Assembly (NCBI GenBank): GCA_964035545.1
Contig: OZ037772.1
Location: forward strand, 2,364,501 to 2,428,500
From: Bugula neritina
Taxonomy: Eukaryota; Bryozoa; Gymnolaemata; Cheilostomatida; Bugulidae
Length of the DNA stretch: 64,000 nt
Direction: 5' to 3'
The number at the start of each line of letters is the position of its first letter. Within the stretch, counting starts at the first letter, position 1. The position numbers and the translations under genes were made by a program. This document shows, in pieces, positions 1 through 64,000 of the stretch. The notes beneath the pieces are model-generated. The model searched no databases. It was not told where the DNA came from and saw nothing but the letters and a program-made list of their open reading frames with translations.

Positions 1-73
1 TACATATATAATGATATTATATATAATGTATATATATACATATAATAATATTATATATTATATATATATATAA

Positions 74-162
<89 letters not shown>
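1..162. repeat. TA-rich simple repeat
   Basis: Nearly pure TA dinucleotide repeat with a few interruptions. It matches the TA-rich tract around 9097-9242, so it is the cut-off left end of the first copy of a large direct repeat. The tyrosine/isoleucine open frame across it is only a translation of the repeat. Confidence 0.9.
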
Positions 163-171
<9 letters not shown>

Positions 172-969
172 GCCAAATATTTACTACAAAATTCAAAAAT
201 AGCATAAATTAAGTAGTATTACCGTGCCTATTTGCATCCAATTAACTAGTCTTACATTTATAGCAACTGTAACGTATTTTGTGTATAATGGTTATTGCAA
301 GCATTATTCAATTCATATTCACATTGTAATCACAGCGAAGCTTTAACTTTATAGCTTTGTATTTATGTGCATGATTGAGTTTTAATTTTTCTTTTAACTT
401 TATGTGCATTAAAAATATGTTTAAAAATTTTACCAATAAACAAAATTAAAAAAAATGTACACATGAAATAGAAAAAAAATAAAATAACAAAAGTGGCAAA
501 ATTTTTCCTTTATAACTTATATAAACTCGCGGTACCAATCTCGGCATAATGGCGCCCATATGATTCCGTAAGATTTGCTAATGGCAACACTCTTAAATAT
601 ACCACACTGAGCCTTGCTTCTCAAAAACGGATTTTAAAGTCATGAAAACCATACAATTGGATATTGCTTAAGTACAATGAGAGGCGTAAGCGCACCGTCT
701 AGATAATCTTGTCGCATTGTAAAATAATTTATGCTATATGCTTGCTGTACCCACTAGGATTAGTGATGACTTTGCTTTATACTTGTGACTTATAAGTTGT
801 AGTTTTTAACTCAATTTGACGAAACTTAGTATCCTTATTTTGCTTGAAAAGGATGCTACGCTTTAAAGATTTAATTCTCTTGCATAAGCAAGTTGTAAGT
901 AATAGTAATACTAATACTCTAATTGAGTAAGTTGTAGTGTTAATATAATTTTTTATTCATTCTTAATAT
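163..969. repeat. Long direct repeat, copy 1
   Basis: About 800 bp of AT-rich sequence without a recognisable gene. It recurs nearly unchanged at 9243-10052, in the same orientation and about 9,083 bp downstream. The copies differ by scattered substitutions and a 6-bp change in a GTAATA run near the right end. Homology ends at the ATAT that flanks the 5' LTR of the retrotransposon. It may be a segmental duplication or a dispersed repeat. Confidence 0.85.
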
Positions 970-1274
970 TGTGGTGGTTCGTGGAACTACCAGCAGCACA
1001 ACATGTAGGGTCGCGTAATTGACCCGGAACAATGGATAGCCAATTAGCGTAGTTGATAGTTAGCAGCAATTGTAGTTTCCCGCTGCTAACTCAGTCGAAG
1101 CTAGAGTGTGAAATAGATTAGATGTATAACTTGTTTGAAGATAATGTATCGTTTTTATAATGTATAATTGTGTGTAAAATATACTCGTTCACTCGACTTA
1201 TCCTGGTGCAGTTCTATAGCAAATAAATAGACTCTCTGGATAGCACATCAACCCTAAATCTGAAAATCTTAACA
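970..1274 (+). repeat. 5' LTR
   Basis: A 305-bp long terminal repeat starting TGTGGTGGTTCG and ending CTTAACA, repeated at 8169-8475. It contains TATAAAATA-like stretches near its 3' third that could act as a promoter. Preceded by ATAT, the likely 4-bp target duplication. Confidence 0.93.
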
Positions 1275-1275
1275 G

Positions 1276-1293
1276 TGGTGGCAGCAGTGGGAT
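1276..1293 (+). other. Primer-binding site, tRNA-Leu-like
   Basis: TGGTGGCAGCAGTGGGAT begins one base after the 5' LTR. It starts with TGG, the complement of a tRNA CCA end. From general knowledge of tRNA 3' ends it is close to the complement of a leucine tRNA, but the exact isoacceptor is an inference. Confidence 0.6.
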
Positions 1294-1305
1294 AGTGCAT
1301 CCAAG

Positions 1306-2259
1306 ATGGAGACTGAAAATGCTGGAACTCAACCACCGGCAATCGAAGGTGAGCGTAGAGACAATGCTGTAGAGACAATGCCTGTTAACCATGTAGTAGA
1401 AGAGCGAAGGGTTCCGCGAGAATTAGCTGAGGACCGCTACAGGTTATAGGCGCCCACCTTCACGGGTGAAGAGGAGGTGGAACAATTTATCCAAGAGTTC
1501 AGCGACGTAATGGACGTCGCTCAGTGGCTCCCTAGGGTGGCCTTGTTGAAGCTTAGAATGGCATTGATGGACAAAGCCAAGCCCTATGGGCTGGGCGTAG
1601 ACATTGATAATATCTTTGCTTCTCTGCGGGCCCGCTTTGGCCTCTCTGCTACAGATACCAGGGCCCGATTGCAGAGGTTGCGGCGTGATCCCCGCACCCC
1701 GCTGCGGGAGCATGCCGCCGCAGTCATGAAGCTGGCACAGATCGCGTACAGCGACTTGCCCCCAGTCAACCGCGAGATGTACACCCTCGACGCTTTCATA
1801 GCATCTGTCGACGATCTGGGTCTCCACCACCAGTTTCTAGCTAGGGGAGTCACCACCGTTGAAGATGCTCTGACTGAGGGGGAAGCTTACCTCCTAGCTA
1901 ATCAAATGCATAAAAGTCGCGGAAGCTCCCGCCAAGTGGAGATAGACCGCGCAGACACGGCCGCGGGACAAGGGGAGGAAACCCCCGCCGCGGCTGCCGT
2001 GTCCCAGTTGGCGACGGCATCAAAAGTCACTCAACTGACATACATGCTAGCCAAGCTGATAGCAACACTGACACCACAAAACCCAGTGAGTACCGCCCCT
2101 GAGCCCATGCGGCCATCGGCGCCGCCACAGGGAGAAACAGTCAGTTTTTGCTGGGAGTGCGGAAATCAAGGACATTTCCGCCGATATTGTCCCTTCCTAA
2201 ATCAGGGGTTAAACTACCGCGGCCCGCAGATGTTCCCACCTTCCGCAGGCCGACGATGA
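1306..2259 (+). pseudogene. gag: gag polyprotein with an in-frame stop
   Basis: Gag packages the element's RNA into cytoplasmic particles. The reading frame starts at the first ATG after the primer site. It has an in-frame TAG at 1447-1449, then stays open to 2259 (about 270 codons). The body is a helical Retrotrans_gag-like region. It ends in a zinc knuckle of the form C-x2-C-x4-H-x4-C (encoded near 2147-2195), the RNA-binding module of gypsy Gag. The pol frame lies in the -1 phase and overlaps the gag end, so Pol was probably made by -1 frameshifting. The early stop means this copy cannot make full-length Gag from this ATG without readthrough. An internal start or a sequence error is a less likely alternative. 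Confidence 0.85.
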
Positions 2260-5200
2260 AACCTCCAGGGAAGAAGAAACGCAGGTCACCCAGACGGGTA
2301 CCGCGTACTGGCAACCAACAGTGGCAACAGCCACGACGGACCAGCAAGGGGCTTCGCCCCGCGGCTGCCTTTTCTATGCCCCTTCACAACAGATTCACAG
2401 GGCTACAAGTCCAAGAATCTGGATGGGAGCACACAAAGGTAGCTGAGAATCTAGCCTCGGCACCCCCGAGGCCTACCTACCACCGCCCCAAGAGACCTCC
2501 TTCGCGACCCAAAGCGAGGGAGGTACTCCCTGCGAGAGTAAGGCCTGAAGGGAGAGTTCAGGTGCAGCCCCATGGGAACAGCTATTTCTTGCCCGGTAAA
2601 CTGGAAGGCAAAGCTGTTACTTTTCTCATTGATTCGGGCTGTACCACAAACCTCTTAAGCCGCTAACTCTTCGACACCCTCAGCGCTAGGGTCAGGGGCG
2701 AGATGGAAGCATACGAAGGGGAATACGGCACCCTAGCTGACGGGTCGTGCCTTCCCTTCTATGGTATAATTGAGCTGACGGGACGAGTCCGTGATCAAAC
2801 GATCCAAGAGACGTTCATCGTCAGTCAGCTCAAGGAGGATGCTATCCTCGGGATGCCGTTCCTTAAACAGCACGGATGTCACATAGATTTTAGCAGATCT
2901 GCAATGATGATGTCCGGGCGGGAACTCGCCTGCGTCGACAAGTTCGGCCGCCCTTTAGTGGGAGGTGTGCAAGTAGTACGCAACCGTACCATACCAGGCC
3001 GCTCCCGGGCTACCATTCACTGCAGGGTGAATAGTAGCCGGATCTCTGGACTCGGGGTGGTTGAAGGCGCGCACGAAAAAATCCAACTTGCCAGCAGTCT
3101 GAATCAGCTGACTGAGCAAGGGGAGATCTTAGTGCGGTGCGTCAACCCCTTTACCGAGCCTATCAAGCTCCCGGCTGGGTCGATGCTGGGCCGTTTTCAC
3201 TCTGTTCAGGAGGGAGACGTAGGCCCGTCGCTGGGTGATGCGACAGAGGCACTCCCTCGACACCCGATTCAGGGACGAGGGGCAGTCCCAACACATCTCC
3301 GGGAGTTATATGAAACAGCCAGTGGCGGCTGCGCGAGTAACAGGGAACGCCAAGCTATGGCTAAGTTACTACGCGACTACGGTGATGTGTTCAGCAGCGG
3401 AGAGCATGACGTGGGACTGACTGGAATTGTCAGACACGAAATACCGCTGACTGCAGGGACAGTCCCTGTCCGGCAGCCCACACGCAGGTTGGGGTCGGAG
3501 AAAGAGAAGGAGGTTAGCCGACAAGTACGGGATCTTCTGGACCGGGGACTGATAGAGCCCGCCCATAGTGCGTGGAGCTCGCCAGTCGTACTGGTCCGGA
3601 AGAAAGACGGCAGTTGGCGGTTCTGTGTGGACTACCGCAAACTCAATAGCGTAACCATACAGGACGCCTACCCTCTACCTCGTATTGACGAGTCATTGGA
3701 CGCCCTAGCCGGCAGCAAGTACTTCAGTACGTTAGACTTGCTAAGCGGCTATTGGCAAGTTCCTCTGAGTCCCGACGCCCAGGAGAAAGCGGCGTTTATC
3801 ACACGGGACGGTTTGTGGAAGTGGAAGGTACTGCCCTTCGGGTTAACCTCCGCCCCAGCCACCTTCCAGAGGCTGATGGAACAAGTCCTTAGCGGACTCC
3901 ATTGGAAGACACTGCTAGTCTACCTCGATGATGTCATCGTAATCTCTCCAGACTTCGAGACACATGTCAGTCGTCTGCAGGAGGTTTTCGAGAGACTCCG
4001 AGGCGCCGGTCTTAAGCTCAAACCTTCCAAGTGCGCTCTATTGCAGCCGGAGGTCAAGTACCTGGGGCACGTTGTCGGTCGAAACGGCGTGGCAACGGAT
4101 CCCGAAAAGGTACGGGCAGTAGAAGACTGGGTCACCCCCCAAGACTTGACCGGACTCCGGGCTTTCTTGGGGCTGGTAGGGTATTACAGGCAATACATAC
4201 CAGACTTTGCGGGCATAGCCCAGCCGTTGAACCGGCTCACCGCAAAGGGAGTGACGTGGCAGTGGACTCCAGTCGAACAAGAAGCGTTCGACCGCCTCAA
4301 GGGCTGCCTACTAACGGCGCCCATCTTGGCCTACCCAGACCCCACTCTGGAGTACATCCTTGACACGGATGCCAGTGACCAGAATGTTGGCGCTGTGCTG
4401 TCACAAGTGCAGGAAGGCCGAGAGGTAGTAGTAGCCTACTACAGCAAGTCTCTCTCACCCGCTGAACGAAATTACTGCACTACCCGCAAGGAGCTGCTGG
4501 CAGTAATCAAGTCAGTGAAGCACTTCAGACCATACCTATATGGCAGGAAGTTCCGGCTGCGTACGGATCATGCCTCGCTGATCTGGTTGTGCAGGAGAGC
4601 AGAGCCCTCTAGTCAGGTCGCCCGGTGGCTCGAAATCCTAGCTGAATTCTCGTACCGGATCGAACACCGACCGGGCAAGAGACACAGCAATGCGGATGGG
4701 TTGAGTCGCCGACCTGACGGAGGTTGCAAACAGTGTCTCAACATCGAGAGGAGGGATGGAGGTCCCCCACGATGCGAGTTGGAGACGCTGGCTCATCACG
4801 GAGCACCGTTTGACTGGGATCAAGGTCAACTCAGGCAAAGAGTTGATGAGTCCCCGGAGGATGTACAAAACCTCCGCGCCAACCCTGTACTGGCCGGTAA
4901 TGTTCGAGAGCTGAAGAAGCTCCAAGAAGAGCTGCCTGGAGTCGTGGCAGACATATACCGGGCCAAAAGGGAAGGGCGACGACCCAGCGAGGAACGCATA
5001 CGACAGGGATGCGCCGAGTTCCGGCTATACTGTCAGCGTTGGGACTCGCTGCGGATCGGGCAGGATGGGTTGCTAACCGTCTCTCTAGCTGCCAGCGGCA
5101 GACACCCGGAAAGGAAGAGGGTAGTTTGCCCCACAGCCATCCGCCGTGAGTTGATTTGGGATACTCACAAGCAGGCCCACGCAGGGGTCAAGCGAGTGAT

Positions 5201-6536
5201 GTCCAAATTACGACTTCGGTGGTATTGGCCACAAATGGAGCGTGATGTCCGGCTCAGAGTCAAACAGTGTGAGATCTGCCAGGCCAGTAAGCATAGCCGC
5301 CCCCCTGGTGAAGCAGGACGGCGGAGGCTATACGCTGGTAGGCCCTGGCAAGTAGTCGCTGTAGACCTGGTCGGACCCATGCCCCTGACCCCCAGAGGCA
5401 ATAATTGGATCCTAGTACTAACCGACCACTTTACTAGGTGGGCAGATGCTCTGGCTATCCCAGATGCATCAGCCCCAACAGTGGCCAGGGCACTAGACCA
5501 ACATGTATTCTGTTATTTTGGGCTTCCCGAACAGATACACTCTGATCAAGGCGCTCAATTCCAGTCTCAACTGATGAGCGACCTTTGCCGCCTCTGGGGA
5601 GTAAATCAGAGCAGGACCACCCCCTACCACCCTCAAGGTAATGGGGTGGTGGAGCGCAACAACCGGATGCTGGGTGATGCGCTCCGGAGTCTCCTCCTTG
5701 GACGAGGTCAAGAGGAATGGGATACGGTGTTGCCGCAAGTCATGCGTGCATACCGTAGCACCCCACACACCAGTACTGGTGAGACCCCAAACCTCTTGAT
5801 GCTCGGGAGAGAGACTCGTGTCCCCGACCATCTCACCTATCACGTTCCAGAGCAAGATAACTCAGTCCATGAGTATGCCAGTGAACTAGTGGAACGGATG
5901 AAGGCCGCACACGATATACTGCGCCAACAGCAGTGGAAGGTGCGGCACGAAGATTCCGATGAACCACCTCTCTATCAAAGGGGAGATAAGGTGTGGATGG
6001 TCAATTACCGTAGGCGCCGCGGACAGGCTGATAAGCTGAAGCCTAAGTTCGTAGGCCCCTACGTGGTCGTCGAGGCTATGCCCAATCATACGTACAAGAT
6101 TGAGCGCTCAGGACAGGTGTCTATCCAGAATGAGTCTCGCTTGAAACCGTATTGGGCTAGCCCCGGCGGAGTGGGAGAAGCCCCCCCCGTTGTTAGAGCC
6201 CAGGAGGCAGACAACAACGCGCGGGCGACGGCGGCATGGACCTGAATACGAAGTGGTCATACCGCGGGAAGAAAACTTGGTGAGAGAGGAGCGGCAGCTT
6301 TTGTCAACAGAAGCGTGTCCGCCACCGCCAAGTCTAATTCCATCACTTCCAGAAACCGAGCCGGTTCCGGAAGTGCAAACCCCCACGGAGGGAGGGGCTC
6401 CATCCGGAGAACAAGAAGAGGTGACCGCTGACGGTGAAGTAGAGACGCCATTAGAGGCCCCTACTAACGAACCGGCAAGCGTGTCACCCCCCCTAGAAAG
6501 GGGACAGCGTACGAGGCAACCCCCGCATACTTGAAG
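2148..6536 (+). pseudogene. pol: pol: protease, RT, RNase H, integrase (decayed)
   Basis: Pol matures the particle, copies RNA to DNA and inserts it. A retropepsin active site DSG lies near 2634-2642. An in-frame TAA at 2664-2666 then breaks the protease. The frame reopens from 2667 and runs to 6245. Reverse transcriptase follows, with the YLDD motif near 3922, then RNase H (TDAS near 4366, TDHAS near 4564) and an H2C2 zinc-binding region before the DDE integrase core (Asp near 5365, Asp near 5543, Glu near 5653). The C-terminal tail leaves frame in a run of eight C at 6181-6188. It continues in another frame to about 6532, where a second shift seems to precede the last residues. The order is that of chromodomain-less Ty3/gypsy elements. 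The breaks make it a pseudogene copy. Confidence 0.93.
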
Positions 6537-7059
6537 GACTTCGTATGTGACTGCGTTAAAAGCGGCACACATGAAAGTCTAGGGGAAAACCGTACGAGAA
6601 AAGAATCGAGCAAATGTGGGAGTTGTCAACACCACGGAAATATCAACTTTTGTATCGGCGGAAATAGAAACAAAATTCATCCGCCGGGTGCACAAAGTCT
6701 TAATCACGCACCCCAACCACGTTGCACGATCTTTTCATACGCTGATGCAGTCAGGAGTAGACGTGTTTCTAAGCAGTAGTTCAAACCATTTCACATATTC
6801 AGTATGTCTTACGACAACAGATCGTGGGGTGAGTTAACTATATCTTAATACGAAACTAGATTGCATCGCTCAGCTCTGACTCACTGAGTCAATCGAGCTG
6901 GAGATAGGTTAGTGAAATACCGTAGTAAGAACTCAGTTTGACTTAGAGATTTTTATAATCTCATTGCAATACGTGTTCTATCTGACTATTCACTACCATT
7001 AATCTCTACGAGGTAACTGAATTAGGAGTTGCCAAGCTGTTCAAGCTGACAACACAGCA
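6537..7059 (+). other. Retrotransposon region between pol and the 3' ORF
   Basis: About 520 bp without a convincing coding region. Several short open frames overlap here, but none shows a recognisable motif. It may hold a subgenomic promoter or splice acceptor for the downstream ORF, but no specific site can be supported. Confidence 0.4.
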
Positions 7060-7881
7060 GTGTACTGTATTAACACTGTTGAAACTTTTTCAGATTACAC
7101 TCGACCCGCTACAACCAGGGTACGGGATAGAACACTTCCCGCTCCGTATCCGGAGGAGTATGCTAGTGGTGACCGGCCTGAGCCACTACGCCGCCGTTGG
7201 CGGTGGGTGTCTCCACAAACAGAGGAAGAAAAAGAAACGGCCTGGGGGTCCAGAGGACGGACGAGATGCCAGATCTGTGGTGAAGATTGCGCCTCTCACC
7301 GTTCCCTTAAACTACACGTCAATGCTCATCTCCTACTGACATTCTGCCCCTGCGGGTACAATGATGTGTATCCCTACCCCGTCACCAGACACAGAGCGGT
7401 GGGCTGTTTCCCTGGAGAAAACTATGTGGTCGACGCTAAGCTGTACCCGGAGTTCCTCGCACTTATACGACCTCTGGTGAAGAAGGCCATGCTATTAGCC
7501 GTTCTGTCCTCGGGGTTCCAACGCGTGTTAGACAACGCCCGCCAGCAATCCCCGTTGGTGTCTGACCGTCCTCAAATTACATACACCCCCGAGGAAACTA
7601 CATATCCAGAAGAAGGAGAGATCTCCCCCACACCAGCGAAGAGACGAACCAGGTCCCCCAGTCCACCCTTGCGCCGCAGACGGACACCGTCCCCAGACCC
7701 AGTACGCCTGGCTACAGTAGAAGAACGCCTCCTACGATTACAAGAAGAGTTCACCCAGCTGGCACCAGATCTACTTAACACTACAACAGGACTCTTCCAG
7801 CTAAAGGGATCCGTATGCCGTATGAAACGGAAACTGCGTACATGCCAAGCCAAGCACCGGCGTGCCCAACAAGGACTCTAG
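7060..7881 (+). CDS. Zinc-finger accessory ORF of the LTR element
   Basis: A 273-codon open frame between pol and the 3' LTR, the position where some gypsy elements carry an env-like or accessory gene. No signal peptide or membrane segment is visible, so it is not an envelope protein. Residues about 68-90 form a classical C-x2-C-x12-H-x3-H finger, followed by a second Cys/His cluster (C-x-C ... H-x5-C). The middle is helical. Residues about 175-215 are rich in Ser-Pro and Arg-Arg, resembling a nuclear localisation or RNA-binding tail. The C-terminus may be a short coiled coil. The frame is intact although gag and pol are broken. Function is unknown; a nucleic-acid-binding role is inferred from the finger and the basic region. 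The ATG at 7060 is the upstream-most; a spliced leader is possible. Confidence 0.6.
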   Translation: MYCINTVETFSDYTRPATTRVRDRTLPAPYPEEYASGDRPEPLRRRWRWVSPQTEEEKETAWGSRGRTRCQICGEDCASHRSLKLHVNAHLLLTFCPCGYNDVYPYPVTRHRAVGCFPGENYVVDAKLYPEFLALIRPLVKKAMLLAVLSSGFQRVLDNARQQSPLVSDRPQITYTPEETTYPEEGEISPTPAKRRTRSPSPPLRRRRTPSPDPVRLATVEERLLRLQEEFTQLAPDLLNTTTGLFQLKGSVCRMKRKLRTCQAKHRRAQQGL

Positions 7882-8156
7882 TTAGGCTACCCAGAATACT
7901 CCGCAACTCCACATTTTGTGAGGAACCAAAATCGTGCAAATGCTTAACTGCTAGACAGGTTACTCCTTGTCTAATACCACAGCTAGCTAGTATTCCTCGT
8001 CTATCTACAGCTGGCCAATTGTATGCAACGGATCGTTATAATGACTCTGCCTATTATTATGTCTCTTCTTGTATATTATGTATCATTTTGTCCACTGATG
8101 TATGCAATTACTATTGAACGTTTTTTTATATATATATCAGAAAGATGGCTTTCTGC

Positions 8157-8168
8157 TGGTGGGGGCGG
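8157..8168 (+). other. Polypurine tract
   Basis: GGTGGGGGCGG immediately upstream of the 3' LTR. This is the expected place and composition for the plus-strand primer of an LTR element; it is interrupted by one T and one C. Confidence 0.6.
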
Positions 8169-8475
8169 TGTGGTGGTTCGTGGAACTACCAGCAGCACAG
8201 CGTGTAGGGTCGCGTACTTGACCCGGAACAATGGATAGCCAATTAGCGTAGTTGATAGTTAGCAGCAATTGTAGTTTCCCGCTGCTAACTCAGTCGAAGC
8301 TAGAGTGTGAAATAGATTAGATGTGTAACTTGTTTGGAAATAATGTATCGTGTTTTTATAATGTATAGTTGTGTATAAAATATACTCGTTCACTCGACTT
8401 ATCCTGGTGCAGTTCTATAGTAGATAAATAGACTCTCTGGATAGCACATCAACCCTAAATCTGAAAATCTTAACA
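8169..8475 (+). repeat. 3' LTR
   Basis: A 307-bp copy of the LTR at 970-1274, about 96-97% identical by eye, including a 2-bp insertion in a T run. Followed by ATAT, which matches the four bases before the 5' LTR. Confidence 0.93.
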
Positions 8476-8479
8476 ATAT

Positions 8480-8490
8480 TCGGCATGTAT

Positions 8491-8523
<33 letters not shown>

Positions 8524-9214
8524 TATAATAATATATTATATATTTTTATATTATATATTGTTATATTATATATATATATATTATATAAGTATATTAATAT
8601 TATATATAATATATATATTATAATAATATATTATATAATATAATAATATAATATATTATTATATTATATATTATATTATATATATATTATATATATATAA
8701 TATCATATAATATATATTATTATATTATATTATTTATATTATATATATTATAATAATATATTATATATTAATATATATTATATTATATTATATATAATAT
8801 ATTATACAAGTATAATAATATTATATATAATATATATATATTATAATAATATATATATTATAATAATATATTATATATTATTATATTATATATTATATTA
8901 TATATATTATATATATAATATCATATATAATATATTATTATATTATAATATTATATTATATATTATATTATATATATTATATATATATAATAATATCATA
9001 TATAATATATAAAATATATTAATAAATTATATATTATATATATAATAATATCATATATAATATATTATTATATTATATATTAAATTATATACATTATATA
9101 TATATAATGATATTATATATAATATATATATATACATATAATAATATTATATATTATATATATATAATAATATTATATATTCATATATATATATATATAT
9201 ATAATAATATATAT

Positions 9215-9242
<28 letters not shown>
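8480..9242. repeat. TA-rich low-complexity DNA
   Basis: About 760 bp built almost only of TATAT, TAATA and ATTAT words. No gene is visible. Its right part matches the first 162 bases of the window and so belongs to the large direct repeat. Confidence 0.85.
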
Positions 9243-9252
<10 letters not shown>

Positions 9253-10052
9253 GCCAAATATTTACTACAAAATTCAAAAATAGCATAAATTAAGTAGTAT
9301 TACCGTGCCTATTTGCATCCAATTAACTAGTCTTACATTTATAGCAACTGTAGCGTATTTTGTGTATAATGGTTATTGCAAGCATTATTCAATTCATATT
9401 CACATTGTGATCACAGCGAAGCTTTAACTTTATAGCTTTGTATTTATTTGCATGATTGAGTTTTAATTTTTCTTTTAATTTTATGTGCATTAAAAATGTG
9501 TTTGAAAACTTTACCAATAAACAAAATTAAAAAAATGTACACATAAAATAGAAAAAAATAAAATAACAAAAGTGGCAAAATTTTTCCTTTATAACTTATA
9601 TAAACTCGCGGTACCAATCTCGGCATAATGGCGCCCATATGATTCCGTAAGATTTGCTAATGGCAACACTCTTAATATACCACACTGGCCTCGCTTCTCA
9701 AAAACGGATTTTAAAGTCATGGAAACCATACAATTGGATATTGCTTAAGTACAATGAGAGGCGTAAGCGCACCGTCTAGATAATCTTGTCGCATTGTAAA
9801 ATAAATTATGCTATATGCTTGCTGTACCCACTAGGATTAGTGATGACTTTGCTTTATACTTGTGACTTATAAGTTGTAGTTTTTAACTCAATTTGACGAA
9901 ACTTATTATCCTTATTTTGCTTGAAAAGGATGCTACGCTTTAAAGATTTAATTCTCTTGCATAAGCAAGTTGTAAGTAATAGTAATAGTAATACTAATAC
10001 TCTAATTGAGTAAGTTGTAGTGTTAATATAATTTTTTATTCATTATCAATAT
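9243..10052. repeat. Long direct repeat, copy 2
   Basis: Second copy of the sequence at 163-969, same orientation and very similar. It is followed by unique AT-rich DNA instead of an LTR. No coding capacity is evident; the minus-strand open frame inside is low-complexity. Confidence 0.85.
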
Positions 10053-10790
10053 GAATAAGAATCAATCAGTCATAATTATTGAATAAGTATAACATGATAT
10101 TGATATTCATATTGATTATGATCAAGATTATCATCATGATTATGATTATCACTGATAAGCGATAAATGATAATAATAATCATTATGATTATCATTATGGG
10201 TTTATCACTTTTCATTTTTTTAAGTGATTATCATTATCGTTATGAATATGATTTATGAATTTCATTAATCATAATGAAAGGTGATGAACCTAAATAAAAT
10301 GATATAAATAAATTTAAAAATTATTATAAAATAAAAATATAAATATTTATAATGCATATTTCATTTTGATTTTGTAGTAATTATATTTATTATTTTTTAA
10401 TTTATGTTAACTCACCTTCAATTAGTTATACTCAAGTTATAGTTTTTTATATTCCTAGTGATAGTCTCAGCCCTCACGGCTTACAGTTACTGATTGGGAT
10501 AGACTTTCTACAGCTACTATGTCTACTGGTACTTGGGGACTCCTAGTCATATTGATAGTCCTCTTACCTCTTACACGCATTAGAGCATGTAGCAAGAGGC
10601 ACACCTCTACAGTTGCTGATTACAGGCTAGCAAGTATTTTCAGTATGTTGCACATATACAACTCTGGTGTATTGACTAATTATTTAGCATAGACTTAAGC
10701 TTTCGGGCTGTTTTTGGAAAGAAGCTGCTGTAGTAGGCTGCTGATTTTGCAAAAATGGTTGGGGGATCGTCCCTGCTTGATGCCTTAGTA
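10053..10790. other. AT-rich intergenic DNA
   Basis: Contains degenerate GAT/ATT microsatellite stretches (10060-10330) and then ordinary AT-rich sequence. No gene or motif was recognised. Confidence 0.5.
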
Positions 10791-10799
10791 AACCTAGTA

Positions 10800-11090
10800 T
10801 TTTAGGTTTTACTGTTCATCAGTTCATAGAAGTTGGTTAGATATGCCTGATTTCCCTCATTAGATAGAAGTCGCAACAGTAACTTGTGCCTCAGCTTGAA
10901 GCGTCTGTCGGGGAGAGATTCTAGGTTTAGTTTGTCACGTGCCACAGTGATACTGTCTCTGCCTTTCAATTTAGCAATGAATCTGATTGCATTATTTTGC
11001 ACCTGTTCTATATCTTTGATGAGGTATTGCAAACGGGGATCTCAAATTGCTGCTGCACTTTCTAGTTGTGGCCTACTCATACTCATGTCG
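10800..11090 (-). pseudogene. LINE reverse transcriptase C-terminal fragment
   Basis: Read on the minus strand, this encodes the pattern found at the C-terminal end of non-LTR retrotransposon ORF2 proteins: a RP-x-LE-x-A-A stretch, then an LI-x-DIE-x-VQ-x-NAIRF block, a LESL-x-x-RR block and a leucine-rich helix. An in-frame TGA near 11040 interrupts it, and both ends are lost, so it is a short dead fragment. CR1/jockey-like LINEs have this signature, but the family cannot be fixed from so few residues. Confidence 0.65.
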
Positions 11091-12057
11091 ATAATTCATT
11101 TAGTTTACCTTACTGTTTTAGTTTCAATAAATACAATTATATTAATCATATTTATAATAATATCAACTATAATAATTATTTAGTTCTATACCATGATTTG
11201 ATAATTATTATTGTAGTCTAAAAATTAAAAATATGCCTAATAATATTAATTTCATAGTTATGATAATAAAAGTGTGAAATTAAATCATTTTTAATGTTCA
11301 TTCAATGATTTAAGTTTTTATCATTAAAAATAAATGGTTAATTATCGTAATTGATAAGTTAAAGTTGAGATAATCATAATGGTAGACATAATGATAATCG
11401 TGAATAGTATAATTATCACCTAAAGTAAAAGGTAAACCGTTATCATGTTCATAATGACTACATAAAGTTGAATGTTGTTATGATAGTCAGTTATACTTGT
11501 ATAATTAAATAAAAATAATATTATTTAATTTTACATTTCAAGCTGCAATTACAAAGTTTGACCTTTGATGGTGAAAAGCAATCATCACCATCATCATGCT
11601 GATCACTTGCAATCTATTCATATTACTAATTAATCATTAAGCATAATTGTCAGTCATCAGACTGAGTCATTTATGGTTGACCTTGTGATTAACATTGGCA
11701 TTTCGATTTTAGCAGAATCTTTCAAATGACAATGATTATTATCATGTGATAGTCACAAAGTTGAAATGTAGTATCGTTTGTCTGAAAATTTCGTGATTTT
11801 CCATTAGAATCAGAGATGAGATGTCTGTTCGTGAAAAGTCACAGTCTTTCATTATTGAACTGTGTGGTTTATAGGCGTGTTATCACTGAACCCCCACGCA
11901 TAACTAACGCAATACTGAGCCATTAGTTTATATTATTAGTATTGAGATATCTGTCTATAACTATACTGGGTCAGTAGTTTGTATGTTTAGTATTGAGATA
12001 TCTATTAGTTCCATGCCGGCTGATTGTGTTTTAAGGAAAGTCTCACAATAAACGAAC
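11091..12057. other. AT-rich intergenic DNA upstream of the synthetase copy
   Basis: No gene recognised. A GTATTGAGATATCT motif occurs twice, at about 11939 and 11991. The immediate upstream region of the synthetase ATG would hold its promoter, but no TATA box or initiator stands out. Confidence 0.4.
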
Positions 12058-12243
12058 ATGTCGGAAGTGAACTCTGGTGATGCGCCAACTGGCGAGGTCA
12101 AGGTGAAATCTGAGAAAGAGTTATAGAAAGAAGCTGCTAAACTAGCCAAGTTTCAAGCTAAGCAGGCTAAACAGAAGGCAGAGTCTGCCACGACTACTGA
12201 GGTGTCTGTTTAGTTAGTTACAGGTTCTATATATACTAAGGTA

Positions 12244-12402
12244 GGTGCAGTAATGGAGAAATTGAGAAAGCCTGTGTTCTAGATTAGAAATGTAGCATAA
12301 GAAGTTGTGTTTTTGTAAGAATTTCAACCCAAACCCCAAACCAAAATTTGATAATAAGATTAAAGAACCTAGGCTATCTCGATTTCTACACTACTGCTCC
12401 TA
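12244..12402. mobile_element. Short fold-back element (MITE-like) in intron 1
   Basis: The two ends are imperfect inverted copies about 38 bp long. They share GCAGTA, AGAAAT-GAGA-AGCCT and GTTCT words around an A+C-rich centre. A related sequence occurs at 15757-15860 in the same synthetase copy, in the opposite sense to the right arm, so this is a dispersed family. Confidence 0.55.
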
Positions 12403-12653
12403 AATGTATATATTTGTGTTACTTTCTATTCAGATTTATGGTTGTACTTCTACATGAAAGTGTTACTTGAATTACATATTCGTATTGCGACTGTATGGCT
12501 GTACTTTTACCTGGAAGTTGTCTGTATCTGCAGCTAACAATTTCCATTTTATTTTCTTCAAATTTGATTTTTTTTTTCTAGAAAAAAGTGAAAGAGAAAA
12601 AGGAGAAGGCTGTAGTAACGTATGTCGATGACACACCAGTTGGCCATAAGAAG

Positions 12654-13617
12654 GTTCAGTTCAATTATTCTCTACATTTTATACTCAATTGAGCTCTTCA
12701 TTCCTTTACTTACAAGTTTCAGTTGAAGCGCTGATTTATCAGTGTACACTGCTCGGTAGTGAACACACAGTTATGTGTGTAAGCAGTCTTACTTAAAATT
12801 GTTGAAATCATATTAATAAGGAAGCTCACTCTGTAATACTCAAATATAACTCGCTTAATCACTATTTGATGCCCTTTGAAAACGTAATAAATTAAGTTGA
12901 CAGCATAAAAGTGATAATTGAAAAAGACAGCCGATGTAATTATAAACATGAATACCCCATATCTAAAGGAGTTATCATTCCCTTTGATTGTTACTCTAAA
13001 ATTATTTGATTAAGCATGTACAAAGCAAAAATTTTGATAATTGGCTTTTAAAATGAAATGCGACTCGGCAAAATTGAATTTCTGACTGAAAATCAAGAAG
13101 GTATAAACACTGCTTTAGACTGAAGTAATAAGACATCGTATTCCAATATCCTACATTTAGGGCTGCCCTACTCATACATTGGATAGCCTCAGATTCAAAT
13201 ACTCCTAACAATCTGTTGTGTGTAAGTTATATAAGTTGTAGTAGTAGTGTCAGGCCACAGTCTTATTTATTCGTCCTGGTTGGTGGTTAGACTATGGGCC
13301 ATGAATAGATTATTGTATTTATACATGTGTTTATCATATTTGAACTGTATGGACCAGTAGAAGACAAGTCTCAACTTAGTATATCTAGATATCAGTGTAT
13401 AGTCACCATCCTTGTGAGAGACTCCTGGTGGAAAGCATTTTTGTTAAAACAGGCTGAGGACTTATTTAGATGTGGCGCAGGAGCAATTATGACTGGATGC
13501 TCTTCTTAACATCACCAGTGGCCTTTGTCAAACAATGGCTTCATGTTCACTAGACAAACGCTCTAACCCCTAGACCACAGCTGCTCCCCTATACTTCATA
13601 GTTTTCTGTTATTCTAG
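12654..13617 (+). other. Synthetase intron 2 region
   Basis: About 960 bp of intron sequence with no coding signal. Its right part carries a SINE-like piece on the minus strand (13445-13587). Nothing else is recognised. Confidence 0.5.
13445..13587 (-). mobile_element. tRNA-derived SINE-like fragment
   Basis: On the minus strand the piece begins GGAGCAGCTGTGGTC, followed by TAGGGGTTAGAGCG, which resembles the polymerase III box A region of a tRNA-derived SINE. A clear box B is not present. Assignment is by resemblance only. Confidence 0.4.
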
Positions 13618-15756
13618 ACACGACGTGTCCCATGCCTGACTCTTACTCCCCGTCCTATGTGGAAGCTGCCTGGTACTCTTGGTGGGAGAAGGAAGGATTC
13701 TTCAAACCTGAGTATAATCTCAAAGGTACACTTCTCATCATAGTAAAGTCTATAATGTGTGATTGGTTACTTCTAACACGTAGAGGTGTGATTTGTTACT
13801 CTGTTGTAACAGGTACTGTGATTGGTTGCTTTTTACTTTGTAACCAAGAGAGATGTGATTGGTTGCTTTGTAACAGGTAGAGATGTGCTGAAACTCACAC
13901 CTGAAGAGAAGTTTATCATCATGATCCCTCCCCCTAATGTGACCGGGACTCTTCACCTAGGACACGCCCTCACGGGGGCAGTTGAGGATGCGATAGTTCG
14001 GTGGTGAGATGTTCATTCATATAAATGAGACAACTCCGTACTTACCTAGTCACTAAACTGGTGGTGTATGTAGCTTATAGCATGTAACAGTAGACACCAT
14101 TCCTCTGGTGGTGACTACATGACATTTCGGCATTTTGCCAAGTCACTTTGAGATATTCCACAGACAGGCTATGAACATCCCCCTGTTAATTCTTTTTTGA
14201 ATGCTGAGAAAATTTGTGTTAAGTACCGGTTGGCATAAGTCATTCATCTATTATATTGATGTTGTTTCAACCACAGATATTTCTCTCAGCACCTTTCCAG
14301 AAAATCTGCAGGTGTCTGATATGCTTGCATTATCAGGTGTCTGCAGGTGTCAGTTCTGTTGTATTGTCAGGCACCGGATGAATTGAAAGGTGACACTGTT
14401 TGTACCCGGATGTGACCACGCAGGAATAGCCACTCAAGTTGTCGTCGAGAAAAAACTCGCTAGAGAAGAGAATAAAACTCGACACGATTTGGGACGAAAT
14501 GAGTTTGTGAGACGAGTGTGGGACTGGAAGAACCAGTAAGGGAATATTTTATCTTGAAAATGCATTTCATAGCGACTTAGTATTCGGGTTTGAGTTCTTA
14601 TTTTATCTTATTGGTGTGCAGTTGCTACAGTTTGATATAAGATAATATAATAGCGTTAATACGATAAAATTCTTATATATAATTGAATATACAAAAAGTT
14701 AAATATAGGTTTACTTCATCACACTCTATCATTGGTCTCATTATTTAAGTTGCTAATATAACTAAGTTTTGCAGCACAACGATTGGTCAGTGTTATTATA
14801 TAATTTCTATAGAAAAGGAGACAGAATCTACCATCAGTTGAGGAAAGTGGGCGGGTCTTATGACTGGGACAGAACTACGTTCACTATGGATGAGGTGAGG
14901 AGTTATCCTCTCTATACATGTATTATGTTTGAGTAGTGGAGTCTATATGCCGTGTCGACTGTTTACTGACTCAGTGTGTTATCCTCTCTATGATTGGTTA
15001 ATCATGAGGCCTGGTCTCCAATCAGCTCACACTTGACACATGACTCATATATACTTGTTTATTAGAAATCTTTAAAAGCGGTGAACGAAGCGTTTATCAG
15101 AATGCACGAGAAAGGTGTGATCTACAGAGCTAACCGACTGGTCAACTGGTCCTGTACTCTCAACTCTGCCATCTCTGATATTGAGGTATACCGTACAGTA
15201 TAAGTCTGACTCCCGGCTGTGTGTATGTCAACTGGTTATTCACTGCGAGACTTGTGTGTTGGTGGTAACTAACCTAATAGTAGTATTCAGACACAGCCTG
15301 ATATATTACATTATGACTATCTTCGAATGAATACATCAATGAGACCACAGCCAGATATTCATTCGTACGAGCATCCATTTACACAATGTGAACTAATAGA
15401 AAAGAATGAGAACGCAGTGACTCAGAAACACACACTACAGTTTAACCTTTGACCTGTATAGTCTGAGAGAGTTGTATCACTGATTGCAGGTAGACAAAGT
15501 AGAGTTGACAGGAAGGACTATGCTCTCTGTGCCGGGCTACAAAGAGAAAGTGGAGTTCGGAGTTCTCCTTTCCTTTGCATATAAAGTGGAAGACTCTGTC
15601 GAAGAGATCATTGTGGCCACAACTAGATTAGAAACTATGTTGGGTTAGTAGACATCAATGTCACTAATAGCTTTGTTGCTTAGCAACGTAATAATGGCTG
15701 ACTCTTGCTGCCAGTTGAAGTAAGTCCAGTAGATCTCTCTAACTATTCTCACTTTC

Positions 15757-16080
15757 TCACTTAGGAGCAGTAGTGGAGAACTTGAGATAGCCTAAGTTCT
15801 TTAATTTTATTATTCCATTTTGGTTTAAGGTGCGGGTTGAAGTTTTCAAAGTCCGCTATTAGGTACGATCTATGACGCTGCATTAGACATTTATATCCAA
15901 TGAATTAACGCAAAAGTTTTTCTATCCAATAGGAGTCCGCCGCAACTTATTTGAATCAAGCAGTGCTTGATCCTACCGTACCGCAACACCGGACAGGAAG
16001 CTCTGACATTTATAAAAATGGCTGATATTTGCTGTTACGGCGTACGATACGGTAAGTGTGAATAGGGGGTTAGTGGTTAA
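15757..16080. repeat. Dispersed repeat in the Polinton-bearing intron
   Basis: The first ~100 bp match the reverse complement of the right arm of the element at 12244-12402 (shared words AGCAGTAGTG, GAGATAGCCTA, GTTCTTTAAT, GGGTTGAA). The rest contains two GTACGATAC/CTACCGTACC-like words. It is probably a longer member of the same MITE family; its ends were not resolved. Confidence 0.4.
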
Positions 16081-16171
16081 TTAGCTTGATACTAACTTAC
16101 TGGGAGTTGTGTACTCTGAGTATAGTGACTGTGAAGTTGGATCTGGTAAACACTCAGTAAATATATAATTG

Positions 16172-16177
16172 TATATC
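16172..16177. repeat. Polinton target-site duplication, left
   Basis: TATATC directly before the left terminus, identical to 32328-32333. Six-base duplications are typical of Polinton integrases. Confidence 0.93.
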
Positions 16178-16349
16178 AGTAGTATAATAAGCGCCTCTAC
16201 GGCTATGGAAGTAAGCATCTCGTATCGGCCAATTTGTCAACATAGTGTAGACTCTATGGCTATGGAAATTAGCATCTCGTTAACTATGTGAGCATTGTAA
16301 GCCTTAAAGTTGACAGGTGGTAGCTATTAAATTTAGCTTACAGTGAATA
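16178..16349 (+). repeat. Polinton left terminal inverted repeat
   Basis: 172 bp matching the reverse complement of 32156-32327 with about five mismatches. Inside it, a 22-bp motif beginning GGCTATGGAA and ending AGCATCTCG occurs twice, about 58 bp apart. It could be a binding site for integrase or terminal protein. Confidence 0.95.
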
Positions 16350-16489
16350 CACCTTTTAAGCAATTACTGGAAGGTGGATCAATGATTAGTTTAGCTGTAT
16401 ATCCTTGTCACTAACTTTATAAGTAACAAAATTTACTCACTGAGCTGAGAGTTACACAGTTTGCGAGTCAAAATTTGTGTGTTTTTTGG

Positions 16490-16496
16490 TATAAAA
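16490..16496 (+). promoter_or_regulatory. TATA box upstream of the glycoprotein gene
   Basis: TATAAAA 62 bases before the first ATG of the next frame. The spacing fits a short 5' leader. Confidence 0.55.
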
Positions 16497-16557
16497 CATC
16501 ACCATTCTGAAATTTACATCATTCATCGTTATATGTTTTGAGCGCAAAGGTTAATCA

Positions 16558-17073
16558 ATGATGACAGAAGTAGAAAATTTTCCCTTGCAAAATAAAGATC
16601 CTATATTTAATGAACAAGATGCAAATGTGGCTGAAGACGAGTTAGATGTGGCGAGAAAAGTTGTACATAATCGGAATACACTCATTAATAAAGTTTCGAC
16701 CAGGAGAGATAATGCAAAGAATGACTGGAGCTTTTCAGAACTAAAAAAGAAACCTATCGCTATTATCCTGGTAGCACTATTTTTATCAATGAATGTAATC
16801 AACATAGTTATGAGCGGTAATGGTAGCTTTTCTGGAAAGATGTTTTCAACTAATTATACTTTAGACAGAATGTTCAATAACTGCACAAAACACTTCGAAA
16901 TGACTGACAATTTAAAACTAGCTGTTTGCAACACTAAAGTTCACGGGGATTTTATAACTATACAATATTTTTTCTTGAATGGTAATATGTCTCAGAGTGA
17001 TGCGTCTTCACCATCTAAGCTGTTAACAGTTTTGACTAAACACATTTTAGAAAATAATTATTACGGAATGTAA
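16558..17073 (+). CDS. Predicted type II membrane glycoprotein
   Basis: Unrecognised 171-residue protein, the first gene inside the left terminus. Residues 1-62 are polar and acidic. A KKK cluster at 63-65 precedes one hydrophobic segment at about 66-85, and the remainder is hydrophilic. By the positive-inside rule the N-terminus is cytoplasmic and residues 86-171 are lumenal or external. This outer part holds four N-glycosylation sequons (NGS, NYT, NCT, NMS) and two cysteines; none of the sequons precedes the membrane segment. That pattern supports a type II glycoprotein. Two adjacent ATGs (16558, 16561) are possible starts, and a TATA box lies upstream. Capsid genes in the same element suggest a non-enveloped particle, so a role in the host membrane (egress, exclusion or immune interaction) is as plausible as a virion role. 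No homologue is recognised. Confidence 0.65.
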   Translation: MMTEVENFPLQNKDPIFNEQDANVAEDELDVARKVVHNRNTLINKVSTRRDNAKNDWSFSELKKKPIAIILVALFLSMNVINIVMSGNGSFSGKMFSTNYTLDRMFNNCTKHFEMTDNLKLAVCNTKVHGDFITIQYFFLNGNMSQSDASSPSKLLTVLTKHILENNYYGM

Positions 17074-17285
17074 TGTTTTTCTGTATACAACTCATAGTTT
17101 ATAATAAAATGTTAAACGGAAACAAAAAACATGTCTTATGGTCCAACTCTATTTGCAACTCCATTTTTAAACTTATAACTTGACACAATTTTTCTGAAAC
17201 TCAAAAAGCAGAAAAAAGATAATTAACCTTATGCTAATGATGTCTGAAACTTTGACAAAGTAAAAATTAATATTAGCAAAAATTA

Positions 17286-17690
17286 GGAGGTGACACAGCG
17301 GTTTCCAATTTAATCAATGGGAAGTAAAACATAATAAAATCTTGTATAACCTACGTAAACTGATATAATATCGCCCAGTAATTAAACCCTAGATGGGTGG
17401 ATTGTATTTAAAATTTAACAACTCAATTCCTCATTATAGTTAGAAATCGGAAAATTTTTCAGCTAAGATGGATGACACGGCAATTTCTAATTTACGGATG
17501 GGAAGTGTCCTAGTTGAAATTTAAATACATATGCAACTGTTAAAACACGTATCACCTACGTAAACTGATATAATATTGCTTACGTGAGTAAACCTTAAAC
17601 CGGCAGATTACAATTAAAATGTTACCACCCAACTCCCTATAATAAAAAAAGGAAAACTTTTAGTTAAGATAAATTTCATTTACGTAGGAA
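17286..17690. repeat. Two diverged ~200-bp direct repeats
   Basis: Two adjacent similar units. Each contains a GGTGACAC or GATGACACGG word, then TGGGAAGT, then CTACGTAAACTGATATAATAT, then a run ending in a GGAAAA-TTT word before TAAGAT. They lie directly upstream of the next TATA box, so they may be regulatory. The rest of 17074-17769 has no gene. Confidence 0.6.
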
Positions 17691-17710
17691 TAAATTACAA
17701 AATCTCAGTA

Positions 17711-17717
17711 TATAAAA
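17711..17717 (+). promoter_or_regulatory. TATA box upstream of the three-exon gene
   Basis: TATAAAAGCC located 59 bases before the ATG at 17770. The same TATAAAAGC word recurs in the 109-bp array further right. Confidence 0.6.
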
Positions 17718-17769
17718 GCCTCGAAAAACTTCTATGTTTCATCGCATCTCAAACCATACAGCAAACACC

Positions 17770-19160
17770 ATGGGAGATTTAGTAAAGAAGTTAGAAGCTG
17801 AACTACTACAACTTAGAAGAAAAGTGGGAGAAACGAGTACTAGTTCCAGTACAGTTGAACCACTCAAAGCCTTAAAGCCTTCTAAAAGAAAAAAGTAAGT
17901 AATAATATATTTCTTTTGGATATCTCACCACTAACCTGTTAGAATATTATTAACATGAGAATGATTTTAGTTTACTATAGTGTTAGCTTTCTATAACTAT
18001 GCTAACCACTAACCTGTTAGAATATTATTAACATGAGAATGATTTTAGTTTACTATAGTGTTAGCTTTCTATAACTATGCTAACCACTAACCTGTTAGAA
18101 TATTATTAACACGAGAATGATTTTAGTTTACTATAGTGTTAGCTTTCTATAATTATGCTAACCTTTTTTATCAGCTAAAAGTAGCATCTTATTCATTACA
18201 ATAATATTATTTTAGTGAATCTAAGTCTGGTGAATCAAAGCGTAAGAAACCTGCATCAATTCCAAAGGTGGATGAGTCGACTAGCGAGCCATCTGTATCT
18301 ACCAGCGTGAGGTTAGTAGAATATCGTAAATCATCAATCATCTGTAAGACTCACAATTAATTATATTCACTTGACAAACTATAAACAAATAAACAGACGT
18401 TTGTCGTGTAATAAATTATATTACGTAGAATAAGTTACATATTATAAAACATAGTAATAGATCCCTCTTTTTTAGCGCTACTACCACTCCTTCCTCTATG
18501 ACGTCGTCTATTCCATCCGCTAGTTCCTCTACTGGTACAACTGTTACTACAAGTGATGATGCTGCCACTGCTGCTACCGCTGTCGATCAGAGCAAAACAC
18601 CTGCAAATGAAGAAGGTTGCTATCTAGTCCCTCTTAATTATGATCAATCACAATTATCCTACTACACTGACAATGACAAGATAATACCTACATTTAATCA
18701 TTCGCGTAAATTCTTTTTTAAATCCGATGAATTTATAGGTGAATTAAAAATATACGAGTCGAAAATTCCCAACAGTGGGCCATGTTTATATGTGAAAAAA
18801 TCTAAAAATCTAGAACTTTTTAAAACAAAGCTAGCTAAAATTTTTGAAAAAAAAGTTAAGTTTTACGGTAAAAGTGAAAATGCATCATTGCTGGGATGTT
18901 ATGTTGACGTGGTCAGAAACATGGAAGACGAAATTTGCGTAAATGCTGTAGTCAATGGACAACCTGTGTTATTAAATGTACAACAACTGTATGGAAAAGT
19001 GGGAAAATTGACATGCGTATTGAGAAGCGGTGTGATAAAAAAAGTAAACGAGGACTTATTTTGGTCACTAAATGTGACCGAAATCAAACTAGACGACATA
19101 TCACCGGATGAATATAATTATTTTAAACGATCGGAGCCGATCATAAAATTTTTAGGCTGA
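17770..19160 (+). CDS. Three-exon Polinton protein of unknown function
   Basis: Exons 17770-17894, 18216-18311 and 18476-19160 join with GT-AG borders and matching phases (phase 2 at both junctions). They give about 301 residues. The N-terminal 20 residues form a heptad-like leucine/lysine helix. A basic KPSKRKK stretch and a second KRKK cluster resemble nuclear localisation signals. A Ser/Thr/Ala-rich linker follows. The final ~190 residues are compact, with alternating hydrophobic residues as in a beta-rich fold, and match no family I recognise. The location before the polymerase, plus nuclear signals, would suit a DNA-binding or replication accessory protein, but this is inference. Introns in a Polinton gene show that it is expressed from the nucleus. 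Confidence 0.65.
17928..18165. repeat. 78-bp tandem repeat inside intron 1
   Basis: Three almost identical 78-bp units, each containing CTAACCTGTTAGAATATT and TTTACTATAGTGTTAGC. They lie within the first intron of the three-exon gene. The intron remains spliceable because donor and acceptor are outside the array. Confidence 0.85.
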
Positions 19161-19261
19161 CGGACTGACACTGACTCTCTAATATAAATATGTTGTATTT
19201 TTTGGTGATGGGGAAATATTTTATGTTGGTGAATGGAATACTTTTATGCGTATTATTGTTT

Positions 19262-20757
19262 AAAATATTGTTACAATATATCTCAATATATAATTAGTGA
19301 AAAGAAATTCAATACTATCTCTGCCACTATTAAACACAAAATGTATAAAAGCGAGTTGTTAATACACAACATCTATATATTACAATCTATCTCAATATAT
19401 ACTCAATGAAAAAAAATTCAATACTATCTCTGCCACTATTAAACACAAAATGTATAAAAGCGAGTTGTTAATATACAACATCTATATATTACAATCTATC
19501 TCAATATATACTCAATGAAAAGAAATTCAATACTAGCACCGCTACTATTGAATGTATAAAAGCGAGTTAATATACAACATCTATATATTACAATCTATCT
19601 CAATATATACTCAATGAAAAGAAATTCAATACTAGCACCGCTACTATTGAATGTATAAAAGCGAGTTAATATACAACATCTATATATTACAATCTATCTC
19701 AATATATACTCAATGAAAAGAAATTCAATACTATCTCTGCCACTATTAAACCTAAAATGTATAAAAACGAGTTGTTAATATACAATATCTATATACTTCA
19801 ATCTATCTCAATATATACTCGATGAAAAGAAATTCAATACTATCTCTGCCACTATTAAACACAAAATGTATAAAAGCGAGTTGTTAATACACAACATCTA
19901 TATATTACAATCTATCTCAATATATACTCGATGAAAAGAAATTCAATACTATCTCTGCCACTATTAAACCCAAAATGTATAAAAGCGAGTTGTTAATATA
20001 CAACTTCTATATATTACAATCTATCTCAATATATACTCGATGAAAAGAAATTCAATACTATCTCTGCCACTATTAAACACAAAATGTATAAAAGCGAGTT
20101 GTTAATATACAATATCTATATACTTCAATCTATTTCAATATATACTCGATGAAAAGAAATTCAATACTATCTCTGCCACTATTAAACACAAAATGTATAA
20201 AAGCGAGTTGTTAATATACAATATCTATATACTTCAATCTATCTCAATATATACTCGATGAAAAGAAATTCAATACTATCTCTGCCACTATTAAACACAA
20301 AATGTATAAAAGCGAGTTGTTAATATACAATATCTATATACTTCAATCTATTTCAATCTATTTCAATATATCTTAATATATACTCGATGAAAAGAAATTC
20401 AATACTATCTCTGCCACTATTAAACACAAAATGTATAAAAGCGAGTTGTTAATATACAATATCTATATACTTCAATCTATCTCAATATATACTCGATGAA
20501 AAGAAATTCAATACTATCTCTGCCACTATTAAACACAAAATGTATAAAAGCGAGTTGTTAATATACAATATCTATATACTTCAATCTATTTCAATCTATT
20601 TCAATATATCTTAATATATACTCGATGAAAAGAAATTCAATACTATCTCTGCCACTATTAAACACAAAATGTATAAAAGCGAGTTGTTAATATACAATAT
20701 CTATATACTTCAATCTATTTCAATCTATTTCAATATATCTTAATATATACTCGATGA
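19262..20757. repeat. 109-bp tandem array with TATA-box-like cores
   Basis: About 13 units of roughly 109 bp (some shortened to ~100 or extended by TTTCAATCTA duplications). Each carries ATGTATAAAAGCGAG; one unit reads TATAAAAACGAG. TATAAAAGC is also the putative TATA box of the three-exon gene, so the array looks like a multiplied core promoter upstream of the polymerase gene. It contains no coding sequence. The stretch from its end to 20969 shows nothing further. Confidence 0.88.
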
Positions 20758-20969
20758 AAAAGTTTAAAACACTGTTCTTCTGGCTCTGATGAAGAGTGTA
20801 GTAAACCTGACAATTCTATCTGATAATGCCACTATATGTCAAGTATATACATTTATGAGTGTATCTATTTACATATTATTAAACAATATCTCTATTTGAA
20901 GTAATTTTCTTTGATCCTTGCATCTCTATCAAGGTGGTTAAAAGAATAATTTATACTTCAATGTTTTAG

Positions 20970-23900
20970 AGAAATTCAAGTGCCACATATGTGGAAAAAG
21001 TTATAAACACAGGCAAAGTTTGAGCAGGCACCAAAGTATCCACAAAAAAAGATGTGATCAATGTAAACGGTTGTATGCACCGTGGAAAACAAATCACCGA
21101 TGTCATAACACGGTAATTTATCTACTGAGTGATACGATACGATATGAATATGATCATACTACATATACTATCACAACAAATTCAAAGCTAACTAATCAAT
21201 GGTAATCTTGGTAAATTTTAGAATACAAACTCAAACGGAGCAGAGAGAAGGTCAAACAAAAAGCCTCAAACCACATTCAGTGATGATATTGAACGCTATC
21301 AGTACAAAGGCATTTACGAAGAGGAAACAAATGCTCTATTGAGAAAAAACTGGTCAGCTATAAGAACGTACAACAGAAAAGGGAAATATTGTAGTGTCTA
21401 CAATCGATTGATAAAAGACAATGACATTATTTCAACTTTAAACAATAAAGAAGTGAAATTAATATTTCATGAACAAACATTGAAATTCAAATGCAATGCT
21501 TCAATTGGTTTTATCCTTTTGAATCAAAATGAGGAAAAGTTGAGATACTTTCATGCTAGCATGGGTGTTGATAAACTTTTTGCCTCGCCAAAGCTAATAG
21601 AGAATTTACGAGATTTCAATCAACTTGTGAAAGAAATGACAGAAAAAGATTTCATAGAGAAAGCAACTCAAAACAGGCCAAACACTTCGTGGAGTGTTCA
21701 CAAAATAACAAATATTACATTGTATGTATTTCCTATACCAGATCACAATATCGGATGCCCTATATCTCCATCTGAGAGAACAAAACAAAACAAAGCAATT
21801 ATAACAGCTAGCACTGATACAACTGGAAGACTGTATGAAGACAACTTATGTCTATTTAGAGCTCTAGCTTACTCAAAGGGGCAGCAGAGTACTTTAACAC
21901 AGTCTACGAAACATTATTATGAAATGTACTTGAATGGTATGAACAAACTGAATCAAGATTTTACAGGAGTGCCTTTATCAGACCTCAGATTTGCCGAGCG
22001 AATACTGAACTGTTCTATTAATGTGTACACCTTGGAATACAATACAGGGAAAGAAGCTAATGCAAAGCTTATGTACAGAGCCACTACCAATTACAAACAC
22101 AAACTAAACTTACATCTAGAGGAATCACATTTCAGTTGGATAAAAAACATCTCTCTTTACACAAAGTCATACAAATGTACATTTTGTAACAAGCTAATGA
22201 AATCAGTCAGAGCGTTGAATAGTCATAACACAGTATGTACAGCTGGTGAAACAAACCTTGTGTATCCCTACGGGGTGTATACTCCGTCTCGATCTATTTT
22301 CGAAAAGCTTGAAGATGTTCACATCACAGTTGATGAAAATAGACGACATTATCCGTACTTTGCTGTGTTTGATTGCGAAACGATGATGTCTTCGATTGAT
22401 TTACCTGCAAACACAAATACAATACACTATGAAAACAAACACAAGTTGGCTTGTATAAGTTTATGCTCAAACGTATCTGGCTATACACAACCAGTGAATT
22501 TCATGAATTCTGGAAATGAATACGAGCTGGTTGTGAAAATGATGGATTTCCTTACAAAGCTGTCTGAAGTATGCTACCAGAGATTGCTTGTTAGATACAA
22601 TGATGTGTTTAAAAAACTACGTGAAAAAGCTGACGAGTGTATCAAGAAAGAAATTGAAGCTAGTTGTAATAACAAAGCAGTGAACAATGTCAAAAAAAAG
22701 TTTGAATCACTAGAAAGTCAACTCCACTGTTATTTGAAAGACTTGATGGTCTTGTCTTTCAACGGCGCTGTCTATGACATTCCATTGATTCGACAACATA
22801 TGCTACGGTATCTATTAGAACAAAACCAAAAAGTTTTGTTTACAGCTAAAAAAGGAAACAAATACATGTGTATTCAAACGGAAAAATTAAGATTTCTAGA
22901 CGTGCTCAATTTCCTTGCTCCAGGGTTTTCGTACTCTGATTATCTAAAAGCTATGGGAGTTGAAGGGGAAAAATTCTTCTGGCCTTATGACATATTTACA
23001 TCTATGGAAGTGCTAGACAGAACAGAGTTCCCCGCTCATGAAGAGTTTTACAGTAAACTGAAAGGTAAAAACATATCCGTTCAGGAGTATGAAAAATGCA
23101 AAGAAATATGGGTACAGAAAGGAATGAAAACATTAAAAGACTTACTAGAGTACTACAATAACGAAGATGTCAGACACTTTATACCAGCATTAGAAAAGCA
23201 AAATGAATTTTACAAATCATGCAATCTTGATTTCAAGTCAGCTATATCTATACCAGGACTAGCGATTCAATATTTATTTCAATTAAAAGACCCAGAAGCG
23301 CCAATCTTTCTGTTTGGTGATAAGTTTAAAGACATTCACCAACTTATCAAATCAAACATTAGAGGTGGTTTATCAATTGTGTTCTCAAGGTATCAAGAAG
23401 CTGGCGCAACAAAGATTAAACCTGAATACTTTGGTGATCAAGCCAAAACTACACAAACATGTGTAGGGTATGATGCGACAAGTTTATATTTGAGTTGCCT
23501 AGTGAAAGATATGCCCACAGGAGCCTTTGTAAGAAGGCGGAGAGAAAATAGCTTTAGAATAGAAAAAAGCTACTATTCGGGTGAAAAAGCTACAGTATGG
23601 CTAAAATACATGTCAAAGCTGCTCGGAGTCAAAATTCAACACAAGTTTAATAGCACCGAACGTCGAATAGGTGGACGAAACATACCAGTCGATGGATACG
23701 CTCTGGCGAGTGATGGTAGTGAACTAGTGTTCAACTACTCAGGATGCTGGTTTCACGGACATCTATGCGACTATTGTCCAAATGGAAAGTTTAATAACAA
23801 AGAAAAAGATTTACAAAATCAAATAGACACATACAATACGCTGAAATATTTCCAAGATTTGGGTTACAGAGTCTACCATACTTGGGAGTGTGAATTTGAT

Positions 23901-25372
23901 AATTTGAAAAAGGAAAACAGTGATGTCAGTGAGTTCTGCTCAAATCTGGACTTCATTGTTGATTCAAGATACGTAATATCAGAAAGCAAAATACTAGAAG
24001 AAATCAAAAATGGTTCAATGTTTGGAATGGCTGAAGTTGATATAGAAACACCTGAAGACTTGAAAACAATATTTGCTGAATATCAACCTATACAAAAAAA
24101 TGTACTGATATCAAGGGATGACATAGGCCCACACATGAAACAATTTGCAGAACGAAATGGTTTACTAAAAAAGCCATCACGTACTTTAATCAGTAGCTAT
24201 TTCGGGAACAAAATCCTTTTGTCCACCCCGCTACTGCAATGGTACCTACAACACGGCTTAGTGGTTACAAAAGTATATCAAGTAATTCAATACAAGCCAT
24301 CAAAATGCTTCAAGATGTTTGGTGAAAAGGTAATGGAGGCTAGGAGAGCTGGTGACCTCGATTCCTCAAAGAAGATTATATCGGATTCATGCAAACTAAT
24401 AGGTATTTAGTAAATATTGACATGTTTAAACATAGCACTTATTCAATGGTTATTAATATGCAAATCACTTAAGCATCTAGCAAGAGCGATAACTTTTGCA
24501 TTGAATAATTACTCAATATATTTCAAAATAATCCACTTCGCTATATTTCAGGAAACTCTGCGTATGGCCGAACACTAGTCAACCTAGAGAGTCACACTGA
24601 TATCATATATTGTGATGCTGAAGAGACAAACATCTCAAGACTGGTAAACAATCCTAGATTTAACAGCTTACAAGAAATTGATTCTCAACTAGTTGAAATT
24701 GAATCACGAAAAGCTAAGATTAGACTCAATGTACCAGTACAAATTGGCTTTCAAGTATTAGAGTATGCAAAGCTAGCCATGTTGAAATTCTATTACGATT
24801 TCTTGTTAAAGTTTCTATCTCTAGACAGTTTTGCTTTGATTCAAATGGACACTGACTCAATGTATTTAGCTCTAAGTGAAAAAACTTTGTACCTAGCGGT
24901 TAAAAGTGATATGAGAAATGAATTTGAACAAGAACACACTAGTTGGATGTGTAGAGAATATTGCGATGAACACAAGTCACAATATTTTCAATGTATGTTT
25001 AACGGGCAAACCTGGAATCCATTAGACTGTTGTAAAGCTAGTGCCAAGTTCCACAAAAGATCTTTGGGGTTGTTTCACTGCGAAAATGTCTCCCGAGGTG
25101 TTGTAGCGCTTTGCTCCAAATGTTACTATTGTTTCGGGGAAGAACCTAAATACAGTTCAAAAGGTGTCAGTAAATTGCACAACAACTATACCGAAAAAGA
25201 TTACTTCGATGTATTGATAAATCAGAAAATTGCTTACGGTACGAACAAGGGTTTTCGAGTAAAAGGTGAAGAAATATTCACGTACGTTCAAAATCGAAAA
25301 GCTTTAAATTATTTTTACGGAAAGAGAATTGTGTCACAAGATCACGTGACAACCAAACCTACTTTACTGTAA
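20970..25372 (+). CDS. POLB: Protein-primed family B DNA polymerase
   Basis: Replicates the linear element. Exons are 20970-21112, 21222-24402 and 24552-25372; phases agree and borders are GT-AG. The first listed exon starts in mid-codon, so an upstream start exon exists but was not found. Order: a C-x2-C-x12-H-x3-H zinc finger with a CQC-type cluster (20985-21105); an OTU-protease-like motif DNLCLFRALA (21841) with partner HFSWI (22127); a C2HC finger (22174-22240); ExoI DCE (near 22370), ExoII (near 22765) and ExoIII YNNEDVRH (near 23155); polymerase motif A DATSLYLS (23472); motif B, split by the last intron; motif C DTDS (24849). The visible part gives about 1,380 residues, long for the family because of the N-terminal additions. 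Frames are open throughout, so it looks functional. Confidence 0.92.
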
Positions 25373-25453
25373 AAAAACTGTGTTCAGTTAGCGCGTTCAG
25401 TTAATTGGTATTTCACTGTTCGGTTGATAGGTCGCATCAATCAATATTCTACG

Positions 25454-25852
25454 ATGGAAAATTTATACCTATTACAGAAAAACGCTTATAATTATATATG
25501 GTACAAGCTTTTGAAAATGAGTAGACAACATTACGTTAACTATTGTATAACGCAAACCGTTTTGGACATGTACAATAAACATCAAAATTGGAGTGAGGAA
25601 GAAATAAATGAATTGGTCGAACTAGCCGAGGATATGTACGAGACTAACGGTTACGTTCAGTTTTGTAAAGTGGCAAAAGATTTGACTGATCCAAATATCT
25701 CAGCTATTCGCTTAGAAACAATATTTTTCTTGTGCGTGCAAATTTGCAAAATGTATATCGAGGCTGGAGAACACTTCGCAGTGAAATATTTTATTCAACA
25801 GATCCAATGGAACTTGGGAATAGCTCTCGAGAAACAAAACAATGTACAATAG
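25454..25852 (+). CDS. Small all-helical protein, Bcl-2-like candidate
   Basis: A 132-residue protein between POLB and the ATPase; ATG 25454 is the first in frame. It is predicted to be all-helical. The spacing of motifs resembles Bcl-2 family proteins, which regulate apoptosis at mitochondria. Residues 11-27 look like a BH4-type first helix. Residues 51-62 fit a BH3-like L-x3-A-E-D pattern. Residues 81-98 fit BH1, with Arg86 at the usual arginine position, then an aliphatic helix. Residues 118-130 fit BH2. The canonical BH1 Gly-Arg pair and a C-terminal membrane anchor are missing, which is common in viral relatives. Related adintovirus-type elements are reported to carry apoptosis regulators, which supports the idea. 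Sequence similarity is weak, so a structure comparison is needed. The alternative is an unrelated helical accessory protein. Confidence 0.45.
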   Translation: MENLYLLQKNAYNYIWYKLLKMSRQHYVNYCITQTVLDMYNKHQNWSEEEINELVELAEDMYETNGYVQFCKVAKDLTDPNISAIRLETIFFLCVQICKMYIEAGEHFAVKYFIQQIQWNLGIALEKQNNVQ

Positions 25853-25874
25853 TTTATTTTGTATATAATTGTGT

Positions 25875-25965
25875 ATATTTGCCTAAACTTGCCTAAACAT
25901 GCCTAAACATGCCTAAACATGCCTGAACTTGCCTAAACATGCCTGAACTTGCCTAAATCTATTTA
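25875..25965. repeat. 11-bp tandem repeat
   Basis: About eight copies of GCCTAAACATG, with variants CTTG and GAAC, in the gap between the helical protein and the ATPase. It contains no gene. Confidence 0.85.
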
Positions 25966-25974
25966 TACTTTTTT

Positions 25975-26700
25975 ATGCCTATTAATATTTTTGTACATTA
26001 CTTGATACAATTATTTGGGAATAAACTCTCGGAATATACAGTTAACATCATGAGCTTACCTTTCTACCATACATTTTCAGCGATTGTAGCTGGTCCTTCA
26101 AGGGCTGGTAAAACTCAGTGGGTAAGGAAATTGATTACCAACAGTCATACAATGATATCACCTCCACCTGAAAAAATAATATATTGTTATAGTGAGTGGC
26201 AGCCACTGTTTAGCTCATACAACAACGTTGAGTTTCATCAAGGTGTTATCGATATACAAGAATTAAACAAAAATATAAAAAACTTGATAATATTTGATGA
26301 TTTAATGAGTGAAATAGATCAGAATATTGAAAACATATTTACTAAGCACAGTCACCATCGCAACATAAGCGTAATATTTATAACACAGAATCTGTTTCAA
26401 GACAACTCTCACATGAGAACAATGTCTCGAAGCGCTTCTTATGTTGTTGTATTTAAAAACCCTAGAGACGTGAACCAGATATCCTATTTGGCAAGACAAA
26501 TGTTTCCTAAAAACCAGAGTAATTTTGTTGTTGAAGCGTTTCGAGACGCCACTTCTGTCCCCTTTGGGTACTTGGTTATAGACTACAGGCAAGAGACAGA
26601 AGACTATTTGCGCATTAGAACAGGTGTATTTCCGGGTGAGAAAACCTATATCTATTTGTCAAACAGAAACGCTACTTCATTACAAAGAAATGCAGCTTGA
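25975..26700 (+). CDS. ATP: FtsK/HerA-type packaging ATPase
   Basis: Predicted to pump element DNA into capsids, as in other double-jelly-roll viruses. The Walker A motif GPSRAGKT lies near 26092, and Walker B (LIIFDDL) near 26284. A conserved QN pair follows in the IFITQN sensor-like strand, and an Arg-rich segment comes after. The ATG at 25975 gives 241 residues. A start at 26050 removes 25 residues and begins closer to the typical family N-terminus, so it is an equally good choice. The next gene begins 14 bases downstream, in line with a compact late cluster. Confidence 0.92.
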   Translation: MPINIFVHYLIQLFGNKLSEYTVNIMSLPFYHTFSAIVAGPSRAGKTQWVRKLITNSHTMISPPPEKIIYCYSEWQPLFSSYNNVEFHQGVIDIQELNKNIKNLIIFDDLMSEIDQNIENIFTKHSHHRNISVIFITQNLFQDNSHMRTMSRSASYVVVFKNPRDVNQISYLARQMFPKNQSNFVVEAFRDATSVPFGYLVIDYRQETEDYLRIRTGVFPGEKTYIYLSNRNATSLQRNAA

Positions 26701-26714
26701 AGCTAACATAAATC

Positions 26715-27065
26715 ATGACCGCTAGAATTAAAAAACACGCCAAGACTCTAAGTTATTTAGCTGAATGTGACAAACACAACTGTAAAGCAATCATCAACGC
26801 AGCGGGTAGTGAACTGTTGAACTGTTTCTCAGATATTTGCTACAACGTATTAAAAGGCAAGGTGTCATTGTCACCTACTGAAGAAAACAACTTACGTAAA
26901 TACAAAAATATTTTAAGAAAGATTGCTGATAAAAAGAGTACACTGAAAACTAAAAAAACACTGGTACAGAAAGGAGGGTTTCTCTTGGCTCTTTTAGGAC
27001 CACTAATAGGAAGTGTTCTAGCACTACTAGCGAAAGGAATATTCAGCGGTTTTAGAAAAAGATGA
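26715..27065 (+). CDS. Conserved small Polinton protein with hydrophobic tail
   Basis: A 116-residue basic protein. The N-terminal two-thirds is helical and lysine-rich, and resembles a small protein family that recurs next to the ATPase in animal Polintons and adintoviruses. Residues about 91-110 contain a KGG followed by a hydrophobic, Gly/Leu-rich segment, ending in FRKR. The layout suggests a virion core or membrane-active peptide similar in style to adenoviral pX or pVI, but the role is inferred. Its stop codon overlaps the next start (ATGA at 27062-27065). Confidence 0.6.
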   Translation: MTARIKKHAKTLSYLAECDKHNCKAIINAAGSELLNCFSDICYNVLKGKVSLSPTEENNLRKYKNILRKIADKKSTLKTKKTLVQKGGFLLALLGPLIGSVLALLAKGIFSGFRKR

Positions 27066-27787
27066 ATTCGCAAAGCGCTAGAAAATTCTTATTAGTGGAT
27101 GCCGCGGATCTAAAACACAACTCATTTGTAAATGCTGATGTCAGCAAAAATAATGATTATCAACAAGTCGAGAGAAACAAACCTTTGATTACTAAAGAAC
27201 TATTTGCCGTAGATAAGCTAATGAGTGAAATCTTAAATGACAACACGCTATCAGAAAATGAGAAAGTAACTGCTTATAACAACGCGTTAACTAATTATCA
27301 AGAGTTGAAAACTACTACTTATAAAAAAATATCTAGCACAAGGTTGCCTACTTTATCAAAGAATAATGAACCACAACTAAAAGAAACAGAAAGTCTTACA
27401 TCTTATAACCCACTACTAGCTATCCCTCAAAGATTTAAAACAAAGGCGAGTCAACTTTGGGATATACTGAAAAAAGATGGTAAAGTTTCTGTAAATGATG
27501 CGGGGCAGGTAACTATTAACGGCAACCAACTACGCGGAAGCAATTTATCTGATCTATTAAATCTTGCGGTTAATAGTCAACTGAAAGGTAAAACATTGGA
27601 AGGGTGGAAAGAATTTAGACAAGTATTAATTGATTACAATGTACCCAAACTACTCATTAATCAAAACGTTATCGAAGAGAAATCTAAAAATAGAAGAGAG
27701 TCTAGTAAATTGTCATCAGGCGAGTGGGATCCATACGATGGCAAGGCGAAAACGAAAAAAGCAAAATCCAGACTCCAGCTATACTGA
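27062..27787 (+). CDS. Conserved Polinton protein, unknown function
   Basis: 241 residues. The start overlaps the previous stop by four bases. The N-terminal half is acidic and helical. A central stretch reads like a small module seen in many Polintons next to the integrase (W-D-I-L near the middle, then a GSNLSDLL motif). The C-terminus is basic and ends KAKSRLQLY. It overlaps the integrase start by 50 bases. No enzymatic motif is visible; a structural or DNA-associated role is possible. Confidence 0.6.
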   Translation: MNSQSARKFLLVDAADLKHNSFVNADVSKNNDYQQVERNKPLITKELFAVDKLMSEILNDNTLSENEKVTAYNNALTNYQELKTTTYKKISSTRLPTLSKNNEPQLKETESLTSYNPLLAIPQRFKTKASQLWDILKKDGKVSVNDAGQVTINGNQLRGSNLSDLLNLAVNSQLKGKTLEGWKEFRQVLIDYNVPKLLINQNVIEEKSKNRRESSKLSSGEWDPYDGKAKTKKAKSRLQLY

Positions 27788-28865
27788 TAAACTAATTCGA
27801 GACACCTATTTCAATATTTCTAAACCAGCCGGATTTGGTAGTAAAGCAAAATTATACAAATCATTAAAAGGCAAAGTAAGCAAGGGTGCAATTGATAGAT
27901 GGCTTGAAAAAACTGACAGCTATAACCTACATAAACCTTTGCGAAAAAACTTTCCCAGACGAAAGTATATTGTATCAGGTATTAATGCCATGTGGCAAAT
28001 TGATTTAACAGATCTCCAACAGTTTTCATCCGAAAATAATGGATTCAAGTATATACTATTAAGCATTGACACATTCAGTCGTAAAGCCTACGGTGTACCA
28101 CTCAAAACTAAATCTGGTTTAGAAGTGAGTAGAGCTATGAGGGAGATTATAGAAAACGAAAACAACAACACTCCACCAGAAATGATTTTATCAGATAGAG
28201 GCAAAGAATTCTTTAACCCTCAATTTAAAGCATTAATGAAAGAATATAACATAAACCACTTTTCATCCAACAATCAAGAAATTAAAGCATCCATGGTTGA
28301 AAGACTGCAAAGAACACTAAAGGCTAAATTGTTTAAATATTTTACTCATCAAAACAGTCACAGATATCTTGACATTCTCAATGATCTAATATCATCATAC
28401 AATAACTCGAAACACTCGGCTCATAACTCAACACCTAACGATGTGACAGTTAACAATCAAGAAGAAATTTGGCATAGACTATACACAGATAGTCAGAGTG
28501 GTCAAACTAACAAACTAAAATACAATGTTGGAGATCTCGTTAGAATATCAAAATATAGTACAGTATTTAAAAAAGGATACCTTCCTTCTTGGAGCGAAGA
28601 AATCTTTACCATAGCGAAAATCCACACTACTAATCCTCCAGTGTATTCTCTCGCGGATGACAGCGGTGATCAGCTAGAAGGAACATGGTATGAACCGGAA
28701 TTACAGAAAGTAAACACCAAGAGCAACACCTATAAAATAGAGTCAATTGTTGGTCAGCGTACTGTAAATGGTAAAAAACAATTTCTTGTAAGGTGGGCTG
28801 GATATCCGCCAAGTTTTGACTCGTATGTTGATAAAAGAGATGTAATTTTTAACTATAAGAATTAG
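27738..28865 (+). CDS. INT: Retroviral-type integrase with chromodomain
   Basis: Inserts the element and makes the 6-bp target duplication. From the ATG at 27738 it has 375 residues. The N-terminus is strongly basic. The DDE triad is visible as Asp89, Asp153 and Glu188, a D-x34-E spacing, inside an RNase H fold region at about 80-200. A small beta domain follows at about 255-300. A chromodomain at about 336-372 (YKIESIVG and LVRWAGY motifs) presumably tethers integration to chromatin. An upstream in-frame alternative start exists, but it would overlap the previous gene extensively; the chosen ATG is the first one placed after the conserved part of that gene. Confidence 0.94.
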   Translation: MARRKRKKQNPDSSYTDKLIRDTYFNISKPAGFGSKAKLYKSLKGKVSKGAIDRWLEKTDSYNLHKPLRKNFPRRKYIVSGINAMWQIDLTDLQQFSSENNGFKYILLSIDTFSRKAYGVPLKTKSGLEVSRAMREIIENENNNTPPEMILSDRGKEFFNPQFKALMKEYNINHFSSNNQEIKASMVERLQRTLKAKLFKYFTHQNSHRYLDILNDLISSYNNSKHSAHNSTPNDVTVNNQEEIWHRLYTDSQSGQTNKLKYNVGDLVRISKYSTVFKKGYLPSWSEEIFTIAKIHTTNPPVYSLADDSGDQLEGTWYEPELQKVNTKSNTYKIESIVGQRTVNGKKQFLVRWAGYPPSFDSYVDKRDVIFNYKN

Positions 28866-28898
28866 ATAATAAACTTATATGTTGTCACTCTTACAAAG

Positions 28899-29669
28899 AT
28901 GCGCGTTGTTTTACCTAGTAATGCTTCGTTGAAGCATTTTCCAAAAAATAGTCTTTCAGTATACACAGTTCAATTGCCTCAAAGTTTAGATTTTACGGAT
29001 GGCTCTTACGAGATCGGATTGAGTGAGATACAATTTTATAAATCATGGTTCAATGTGAAACAGTGCAGCATAACCTTAAAAGTAAATGAAGCTGAAGAAA
29101 CAGTGCATCTAGATGACGGTTACTACAAATCAGATAAAAAGCTAATACAATCTATCAATCAAGCAATAAATGACCAGTGTTTAAATCTGAAAGTAAAATT
29201 TAATTTCTATTACAACGATGTCAATAAAAATTTTTATGTCATTGCTGAAGATGTTAGAGGTTGCTCTATAGACATCACATACTCACCATCTCTTGAGAAA
29301 ATACTTAATGTGCAGGAAGAAAAAATGGAGATAAAATCAATGACCGATGGCACAATTTTGGTCAAGTACAATACTCCAATAAGATTACATACAATATTTA
29401 ACCTGATGGTGTATACAGATGTAGCAGAATCTAGTATTGTTGGAGATACTCAGGCTCAACTACTAAGAGTTGTAGGAGTCGAGGATGGTCATTGGAGGTT
29501 GCAGTCCACTAACTTTAACAATGTACAGTACTGCAAAATAAATAAAACGCATGTTTCGAGTGTATCAATTTATATATACACGGATTACGGTGAAAGAGTA
29601 CCATTCACGCATGGACGTACAGTGGTAACGGTAGATATTCGAAAAGTTAAACCTATAAACCTAATATGA
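28899..29669 (+). CDS. Minor capsid (penton) protein
   Basis: A 256-residue protein with the N-terminal hallmark of Polinton minor capsid proteins: VVLPSN near the start, a YTVQLP strand, then an EIGLSEIQF motif. The single jelly-roll protein is thought to form the pentameric vertices of the particle. It lies immediately after INT (33-base gap) and ends with ATGA, overlapping the next start by four bases, in the order seen in other animal Polintons. The frame is intact. Confidence 0.85.
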   Translation: MRVVLPSNASLKHFPKNSLSVYTVQLPQSLDFTDGSYEIGLSEIQFYKSWFNVKQCSITLKVNEAEETVHLDDGYYKSDKKLIQSINQAINDQCLNLKVKFNFYYNDVNKNFYVIAEDVRGCSIDITYSPSLEKILNVQEEKMEIKSMTDGTILVKYNTPIRLHTIFNLMVYTDVAESSIVGDTQAQLLRVVGVEDGHWRLQSTNFNNVQYCKINKTHVSSVSIYIYTDYGERVPFTHGRTVVTVDIRKVKPINLI

Positions 29670-30097
29670 GAATAATTCCATTCGATTGTGATGCCGCATC
29701 AAATAGCTATAGACAGTTATATGAACAATCAGGAAATGGAATGATTCCAATATTTTCAGGAGAAAAATATCAAACAGGATACGGTTTAGGGAGCATATTT
29801 GGTAACATACTCAAAGCAGCATTGCCTGTTGTAAAACAAGGTGTAAAAAGTTTAGGAAAGACAGCAATAAATACTGGTCTAAACATTGCCAGAGATAGTT
29901 TATCCGGTAAACCATTCAGAGAGTCAATCAAAGATAACGTCAACAGCGCGGCTGGAGAGGTTATTACTAAAGGTATTACATACGTCACCAACAGAAATCG
30001 AAATAAAAAAAGGAAGCGTCAGACTAACAGAGTTACTTCTTCCAAGTCTTCAAAGGTGAAAAGACGTAGGGTTACTAAACGCGATATCTTTTCATAG
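29666..30097 (+). CDS. Basic pVI/core-like virion protein
   Basis: 143 residues; the ATG overlaps the stop of the minor capsid gene. Residues about 36-60 contain YGLGSIFGNIL, an amphipathic glycine-containing helix similar to the membrane-active part of adenovirus pVI-type proteins. The C-terminal 35 residues are rich in Lys/Arg (KKRKRQ, KVKRRRV), a nuclear signal or DNA-binding tail. A protein of this size and layout recurs between minor and major capsid genes in Polintons. It is a likely substrate of the adjacent protease. Assignment rests on position and composition. Confidence 0.6.
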   Translation: MRIIPFDCDAASNSYRQLYEQSGNGMIPIFSGEKYQTGYGLGSIFGNILKAALPVVKQGVKSLGKTAINTGLNIARDSLSGKPFRESIKDNVNSAAGEVITKGITYVTNRNRNKKRKRQTNRVTSSKSSKVKRRRVTKRDIFS

Positions 30098-30108
30098 AAT
30101 ACTATACT

Positions 30109-31419
30109 ATGAGTTTCATAATGGAACATAGCTGCCTCGCTGGCAAACCCGAATTAGATTTATTTTCTACACTACCTACTCAAGCATCAATCGAAGAAGG
30201 ATATCACGTAGAACATATGCCCACAACCTCATTGAATGATGAGGGACCTATAAAGTTCTCAATCTCTGGTGATTCGAACAACTACCTTGACCTCAATTCA
30301 AGCTATCTATTATTAGAGGTGAAAATAACAAAAGCTGACGGTACGGATCTTGATGCTCAAGGTGATGCGGCTCCTATAAACCTTTTGGGTCACACATTAT
30401 TTCAACAAGTAGAAATTATGCTAAATGATGTAGTTATTTCCAACGCTTCTAATCTCTACCACTACAGAGCTCTTATAGAAACTTTACTAAGTTACTCCGA
30501 TGAAGCTAAAAAGTCACAACTATCAATGTCACTCTACTCAAAGGATACACCCGGAAAAATGGATCACATTGGTGGTGATAATGAAGGCTTGGAAGCTAGA
30601 AGACGAATTACGGGGCAGAGTAAAACTGTGCAGTTAATTGTTAGACCGCACGCTGACATATTCTTTCAAAGACGATTCATTTTAAACGGAGTAGACATGA
30701 AATTAAAGTTTGTGAGGAATCACAACAGCTTAGTGCTAATGGCTGGTGAAAACTCTACTTGCAAACTAAAAATCCTAAACGCATCTTTTTTCCTTCGAAA
30801 AGTTAAAATCAATAGCGGAATACAATTAAAGCACATTGAAAATTTAGACAAGAAACTATTGCCAGCCGTTTATCCTATCAGAAGAGTTGATATGAAGTCA
30901 TTCAATATCGCATTGGGTTCATTGTCTTGGAACGAAGAAAATTTATTTCACGGTATTCTGCCTAAGAGAATAGTTATAGGTATTGTAAACGCTGGTGCAT
31001 TCGAAGGCGCTTACAATTTGAATCCTTTCAACTTTCAGCACAAACATTTAAAATATACAAACCTAGTCGTTGACGGGAAACAAGTACCTCAGAAGGCATT
31101 GGTTTCAGACTACACAAATCATAATACTCTAAGAAACTATTTTACGCTCTTGGAATCAACGGGAAAGGTGTTCAACAATGGCGGAATAGATATAAATAGA
31201 GAGGAATACGAGAAAGGTTACAGTCTATTGGCCTTTGATTTAACTCCTGACCTAGATTTGAGCACTTGCTTTCATTTGATGAAGCGAGGAACAATAAGAT
31301 TAGAGCTAAAGTTTTCTCAGGCTCTTGACACACCCGTTAATGTGATTGTCTACTCCGAATTTGATTCTGGTATAAAAATTGATAAGAATAGAGCGGTACT
31401 TACAAATTTCTACGCGTGA
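30109..31419 (+). CDS. MCP: Double jelly-roll major capsid protein
   Basis: A 436-residue protein of the PRD1-adenovirus lineage, the hexon-like building block of the predicted icosahedral particle. The N-terminus has the family pattern: a short leader, then LFSTLPTQ, then strands with LDLNSSYLLLEVKI and NLLGHTLFQQVEI. Further strands alternate along the length, as expected for two jelly rolls. ATG 30109 is used; a second ATG at 30121 could also serve. The stop TGA overlaps the next start (TGATG). The frame is intact. Confidence 0.92.
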   Translation: MSFIMEHSCLAGKPELDLFSTLPTQASIEEGYHVEHMPTTSLNDEGPIKFSISGDSNNYLDLNSSYLLLEVKITKADGTDLDAQGDAAPINLLGHTLFQQVEIMLNDVVISNASNLYHYRALIETLLSYSDEAKKSQLSMSLYSKDTPGKMDHIGGDNEGLEARRRITGQSKTVQLIVRPHADIFFQRRFILNGVDMKLKFVRNHNSLVLMAGENSTCKLKILNASFFLRKVKINSGIQLKHIENLDKKLLPAVYPIRRVDMKSFNIALGSLSWNEENLFHGILPKRIVIGIVNAGAFEGAYNLNPFNFQHKHLKYTNLVVDGKQVPQKALVSDYTNHNTLRNYFTLLESTGKVFNNGGIDINREEYEKGYSLLAFDLTPDLDLSTCFHLMKRGTIRLELKFSQALDTPVNVIVYSEFDSGIKIDKNRAVLTNFYA

Positions 31420-31958
31420 TGAATTCTAAAGAAATATATTCCATTCTTGAGAACGATGAGTGGGTGAAAAAGATGAACTTCATCGGTGTATTTCCAGTCG
31501 ATAGAATACCTAGTAGTAGTTTGACGGATTATCCTTGCTGTGGAGTTGTAAACACTAAACCTCACAATCATCCGGGAGAGCACTGGGTGATGTTTCTAAA
31601 GACAGAAAATAACACAGGAGTTTATTTCGACTCTTTTGGAAGTGGTCTTTACAACATGCCAGAGGTTGCTGCTATATTTGATTCAGTAGACTCTTGGCAA
31701 TTTAGTAGCACTCAGCTACAATCTGTATTTTCTACAGTTTGCGGACAATACTGTATTTTTGTGTTAACGCATTTAGCCAGAGGTTTCTCACTAGAACACA
31801 TTATATCTTTAATAAATGATTGTTGTGATACATACGCGAATGATGCTTTTATATTTAATTACATTAATCAAAAATATAGTAATTTTTTAAATAAAGAACT
31901 AGAAATTGTAGACCTACCTTTTATTTTTGAACAAGCTTCTTATCCTGTTAAAATTTAA
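31419..31958 (+). CDS. PRO: Adenain-type cysteine protease
   Basis: Matures virion proteins. From ATG 31419 the protein has 179 residues. The catalytic elements are visible in the expected order: His55 in HWVMFL, Asp71 in YFDSFG, and Cys112 in CGQYCIF. Gln residues upstream of the Cys can supply the oxyanion hole. Length and motif spacing match C5-family proteases of adenoviruses and Polintons. The true ATG overlaps the capsid gene stop. Confidence 0.93.
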   Translation: MNSKEIYSILENDEWVKKMNFIGVFPVDRIPSSSLTDYPCCGVVNTKPHNHPGEHWVMFLKTENNTGVYFDSFGSGLYNMPEVAAIFDSVDSWQFSSTQLQSVFSTVCGQYCIFVLTHLARGFSLEHIISLINDCCDTYANDAFIFNYINQKYSNFLNKELEIVDLPFIFEQASYPVKI

Positions 31959-32155
31959 AGCTGTAATATTCTATTATGACATTTTTTCAAGAAAATAAAC
32001 TCATGGTGAAAAGAAATCTCTTTCTGGTTATTGAATATTATACGGAGTGTAGAATTTACCAAAGTGACAACAGTGATATAACGAGGCTAACTAATCATAG
32101 ATCAATGTTTTAGTACGTGAGATTCTGACTACGTAGTTAGTTAAAAGGTGTAATT
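31959..32155. other. 3' spacer of the Polinton
   Basis: Short AT-rich spacer between PRO and the right terminus. AATAAA at about 31995 could be the polyadenylation signal for the late genes. No gene seen. Confidence 0.5.
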
Positions 32156-32327
32156 TATTCACCATAAGCTAAATTTAATAGCTACCACCTGTCAACTTTA
32201 AGGCTTACAATGCTCACATAGTTAACGAGATGCTAATTTCCATAGCCATAGAGTCTACACTACGTTGACAAATTGGTCGATGCGAGATGCTTACTTCCAT
32301 AGCCGTAGAGGCGCTTATTATACTACT
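32156..32327 (-). repeat. Polinton right terminal inverted repeat
   Basis: Inverted match of 16178-16349 with about five substitutions. Ends ATACTACT and contains the same pair of internal 22-bp motifs. Confidence 0.95.
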
Positions 32328-32333
32328 TATATC
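32328..32333. repeat. Polinton target-site duplication, right
   Basis: TATATC, identical to the six bases before the left terminus. Confidence 0.93.
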
Positions 32334-32521
32334 AATACTCAATACTGTGAGAGACTATAAAGTCTGGTAACTATTGTAGGTGACACTGCAGTGGCTGTCC
32401 ACCCTGAAGACGGCCGATACAAACACTTACACGGGAAATTCGTGAGACATCTTTTTGCTGACAGGAGAATACCTATTGTGGCTGACGACTTTGTGGAGAT
32501 GGAGTTTGGGACAGGTGCTCT

Positions 32522-32815
32522 GTTTCCTGTATATTCATAGCCTGTTGTCCTGTATATTCATAGCCTGTTGTCCTGTATATTCATAGCCTGTTGTCCTGTA
32601 TATTCATAGCCTGTTGTCCTGTATATTAATAGCCCGTTGTCCTGTATATTCATAGCCTGTTGTCCTGTATATTCATAGCCTGTTGTCCCGTATATTCATA
32701 GCCTATTGTCCTGTATATTCATAGCCTGTTGTCCTGTATATTCATAGCCTGTTGTTCTGTATATTCATAGCCCGTTGTCCTGTATATTCATAGCCTGTTG
32801 TCCTGTATTTTCCAA
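32522..32815. repeat. 23-bp tandem array
   Basis: About 12.5 copies of a 23-bp unit with core TATATTCATAGCCTGTTG, starting just after a synthetase exon. No coding role. Confidence 0.92.
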
Positions 32816-33413
32816 GCCTTTTGTGTGTAGGGACAAAATAATTTAACAGATCCGTGTGTTAAATATGGTATTCTGCTAAGGTAAGAATTCTACTGTGTCA
32901 TGAATTGAGGTGTCAGGTCCCTCAGCCTACTGAGATACGGAGGGAGAACTAAATTGGAGTCTATTCGTATAGCAACGAGTACTGTTTGGTGTGTGAATCT
33001 AGTATTACGTGTTTTTGACAAAGAGGTGGCATAACTCCTAATTGTGTGACATATTTCTAAGTTGAAATGGTTTTTTCTTGCATTATATATTATATAATAA
33101 GCTATATTATATATAAGCTCCATTAAAATATCCATTATATTTTACAGGTCCCTCAGCTTACTGAGATACGGAATTAGCAGCTCAACTGTGAACAATAGCT
33201 AAAAGCTAGAGGTATATGGCTCTGTGTGCTAAATCAAGTAAAATGACTCATAGTTACAGATCTCAATGTAATAGAAGTTGTCCTCTCTTGTTCTCCTAAA
33301 GAATAGCTCCATTAACATATCCATTATATTTTACAATGCTGTTGAGTTGAACTGTTACTATGTGTGTCTGTCTGTTAACAATGACCTCCACACCGTGGTC
33401 TCTTGTGTTATAG
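32816..33413. other. Intron with duplicated segments
   Basis: Contains CAGGTCCCTCAGC and ACTGAGATACGG twice (near 32912 and 33146), and a TAGCTCCATTAA-ATATCC-type word twice (near 33116 and 33303). The synthetase exon expected here is missing. Confidence 0.6.
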
Positions 33414-33495
33414 TCGATCTAAAGATATCATTGAGCCGATACCCAAACCACAGTGGTATGTGGCGTGTGACGATATGGCAGCCAAGGCTGTAGAG

Positions 33496-34008
33496 GTACT
33501 TGTATTATATATTATGTATAGTATATAATATATTAGTACTGTATAGTATATAATATATTAGTACTGTATAGTATGTATATTAGTATTGTATAGTATATAT
33601 ATTAGTACTGTGTATAGTATATAATATATTAGTACTGTAAAGTATACCTATAGTATAGTATATCTATAGCATAGTATGTCTATAGTATAGTATGTCTATA
33701 GTATAGTATATCTATAGCATAGTATATCTATAGCATAGTATATCTATAGTATAGTATATCTATAGTATAGTATATCTATAGCATAGTATATCTATAGTAT
33801 AGTATATCTATAGCATAGTATATCTATAGCATAGTATATCTATAGCATAGTATATCTATAGTATAGTATATCTATAGCATAGTATATCTATAGTATAGTA
33901 TATCTATAGCATAGTATATCTATAGCATAGTATATCTATAGCATAGTATATCTATAGCATAGTATATCTATAGCATAGTATATCTATAGCATAGTATGTA
34001 TACTGCAG
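33496..34008. repeat. 16-bp tandem array
   Basis: After a TATAGTATATAATATATTAG-like lead-in, about 23 copies of TATCTATAGCATAGTA (C/T variants) fill the intron up to the next exon. Confidence 0.9.
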
Positions 34009-34292
34009 GTAGTAGAATCAGGCAAGCTAAAGATCATACCAGACTATCACACAGTCACTTGGTACAAATGGCTGAGGAACTCCAGGGACTGGTGTATCTC
34101 CAGACAGCTATGGTGGGGGCACAGAATACCAGCCTACTTTGTGCAGATCCAGGGGCAACCTAAGGCTGAGGTATGACTCATTCTTCATCTTGTCTTGTGT
34201 TATTTACAGAAAGCAAGCGGGTTTAGCACACACCTAATATTTACCACAGACTATGTTTATGTTGATAAACTATGAATTCCCTTTAATGTGGC

Positions 34293-34380
34293 CTTTTCTG
34301 GAGTAGGTGTGGCCTTTCTAGAGTGGGTGTGGCTCTTTCCGGAGTGGGTGTGGCCATTTCTGGAGTGGGTGTGACCCTTT
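34293..34380. repeat. ~22-bp minisatellite
   Basis: Four copies of a unit with core GAGTGGGTGTGGC, separated by CTTTCT/CCATTTCT variants. Confidence 0.75.
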
Positions 34381-34385
34381 CACTG

Positions 34386-34475
34386 GCTTTCCATGGATCG
34401 ATCTCAGATCTATATTGGTGAGATCGCTCCATGAAAAGACATCAAAGATCGATCTCAGTCGTCCATGGAAAGCCT
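34386..34475. repeat. Short inverted repeat
   Basis: GGCTTTCCATGGA at the left and its exact inverse at the right, with GATCGATCTCAG repeated in the middle. The ~90-bp size and symmetry suggest a tiny MITE or hairpin. Confidence 0.6.
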
Positions 34476-34711
34476 GTGATTATATTGTACATTGTTCATC
34501 ATAGCTCAGTGACCTCTTGACATCTGTATATTTTACATAGTCTAGTGACCTTTTAACCTCTATATATTTTACATAGTCTAGTGACAACAACTACTGGGTG
34601 ACTGGCAGATCCTATCATGAAGCGCTGTCAAAGGCAGCAATGATGTTTAACGTACATCCAAATGTCATCAGTCTTAGCCAGGGTAATTCTCTTTCATCTG
34701 ACAGCTCAAGT

Positions 34712-35047
34712 ATATATTGAGTATGTATTGAGTATGTATTGAGTATGTATTGAGTATGTATTGAGTATATATTGAGTATGTATTGAGTACATATTGAGTA
34801 TGTACTGAGTATGTATTGAGTATATATTGAGTATGTATTGAGTATGTATTAAGTATGTATTGAGTATATATTGAGTATATATTGAGTATATATTGAGTAT
34901 GTATTGAGTATATATTGAGTATGTACTGAGTATATATTGAGTATGTATTGAGTATGTATTGAGTAGGTGTTGAGTATATATTGAGTATATATTGAGTATG
35001 TATTGAGTATGTATTGAGTATATATTGAGTATGTATTGAGTATGTAC
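34712..35047. repeat. 11-bp tandem array
   Basis: About 30 copies of TATTGAGTATG and its variants. The minus-strand open frames across it (HTQYILN-type) are repeat translations. Confidence 0.92.
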
Positions 35048-35454
35048 ACACCTCCAACTTTCTCTTCTCCTTTATAGTAAAGCAGCGAGCTACATTACTC
35101 TAACTACTTATTGATAATTTACTTTCTTTTCTTCACGGACTAGACATTTTCCTTGAGTAAATTAACCCCAGTTTCAGTTTGTCAGAGAAGACAACTCTGA
35201 ACATTGTTCCATTTCCTGCCTTTTATACAGATGAGGATGTGCTGGACACTTGGTTTAGTTCCGGAATATTTCCTTTCTCAACTATGGGGTGGCCAGATAA
35301 CACCCCCGACCTGCAAGCCTACTACCCGGGTATTCTGCTAGAGACTGGATATCCTCTTCTTCTGGGTGGCCCGCATGGTCATGATGGGACAATTCCTACT
35401 CGGGGAGCTTCCCTGCAAAGAGGTACGTCTGGTGGTAGAAAGTGTCTTCTGCTT

Positions 35455-36415
35455 CTTCTGATGTCTGTGGTTACCATTCTATATCTATACCCTTTAGATG
35501 ACTCTATTCTATATACTTATTCTATATCTATACCCTTTAGATGATTCTATTCATTATACTTATTCTATATCTATACCCTTTAGATGACTCTATTCAATAT
35601 ACTTATTCTATATCTATACCCTTTAGATGACTCTATTCAATATACTTATTCTATATCTATACCCTTTAGATGACTCTATTCAATATACTTATTCTATATC
35701 TATACCCTTTAGATGACTCTATTCAATATACTTATTCTATATCTATACCCTTTAGATGATTCTATTCATTATACTTATTCTATATCTATACCCTTTAGAT
35801 GACTCTATTCAATATACTTATTCTATATCTATACCCTTTAGATGACTCTATTCAATATACTTACTCTATATCTATACCCTTTAGATGACTCTATTCAATA
35901 TACTTATTCTATATCTATACCCTTTAGATGACTCTATTCAATATACTTACTCTATATCTATACCCTTTAGATGACTCTATTCAATATACTTATTCTATAT
36001 CTATACCCTTTAGATGACTCTATTCAATATACTTATTCTATATCTATACCCTTTAGATGACTCTATTCAATATACTTATTCTATATCTATACCCTTTAGA
36101 TGATTCTATTCAATATACTTATTCTATATCTATATCCTTTAGATGACTCTATTCAATATACTTATTCTATATCTATACCCTTTAGATGATTCTATTCAAT
36201 ATACTTATTCTATATCTATACCCTTTAGATGATTCTATTCTATTTACTTATTCTATATCTATATCCTTTAGATGACTCTATTCAATTAACTTATTCTATA
36301 TCTATACCCTTTAGATGACTCTATTCAATATTTCTTATTCTATATCTATACTCTTTAGATGACTCTATTCAACATACTTATTCTATATCTATACCCTTTA
36401 GATGACTCTGTTTAA
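35455..36415. repeat. 43-bp tandem array
   Basis: About 22 copies of a 43-bp unit containing CTATATCTATACCCTTTAG, beginning just beyond the last recognisable synthetase exon. No exon lies inside it. Confidence 0.93.
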
Positions 36416-36640
36416 TTAGCTGATAACTTTATAGTTTTTTTTTCAATTTAGAGTAACGCTGCTATTATTGGGGAAATAATCTCTTGTATAACCAATGAAT
36501 GTGAAATGTGTTGTTTTGACAGTCATGGGACTGAAGATCAAATGCATTCTGTGTCTAAATTGATAAACTTAAACTAAATGGCAAGAGGTTTTATTGGCTG
36601 TATGTGTATACAAGATTATACATAATAGAAAGAGTATATA
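36416..36640. other. Unique spacer between two tandem arrays
   Basis: About 225 bp of AT-rich non-repetitive DNA with no gene or motif recognised. Confidence 0.4.
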
Positions 36641-37085
36641 ATTATTGTGTAATATATCTTATATTATGTAATATATCTTATATCATGTAATATATCTTAT
36701 ATTATGTAATATATCTTATATCATGTAATATATCTTATATCATGTAATATATCTTATATTATGTAATATATCTTATATTATGTAATATATCTTATATTAT
36801 GTAATATATCTTATATTATGTAATATATCTTATATTATGTAATATATCTTATTATTATGTAATACATCTTATATCATGTAATATATCTTATATTATGTAA
36901 TATATCTTATATTATGTAATATATCTTATAATATGTAATATATCTTATATTATGTAATATATCTTATATTATGTAATATATCTTATATCATGTAATATAT
37001 CTTATATTATGTAATATATCTTATATTATGTAATATATCTTATATCATGTAATATATCTTATAATATGTAACATAACTTATGTTA
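36641..37085. repeat. 19-bp tandem array
   Basis: About 23 copies of TAATATATCTTATATTATG with T/C changes. Confidence 0.9.
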
Positions 37086-37095
37086 TGTAATTATT

Positions 37096-37895
37096 GCTGA
37101 GACTAGTGTAATTTGATGATGGCTGGTAGAGCAGTGTTTGCTGGTGGGACTCAGGTGGCCGTGGTTGGTTCTTGTCAAGTATTTAATATGTGATAATGTT
37201 GGAGTAGCTGCAGTAGCAGTATTATTAGAAGTAGACATGTGGGTGTGTTCTATATAAGAGCCACAGGCTAAGTTTGTGGGTCAAGGTCAATACAGTTGTA
37301 TAATGAGACACTATTTTCTGTTAGAATATTTACTTCATGTATGTAATACTTATATTATATATCTTCTCTCCTGTATAATCATATTTGCTGAGGGGGTAAA
37401 TTTCTATGTCGAGTCTCTCCATGTTGTCATTTATTATGAAGTAAACAGTAGAGCAGCTCATTGAATTATTCAATACTGACTGGTAGAACTTTATTATCTT
37501 CAACATAATCTGCTTAGTTGCATCTTTAAAGGAAGTCTTTCTGAGTGAGAAATATATTTGAAATTTATTGTATTATTATCGAATATATTTCAGTTACTAT
37601 ATTATACAAAAAAGTAGAAACTTGCTTGTAGTGGTGTCAGCTGTTGTGATATCACCGTAGTCTGTCTGTTTGTCTCAAACTGATTCAATCTGACATTATA
37701 TTTTTTAAAGGTGAACTGATGGTAACAATTCCCAAAGAAAGTCTTGGTGTTAGTGGCTGGGTGTGGGACATTGCTGTGTATAACAGAGACACAGTGTTTC
37801 TAGCATGTGGAGATGGACTGAGGAGATACACAATAAAATACTAAACTTATCAGCTACAGTTTACTAATAATCAGCTCAGTGAGGTCATCAATAGT
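37096..37895 (+). repeat. Inverted duplication, left arm
   Basis: Matches the reverse complement of 41408-41935 with extra sequence in the middle. Shared blocks include GATGATGGCTGGTAGAGCAG, GGTCAAGGTCAATACAG and the TRIM terminal exon with its downstream flank. Confidence 0.85.
37711..37844 (+). pseudogene. Orphan terminal exon of a TRIM-like protein
   Basis: A 134-base exon preceded by a splice acceptor (AAAG) and ending TAA. It encodes the last blade of a beta-propeller and is clearly a copy of the terminal exon at 41448-41581 on the other strand. Both have exactly the same length and close sequence (LGVSGWVWDIAVYNRDTVF versus the SDW/CNRD version). No upstream TRIM exons are seen on this strand within the window, so it is an orphan produced by inverted duplication. 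It might still splice to a distant exon, but the broken synthetase lies upstream. Confidence 0.8.
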
Positions 37896-37933
37896 ACATG
37901 TCAAATATAATATATTGTGTTCTACTCACAGTA

Positions 37934-39246
37934 GGGGTAACGGGGGCACAACGGGCCGAATTTTGCATTTGTTGCTCTCATTTGTCTGTTTTTCAAGTTA
38001 CTAGTTCAATAATCTCTAGTCTTAATGCTGCATATGTTGTCTATTACAGGTATCAGTTTGTTGTGTCTATCTCTCTCACAACTTTCAGAATAATGAAATG
38101 TTCACGACAAAAAAATCGGCCCATTGTGCCCCGGTACCGGGGTACAATGGGACACAACAAATATATTGAAATTTTGCGTATATTTTGTTACATCTGATCT
38201 TTATTTGTTTAATATTACAAATAAATAAAGATTCTCTTTCAGATCTAAAGCAAAATTCATGTTTTAGCTGTACAGTTTGTGTTACTACGGTTAGCAGAGG
38301 AAGGCAAAATCAAACGCACGTCACTCGGTTCTGCAGTGCCATTATCATTACTGTTTAGAACTAAAAATGTTCTGTTATTTTCACTTCAGAGCAACATTTA
38401 TCCAAAAAAAACTTTAGTAACGTGTACTACAAAAATCCGAGTAGACTTTTTTCTATGAGCTCTAGCTAAGGTGCATGGCTGAGGTTTGTGACTGGAGTAC
38501 GGAGGGGAGAGGGGAAGCAAATGAGCAAATCACAATTTATTTCAGTCAAATACATGTATATTCCCTCAATGGTGTAATATATAATGATTATTATGACTAT
38601 CTACTAGTAGCAACAGCAGAGTGTTATGTATTATGTATAAAATTGCAAAGCTATAACCTCACCAGATGTATATATTAGGGGAGCTTCAACTTGTAGTTCT
38701 GTAGTCTTACCATGATGTCTTTGATATTTTACAAAAAGGTCAGAAATGGCTATATCTATAGATTTTAGTAACAGTTCAACTAACTTTTTAGGCAAACAAA
38801 CTAATAACAGTGATCAGGGTGCAATAATCAGGTGGCTCATTGTGCCCCGGTCAGCGTGGCCCATTGTGCCCCGTGTGGTCAAATTGAGAATAAATGTGCC
38901 TCAAGGAAAATTTATTTCAGTGTTTGCTGTTATACTAGTTAAGCATTGTAGAGGCAAGCAATGGCAACAATATTAGTAAAATCTAGGCTTCTTGCCTTTG
39001 AGTGTAAAAAGTTATGAGGCTTCAACGACGTCCTAAAAAATTTACAAAAAGTAGGTAAAAACAGTTTTTTACTCGCCTTTTCAACACGTATGTTCCGCAA
39101 GTGTTGAAACTACAAAAGCTGAATAATTATGTCAATATCTTTTTATGAAAAAAAAATCACAACTCTAAGTTAATAAGTTCTCTCATAATTTGGCCGGCTT
39201 TTTGTACCCCTATGACCGTTGTGCCCCCCCCCCTCCCCGTTACCCC
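37934..39246. mobile_element. TA-flanked MITE with GTGCCCC motifs
   Basis: A 1,313-bp element starting GGGGTAACGGGG and ending with its inverse, flanked by TA on both sides, as with Tc1/mariner- or PiggyBac-like TA insertions. It has no transposase frame. Internally the word CCCATTGTGCCCCG recurs. One pair forms an almost perfect 32-bp palindrome at about 38118-38149, and a direct pair lies at 38837-38873. The extra G run in the right end is imperfect. Confidence 0.7.
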
Positions 39247-39248
39247 TA

Positions 39249-41407
39249 TAATATTATATATTCCACAGGACTTGCACTGTTTATATGCAGTATTTGATGT
39301 TGATTAGTAATGATTATGTAACATATTTACTCTGCTGTGTTGTCAAGACTCTGTAGTCACATTTACTCAATAAAGTTTGTTTGTAGAAATTATTTTTTGA
39401 CTGGTTTATGACTCATCCACTTACTTAGTCATCACAAATTAAATATTATTTACTTTTTCATGTCAATAACTCTGTTAGTGTAAGTCTATTACTTCCTTAT
39501 CAAGTAGTAGCTGTATATAACTTGTGTGTAAGTTAGTTTACATGATACAGGGTAGATCAAGTATTCCACAGATATGCATTTCATAAGTAATGTTTATACA
39601 AAGATTCACTGCAGTAAATTCTTAGCAATTTTCTCCTGCATTAGCTTAATAAAAGCCTCAGATACTACAAATCTTAAGGCCATGTTCCAATATGTGAGAC
39701 TACAACAAAACTCTACTTTTAGCACAATGGCTGGTATTTTATGTAATGAATGTGCAAAAGCAAATAATTATACACATTGTATGAGCTATGTACCATGGAG
39801 GGAGAGTAGACAGTTTTCTATGTAGACAGTAAGTTGGGGGTTAATGGGGTTGACCAGCAGTGAGCAACACCTTGAATGGCAATAAAGACTGTAGATCAAA
39901 GCATATTGATAGGTTATAAACATAGAAATATATCAGAGGTTATAAATGTCAACATATTAACATCATAATATGAACCAAGTTAAATTAGTTAAATCTTGCA
40001 AGTTGTGCTGTTAATTTTATATTAGCAAGACTAATGAGGCCAAACAAGGTAGTGTACCATCAATGCTGTTGAGGCCAAACAAGGTAGTGGACCATCAATA
40101 CTATTGAGGCCAAACAAGGTAGTCTACCATCAATACTATTGAGGCCAAACAAGGTGGCGTATCATCAATAATATTGAGGCCAAATGACAAAAAGATGTAC
40201 TATATTCAAGATGAACTGAAACCTAATGAGAAAGTTTCTGTTAGAGTCATTACAACTTATCTGTGCACACAGAAACACCAAAATGGTCCACATATCATGA
40301 AGATATGTCAACTGCATGTAGTTGTAAAATATCTTAGCTTAGCCTGCAGTGTTCTCTGGAATATTCCTTAGGATATTGAGGATATTTATTTTTTATGTTT
40401 TATTGTTGAGCTTATATACTCTGATTTGTATCAACACTACATTGTTAGATTGAAACTGTTTCTGTGAGCCAACTAAAAAAAACAGTATAGCAACAAGAAA
40501 GTATTGTTATTCCGAATACTATATATATAAGTTGTAGTAGTCGAATCCAAGATGAGTTGAATTAACCAATTTATAATGTAGTCAGCCCTGCAGGTAAAAG
40601 TAATACAAACCCATCAGTACTATAATAACTATACCTGAAAGAGTTGAGTTTACATGTAAATGTTACCATCACCATTTGGCAACTAGTTGCAATTTACTCA
40701 AGAGCTCTAAGCTTATATTTTATGAGGACATAATTGTCCAATCAGATGGTAGCATTGCAATATATGGTTTACTAAAAGGATGCCTTTAGACATGATTAGG
40801 AGTTGTCTTCTATTATACCTCATGGAATTTCTCCCAGGTGAATGGGGAACATGTCATAATTAAACTGTAACCAATTGAACTAAACTCATCAAATTACACA
40901 CAGTTTACCAAGCAGCTGTATCACAGACAGCTCATGTGTAGAGTAAAACAGTGTTTATATCTAGCTGATTGTCTTATATATTATTTATCAGATCCCTGAT
41001 TGCATGACAAGAAACAATTTGATTGGCTACTCATTGCTATTGTTTGCACAGCAATGGAATGTATATTATTATGAATGGTTGTAATAAATTTACTTAGTCA
41101 TGTTGGAGTTACTTGCACCTGCATGTCAATTCAGTGTATAAATTCTCTCACAAACAAGTCATTTACAGTTACTGCTCCAGTATAGATTATTGTTACTAAC
41201 CGAACTCAACTTGAACTAAAGCTAATGAGACATGAAAACAGACTATGTTTTCACTAACAAATAAACTTTATTAGATGGTAAATTGGCAACACATATTTGA
41301 TACAGTAAAACATCTCATATCTAACTATAAATACAGAGTGTGTATTGATGAATTGTAATGAATATAATTATGTTGATGACAAATATTATCCGTTTTATCT
41401 CTCAGCA
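39249..41407. other. Intergenic region between the tail-to-tail exons
   Basis: No gene recognised. It contains a 35-bp tandem repeat (separate entry) and otherwise AT-rich unique sequence. The short open frames lack motifs. Confidence 0.5.
40036..40191. repeat. 35-bp tandem repeat
   Basis: Four and a half copies of a unit with GAGGCCAAACAAGGTAGT and CCATCAATACTATT. Confidence 0.88.
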
Positions 41408-41935
41408 CCTCACTGAGCTGATTATTAGTAAAGTGTAGCTGATAAGTTTAGTATTTTATTGTGTATCTTCTCAGTCCATCATCACATGCTAGAAACACAG
41501 TGTCTCTGTTACACACAGCAATGTCCCTCACCCAGTCACTCACACCAAGACTTTCTCTGGGAACAGTAAGCACCAGTTGACCTGTAAATAATAGCATCAT
41601 ATTGTATGAGTTGGTGTATTGAGAGAAACAGACAGACTGCCTTTAAAGATGCAACTAAGCAGGTTATATGCATTAAGTAAATATTCAAACAGAGCAGAAA
41701 ATAGTGTCTCATTATACAACTGTATTGACCTTGACCCACAAACTTAGCCTGTGGCTCTGAGCAAGAACACACCCACATGTCTACTTCTAATACCACTGCA
41801 GCTACTCCAACATTATCACATATTAAATACTTGACAAGAACCAACCACAGCCACCTGAGTCCCACCAGCAAACACTGCTCTACCAGCCATCATCAAATTA
41901 CAATAGTCTCAGTAATGGCAGTCAGAAAGTATAAA
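41408..41935 (-). repeat. Inverted duplication, right arm
   Basis: The reverse complement of parts of 37096-37895. It includes the functional last exon of the TRIM-like gene and its 3' flank. The left arm has extra sequence between 37350 and 37700. Confidence 0.85.
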
Positions 41936-44900
41936 ATTATTTACATTTAAATTATCTGATGGTCAAAACAACAGCAGCACTAGACTGAAATCAAACTACA
42001 ACTCATAACTCATGTGTAGCTGGCAGTCTGTACAGTTGTTAGACTGAGCACTTCTAAAATTACTGTAAAACACTTGCATAGCATACTAACTAGACACGCT
42101 GATAGGTGGGTTTGAACCCCTTGCAGCACCAACTCACTTAGCAGTGTGGAGTCCCTATTCTCTACACTACCAGGTGAACCCTTGGAAAGGAAGACTGAAT
42201 AGAGAGTTTACTAAGAGCTCACTGCACACTACACAGAGTACACCTTAAACCTATACAATATAATATACAATTTTACCTGTGCTTACATCCTGCATGTTAC
42301 TGCAGCTGGAAATAAACTTATTGCAGGGAGGCAGTATTATTCACTAATCTTATTATTAGCTACAAGTCATGTGATGAAGAATATAACATCTACTATCAGC
42401 ATGTTACAGTCTTTATTACATAACTTTTAGCTAAAAATAACATCAGTGAGTTGATAAATACTAACAATATCATAATATATCTTATGAGTGGAAGTTGTTT
42501 ACTGTTGATTATTAAAATATATTATTTACTACAACATAATTATATATAAAATAACTAAACTTACTATAATAAACAGAGTATTTACCTTCAAGTGAGAGGA
42601 TGAGGAGAGGTCCTCTCACTGTACAGATGTGAATCAGTTCAGATGTTGGATCAAAGGAAATACCAGTTGGATATGAGATGTGAGGAAACTCCCACATCAG
42701 AGTGAGAGTTGTGTTTTCCACTTTATATCTTCTCACTTTACCATCTGGAGCACAGTCTCCTATGAGGAGAGTTGAGTCTGGGATGATGCATACAGGACGA
42801 GGGTTCTTCATCTCAGGAAGTGGGAACTTCTGTATTTTATTGTCAACTAGATTACATACTACCAGCTGTTTCTCTCTCCTGTCTACAATATAGAGCAGTG
42901 AGAGGTGCTGAGCTATTCTATAGTGAGTGAAGGGTCTATCTACTAACTGCTTGTAGAGGGAGCGAGTCTTCTCAAAGGAGTTCGGATCAAGAAGCGAGAG
43001 TTCAACTGTTTCCTCCTCTTCGTTATACGAGCTGCCAACCATCACCCCTTCAGGTTGGATTATCTCCCACCACCCTGTAGTGTTGGTGTTTTTCACTGAG
43101 CTGATAGTATCCAGAGTGTCTCTATTTATTACTTTTACACCTCCTGGTGTCGGACACATGAGATGTCCATCAGCTGAGATGTTTACTGTGTAACACGAGT
43201 CACGTACAGGAAGTCCATCAGACTGGAGTGAAGATGGTGGCTGCAGCAGCTTCAGTCCCAGACTGTCTTCACTGTCTGCAACAACAAAATAACAATTCTA
43301 TAACTTGAGAATCTCATCACCTGAGGAGGTGGGAACAGCTTTTCAAACTTAAAATGAAAAGATGTTTAAATACAAGCAGTCTGTAGTTACTACAAGTTGC
43401 TACGTGATGCACAGGTCTAAGTGAGAATATCTTGTTGATACTGACAGCAGGTAGTCAGCATAACACAGTTTAGCAGCTCACTTATACATCATAAACTCTG
43501 AAACACTGCAGAAATGTCTCATAATGTGAGAGTAGAACAAAACTCAATTCTCTAATAAATAAACTCTATCTACTTATTCTACTATTAAATATTCAGTGAA
43601 AGCAACTCACATGATTACAAGCAGAGTTATTTATAGTTAGTGTTACTATTTATAGACTCCACCTACATGTTGGTACCAAGAAGCTGTCTGGGAGTACACA
43701 CTTCTCTATTACACCAATATCTGTAGACTTTTCCATCTTCTCACTCATCTCTTTGTAGTCTCTCACAATCCCTGCATCATTGAACTTATCAACTGCATGT
43801 TGTACTGTGTCCAGCAGAGACTGTCTGCCCTCTGTCTTACTCAAGGCCAGCTCTATTCTATAATTATCCACTATCTGTGTGCAGCTTTTCAAATATCCAT
43901 ATATTTCTAGCCTCAGGTTTGTAGCTCTCTTTCTAATCTCTTCTATCTAATAAATAGTAACACAGTGTAACCACATCTGCACCTCACAACCTCTGCACTC
44001 GAAATGAAAGTGACAGATCACCCACTGAGTGGACAATGACTCAGTCACGTGACACTCTTTACACAGCAGAGAGCTAGTACACCACGTGACTAATCTCCTC
44101 CTCCTGACACCTGTCAATCACTCAGACAGCCAACCTCTCTGTGTGAGTGATTGACAGTTGCAGAAGGATGAGTGAGTCATCTGTATTAACAGGTTCCTCT
44201 GCACTGAGTAACATGTGATGTATGACTACTGCTACTTGTACACAGAATGATAAAACTTTAATGGCCAGTTGATTCTAGTAGCAAATGGAATTCATTTCTG
44301 ATTACAACTCAAAGACCAAATGCAAAACCTAATTTCAGACAAACAGAAATACATTAGATGACATCACCATGTCAGCATACCTGAGCATCAGCCACAGCGT
44401 TTACTCTGGCAACCATCTTCTTCACTTCATCTTCTATTTTACTCAGTTCTTTCCAGGCATCCTTTGAGATGTCATTCAACTCTGCAACTTTCTCAGACAG
44501 AGTCTCTATTCCACCAGTCAGACTTTCTCGTAACTCACAAGACAAATCACTCAAAGATGCCAAGTCATGGGATGCTACTGTCTCCTCTGTATACATAAAA
44601 TCACACGATTCGTAAAAAATTTGTTATAGATATGACATTGTACTTATTCTACACCTACTACCTGTACCTACAGGTAGATGATGTATCACTATACACATAC
44701 TATGTAATTACTAGACAGTTGGTTGGACTAGAAATATTTCACAGGTTAGCTCATTAATCACTGCACTTGGAATAATATAATTGAAAAAGTTAGAGCAGTG
44801 GCTCCCAACCTTTGGGGGGGGGATTCCCCTTGCAGGGAATTTGGGCTTTTCAGGGGTTTCATTTCGAAAAAATTCACACAGTTTACCAGCTCTTTGAGCT

Positions 44901-47900
44901 CTTTCCTTGTTTTCCAGGTTACATGTATATGTATAACTATAACTAAACTGAAGTTGTGGCAGACACTGGTCCATGTCAAACACAAAGTGCCTTTTCCTTT
45001 TCTACTCTAGCTGCTACCCTTTCTACTACGAATGGAGGTTAAAAAGTTTCTTGAAAGCAAAAACTAACAGGAGTTTGTTGCAGCCAGTCAAACTGATCTC
45101 CATAAACTATAATATACTGCATACCTAGTAGTTATATTTGCTGTACTAAAACACCTGAAGCTAAAATGAATGAGTATAATCATCAACTCCTTGCTTTTAA
45201 TAGCAGCATCAATGCTTTCAAAGCTGAACTGAAGTTGCGGCAGACACTGGTCCATGTCAAACACACTGGCCTTTACCTAAACTCAATAAATTATTAGGAA
45301 AACAACCCATGTCTCAGATTTTCTTCACAAATAAAAATTACAATTTTATCAAAAGGCGGAAACTTAATAGAAAACATTTATAAAATAAGGGGATGGTATG
45401 AAGAAGGCGGGACCCCATTGAGTTAAAGCTATGCCTATACCATCTTATCAAGGAAACAGACACTTGAAGGATGAAATATACTAAATATTCCACATAATAG
45501 TGAGAATATCAACTCCTGCACTATCCACTTCTGTCTCACACAAACCTTAATGCTGACAAACTTACTTCCTCTTATACTGTTACATAACTCACTTTAATAA
45601 TAAAATAATAAATAACAGGTGCTTGTAACATTTCTCGGTTTCTCTCTACAGAAATAGAAACAGCAAGTAAATACCTGTCTTATCCTTACAGCCAGTCCTC
45701 ATATCACATCTCATACAGAATATCTGGTGACACTTGGAACACACTTCTGTCAGCTGTTCCTGTTTATGATGTTCACATTCAGTTATAGTATATCTTTGAG
45801 GAGAAGCTCTGTAGACCTTAATGTCAATAAACTGATGTCTATCTCCCATCAGCTCTCTGTGATTCTGTATAATAAAGGTCAACAGTTTAGTTGGTTGTAT
45901 TTTCACCAACAAGTCTGTCATAGTTGACTCACTGCACTGTGAAACTGTGTGTTTAGTATAAAAAGTCACACAGACTCAACATTTCTTTTCAATAATATTC
46001 TACACACAAACCAGAACTGGTTTAGTAACTAATCTTGAGAAATTATATAAGAAAGACTCACTTCTTGATGCTGCTGACATAATTTCTTTTGAATCTCTAC
46101 ACAAAACACAGCAGCTTGCGTTCCACCTTTACAAACATCGCAGGGAATGGGTGCAGGTTTGGGTGGAGACTTGTATTCTAAGGGGTCTCCATGCTGAGCT
46201 ACTGGTAGTGTTGTGGGATCCGTGATGTCATAGTGATCTTTCTTACAATATATAGCAATCAGTATGTTACTTGTGTTAGCTGTGTTTAGTATATCTCAAG
46301 TAATGAAATACTCCATCCACACACACAGCTATGTCCTTGACAAATACTCAAATAAATACTCATCACTCATCAACACACATTCATTATATAGACCACAGGC
46401 TATCACACAAACACACTTGACTATATTATGTACTAATATGCTGGAAAATAGTCACTCATGACAAAGAACTGCTACTCAACAAATAGACTCAACTGTAACT
46501 TGTATTGTAAAATGACAAGACAAATTACTAGTTAACTACTGAGTGGAGGCCATATTGTCAATAATTATTCACTATTGTTGCAAGTTTGTGCAATGCAACT
46601 AATTACTGTAGTGTGAATTCTGAGGAGCCAATACTACAACATACTACAACTATTCCCTACCACTCTAACTGCTAGGAGTGGCGCGAAACTGTCATTTCAT
46701 CATCCTTGGCAATGTGTCAAGAGCTAGTGCACTGTGAGTGCGTGTCACGTGTGAGTGTTGTCTATCGCGTGCAGCTAGGTAAGAAGAGTGAGTCACAGGA
46801 TAAGTTGTAGTTAGTAATCCATTACTAGTAGGATGACACATACACATGTTAACTATTTTCAGTGTAGTACTACTATGTATGTGCAGCAGGTTGGGTCACA
46901 GTCTAAGTCAGAGGGGGGGGTGGCATAATATAGGCCCAAATCTTCAACACTATTCATCACTCAATACAGAGTAACACTCAATACAACTGACTGGTGGTAG
47001 AAGAAGTAACCAACTAAAGTAGACACTCAATTCACAGATTATATTAGACACTGATTGACACCCCATAATATTATATTGTACAACTCACCACCAAATAAAA
47101 TTGTGATGGCTATCTAATAATCAATCAAAAGGTCAGCATTGGATTTAACTAAATAGGTCACAGAATCACTGATTCCTGTCTAATTGTCATAAGACCTGCT
47201 CTTTAGTCAAATAATTTCCCAGTGACTGCTTGGCCTTGTCAATGGCTATTACACTTTGGCAGCCCGGATGTTGGCCGAATTTTGAACAGCTGGTGGTAAT
47301 AGTAACAGCTGCTAGACTCCAGAGCTATGAATCTATCGCATTAGAACTAAAGCTATTGAGCAAACTGCCATTATAAAAGTACCTCAACATTATATTAAAA
47401 TAATATACATCTACTCCTTACAGATTACACATAACCATGGACAATAACCAGACACTCCACTCTCACTACACAATCACTACATACTAGTAAACTGTACTTT
47501 GTGCCACAGCAACTGTGTTGTCATGACAACATCATACATGTTTATAATCACAGGAAAGAAGATAGTAAACACAAGTCAATTCAACACAGTGATTCCCAAC
47601 CTGGGAGAATCCCCTATAAGAGGGAATTTGGGCTTTTTAGGGGGAACTGGGATTTTGATTAAAAAATTTCAAGCAGTTTGTTGAAGGCTTTTGAGCTCTT
47701 GCAAGTTTCATGCGCATGTATATCTATAAGCATTCATCTTGGCTTATCTATTTAACCAATTTTGTCATCTCAGTCTACTTCAACATGAATGTGTTTTTAA
47801 TTACAATATTGGGGTTGGAGTTTAGGGGTTGGGGTGGGAGGTTTGAAAGCAAGCTGGTACACTGTCATCAGCTGCAGCCATAATAATAATAATTGAACTG

Positions 47901-48585
47901 CTCTGTGTTTTATACATGCATAATATAATTATCAGAAATAATTATATTATATTCAAATGTAATAGGAAAAATATTGCATAGTAATCTATATTATCATTAT
48001 GACAGTCATAAAAATTTCCGATTGACGAAAGGGAGGGGACTTAATAGTAAACATGTATAAAAATGGGAATGGTATAAACAAGGTTGGGAACCACTGCTCT
48101 AACAAGTATTGTACTGTATGAGAACAAAATAATATAATGGGGAGACAACCCGACTCCCATGACATCCAACAGCACCACAAATCAACAAGAGAGGACAGCT
48201 GATGATGCAATCTACATAACAGTTACTTTCTCTACCTAATGAAAAGATATCCTTACACTTCACAAGTTAGTAACCAGAGTTCACATAGAATATACAGTAT
48301 TGTTTGCTTTTCATAGACACAGATCAGACAACTCCTAGATGATAGTGAGAAAATCATATGCAAGCCTACGACATGATATATTGTGTTATGTACTGTAACT
48401 CACCTACAATAAGCACATCTGATATGATCCTTCCTACCACCAATGTCAGTCTTCAAACATCTCATGCAGTACACATGCAGACAGGGCAGAGTTCTGGGAT
48501 CTTCAAGTTTGTTGAAGTACTGCGAGCAGTACCCACAGCGATAGGAATTGTTGAGTCTCTTTTTCACGACTCTGGATTCTGCCAT
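41448..48585 (-). CDS. TRIM-type RING/B-box/coiled-coil/beta-propeller protein
   Basis: A likely E3 ubiquitin ligase of about 643 residues. Minus-strand exons are 48585-48404, 46241-46062, 45936-45675, 44586-44381, 43946-43667, 43275-42586 and 41581-41448. Exon 1 starts CCAAGATGG and encodes a C3HC4 RING (CGYC, CLHVYCMRC, CAYC). Exon 2 carries a first B-box (CDVC, FCVEIQKKLC). Exon 3 ends with a second B-box (CEHH, CSKCHQIFC, C-x2-C-type). Exons 4 and 5 are helical coiled coil. Exons 6 and 7 are repeated beta strands typical of an NHL/WD-like propeller, ending TIKY-stop. Splice borders are GT-AG and phases agree from exon 2 on. The exon 1/2 phases do not match, so one small exon between 46242 and 48403 was probably missed. 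No lesions are seen; the last exon has a nearby inverted copy. Confidence 0.85.
42096..42187 (-). mobile_element. tRNA-derived SINE head in a TRIM intron
   Basis: On the minus strand TGGTAGTGTAGAG resembles box A, and GGTTCAAACCC about 50 bases later is a good box B, the split promoter of tRNA genes. The arms do not fold into a full cloverleaf, so it is read as a SINE head, not a tRNA gene. Confidence 0.5.
44796..45420. mobile_element. hAT-like MITE in a TRIM intron
   Basis: Starts CAGTGGCTCCCAACC and ends with a decayed inverse. It is flanked by AGTTAGAG (44788-44795) and AGTTAAAG (45421-45428), an 8-bp duplication with one change. An internal CAGACACTGGTCCATGTC segment occurs twice (near 44962 and 45240). 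No transposase is present. The termini and 8-bp target size are those of hAT elements. Confidence 0.75.
47587..48096. mobile_element. hAT-like MITE, second copy
   Basis: Starts CAGTGATTCCCAACC and ends AACCACTG; related to the copy at 44796-45420. It shares the GAGGGAATTTGGGCTTTT block and the TATAAA...GGTATAA right end. The flanking 8-mers match only partly. Confidence 0.7.
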
Positions 48586-50339
48586 CTTGGTTATATAATA
48601 AGGAAATCCTGTAAAAGATACACATACTCTTAGCATAATATTTTACGCTGCATATGTGAAGGTTTCCAAATCAAAGACTTAACCATTAACAATAAACCAT
48701 ACAAAATAAAGACATGAAAAATAATGTTAAACAAAGGCAGTTAATAACACTGGTATACATGATAGTCAGCTACAACATGCTGAGCTCACAGCTTTAACTG
48801 TCTAACAAAGGCTGTATTGTTTCCACTGAATAGGTTTTTGCTGGTGACTCAAACTCCATATACAGTAAATATGAAGCAATGTTGTGTGCTTCAGTGAACA
48901 CTTTTATTCTACTTCTATTGAACATCACTAATCAAGTGTTTCCAATATATAGAGGAGAAGTGAAACATGAATACCAGTGAGTTATGTATTACTTTTATGA
49001 ACAAACAGCACAATTGGGCTCAGCTGCTTATCCCCTCATTCAAAGATATCAGCCAGTTTTACAATGTTACCTGCCCATTTTTGGGCTAGATACATTGCGT
49101 GGGCTCACGCTAAGACACAAAATAGGGGGAAACATAGCAGTGGGAGAAAACATAGTATCATGAAATATTTTGTGCTGGGTGTTAAAAATTATTTGTTATC
49201 TTAATAATCTAAATTAAAAAACTTATTTTAACATCTCTGGAATATTGGTGATGCATTGGTTAATATGTTACTTAGATTCACCCTTCCACCACCTTTGCTA
49301 TTCAAATCATCTAATAGAAACTATGGTGGTGTGAAACATACTAATTTAACATGTTTGTGCTTCTGTTAGGTCAGGTGTAGTTGTTTCATGAGTTGGCAGC
49401 TTCTACACTCATCTCTAGTCAATTATTTATTCTACACTCTTACCTAGCAAATGATTTATTAACACTAACCTCATATTTTATGTCTACAACAAGAGTACAT
49501 CATATAAATGTGGCTAACCATATATTCTCAGTAATTTATAGAATAGTCAAATTCCAATTATGTAATTATTATGTAAATATGTTAGTTTTTGAATGACAGA
49601 AATTTAGAGGTAAAGATAGCAGCAACTAGCAAGCATTGTTACATAAATTAGAGCAGTGTAGTACATGTTAGTTGTATAATCAACGCTGAGTAAAATAATA
49701 TAAGCCAACCGAATACGCTATTCACAATGAATCCAGAAGGGCAGTGCATTGGAATGTGCAGGGTGTGACAATGTATCACATGCAGTGATCACTATGCACT
49801 GTCATTAATTAATAACTGACTAGTGCCAGTGCTAAGATATTCTGATATTCAAATTGAGTAAGTGTAACATTAATTCAAAAATTCGCAATAAATATTATAA
49901 GTATGATAATGTTACAATCATAAATTCACAAAGTAAAAATAAGCGACTCACTGGTTATAATAAACCTATTAGTATTAGTATTATAAAACCAACTTGTTAA
50001 ATATTGACTTAACAAAGTCGAGCTATGTCGATAATCAATAATATTGGGTGATAATCACCAATGGCAATATTATCATTATAAATAAATTTAATGATGTTGG
50101 TAGCAGACCTGGCACTGGCAGTAAGACCAACTGCAACGCTAAAAGTAATACTGACAGTTATAGTAGTGCAGTAATATTAATGTAGTAACTTACACTTTAA
50201 GTTTATAGTTATAATTGTACTTATACTTATAGTTATACTCATATAGTAAATGCAGTGCAATGAGTGAAAGAATGGTAATACTAATTAGTAATTACTCATA
50301 CAACAATACATATTATAATAGTTACAGTAATACTAATAC
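48586..50339. other. Upstream region of the TRIM-like gene
   Basis: About 1.75 kb of AT-rich DNA with no gene recognised. It may contain intron or promoter sequence of the minus-strand gene, but no TATA box or CpG-rich stretch was identified. Confidence 0.45.
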
Positions 50340-51238
50340 CAGGGTTGGGGTCAATTACATGTAAATGTAATTAATTACAATTACAATTACATGAAGATTT
50401 GTCAATTACAATTACAATTATAATTACAGTTAAAAGGTAATGTAATTAATTACAATTACAATTACATGGTAATGTAATTAATTACAATTACAATTACTTT
50501 TGTTCTCACAAGGGATAACTAAAAGTTATACAATGTCACTTCTGGGGTCCAACTACCAGGGGCAATGTTGACAGTGGTGAACCTCCTTTGTTCCCAATAG
50601 TGACACTATGGGGTCAATCCATGCCAAATAAACCGAATTTTAAGGGGTCCCACGCCTTTGCTTCTCAGATTTTGCTTATATTTACACATGTCCGGTGTAC
50701 TATTCATGAATATTTCCGACATGACACGAAAACTTTTTGAGAAATTACTACATTTGTGGACAAAGGTTGGGAAAAACTTTAAGGAAAATTGGTGAAGTAA
50801 AAATCACCAATTTTCCTTAAAGTTTTTCCCAACCTTTGTCCACAAATGTAGTCATTTCTCAAAGAATTTTCTGTGAGGCCAAAAATATTTAAGAAAAGTA
50901 CTCAGGACATACTTTGGTGTAAATATGAACAAACTCTGAGACACAAAGGCACCGGCCATGTGGTGAGTTAGCATGGAATGACCCTATACTATATTGACTT
51001 AATCTGAACTTGTTATTTAACAGTAGATATGGTAGGAAAAGAATGATTTTTTTAAGATTTAAAAGTTTGAAGTAATTGACATGTAATTATAAAGTAATTG
51101 TAAAATTCAATTACATTAGCAATGTAATTAATTACAATTACAATTACATTTTTATACATCAATTACAAATTACATTCAATTACTTGAAAAAATGTAATTA
51201 ATTACAACCAATTACAAATTACAATTACCCCAACCCTG
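50340..51238. mobile_element. hAT-like MITE rich in AATTAC
   Basis: Begins CAGGGTTGGGGT and ends with the inverse, flanked on both sides by ACTAATAC (50332-50339 and 51239-51246), a perfect 8-bp duplication. The subterminal regions are built of TGTAATTAATTACAATTAC words. A second fold-back element is nested inside at about 50610-50985. Confidence 0.88.
50610..50985. mobile_element. Nested fold-back element with a 60-bp hairpin
   Basis: The ends GGGTCAATCCATGC and GCATGGAATGACCC are inverted. Both halves align imperfectly over their full length. The core 50736-50795 pairs with 50804-50863 over 60 bp with a single mismatch and an 8-base loop. It has no coding capacity. Confidence 0.85.
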
Positions 51239-51330
51239 ACTAATACTAATAGTAATACTAATACTAATAGTAATACTAATACTAATAGTAATACTAATAC
51301 TAATAGTAATAGTATACACTATAGTCTTAG
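51239..51330. repeat. ACTAATAGTA microsatellite
   Basis: Tandem ACTAAT/AGTAAT words on the right side of the hAT-like element. Similar words lie on its left side, so the element inserted into a microsatellite. Confidence 0.8.
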
Positions 51331-52085
51331 TCTATACTCATAGTCATACTCATACTCATACTGATACTGTATAGTGTATTGTACTTGTAGTACTCTAAGT
51401 CTAAAAGACAAAGTAATTAGTAAATCTAACGGAAACTGTAAGTAGTAAAGTACCTGATTAATTTGAGAAATGATGAGATGACTCAAAATGCTCTCACCTC
51501 ACGAGAGTCAATAGTGTTAGTCAGTAAACTGGTCGGACACTTGGTAACTAGTAACTGAGATGAGGCACATTAAAACCAAAATAACGAGGAAGTTCTACGC
51601 GCAGAAGGATTATAACACGTCACTCAACTACAAAGGTCGGCTCTATAATAATCACGTGAAAGAAATGTTGCGTTCAGTGAGCGGAGCGCTATATTGTAGT
51701 GTCGAAGAGAGACAACTCTTAAGTTGAATTTTGAAAAATTATACAGGGCACCAAGTGTACATGTTTTTCAATTGAGCTATTTTAGAATATCTAATTCCGG
51801 CCTGTATATTTTCAAATTACAAAAATACCTATAACATCTATGTCCTTTTTAGTAGCAAAATCTTTACAAGGACTTTGTCTCTTGTTAGTAGCCTTCAGTG
51901 TCAGCTGGAAATTGCATTTTTCTGTTGGCACTTTAATTGTGTGAAATATTTTCATTATGTTTAAGTTGAGCTGTTTAGTACTAGCATATTCAGCAACATC
52001 ACTGAATCTCTAGTTAATCTTGAATTTTCTTAACTGGCAGGCTACAATGAAGATGGCAGAGGAATGTGATGCTAGGGTAGAGGTA
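51331..52085. other. Intergenic DNA with a possible promoter
   Basis: Less AT-rich around 51540-51720, with CG-containing words and CACGTGA. On the minus strand, CTCTCGTGAG followed by GTGAGAGC near 51495 could be the donor of a non-coding first exon of the TRIM-like gene. This is speculative. No coding region is seen. Confidence 0.3.
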
Positions 52086-52422
52086 TGGTGGTTCCAAACC
52101 TTTTCATATACCATATCATCTCCCCTTCCATAACTGTTTACTTATAGTATTAATTTCCCTTAATCTTTCTAAAAATGAAATTTATATAATTATGATGAAA
52201 ATAATAATATACAGTATAGGTCTATATACTTGTTCTAGTATATTTGATTATATAATATAAGATTATGATTATGGAGGAGTTGCAGTTATACATATATGCA
52301 GTATATGTAATCTTCAAAACAAAGCAAGAGCTCAAAGAGCTGGTAACAAACTGTGTGAAACGAAACCCCCTGAAAAGCCCAAATTCCCTGCAAGGGGAAT
52401 TTCCCCAAGGTTGGAGCCACTG
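52086..52422. mobile_element. hAT-like MITE, short inverted copy
   Basis: Related in reverse orientation to the elements at 44796 and 47587. The right end reads CCAAGGTTGGAGCCACTG, and the shared block AAAGCCCAAATTCCCTGCA is present. The left end TGGTGGTTCCAAACC is decayed. No clear target duplication. Confidence 0.65.
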
Positions 52423-52611
52423 CTTTAACTTTTTCAATTATATTATTCCGATGAAAATGGAAAAGAAAATCTCCCCCAAACTCATCACTTGGGAAGATCT
52501 GGTCCAGCTGTGCTAAGGTGGGGGGAGGTGAGAGAGTAACCCAGTTCCAGTGTATAATATTCATCATAATAGACTGACAAGAGCATCTCATTTGTATGTT
52601 GATTAATATAT

Positions 52612-55600
52612 AACATAATATACTGTATAACATAGTATACTGTATGACATAGTATACTGTATAACATAGTATATACTGTATAACATAATATACTGTATAA
52701 CATAGTATACTGTATAACATAGTATATACTGTATAACATAATATACTGTATAACATAGTATACTGTATAACATAGTATACTGTATAACGTAGTATACTGT
52801 ATAACATAATGTACTGTATAACATAATATACTGTATAACATAGTATACTGCATAACATAATATACTGTATAACATAGTATACTGTAGAGCATAATATACT
52901 GTATAACATAGTATACTGTATAACATAATATACTGTATAACATAGTATACTGTATAACATAGTATATACTGTATAACATAATATACTGTATAACATAGTA
53001 TGCTGTATAACATAGTATACTGTATAATGTAGTATACTGTATAACATAATGTACTGTATAACATAATATACTGTATAACATAGTATACTGCATAACATAA
53101 TATACTGTATAACATAGTATACTGTATAACATAATATACTGTATAACATAGTATACTGTATAACATAATATACTGTATAACATAATATACTGTATAACAT
53201 AGTATACTGCATAACCTAATATACTGTATAACATAGTATACTGTATAGCATAGTATACTGTATAACATAGTATACTGTATAACATAATATACTGTGTAAC
53301 ATAGTATACTGTATAACATAGTATATACTGTATAACATAATATACTGTATAACATAGTATACTGTATAACATAGTATACTGTATAACGTAGTATACTGTA
53401 TAACATAATGTACTGTATAACATAATATACTGTATAACATAGTATACTGCATAACATAATATACTGTATAACATAGTATACTGTATAGCATAATATACTG
53501 TATAACATAGTATACTGTATAACATAATATACTGTATAACATAGTCTACTGTATAACATAGTATATACTGTATAACATAATATACTGTATAACATAGTAT
53601 ACTGTATAACATAGTATACTGTATAACGTAGTATACTGTATAACATATTGTACTGTATAACATAATATACTGTATAACATAGTATACTGCATAACATAAT
53701 ATACTGTATAACATAATATACTGTATAACATAATATACTGTATAACATAATATACTGTATAACATAATATACTGTATAACATAGTATATACTGTATAACA
53801 TAATATACTGTATAACATAGTATACTGTATAACAAAGTATATACTGTATAACATAATATACTGTATAACATAGTATACTGTATAACGTAGTATACTGTAT
53901 AACGTAGTATACTGTATAACATAATGTACTGTATAACATAATATACTGTATAACATAGTATACTGCATAACATAATATACTGTATAACATAGTATACTGT
54001 ATAGCATAATATACTGTATAACATAGTATACTGTACAACATAATATACTGTATAACATAGTATACTGTATAACATAACATACTGTATAACATAGTATACT
54101 GTATAACATAATATACTATATAACGTAGTATACCGTATAACATAGTATACTGTATGACATAATATACTGTATAACATAGTACACTGTATAACATAGTATA
54201 TACTGTATAACATAATATACTGTATAACATAGTATACTGTTTAACATAATATACTGTATAACATAGTATACTGTATGACATAGTATACTGTATAACAAAA
54301 TATACTGTATAACATATTATACAGTATAACATAGTATACTGTATAACATAATATACTGTATAACATAGTATATACTGTATAACATAATATACTGTATAAC
54401 ATAATATACTGTATAACATAGTATACTGTATAACATAATATACTATATAACGTAGTATACCGTAAGACATAGTATACTGTATGACATAATATACTGTATA
54501 ACATAATATATACTCTACAACATAGTATACTGTATAACATAGTATACTGTATGACATAATATACTGTATAACATAGTATATCGTATAACATAGTATACTG
54601 TATAACATAGTATACTGTATAACATAATATACTGTATAACATAATATGCTGTATAACATAATATACTGTATAACATAGTATACTGTATAACATAATATAC
54701 TGTATAACATAGTATACCGTATAACATAGTATACTGTATAACATAGTATACTGTATAACATAATATACTGTATAACATAATATAGGTACTGTATAACATA
54801 ATATACTGTATAACATAGTATACTGTATAACATAGTATACTGTATGACATAATATACTGTATAACATAATATACTGTATAACATAATATACTGTATAACA
54901 TAGTATGCTGTATAACATAATATGCTGTATAACATAATATACTGTATAACATAATATACTGTATAACATAGTATACTGTATAACATAGTATACTGTATAA
55001 CATAGTATACTGTATAACATAATATACTGTATGACATAATATACTGTATAACATAATATACTGTATAACATAATATACTGTATAACATAATATACTGTAT
55101 AACCTAATACACTGTATAACATAATATATTGTATAACATAGTATACTGTATAACATAGTATACTGTATAACATAATATACTGTATAACATAATATGCTGT
55201 ATAACATAGTATACTGTATAACATAGTATACTGTATAACATAATATATTGTATAACATAATACACTGTATAACATAATATGCTGTATAACATAATATACT
55301 TTATAACATAGTATACTGTATAACATAGTATACTGTATAACGTAGTATACTGTATAACATAATGTACTGTATAACATAATATACTGTATAACATAGTATA
55401 CTGCATAACATAATATACTGTCTAACATAGTATACTGTATAGCATAATATACTGTATAACACAGTATACTGTATAACATAGTATACTGTATAACATAGTC
55501 TACTGTATAACATAGTATATACTGTATAACATAATATACTGTATAACATAGTATACTGTATAACAAAGTATATACTGTATAACATAGTATACTGTATAAC

Positions 55601-58600
55601 ATAATATACTATATAACGTAGTATACCGTATAACATAGTATACTGTATGACATAATATACTGTATAACATAGTATACTGTATAACATAGTATATACTGTA
55701 TAACATAATATACTGTATAACATAGTATACTGTTTAACATAATATACTGTATAACATAGTATACTGTATGACATAGTATACTGTATAACAAAATATACTG
55801 TATAACATATTATACAGTATAACATAGTATACTGTATAACATAATATACTGTATAACATAGTATATACTGTATAACATAATATACTGTATAACATAATAT
55901 ACTGTATAACATAGTATACTGTATAACATAATATACTATATAACGTAGTATACCGTATAACATAGTATACTGTATGACATAATATACTGTATAACATAAT
56001 ATATACTCTACAACATAGTATACTGTATAACATCGTATACTGTATGACATAATATACTGTATGACATAGTATACCGTATAACATAGTATACTGTATAACA
56101 TAGTATACTGTATAACATAATATACTGTATAACATAATATGCTGTATAACATAATATACTGTATAACATAGTATACTGTATAACATAATATACTGTATAA
56201 CATAGTATACCGTATAACATAGTATACTGTATAACATAGTATACTGTATAACATAATATACTGTATAACATAATATAGGTACTGTATAACATAATATACT
56301 GTATAACATAGTATACTGTATAACATAGTATACTGTATGACATAATATACTGTATAACATAATATACTGTATAACATAATATACTGTATAACATAGTATG
56401 CTGTATAACATAATATGCTGTATAACATAATATACTGTATAACATAATATACTGTATAACATAGTATACTGTATAACATAGTATACTGTATAACATAGTA
56501 TACTGTATAACATAATATACTGTATGACATAATATACTGTATAACATAATATACTGTATAACATAATATACTGTATAACATAATATACTGTATAACCTAA
56601 TACACTGTATAACATAATATACTGTATAACATAGTATACTGTATAACATAGTATACTGTATAACATAATATACTGTATAACATAATATGCTGTATAACAT
56701 AGTATACTGTATAACATAGTATACTGTATAACATAATATATTGTATAACATTATACACTGTATAACATAATATGCTGTATAACATAATATACTGTATAAC
56801 ATAGTATACTGTATAACATAGTATACTGTATAACGTAGTATACTGTATAACATAATGTACTGTATAACATAATATACTGTATAACATAGTATACTGCATA
56901 ACATAATATACTGTATAACATAGTATACTGTATAGCCTAATATACTGTATAACATAGTATACTGTATAACATAGTATACTGTATAACATAGTCTACTGTA
57001 TAACATAGTATATACTGTATAACATAATATACTGTATAACATAGTATACTGTATAACAAAGTATATACTGTATAACATAATATACTGTATAACATAGTAT
57101 ACTGTATAACATAGTATACTGTATAACGTAGTATACTGTATAACATAATGTACTGTATAACATAATATACTGTATAACATAGTATACTGCATAACATAAT
57201 ATACTGTATAACATAGTATACTGTATAGCACAATATACTGTATAACATAGTATACTGTACAACATAATATACTGTATAACATAGTATACTGTATAACATA
57301 ATATACTGTATAACATATTATACAGTATAACATAGTATACTGTATAATATAGTATATACTGTATAACATAATACACTGTATAACATAATATACTGTATAA
57401 CATAGTATACTGTATAACATAATATACTATATAACGTAGTATACCGTATAACATAGTATACTGTATGACATAATATACTGTATAACATAGTATACTGTAT
57501 AACATAGTATATACTGTATAACATAACATACTGTATAACATAGTATACTGTATAACATAATATACTGTATAACATAGTATACTGTATGACATAGTATACT
57601 GTATAACAAAATATACTGTATAACATATTATACAGTATAACATAGTAAACTGTATTACATAATATACTGTATAACATAGTATATACTGTATAACATAATA
57701 TACTGTATAACATAGTATACTGTATGACATAGTATACTGTATAACATAATATACTGTATAACATAGTATACTGTATAGCATAATATACTGTATAACATAG
57801 TATACTGTACAACATAATATACTGTATAACATAGTATACTGTATAACATAACATACTGTATAACATATTATACAGTATAACATAGTATACTGTATAACAT
57901 AGTATATACTGTATAACATAATATACTGTATAACATAATATACTGTATAACATAGTATACTGTATAACATAATATACTATATAACGTAGTATACCGTATA
58001 ACATAGTATACTGTATGACATAATATACTGTATAACATAGTACACTGTATAACATAGTATATACTGTATAACATAATATACTGTATAACATAGTATACTG
58101 TTTAACATAATATACTGTATAACATAGTATACTGTATGACATAGTATACTGTATAACAAAATATACTGTATAACATATTATACAGTATAACATAGTATAC
58201 TGTATAACATAATATACTGTATAACATAGTATATACTGTATAACATAATATACTGTATAACATAATATACTGTATAACATAGTATACTGTATAACATAAT
58301 ATACTATATAACGTAGTATACCGTAAGACATAGTATACTGTATGACATAATATACTGTATAACATAATATATACTCTACAACATAGTATACTGTATAACA
58401 TAGTATACTGTATGACATAATATACTGTATAACATAGTATATCGTATAACATAGTATACTGTATAACATAGTATACTGTATAACATAATATACTGTATAA
58501 CATAATATGCTGTATAACATAATATACTGTATAACATAGTATACTGTATAACATAATATACTGTATAACATAGTATACCGTATAACATAGTATACTGTAT

Positions 58601-61600
58601 AACATAGTATACTGTATAACATAATATACTGTATAACATAATATAGGTACTGTATAACATAATATACTGTATAACATAGTATACTGTATAACATAGTATA
58701 CTGTATGACATAATATACTGTATAACATAATATACTGTATAACATAATATACTGTATAACATAGTATGCTGTATAACATAATATGCTGTATAACATAATA
58801 TACTGTATAACATAATATACTGTATAACATAGTATACTGTATAACATAGTATACCGTATAACATAGTATACTGTATAACATAGTATACTGTATAACATAA
58901 TATACTGTATAACATAATATAGGTACTGTATAACATAATATACTGTATAACATAGTATACTGTATAACATAGTATACTGTATGACATAATATACTGTATA
59001 ACATAATATACTGTATAACATAATATACTGTATAACATAGTATGCTGTATAACATAATATGCTGTATAACATAATATACTGTATAACATAATATACTGTA
59101 TAACATAGTATACTGTATAACATAGTATACTGTATAACATAGTATACTGTATAACATAATATACTGTATGACATAATATACTGTATAACATAATATACTG
59201 TATAACATAATATACTGTATAACATAATATACTGTATAACCTAATACACTGTATAACATAATATACTGTATAACATAGTATACTGTATAACATAGTATAC
59301 TGTATAACATAATATACTGTATAACATAATATGCTGTATAACATAGTATACTGTATAACATAGTATACTGTATAACATAATATATTGTATAACATTATAC
59401 ACTGTATAACATAATATGCTGTATAACATAATATACTGTATAACATAGTATACTGTATAACATAGTATACTGTATAACGTAGTATACTGTATAACATAAT
59501 GTACTGTATAACATAATATACTGTATAACATAGTATACTGCATAACATAATATACTGTATAACATAGTATACTGTATAGCCTAATATACTGTATAACATA
59601 GTATACTGTATAACATAGTATACTGTATAACATAGTCTACTGTATAACATAGTATATACTGTATAACATAATATACTGTATAACATAGTATACTGTATAA
59701 CAAAGTATATACTGTATAACATAATATACTGTATAACATAGTATACTGTATAACATAGTATACTGTATAACGTAGTATACTGTATAACATAATGTACTGT
59801 ATAACATAATATACTGTATAACATAGTATACTGCATAACATAATATACTGTATAACATAGTATACTGTATAGCACAATATACTGTATAACATAGTATACT
59901 GTACAACATAATATACTGTATAACATAGTATACTGTATAACATAATATACTGTATAACATATTATACAGTATAACATAGTATACTGTATAATATAGTATA
60001 TACTGTATAACATAATACACTGTATAACATAATATACTGTATAACATAGTATACTGTATAACATAATATACTATATAACGTAGTATACCGTATAACATAG
60101 TATACTGTATGACATAATATACTGTATAACATAGTATACTGTATAACATAGTATATACTGTATAACATAACATACTGTATAACATAGTATACTGTATAAC
60201 ATAATATACTGTATAACATAGTATACTGTATGACATAGTATACTGTATAACAAAATATACTGTATAACATATTATACAGTATAACATAGTAAACTGTATT
60301 ACATAATATACTGTATAACATAGTATATACTGTATAACATAATATACTGTATAACATAGTATACTGTATGACATAGTATACTGTATAACATAATATACTG
60401 TATAACATAGTATACTGTATAGCATAATATACTGTATAACATAGTATACTGTACAACATAATATACTGTATAACATAGTATACTGTATAACATAACATAC
60501 TGTATAACATATTATACAGTATAACATAGTATACTGTATAACATAGTATATACTGTATAACATAATATACTGTATAACATAATATACTGTATAACATAGT
60601 ATACTGTATAACATAATATACTATATAACGTAGTATACCGTATAACATAGTATACTGTATGACATAATATACTGTATAACATAGTACACTGTATAACATA
60701 GTATATACTGTATAACATAATATACTGTATAACATAGTATACTGTTTAACATAATATACTGTATAACATAGTATACTGTATGACATAGTATACTGTATAA
60801 CAAAATATACTGTATAACATATTATACAGTATAACATAGTATACTGTATAACATAATATACTGTATAACATAGTATATACTGTATAACATAATATACTGT
60901 ATAACATAATATACTGTATAACATAGTATACTGTATAACATAATATACTATATAACGTAGTATACCGTAAGACATAGTATACTGTATGACATAATATACT
61001 GTATAACATAATATATACTCTACAACATAGTATACTGTATAACATAGTATACTGTATGACATAATATACTGTATAACATAGTATATCGTATAACATAGTA
61101 TACTGTATAACATAGTATACTGTATAACATAATATACTGTATAACATAATATGCTGTATAACATAATATACTGTATAACATAGTATACTGTATAACATAA
61201 TATACTGTATAACATAGTATACCGTATAACATAGTATACTGTATAACATAGTATACTGTATAACATAATATACTGTATAACATAATATAGGTACTGTATA
61301 ACATAATATACTGTATAACATAGTATACTGTATAACATAGTATACTGTATGACATAATATACTGTATAACATAATATACTGTATAACATAATATACTGTA
61401 TAACATAGTATGCTGTATAACATAATATGCTGTATAACATAATATACTGTATAACATAATATACTGTATAACATAGTATACTGTATAACATAGTATACTG
61501 TATAACATAGTATACTGTATAACATAATATACTGTATGACATAATATACTGTATAACATAATATACTGTATAACATAATATACTGTATAACATAATATAC

Positions 61601-64000
61601 TGTATAACCTAATACACTGTATAACATAATATATTGTATAACATAGTATACTGTATAACATAGTATACTGTATAACATAATGTACTGTATAACATAATAT
61701 GCTGTATAACATAGTATACTGTATAACATAGTATACTGTATAACATAATATATTGTATAACATAATACACTGTATAACATAATATGCTGTATAACATAAT
61801 ATACTTTATAACATAGTATACTGTATAACATAGTATACTGTATAACGTAGTATACTGTATAACATAATGTACTGTATAACATAATATACTGTATAACATA
61901 GTATACTGCATAACATAATATACTGTATAACAAAGTATACTGTATAGCATAATATACTGTATAACACAGTATACTGTATAACATAGTATACTGTATAACA
62001 TAGTCTACTGTATAACATAGTATATACTGTATAACATAATATACTGTATAACATAGTATACTGTATAACAAAGTATATACTGTATAACATAGTATACTGT
62101 ATAACATAATATACTATATAACGTAGTATACCGTATAACATAGTATACTGTATGACATAATATACTGTATAACATAGTATACTGTATAACATAGTATATA
62201 CTGTATAACATAATATACTGTATAACATAGTATACTGTTTAACATAATATACTGTATAACATAGTATACTGTATGACATAGTATACTGTATAACAAAATA
62301 TACTGTATAACATATTATACAGTATAACATAGTATACTGTATAACATAATATACTGTATAACATAGTATATACTGTATAACATAATATACTGTATAACAT
62401 AATATACTGTATAACATAGTATACTGTATAACATAATATACTATATAACGTAGTATACCGTATAACATAGTATACTGTATGACATAATATACTGTATAAC
62501 ATAATATATACTCTACAACATAGTATACTGTATAACATAGTATACTGTATGACATAATATACTGTATGACATAGTATACCGTATAACATAGTATACTGTA
62601 TAACATAGTATACTGTATAACATAATATACTGTATAACATAATATGCTGTATAACATAATATACTGTATAACATAGTATACTGTATAACATAATATACTG
62701 TATAACATAGTATACCGTATAACATAGTATACTGCATAACATAGTATACTGTATAACATAATATACTGTATAACATAATATAGGTACTGTATAACATAAT
62801 ATACTGTATAACATAGTATACTGTATAACATAGTATACTGTATGACATAATATACTGTATAACATAATATACTGTATAACATAATATACTGTATAACATA
62901 GTATGCTGTATAACATAATATGCTGTATAACATAATATACTGTATAACATAATATACTGTATAACATAGTATACTGTATAACATAGTATACTGTATAACA
63001 TAGTATACTGTATAACATAATATACTGTATGACCTAATATACTGTATAACATAATATACTGTATAACATAATATACTGTATAACATAATATACTGTATAA
63101 CCTAATACACTGTATAACATAATATACTGTATAACATAGTATACTGTATAACATAGTATACTGTATAACATAATATACTGTATAACATAATATGCTGTAT
63201 AACATAGTATACTGTATAATATAGTATACTGTATAACATAATATATTGTATAACATTATACACTGTATAACATAATATGCTGTATAACATAATATACTGT
63301 ATAACATAGTATACTGTATAACATAGTATACTGTATAACGTAGTATACTGTATAACATAATGTACTGTATAACATAATATACTGTATAACATAGTATACT
63401 GCATAACATAATATACTGTATAACATAGTATACTGTATAGCCTAATATACTGTATAACATAGTATACTGTATAACATAGTATACTGTATAACATAGTCTA
63501 CTGTATAACATAGTATATACTGTATAACATAATATACTGTATAACATAGTATACTGTATAACAAAGTATATACTGTATAACATAATATACTGTATAACAT
63601 AGTATACTGTATAACATAGTATACTGTATAACATAATATACTGTATAACATAGTATACTGTATAACATAATATACTATATAACGTAGTATACCGTATAAC
63701 ATAGTATACTGTATGACATAATATACTGTATAACATAGTATACTGTATAACATAGTATATACTGTATAACATAACATACTGTATAACATAGTATACTGTA
63801 TAACATAATATACTGTATAACATAGTATACTGTATGACATAGTATACTGTATAACAAAATATACTGTATAACATATTATACAGTATAACATAGTAAACTG
63901 TATTACATAATATACTGTATAACATAGTATATACTGTATAACATAATATACTGTATAACATAGTATACTGTATGACATAGTATACTGTATAACATAATAT
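52612..64000. repeat. 17-bp satellite array with higher-order repeats
   Basis: More than 11.3 kb of tandem TATAACATAGTATACTG (A/G variant at the tenth base), with occasional 19-base units, cut by the window end. Larger blocks recur. The rare variant TATAGGTACTG occurs at 54781, 56274, 58642, 58918, 61286 and 62779, giving block offsets of 1,493, 2,644 and 6,505 bp. The minus-strand unit contains no stop codon in any frame, which explains the very long open frames there; they are not genes. Confidence 0.95.

What the first reader, a model, noticed from the sequence alone, without database searches (positions are those of the whole stretch)
16178..32327. Apparently intact 16-kb Polinton in an intron of a tRNA synthetase copy
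Seen: a perfect TATATC duplication, 172-bp inverted termini with about five differences, and open frames for polymerase, integrase, ATPase, protease and both capsid proteins, all on one strand. Known: this set defines Polintons/adintovirus-like elements. Inferred: a recent insertion that may still be mobile or form particles. It inserted in sense orientation into a synthetase copy that is itself decaying, so host damage may have preceded or been tolerated by a second copy.
Basis: partly seen in the sequence, partly recalled or inferred. Interest (0 to 1): 0.85.

Follow-up and report, generated by a model that had tools for sequence, protein, structure and literature searches.

The report
Young capsid-coding Polinton with spliced polymerase
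A 16-kb virus-like jumping element (Polinton) sits in one copy of a much-duplicated host gene; near-identical sister copies show that it spread recently, and its replication enzyme appears to need RNA splicing, which is not what has been reported for intact elements of this kind.

Summary
The element at 16178-32327 is real: 172-bp inverted termini (5 mismatches), a perfect 6-bp duplication (TATATC) and a Polinton gene set on one strand. It is interrupted at 24403-24551 by a GT-AG stretch inside catalytic motif B (KLIG|NSxYG), and again at 21113-21221. An older relative has interruptions at the same places, and its motif-B stretch no longer aligns with the window's, so they are most likely spliceosomal introns, not lesions. 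A published survey calls intact vertebrate Mavericks intronless. The assembly holds six further near-identical copies on contigs C3, C4, C5 and C8 (0.10-0.53% pairwise differences), each with its own 6-bp duplication; 7 of 7 paralogous host sites examined are clean empty sites. Capsid genes of the seven copies vary mainly at silent positions (MCP 14 silent, 3 replacement; penton 7 and 3). Predicted folds match virophage and chlorovirus MCPs and mavirus and adenovirus pentons. A host synthetase exon occurs at 38 places on one contig; the interrupted copy is broken. Terminal identity is no clock here, because left and right termini differ in 6 of 7 young copies. Verdict: a young, probably recently mobile Polinton with a spliced polymerase. 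Transcripts and particles are untested.

The parts
16172..16177 (.). target-site duplication TATATC, left
   Evidence: single TATATC in 7 of 7 empty sites examined
32328..32333 (.). target-site duplication TATATC, right
16178..16349 (+). left terminal inverted repeat, begins AG
32156..32327 (-). right terminal inverted repeat, 5 mismatches in 172
16558..17073 (+). 171-aa protein with one membrane span (by eye), function unknown
   Evidence: no stop or gap in 7 of 7 young copies
17927..18163 (.). 78-bp tandem repeat, 3 copies
18498..19160 (+). 220-aa protein, function unknown; read in the window only
19271..20760 (.). tandem repeat array, 109-bp unit
20972..21112 (+). exon with C2H2 zinc finger, N-terminal part of the polymerase gene (start approximate); its own upstream exon with the start codon was not found
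   Evidence: PF00096 E 5.5e-6; in the family-B copy finger region and polymerase share one frame
21113..21221 (+). putative intron, GT-AG, 109 nt, phase 0
   Evidence: by eye at the same place in the older C5 copy
21222..24402 (+). polymerase exon: exonuclease motifs and polymerase motif A (motif roles recalled)
   Evidence: 37% identity over 1050 columns to the uninterrupted family-B polymerase
24403..24551 (+). putative intron, GT-AG, 149 nt, phase 1, inside motif B
24552..25372 (+). polymerase exon: rest of motif B, and motif C (DTDS)
   Evidence: 40% over 220 columns to the family-B polymerase
25424..25852 (+). 142-aa protein, function unknown
25975..26700 (+). packaging ATPase, Walker A and B
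   Evidence: PF02456 Adeno_IVa2 22.0 bits, cut-off 21
26715..27065 (+). 116-aa protein with hydrophobic C-terminus (by eye)
27062..27787 (+). 241-aa protein, function unknown
27630..28865 (+). integrase, D,D(34)E, and C-terminal chromodomain
   Evidence: PF00665 E 2.5e-14, PF00385 E 1.8e-6
28899..29669 (+). penton (minor capsid) protein
   Evidence: AlphaFold model pLDDT 92.9; Foldseek best 6g41 mavirus penton E 5.8e-12, TM-score 0.46 by query length
29666..30097 (+). 143-aa basic protein, possibly a core or cement protein (recalled resemblance)
   Evidence: no family match
30109..31419 (+). double jelly-roll major capsid protein
   Evidence: AlphaFold model pLDDT 85.4; Foldseek best 3j26 Sputnik E 2.1e-17, TM-score 0.67 by query length; 901 relatives
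31416..31958 (+). adenain-like cysteine protease
   Evidence: PF00770 15.4 bits, below cut-off 21.3; adenain E 0.2; H, D, Q, C in order

Best explanation
This is a young Polinton/Maverick: a linear DNA element that (inferred from its gene set) copies itself with its own family-B polymerase, inserts with a retroviral-type integrase that makes 6-bp duplications, and carries a capsid kit. Shown: seven near-identical copies at seven different sites, each with its own TSD, and empty paralogous sites for this one. Shown: variation among the copies is mainly silent in MCP, penton, protease and integrase. Inferred: the copies descend from sources that needed working capsid genes, so the element propagated recently at least partly through particles. 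Inferred from sequence: its polymerase gene carries two introns (one inside catalytic motif B) that the host spliceosome must remove, so replication requires nuclear transcription and splicing.
For: Anatomy. Six further copies with full-length stop-free MCP frames at 99% and polymerase exon-2 frames given as 100%; pairwise differences 0.10-0.53% over about 8.85 kb; 9 of 9 copies with own TSD; 7 of 7 examined paralogous sites, of 30 candidates, empty with one TATATC. Selection: pooled Ka/Ks MCP 0.04, penton 0.10, protease 0.06, ATPase 0.06, polymerase exon 2 0.05, pairs not independent; variable codons, silent/replacement: MCP 14/3 (p 2.9e-6), penton 7/3 (0.0042), protease 5/1 (0.0047), integrase 5/1 (0.0052). 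Introns: same GT-AG boundaries in 9 of 9 close copies read; in the C5:9.0-Mb copy (57% in exon-2 protein) GT-AG at the same codon and phase, 121 instead of 149 nt, no more alike inside than shuffled sequence (50%; 20 shuffles mean 50%, maximum 60%) while exons keep 61% and 60%; the same stretch in two close relatives of that copy (L087, L088); the family-B copy and a C1 copy run through there; the second interruption recurs at the same place, by eye; no Rfam match in 16000-32500, so no known self-splicing intron.
Against: No transcript, particle or extrachromosomal form could be looked at. 3 of 91 gene-segment reads (13 segments x 7 copies) carry a stop, in two of the six sister copies. No significant silent bias in polymerase exon 1 (9 silent, 14 replacement; p 0.17 and 0.30 for its two parts), exon 2 (3/1, p 0.056), 143-aa (3/1, p 0.06), ATPase (2/2), 116-aa, 142-aa or 171-aa. 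Against the two older copies the ratios for polymerase, 142-aa and ATPase are 0.18-0.40, weaker than among the young ones. PF03175 (DNA_pol_B_2) was not matched by the window's own polymerase; the link runs through a 37-40% relative whose locus passes the cut-off but which hmmscan did not list. The start-codon exon was not found. Protease evidence is weak by score. The intron comparison rests in effect on one older lineage, as L038, L087 and L088 are close to each other.
Confidence: 0.85

Rival explanations
1. The polymerase is broken, not spliced: all copies inherited a disabled polymerase and were moved by another element's polymerase in trans. The genome holds other Polinton clades that could supply it.
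For: The interruption is present in all 9 close copies read; other clades with long uninterrupted polymerase frames (for example 1218-1393 aa) co-reside; polymerase exon 1 shows no silent bias.
Against: The interruption has exact GT and AG ends that rejoin the conserved motif in phase, and place, phase and ends recur in copies about 57% alike although the inside has diverged. Exon 2 downstream has 3 silent to 1 replacement codon (p 0.056) and pooled Ka/Ks 0.05. A second interruption behaves likewise.
Confidence: 0.08
2. A purely intracellular transposon: capsid genes are passengers, and copies arise by transposition only within the germline.
For: Copies were seen in one genome only; no particle evidence; two pattern scans of IMG/VR found no contig that encodes a relative of the MCP.
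Against: Silent bias in MCP and penton is at least as strong as in polymerase; passengers should drift. MCP relatives at 60-77% lie on unnamed contigs, several of 15-18 kb, though these may be host-derived or repeat-bounded.
Confidence: 0.25
3. Assembly artefact or segmental duplication: the seven copies are one insertion duplicated with its flanks, or an allelic duplicate.
For: The window lies in a heavily duplicated region.
Against: Seven different TSDs and flanks on contigs C3, C4, C5 and C8; the 7 paralogous units examined lack the element.
Confidence: 0.02

Closest known systems
Polinton/Maverick elements of animals (Kapitonov and Jurka 2006, recalled; vertebrate survey PMC8097293, passages read; capsid genes PMC4028283, passages read)
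   Same: about 16 kb, TIRs, 6-bp TSD, PolB, RVE integrase, ATPase, adenain-like protease, DJR MCP, penton. PMC8097293 also reports strong purifying selection on core genes of fish Mavericks and takes it as evidence for particles, so that argument is not new.
   Different: polymerase gene split by two conserved GT-AG stretches; PMC8097293 states that no introns were seen in genes of intact elements. Integrase carries a chromodomain (known in the group from recall, not checked).
Polinton-like viruses of protists (PMC12220804 and PMC12721341, passages read)
   Same: capsid-coding integrated DNA elements; introns do occur there: PMC12220804 reports group I self-splicing introns, in cryptophytes within a short gene upstream of the MCP gene
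   Different: those are self-splicing, not in polymerase in the passages read; here GT-AG ends and no Rfam match. PMC12721341 saw interrupted regions without GT-AG boundaries and read them as decay.
Adintoviruses
   Same: gene set and size as recalled
   Different: no phylogenetic placement done here; no free virus shown
Mavirus and Sputnik virophages
   Same: penton and MCP folds; integrase and PolB in mavirus (recalled)
   Different: they depend on giant viruses of protists (recalled); the host here looks like an animal; identity in the fold matches only 9-15%

Membership tests
Polinton/Maverick | long terminal inverted repeats | tested here: met
   172 bp, 5 mismatches
Polinton/Maverick | 6-bp target-site duplication | tested here: met
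   9 of 9 copies with both ends read
Polinton/Maverick | RVE-type integrase | tested here: met
   PF00665 E 2.5e-14; D,D(34)E
Polinton/Maverick | family-B DNA polymerase | tested here: met
   37% and 40% to a relative whose locus passes PF03175's cut-off; motifs by eye. Against: the window's own polymerase was not matched by PF03175, nor the relative in hmmscan
Polinton/Maverick | protein-primed replication (terminal protein) | not testable with these tools
   no biochemical data
Polinton/Maverick | packaging ATPase | tested here: met
   PF02456 22.0 bits over cut-off 21
Polinton/Maverick | adenain-like cysteine protease | tested here: inconclusive
   PF00770 15.4 bits below cut-off; adenain E 0.2; catalytic residues in order
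Polinton/Maverick | double jelly-roll major capsid protein | tested here: met
   model pLDDT 85.4; Foldseek E 2.1e-17 to Sputnik MCP. By sequence only PF16903 Capsid_N at 14.7 bits, below cut-off 24; no capsid in the PDB profile search
Polinton/Maverick | single jelly-roll penton | tested here: met
   model pLDDT 92.9; Foldseek E 5.8e-12 to mavirus penton, TM-score 0.46
Polinton/Maverick (reported property of intact vertebrate elements, not a defining one) | genes without introns | tested here: not met
   two GT-AG interruptions in polymerase, also in an older lineage
Adintovirus | phylogenetic placement with adintoviruses; virion | not tested
   no tree built; no particle data

The most novel reading that the evidence does not exclude
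A circulating virus-like Polinton clade whose replication is gated by host splicing: the intron cuts the polymerase's catalytic motif, so the element can only copy its DNA after nuclear splicing, possibly only in some cell types, and it has recently been spreading through capsid-dependent cycles in an invertebrate.
Probability: 0.35. Interest if true: 0.7.

Novelty: new variant of a known kind. Interest (0 to 1): 0.5.

Why it matters
Whether animal Polintons make particles is an open question. Seven copies less than 0.6% apart, with capsid genes that vary mainly at silent sites, and empty sister sites give a concrete system in which transcription, splicing, insertion polymorphism and particles can be looked for. 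A conserved intron inside the polymerase active-site motif would tie replication of such an element to the host spliceosome; the papers whose passages I read do not describe this.

Tried and rejected
TIR divergence as an age clock: rejected, since left and right TIR differ by a 26-nt indel in 6 of 7 young copies, while the window and the older C9 copy lack it at both ends and the older C6 copy has it at both. A first alignment of copies was wrong because minus-strand loci had not been turned; redone. Self-splicing intron: the Rfam gathering scan of 16000-32500 found nothing. Viral relatives in IMG/VR: two MCP pattern scans, none. PHROGs found nothing, NCBIfam only transposases for the integrase, and sequence-only PDB searches gave zinc fingers and weak Vsr matches for polymerase. 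A sigma-70 promoter scan was run and is not meaningful for this host. The host could not be named: a TRIM-associated host exon hit 44 unnamed proteins, 41 from JGI and 3 from another source; the nearest organism named among the 120 MCP relatives listed, of 901, is the bryozoan Watersipora (65%). Papers: searches for Polinton with sponge, with Maverick and intron, with spliceosomal intron, with adintovirus, with purifying selection, with bryozoan, with splicing and polymerase gene, and with PolB and exon gave no report of introns in a Polinton polymerase in the listings; passages were read of PMC8097293, PMC4028283, PMC6431247, PMC12721341, PMC12220804 and PMC2836005, no paper whole. A search for amplified valyl-tRNA synthetase returned nothing. 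The library lacks most subscription papers.
Full report
Observation. The window is G000:C8:2364501-2428500 of a 215.8-Mb, 295-contig assembly, a eukaryote with RING and B-box exons beside the element. The element runs from 16178 to 32327, flanked by TATATC, with 172-bp TIRs that differ at 5 positions. The 13 frames of at least 100 aa with a start codon all lie on the + strand. Integrase (PF00665, plus a chromodomain) and ATPase (PF02456) pass Pfam cut-offs. By sequence the penton has no family match and the MCP only a sub-threshold one (PF16903, 14.7 bits), but AlphaFold models from alignments of 27 and 25 sequences (pLDDT 85.4 and 92.9) match Sputnik, PBCV-1 and mavirus MCPs and mavirus and adenovirus pentons (TM-scores 0.67 and 0.46 for the best hits, by query length). 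The protease is weak by score, with the four catalytic residues in order (residue roles recalled).

Polymerase. The frame 21222-24410 ends just after KLIG, and the frame 24509-25372 carries NSAYGRT and MDTDSMY. Between them lies 24403-24551, GT...AG, phase 1. All 9 close copies read share it. A copy at C5:9.0 Mb, 57% alike in exon-2 protein, has GT...AG at the same codon and phase, 121 nt long; its inside is no more like the window's than shuffled letters (50% against a mean of 50% and a maximum of 60% in 20 shuffles), while flanking exons stay 61% and 60% identical. Two copies close to that one (L087, L088) carry the same stretch, whereas the C6 family-B copy and a C1 copy run through without it. 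A second GT...AG stretch, 21113-21221, separates a C2H2 zinc-finger exon from the polymerase frame, which has no ATG before residue 114. In the family-B copy the finger region and polymerase share one frame; in the C5 copy, whose finger exon has decayed, donor and acceptor lie at the same place, by eye. Rfam finds no self-splicing intron. I conclude that the polymerase is spliced (inferred; no RNA seen). PMC8097293 states that intact vertebrate Mavericks have no introns (passage). The listings show no report to the contrary; group I introns are known in protist Polinton-like viruses (PMC12220804, passage).

Copies and age. The MCP search of the own assembly gave 76 matches (lower bound): the window and six others full-length at 99-100% without stops, older fragments, 2 near-full-length at 32%, and 22 near-full-length stop-free frames at 23-25%. 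So at least three Polinton clades share this genome. The six sisters lie on C3, C4 (two), C5 and C8 (two), with TSDs AGCATT, TATATA, GATTGG, AAGGTC, AATGAA and CATGTC; two older copies (C9, C6) have ACTGCT and AATTTC. Pairwise differences among the seven over about 8.85 kb are 0.10-0.53%; the window differs from the rest by 0.47-0.52%. Without a named host and rate I give no years. Incompatible site patterns among copies hint at recombination; not tested further.

Selection. Pooled over 21 pairs (not independent), Ka/Ks is 0.04 for MCP, 0.10 penton, 0.06 protease, 0.06 ATPase, 0.05 polymerase exon 2, 0.28 for the 3' part of exon 1; against the two older copies ratios for polymerase, 142-aa and ATPase are 0.18-0.40. 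Counting variable codons once, silent/replacement are MCP 14/3 (p 2.9e-6), penton 7/3, protease 5/1, integrase 5/1 (p 0.004-0.005), 241-aa 6/5 (p 0.049), polymerase exon 1 9/14 (p 0.17 and 0.30), exon 2 3/1 (p 0.056), 143-aa 3/1 (p 0.06), ATPase 2/2; total 57/37 against 24-29% silent expected per gene with no selection. 142-aa, 116-aa and 171-aa are not significant. Of 91 segment reads, 3 hold a stop and none a gap. Not read in the sisters: the 220-aa gene, the zinc-finger exon, and the ends of the 116-aa and integrase genes. PMC8097293 made the same argument for fish Mavericks.

Insertion site. A ValRS exon from the window (33979-34173) has 40 matching rows: 39 on C8, two of them parts of one copy, so 38 places between 0.15 and 4.5 Mb, the window included, and one distant match on C2. 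The 338-nt left flank matches 31 rows on C8 over at least 325 nt, the window included (40 of 562 candidates scored). I examined 7 of the 30 others: all have one TATATC and an uninterrupted intron. Thus the element entered one unit of an amplified region. The window's synthetase copy has lost 5 bp in a later exon against one paralogue.

Termini. Left TIRs of all 7 young copies lack a 26-nt stretch between short direct repeats; right TIRs of 6 of 7 have it; the window's right TIR lacks it and shares further letters with older copies. So the ends are not made identical at each cycle, but exchange or deletion happens.

Relatives. MCP: 901 proteins at E <= 0.001, best 77%; of the 120 listed most are unnamed, several on contigs of 15-18 kb. 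Penton: 37, best 94% on a contig of at most 2.3 kb from JGI. These contigs were not fetched, so whether they are free viruses or host pieces is open.

Verdict. A Polinton by the core features tested, with protease inconclusive and polymerase assigned through a relative; recently multiplied; with a polymerase that most likely needs splicing. New variant of a known kind.

Noticed in passing
window 13602-35544 and 42515-43297; C8 0-4.75 Mb: A giant duplicated region: a ValRS exon at 38 places on C8 and a 261-aa exon beside RING and B-box exons with 138 matching rows, 70 of them on C8 below 4.75 Mb, others in clusters on C3 and C2.
   Followed up: partly
C8:268563-4457646, 14 places: 63-bp stretches like the start of the TIR (86-90%) occur at 14 places, all on C8, on the strand opposite to nearby ValRS copies where compared by eye: probably an old Polinton end carried along in the amplified unit.
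   Followed up: partly
own genome, 22 places listed: A distant Polinton clade has 22 near-full-length stop-free MCP frames (23-25% identity to the window's); polymerase frames of about 1218 aa at similar distance are.
   Followed up: no
G000:C20:32946-35576: A ValRS match with 18 TAG and 8 TAA inside one part and 7 TAG and 2 TAA in the other: probably a contaminant contig with reassigned stop codons.
   Followed up: no
C6:7950132-7979401: An older copy of the family spans 29.3 kb between its own TSDs, so something has been inserted in it.
   Followed up: no
window 52609-64000: 17-bp satellite TATAACATAATATACTG, over 660 copies to the window's end.
   Followed up: no
window 1450-6534: Gypsy-like retrotransposon frames: gag-like and a 1192-aa pol frame (by eye).
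   Followed up: no
window 15840-16072: About the first 233 nt of the left flank also occur on C1, C3, C4, C9 and at 13.3 Mb on C8, with short inverted partners nearby: probably a small palindromic transposon.
   Followed up: no
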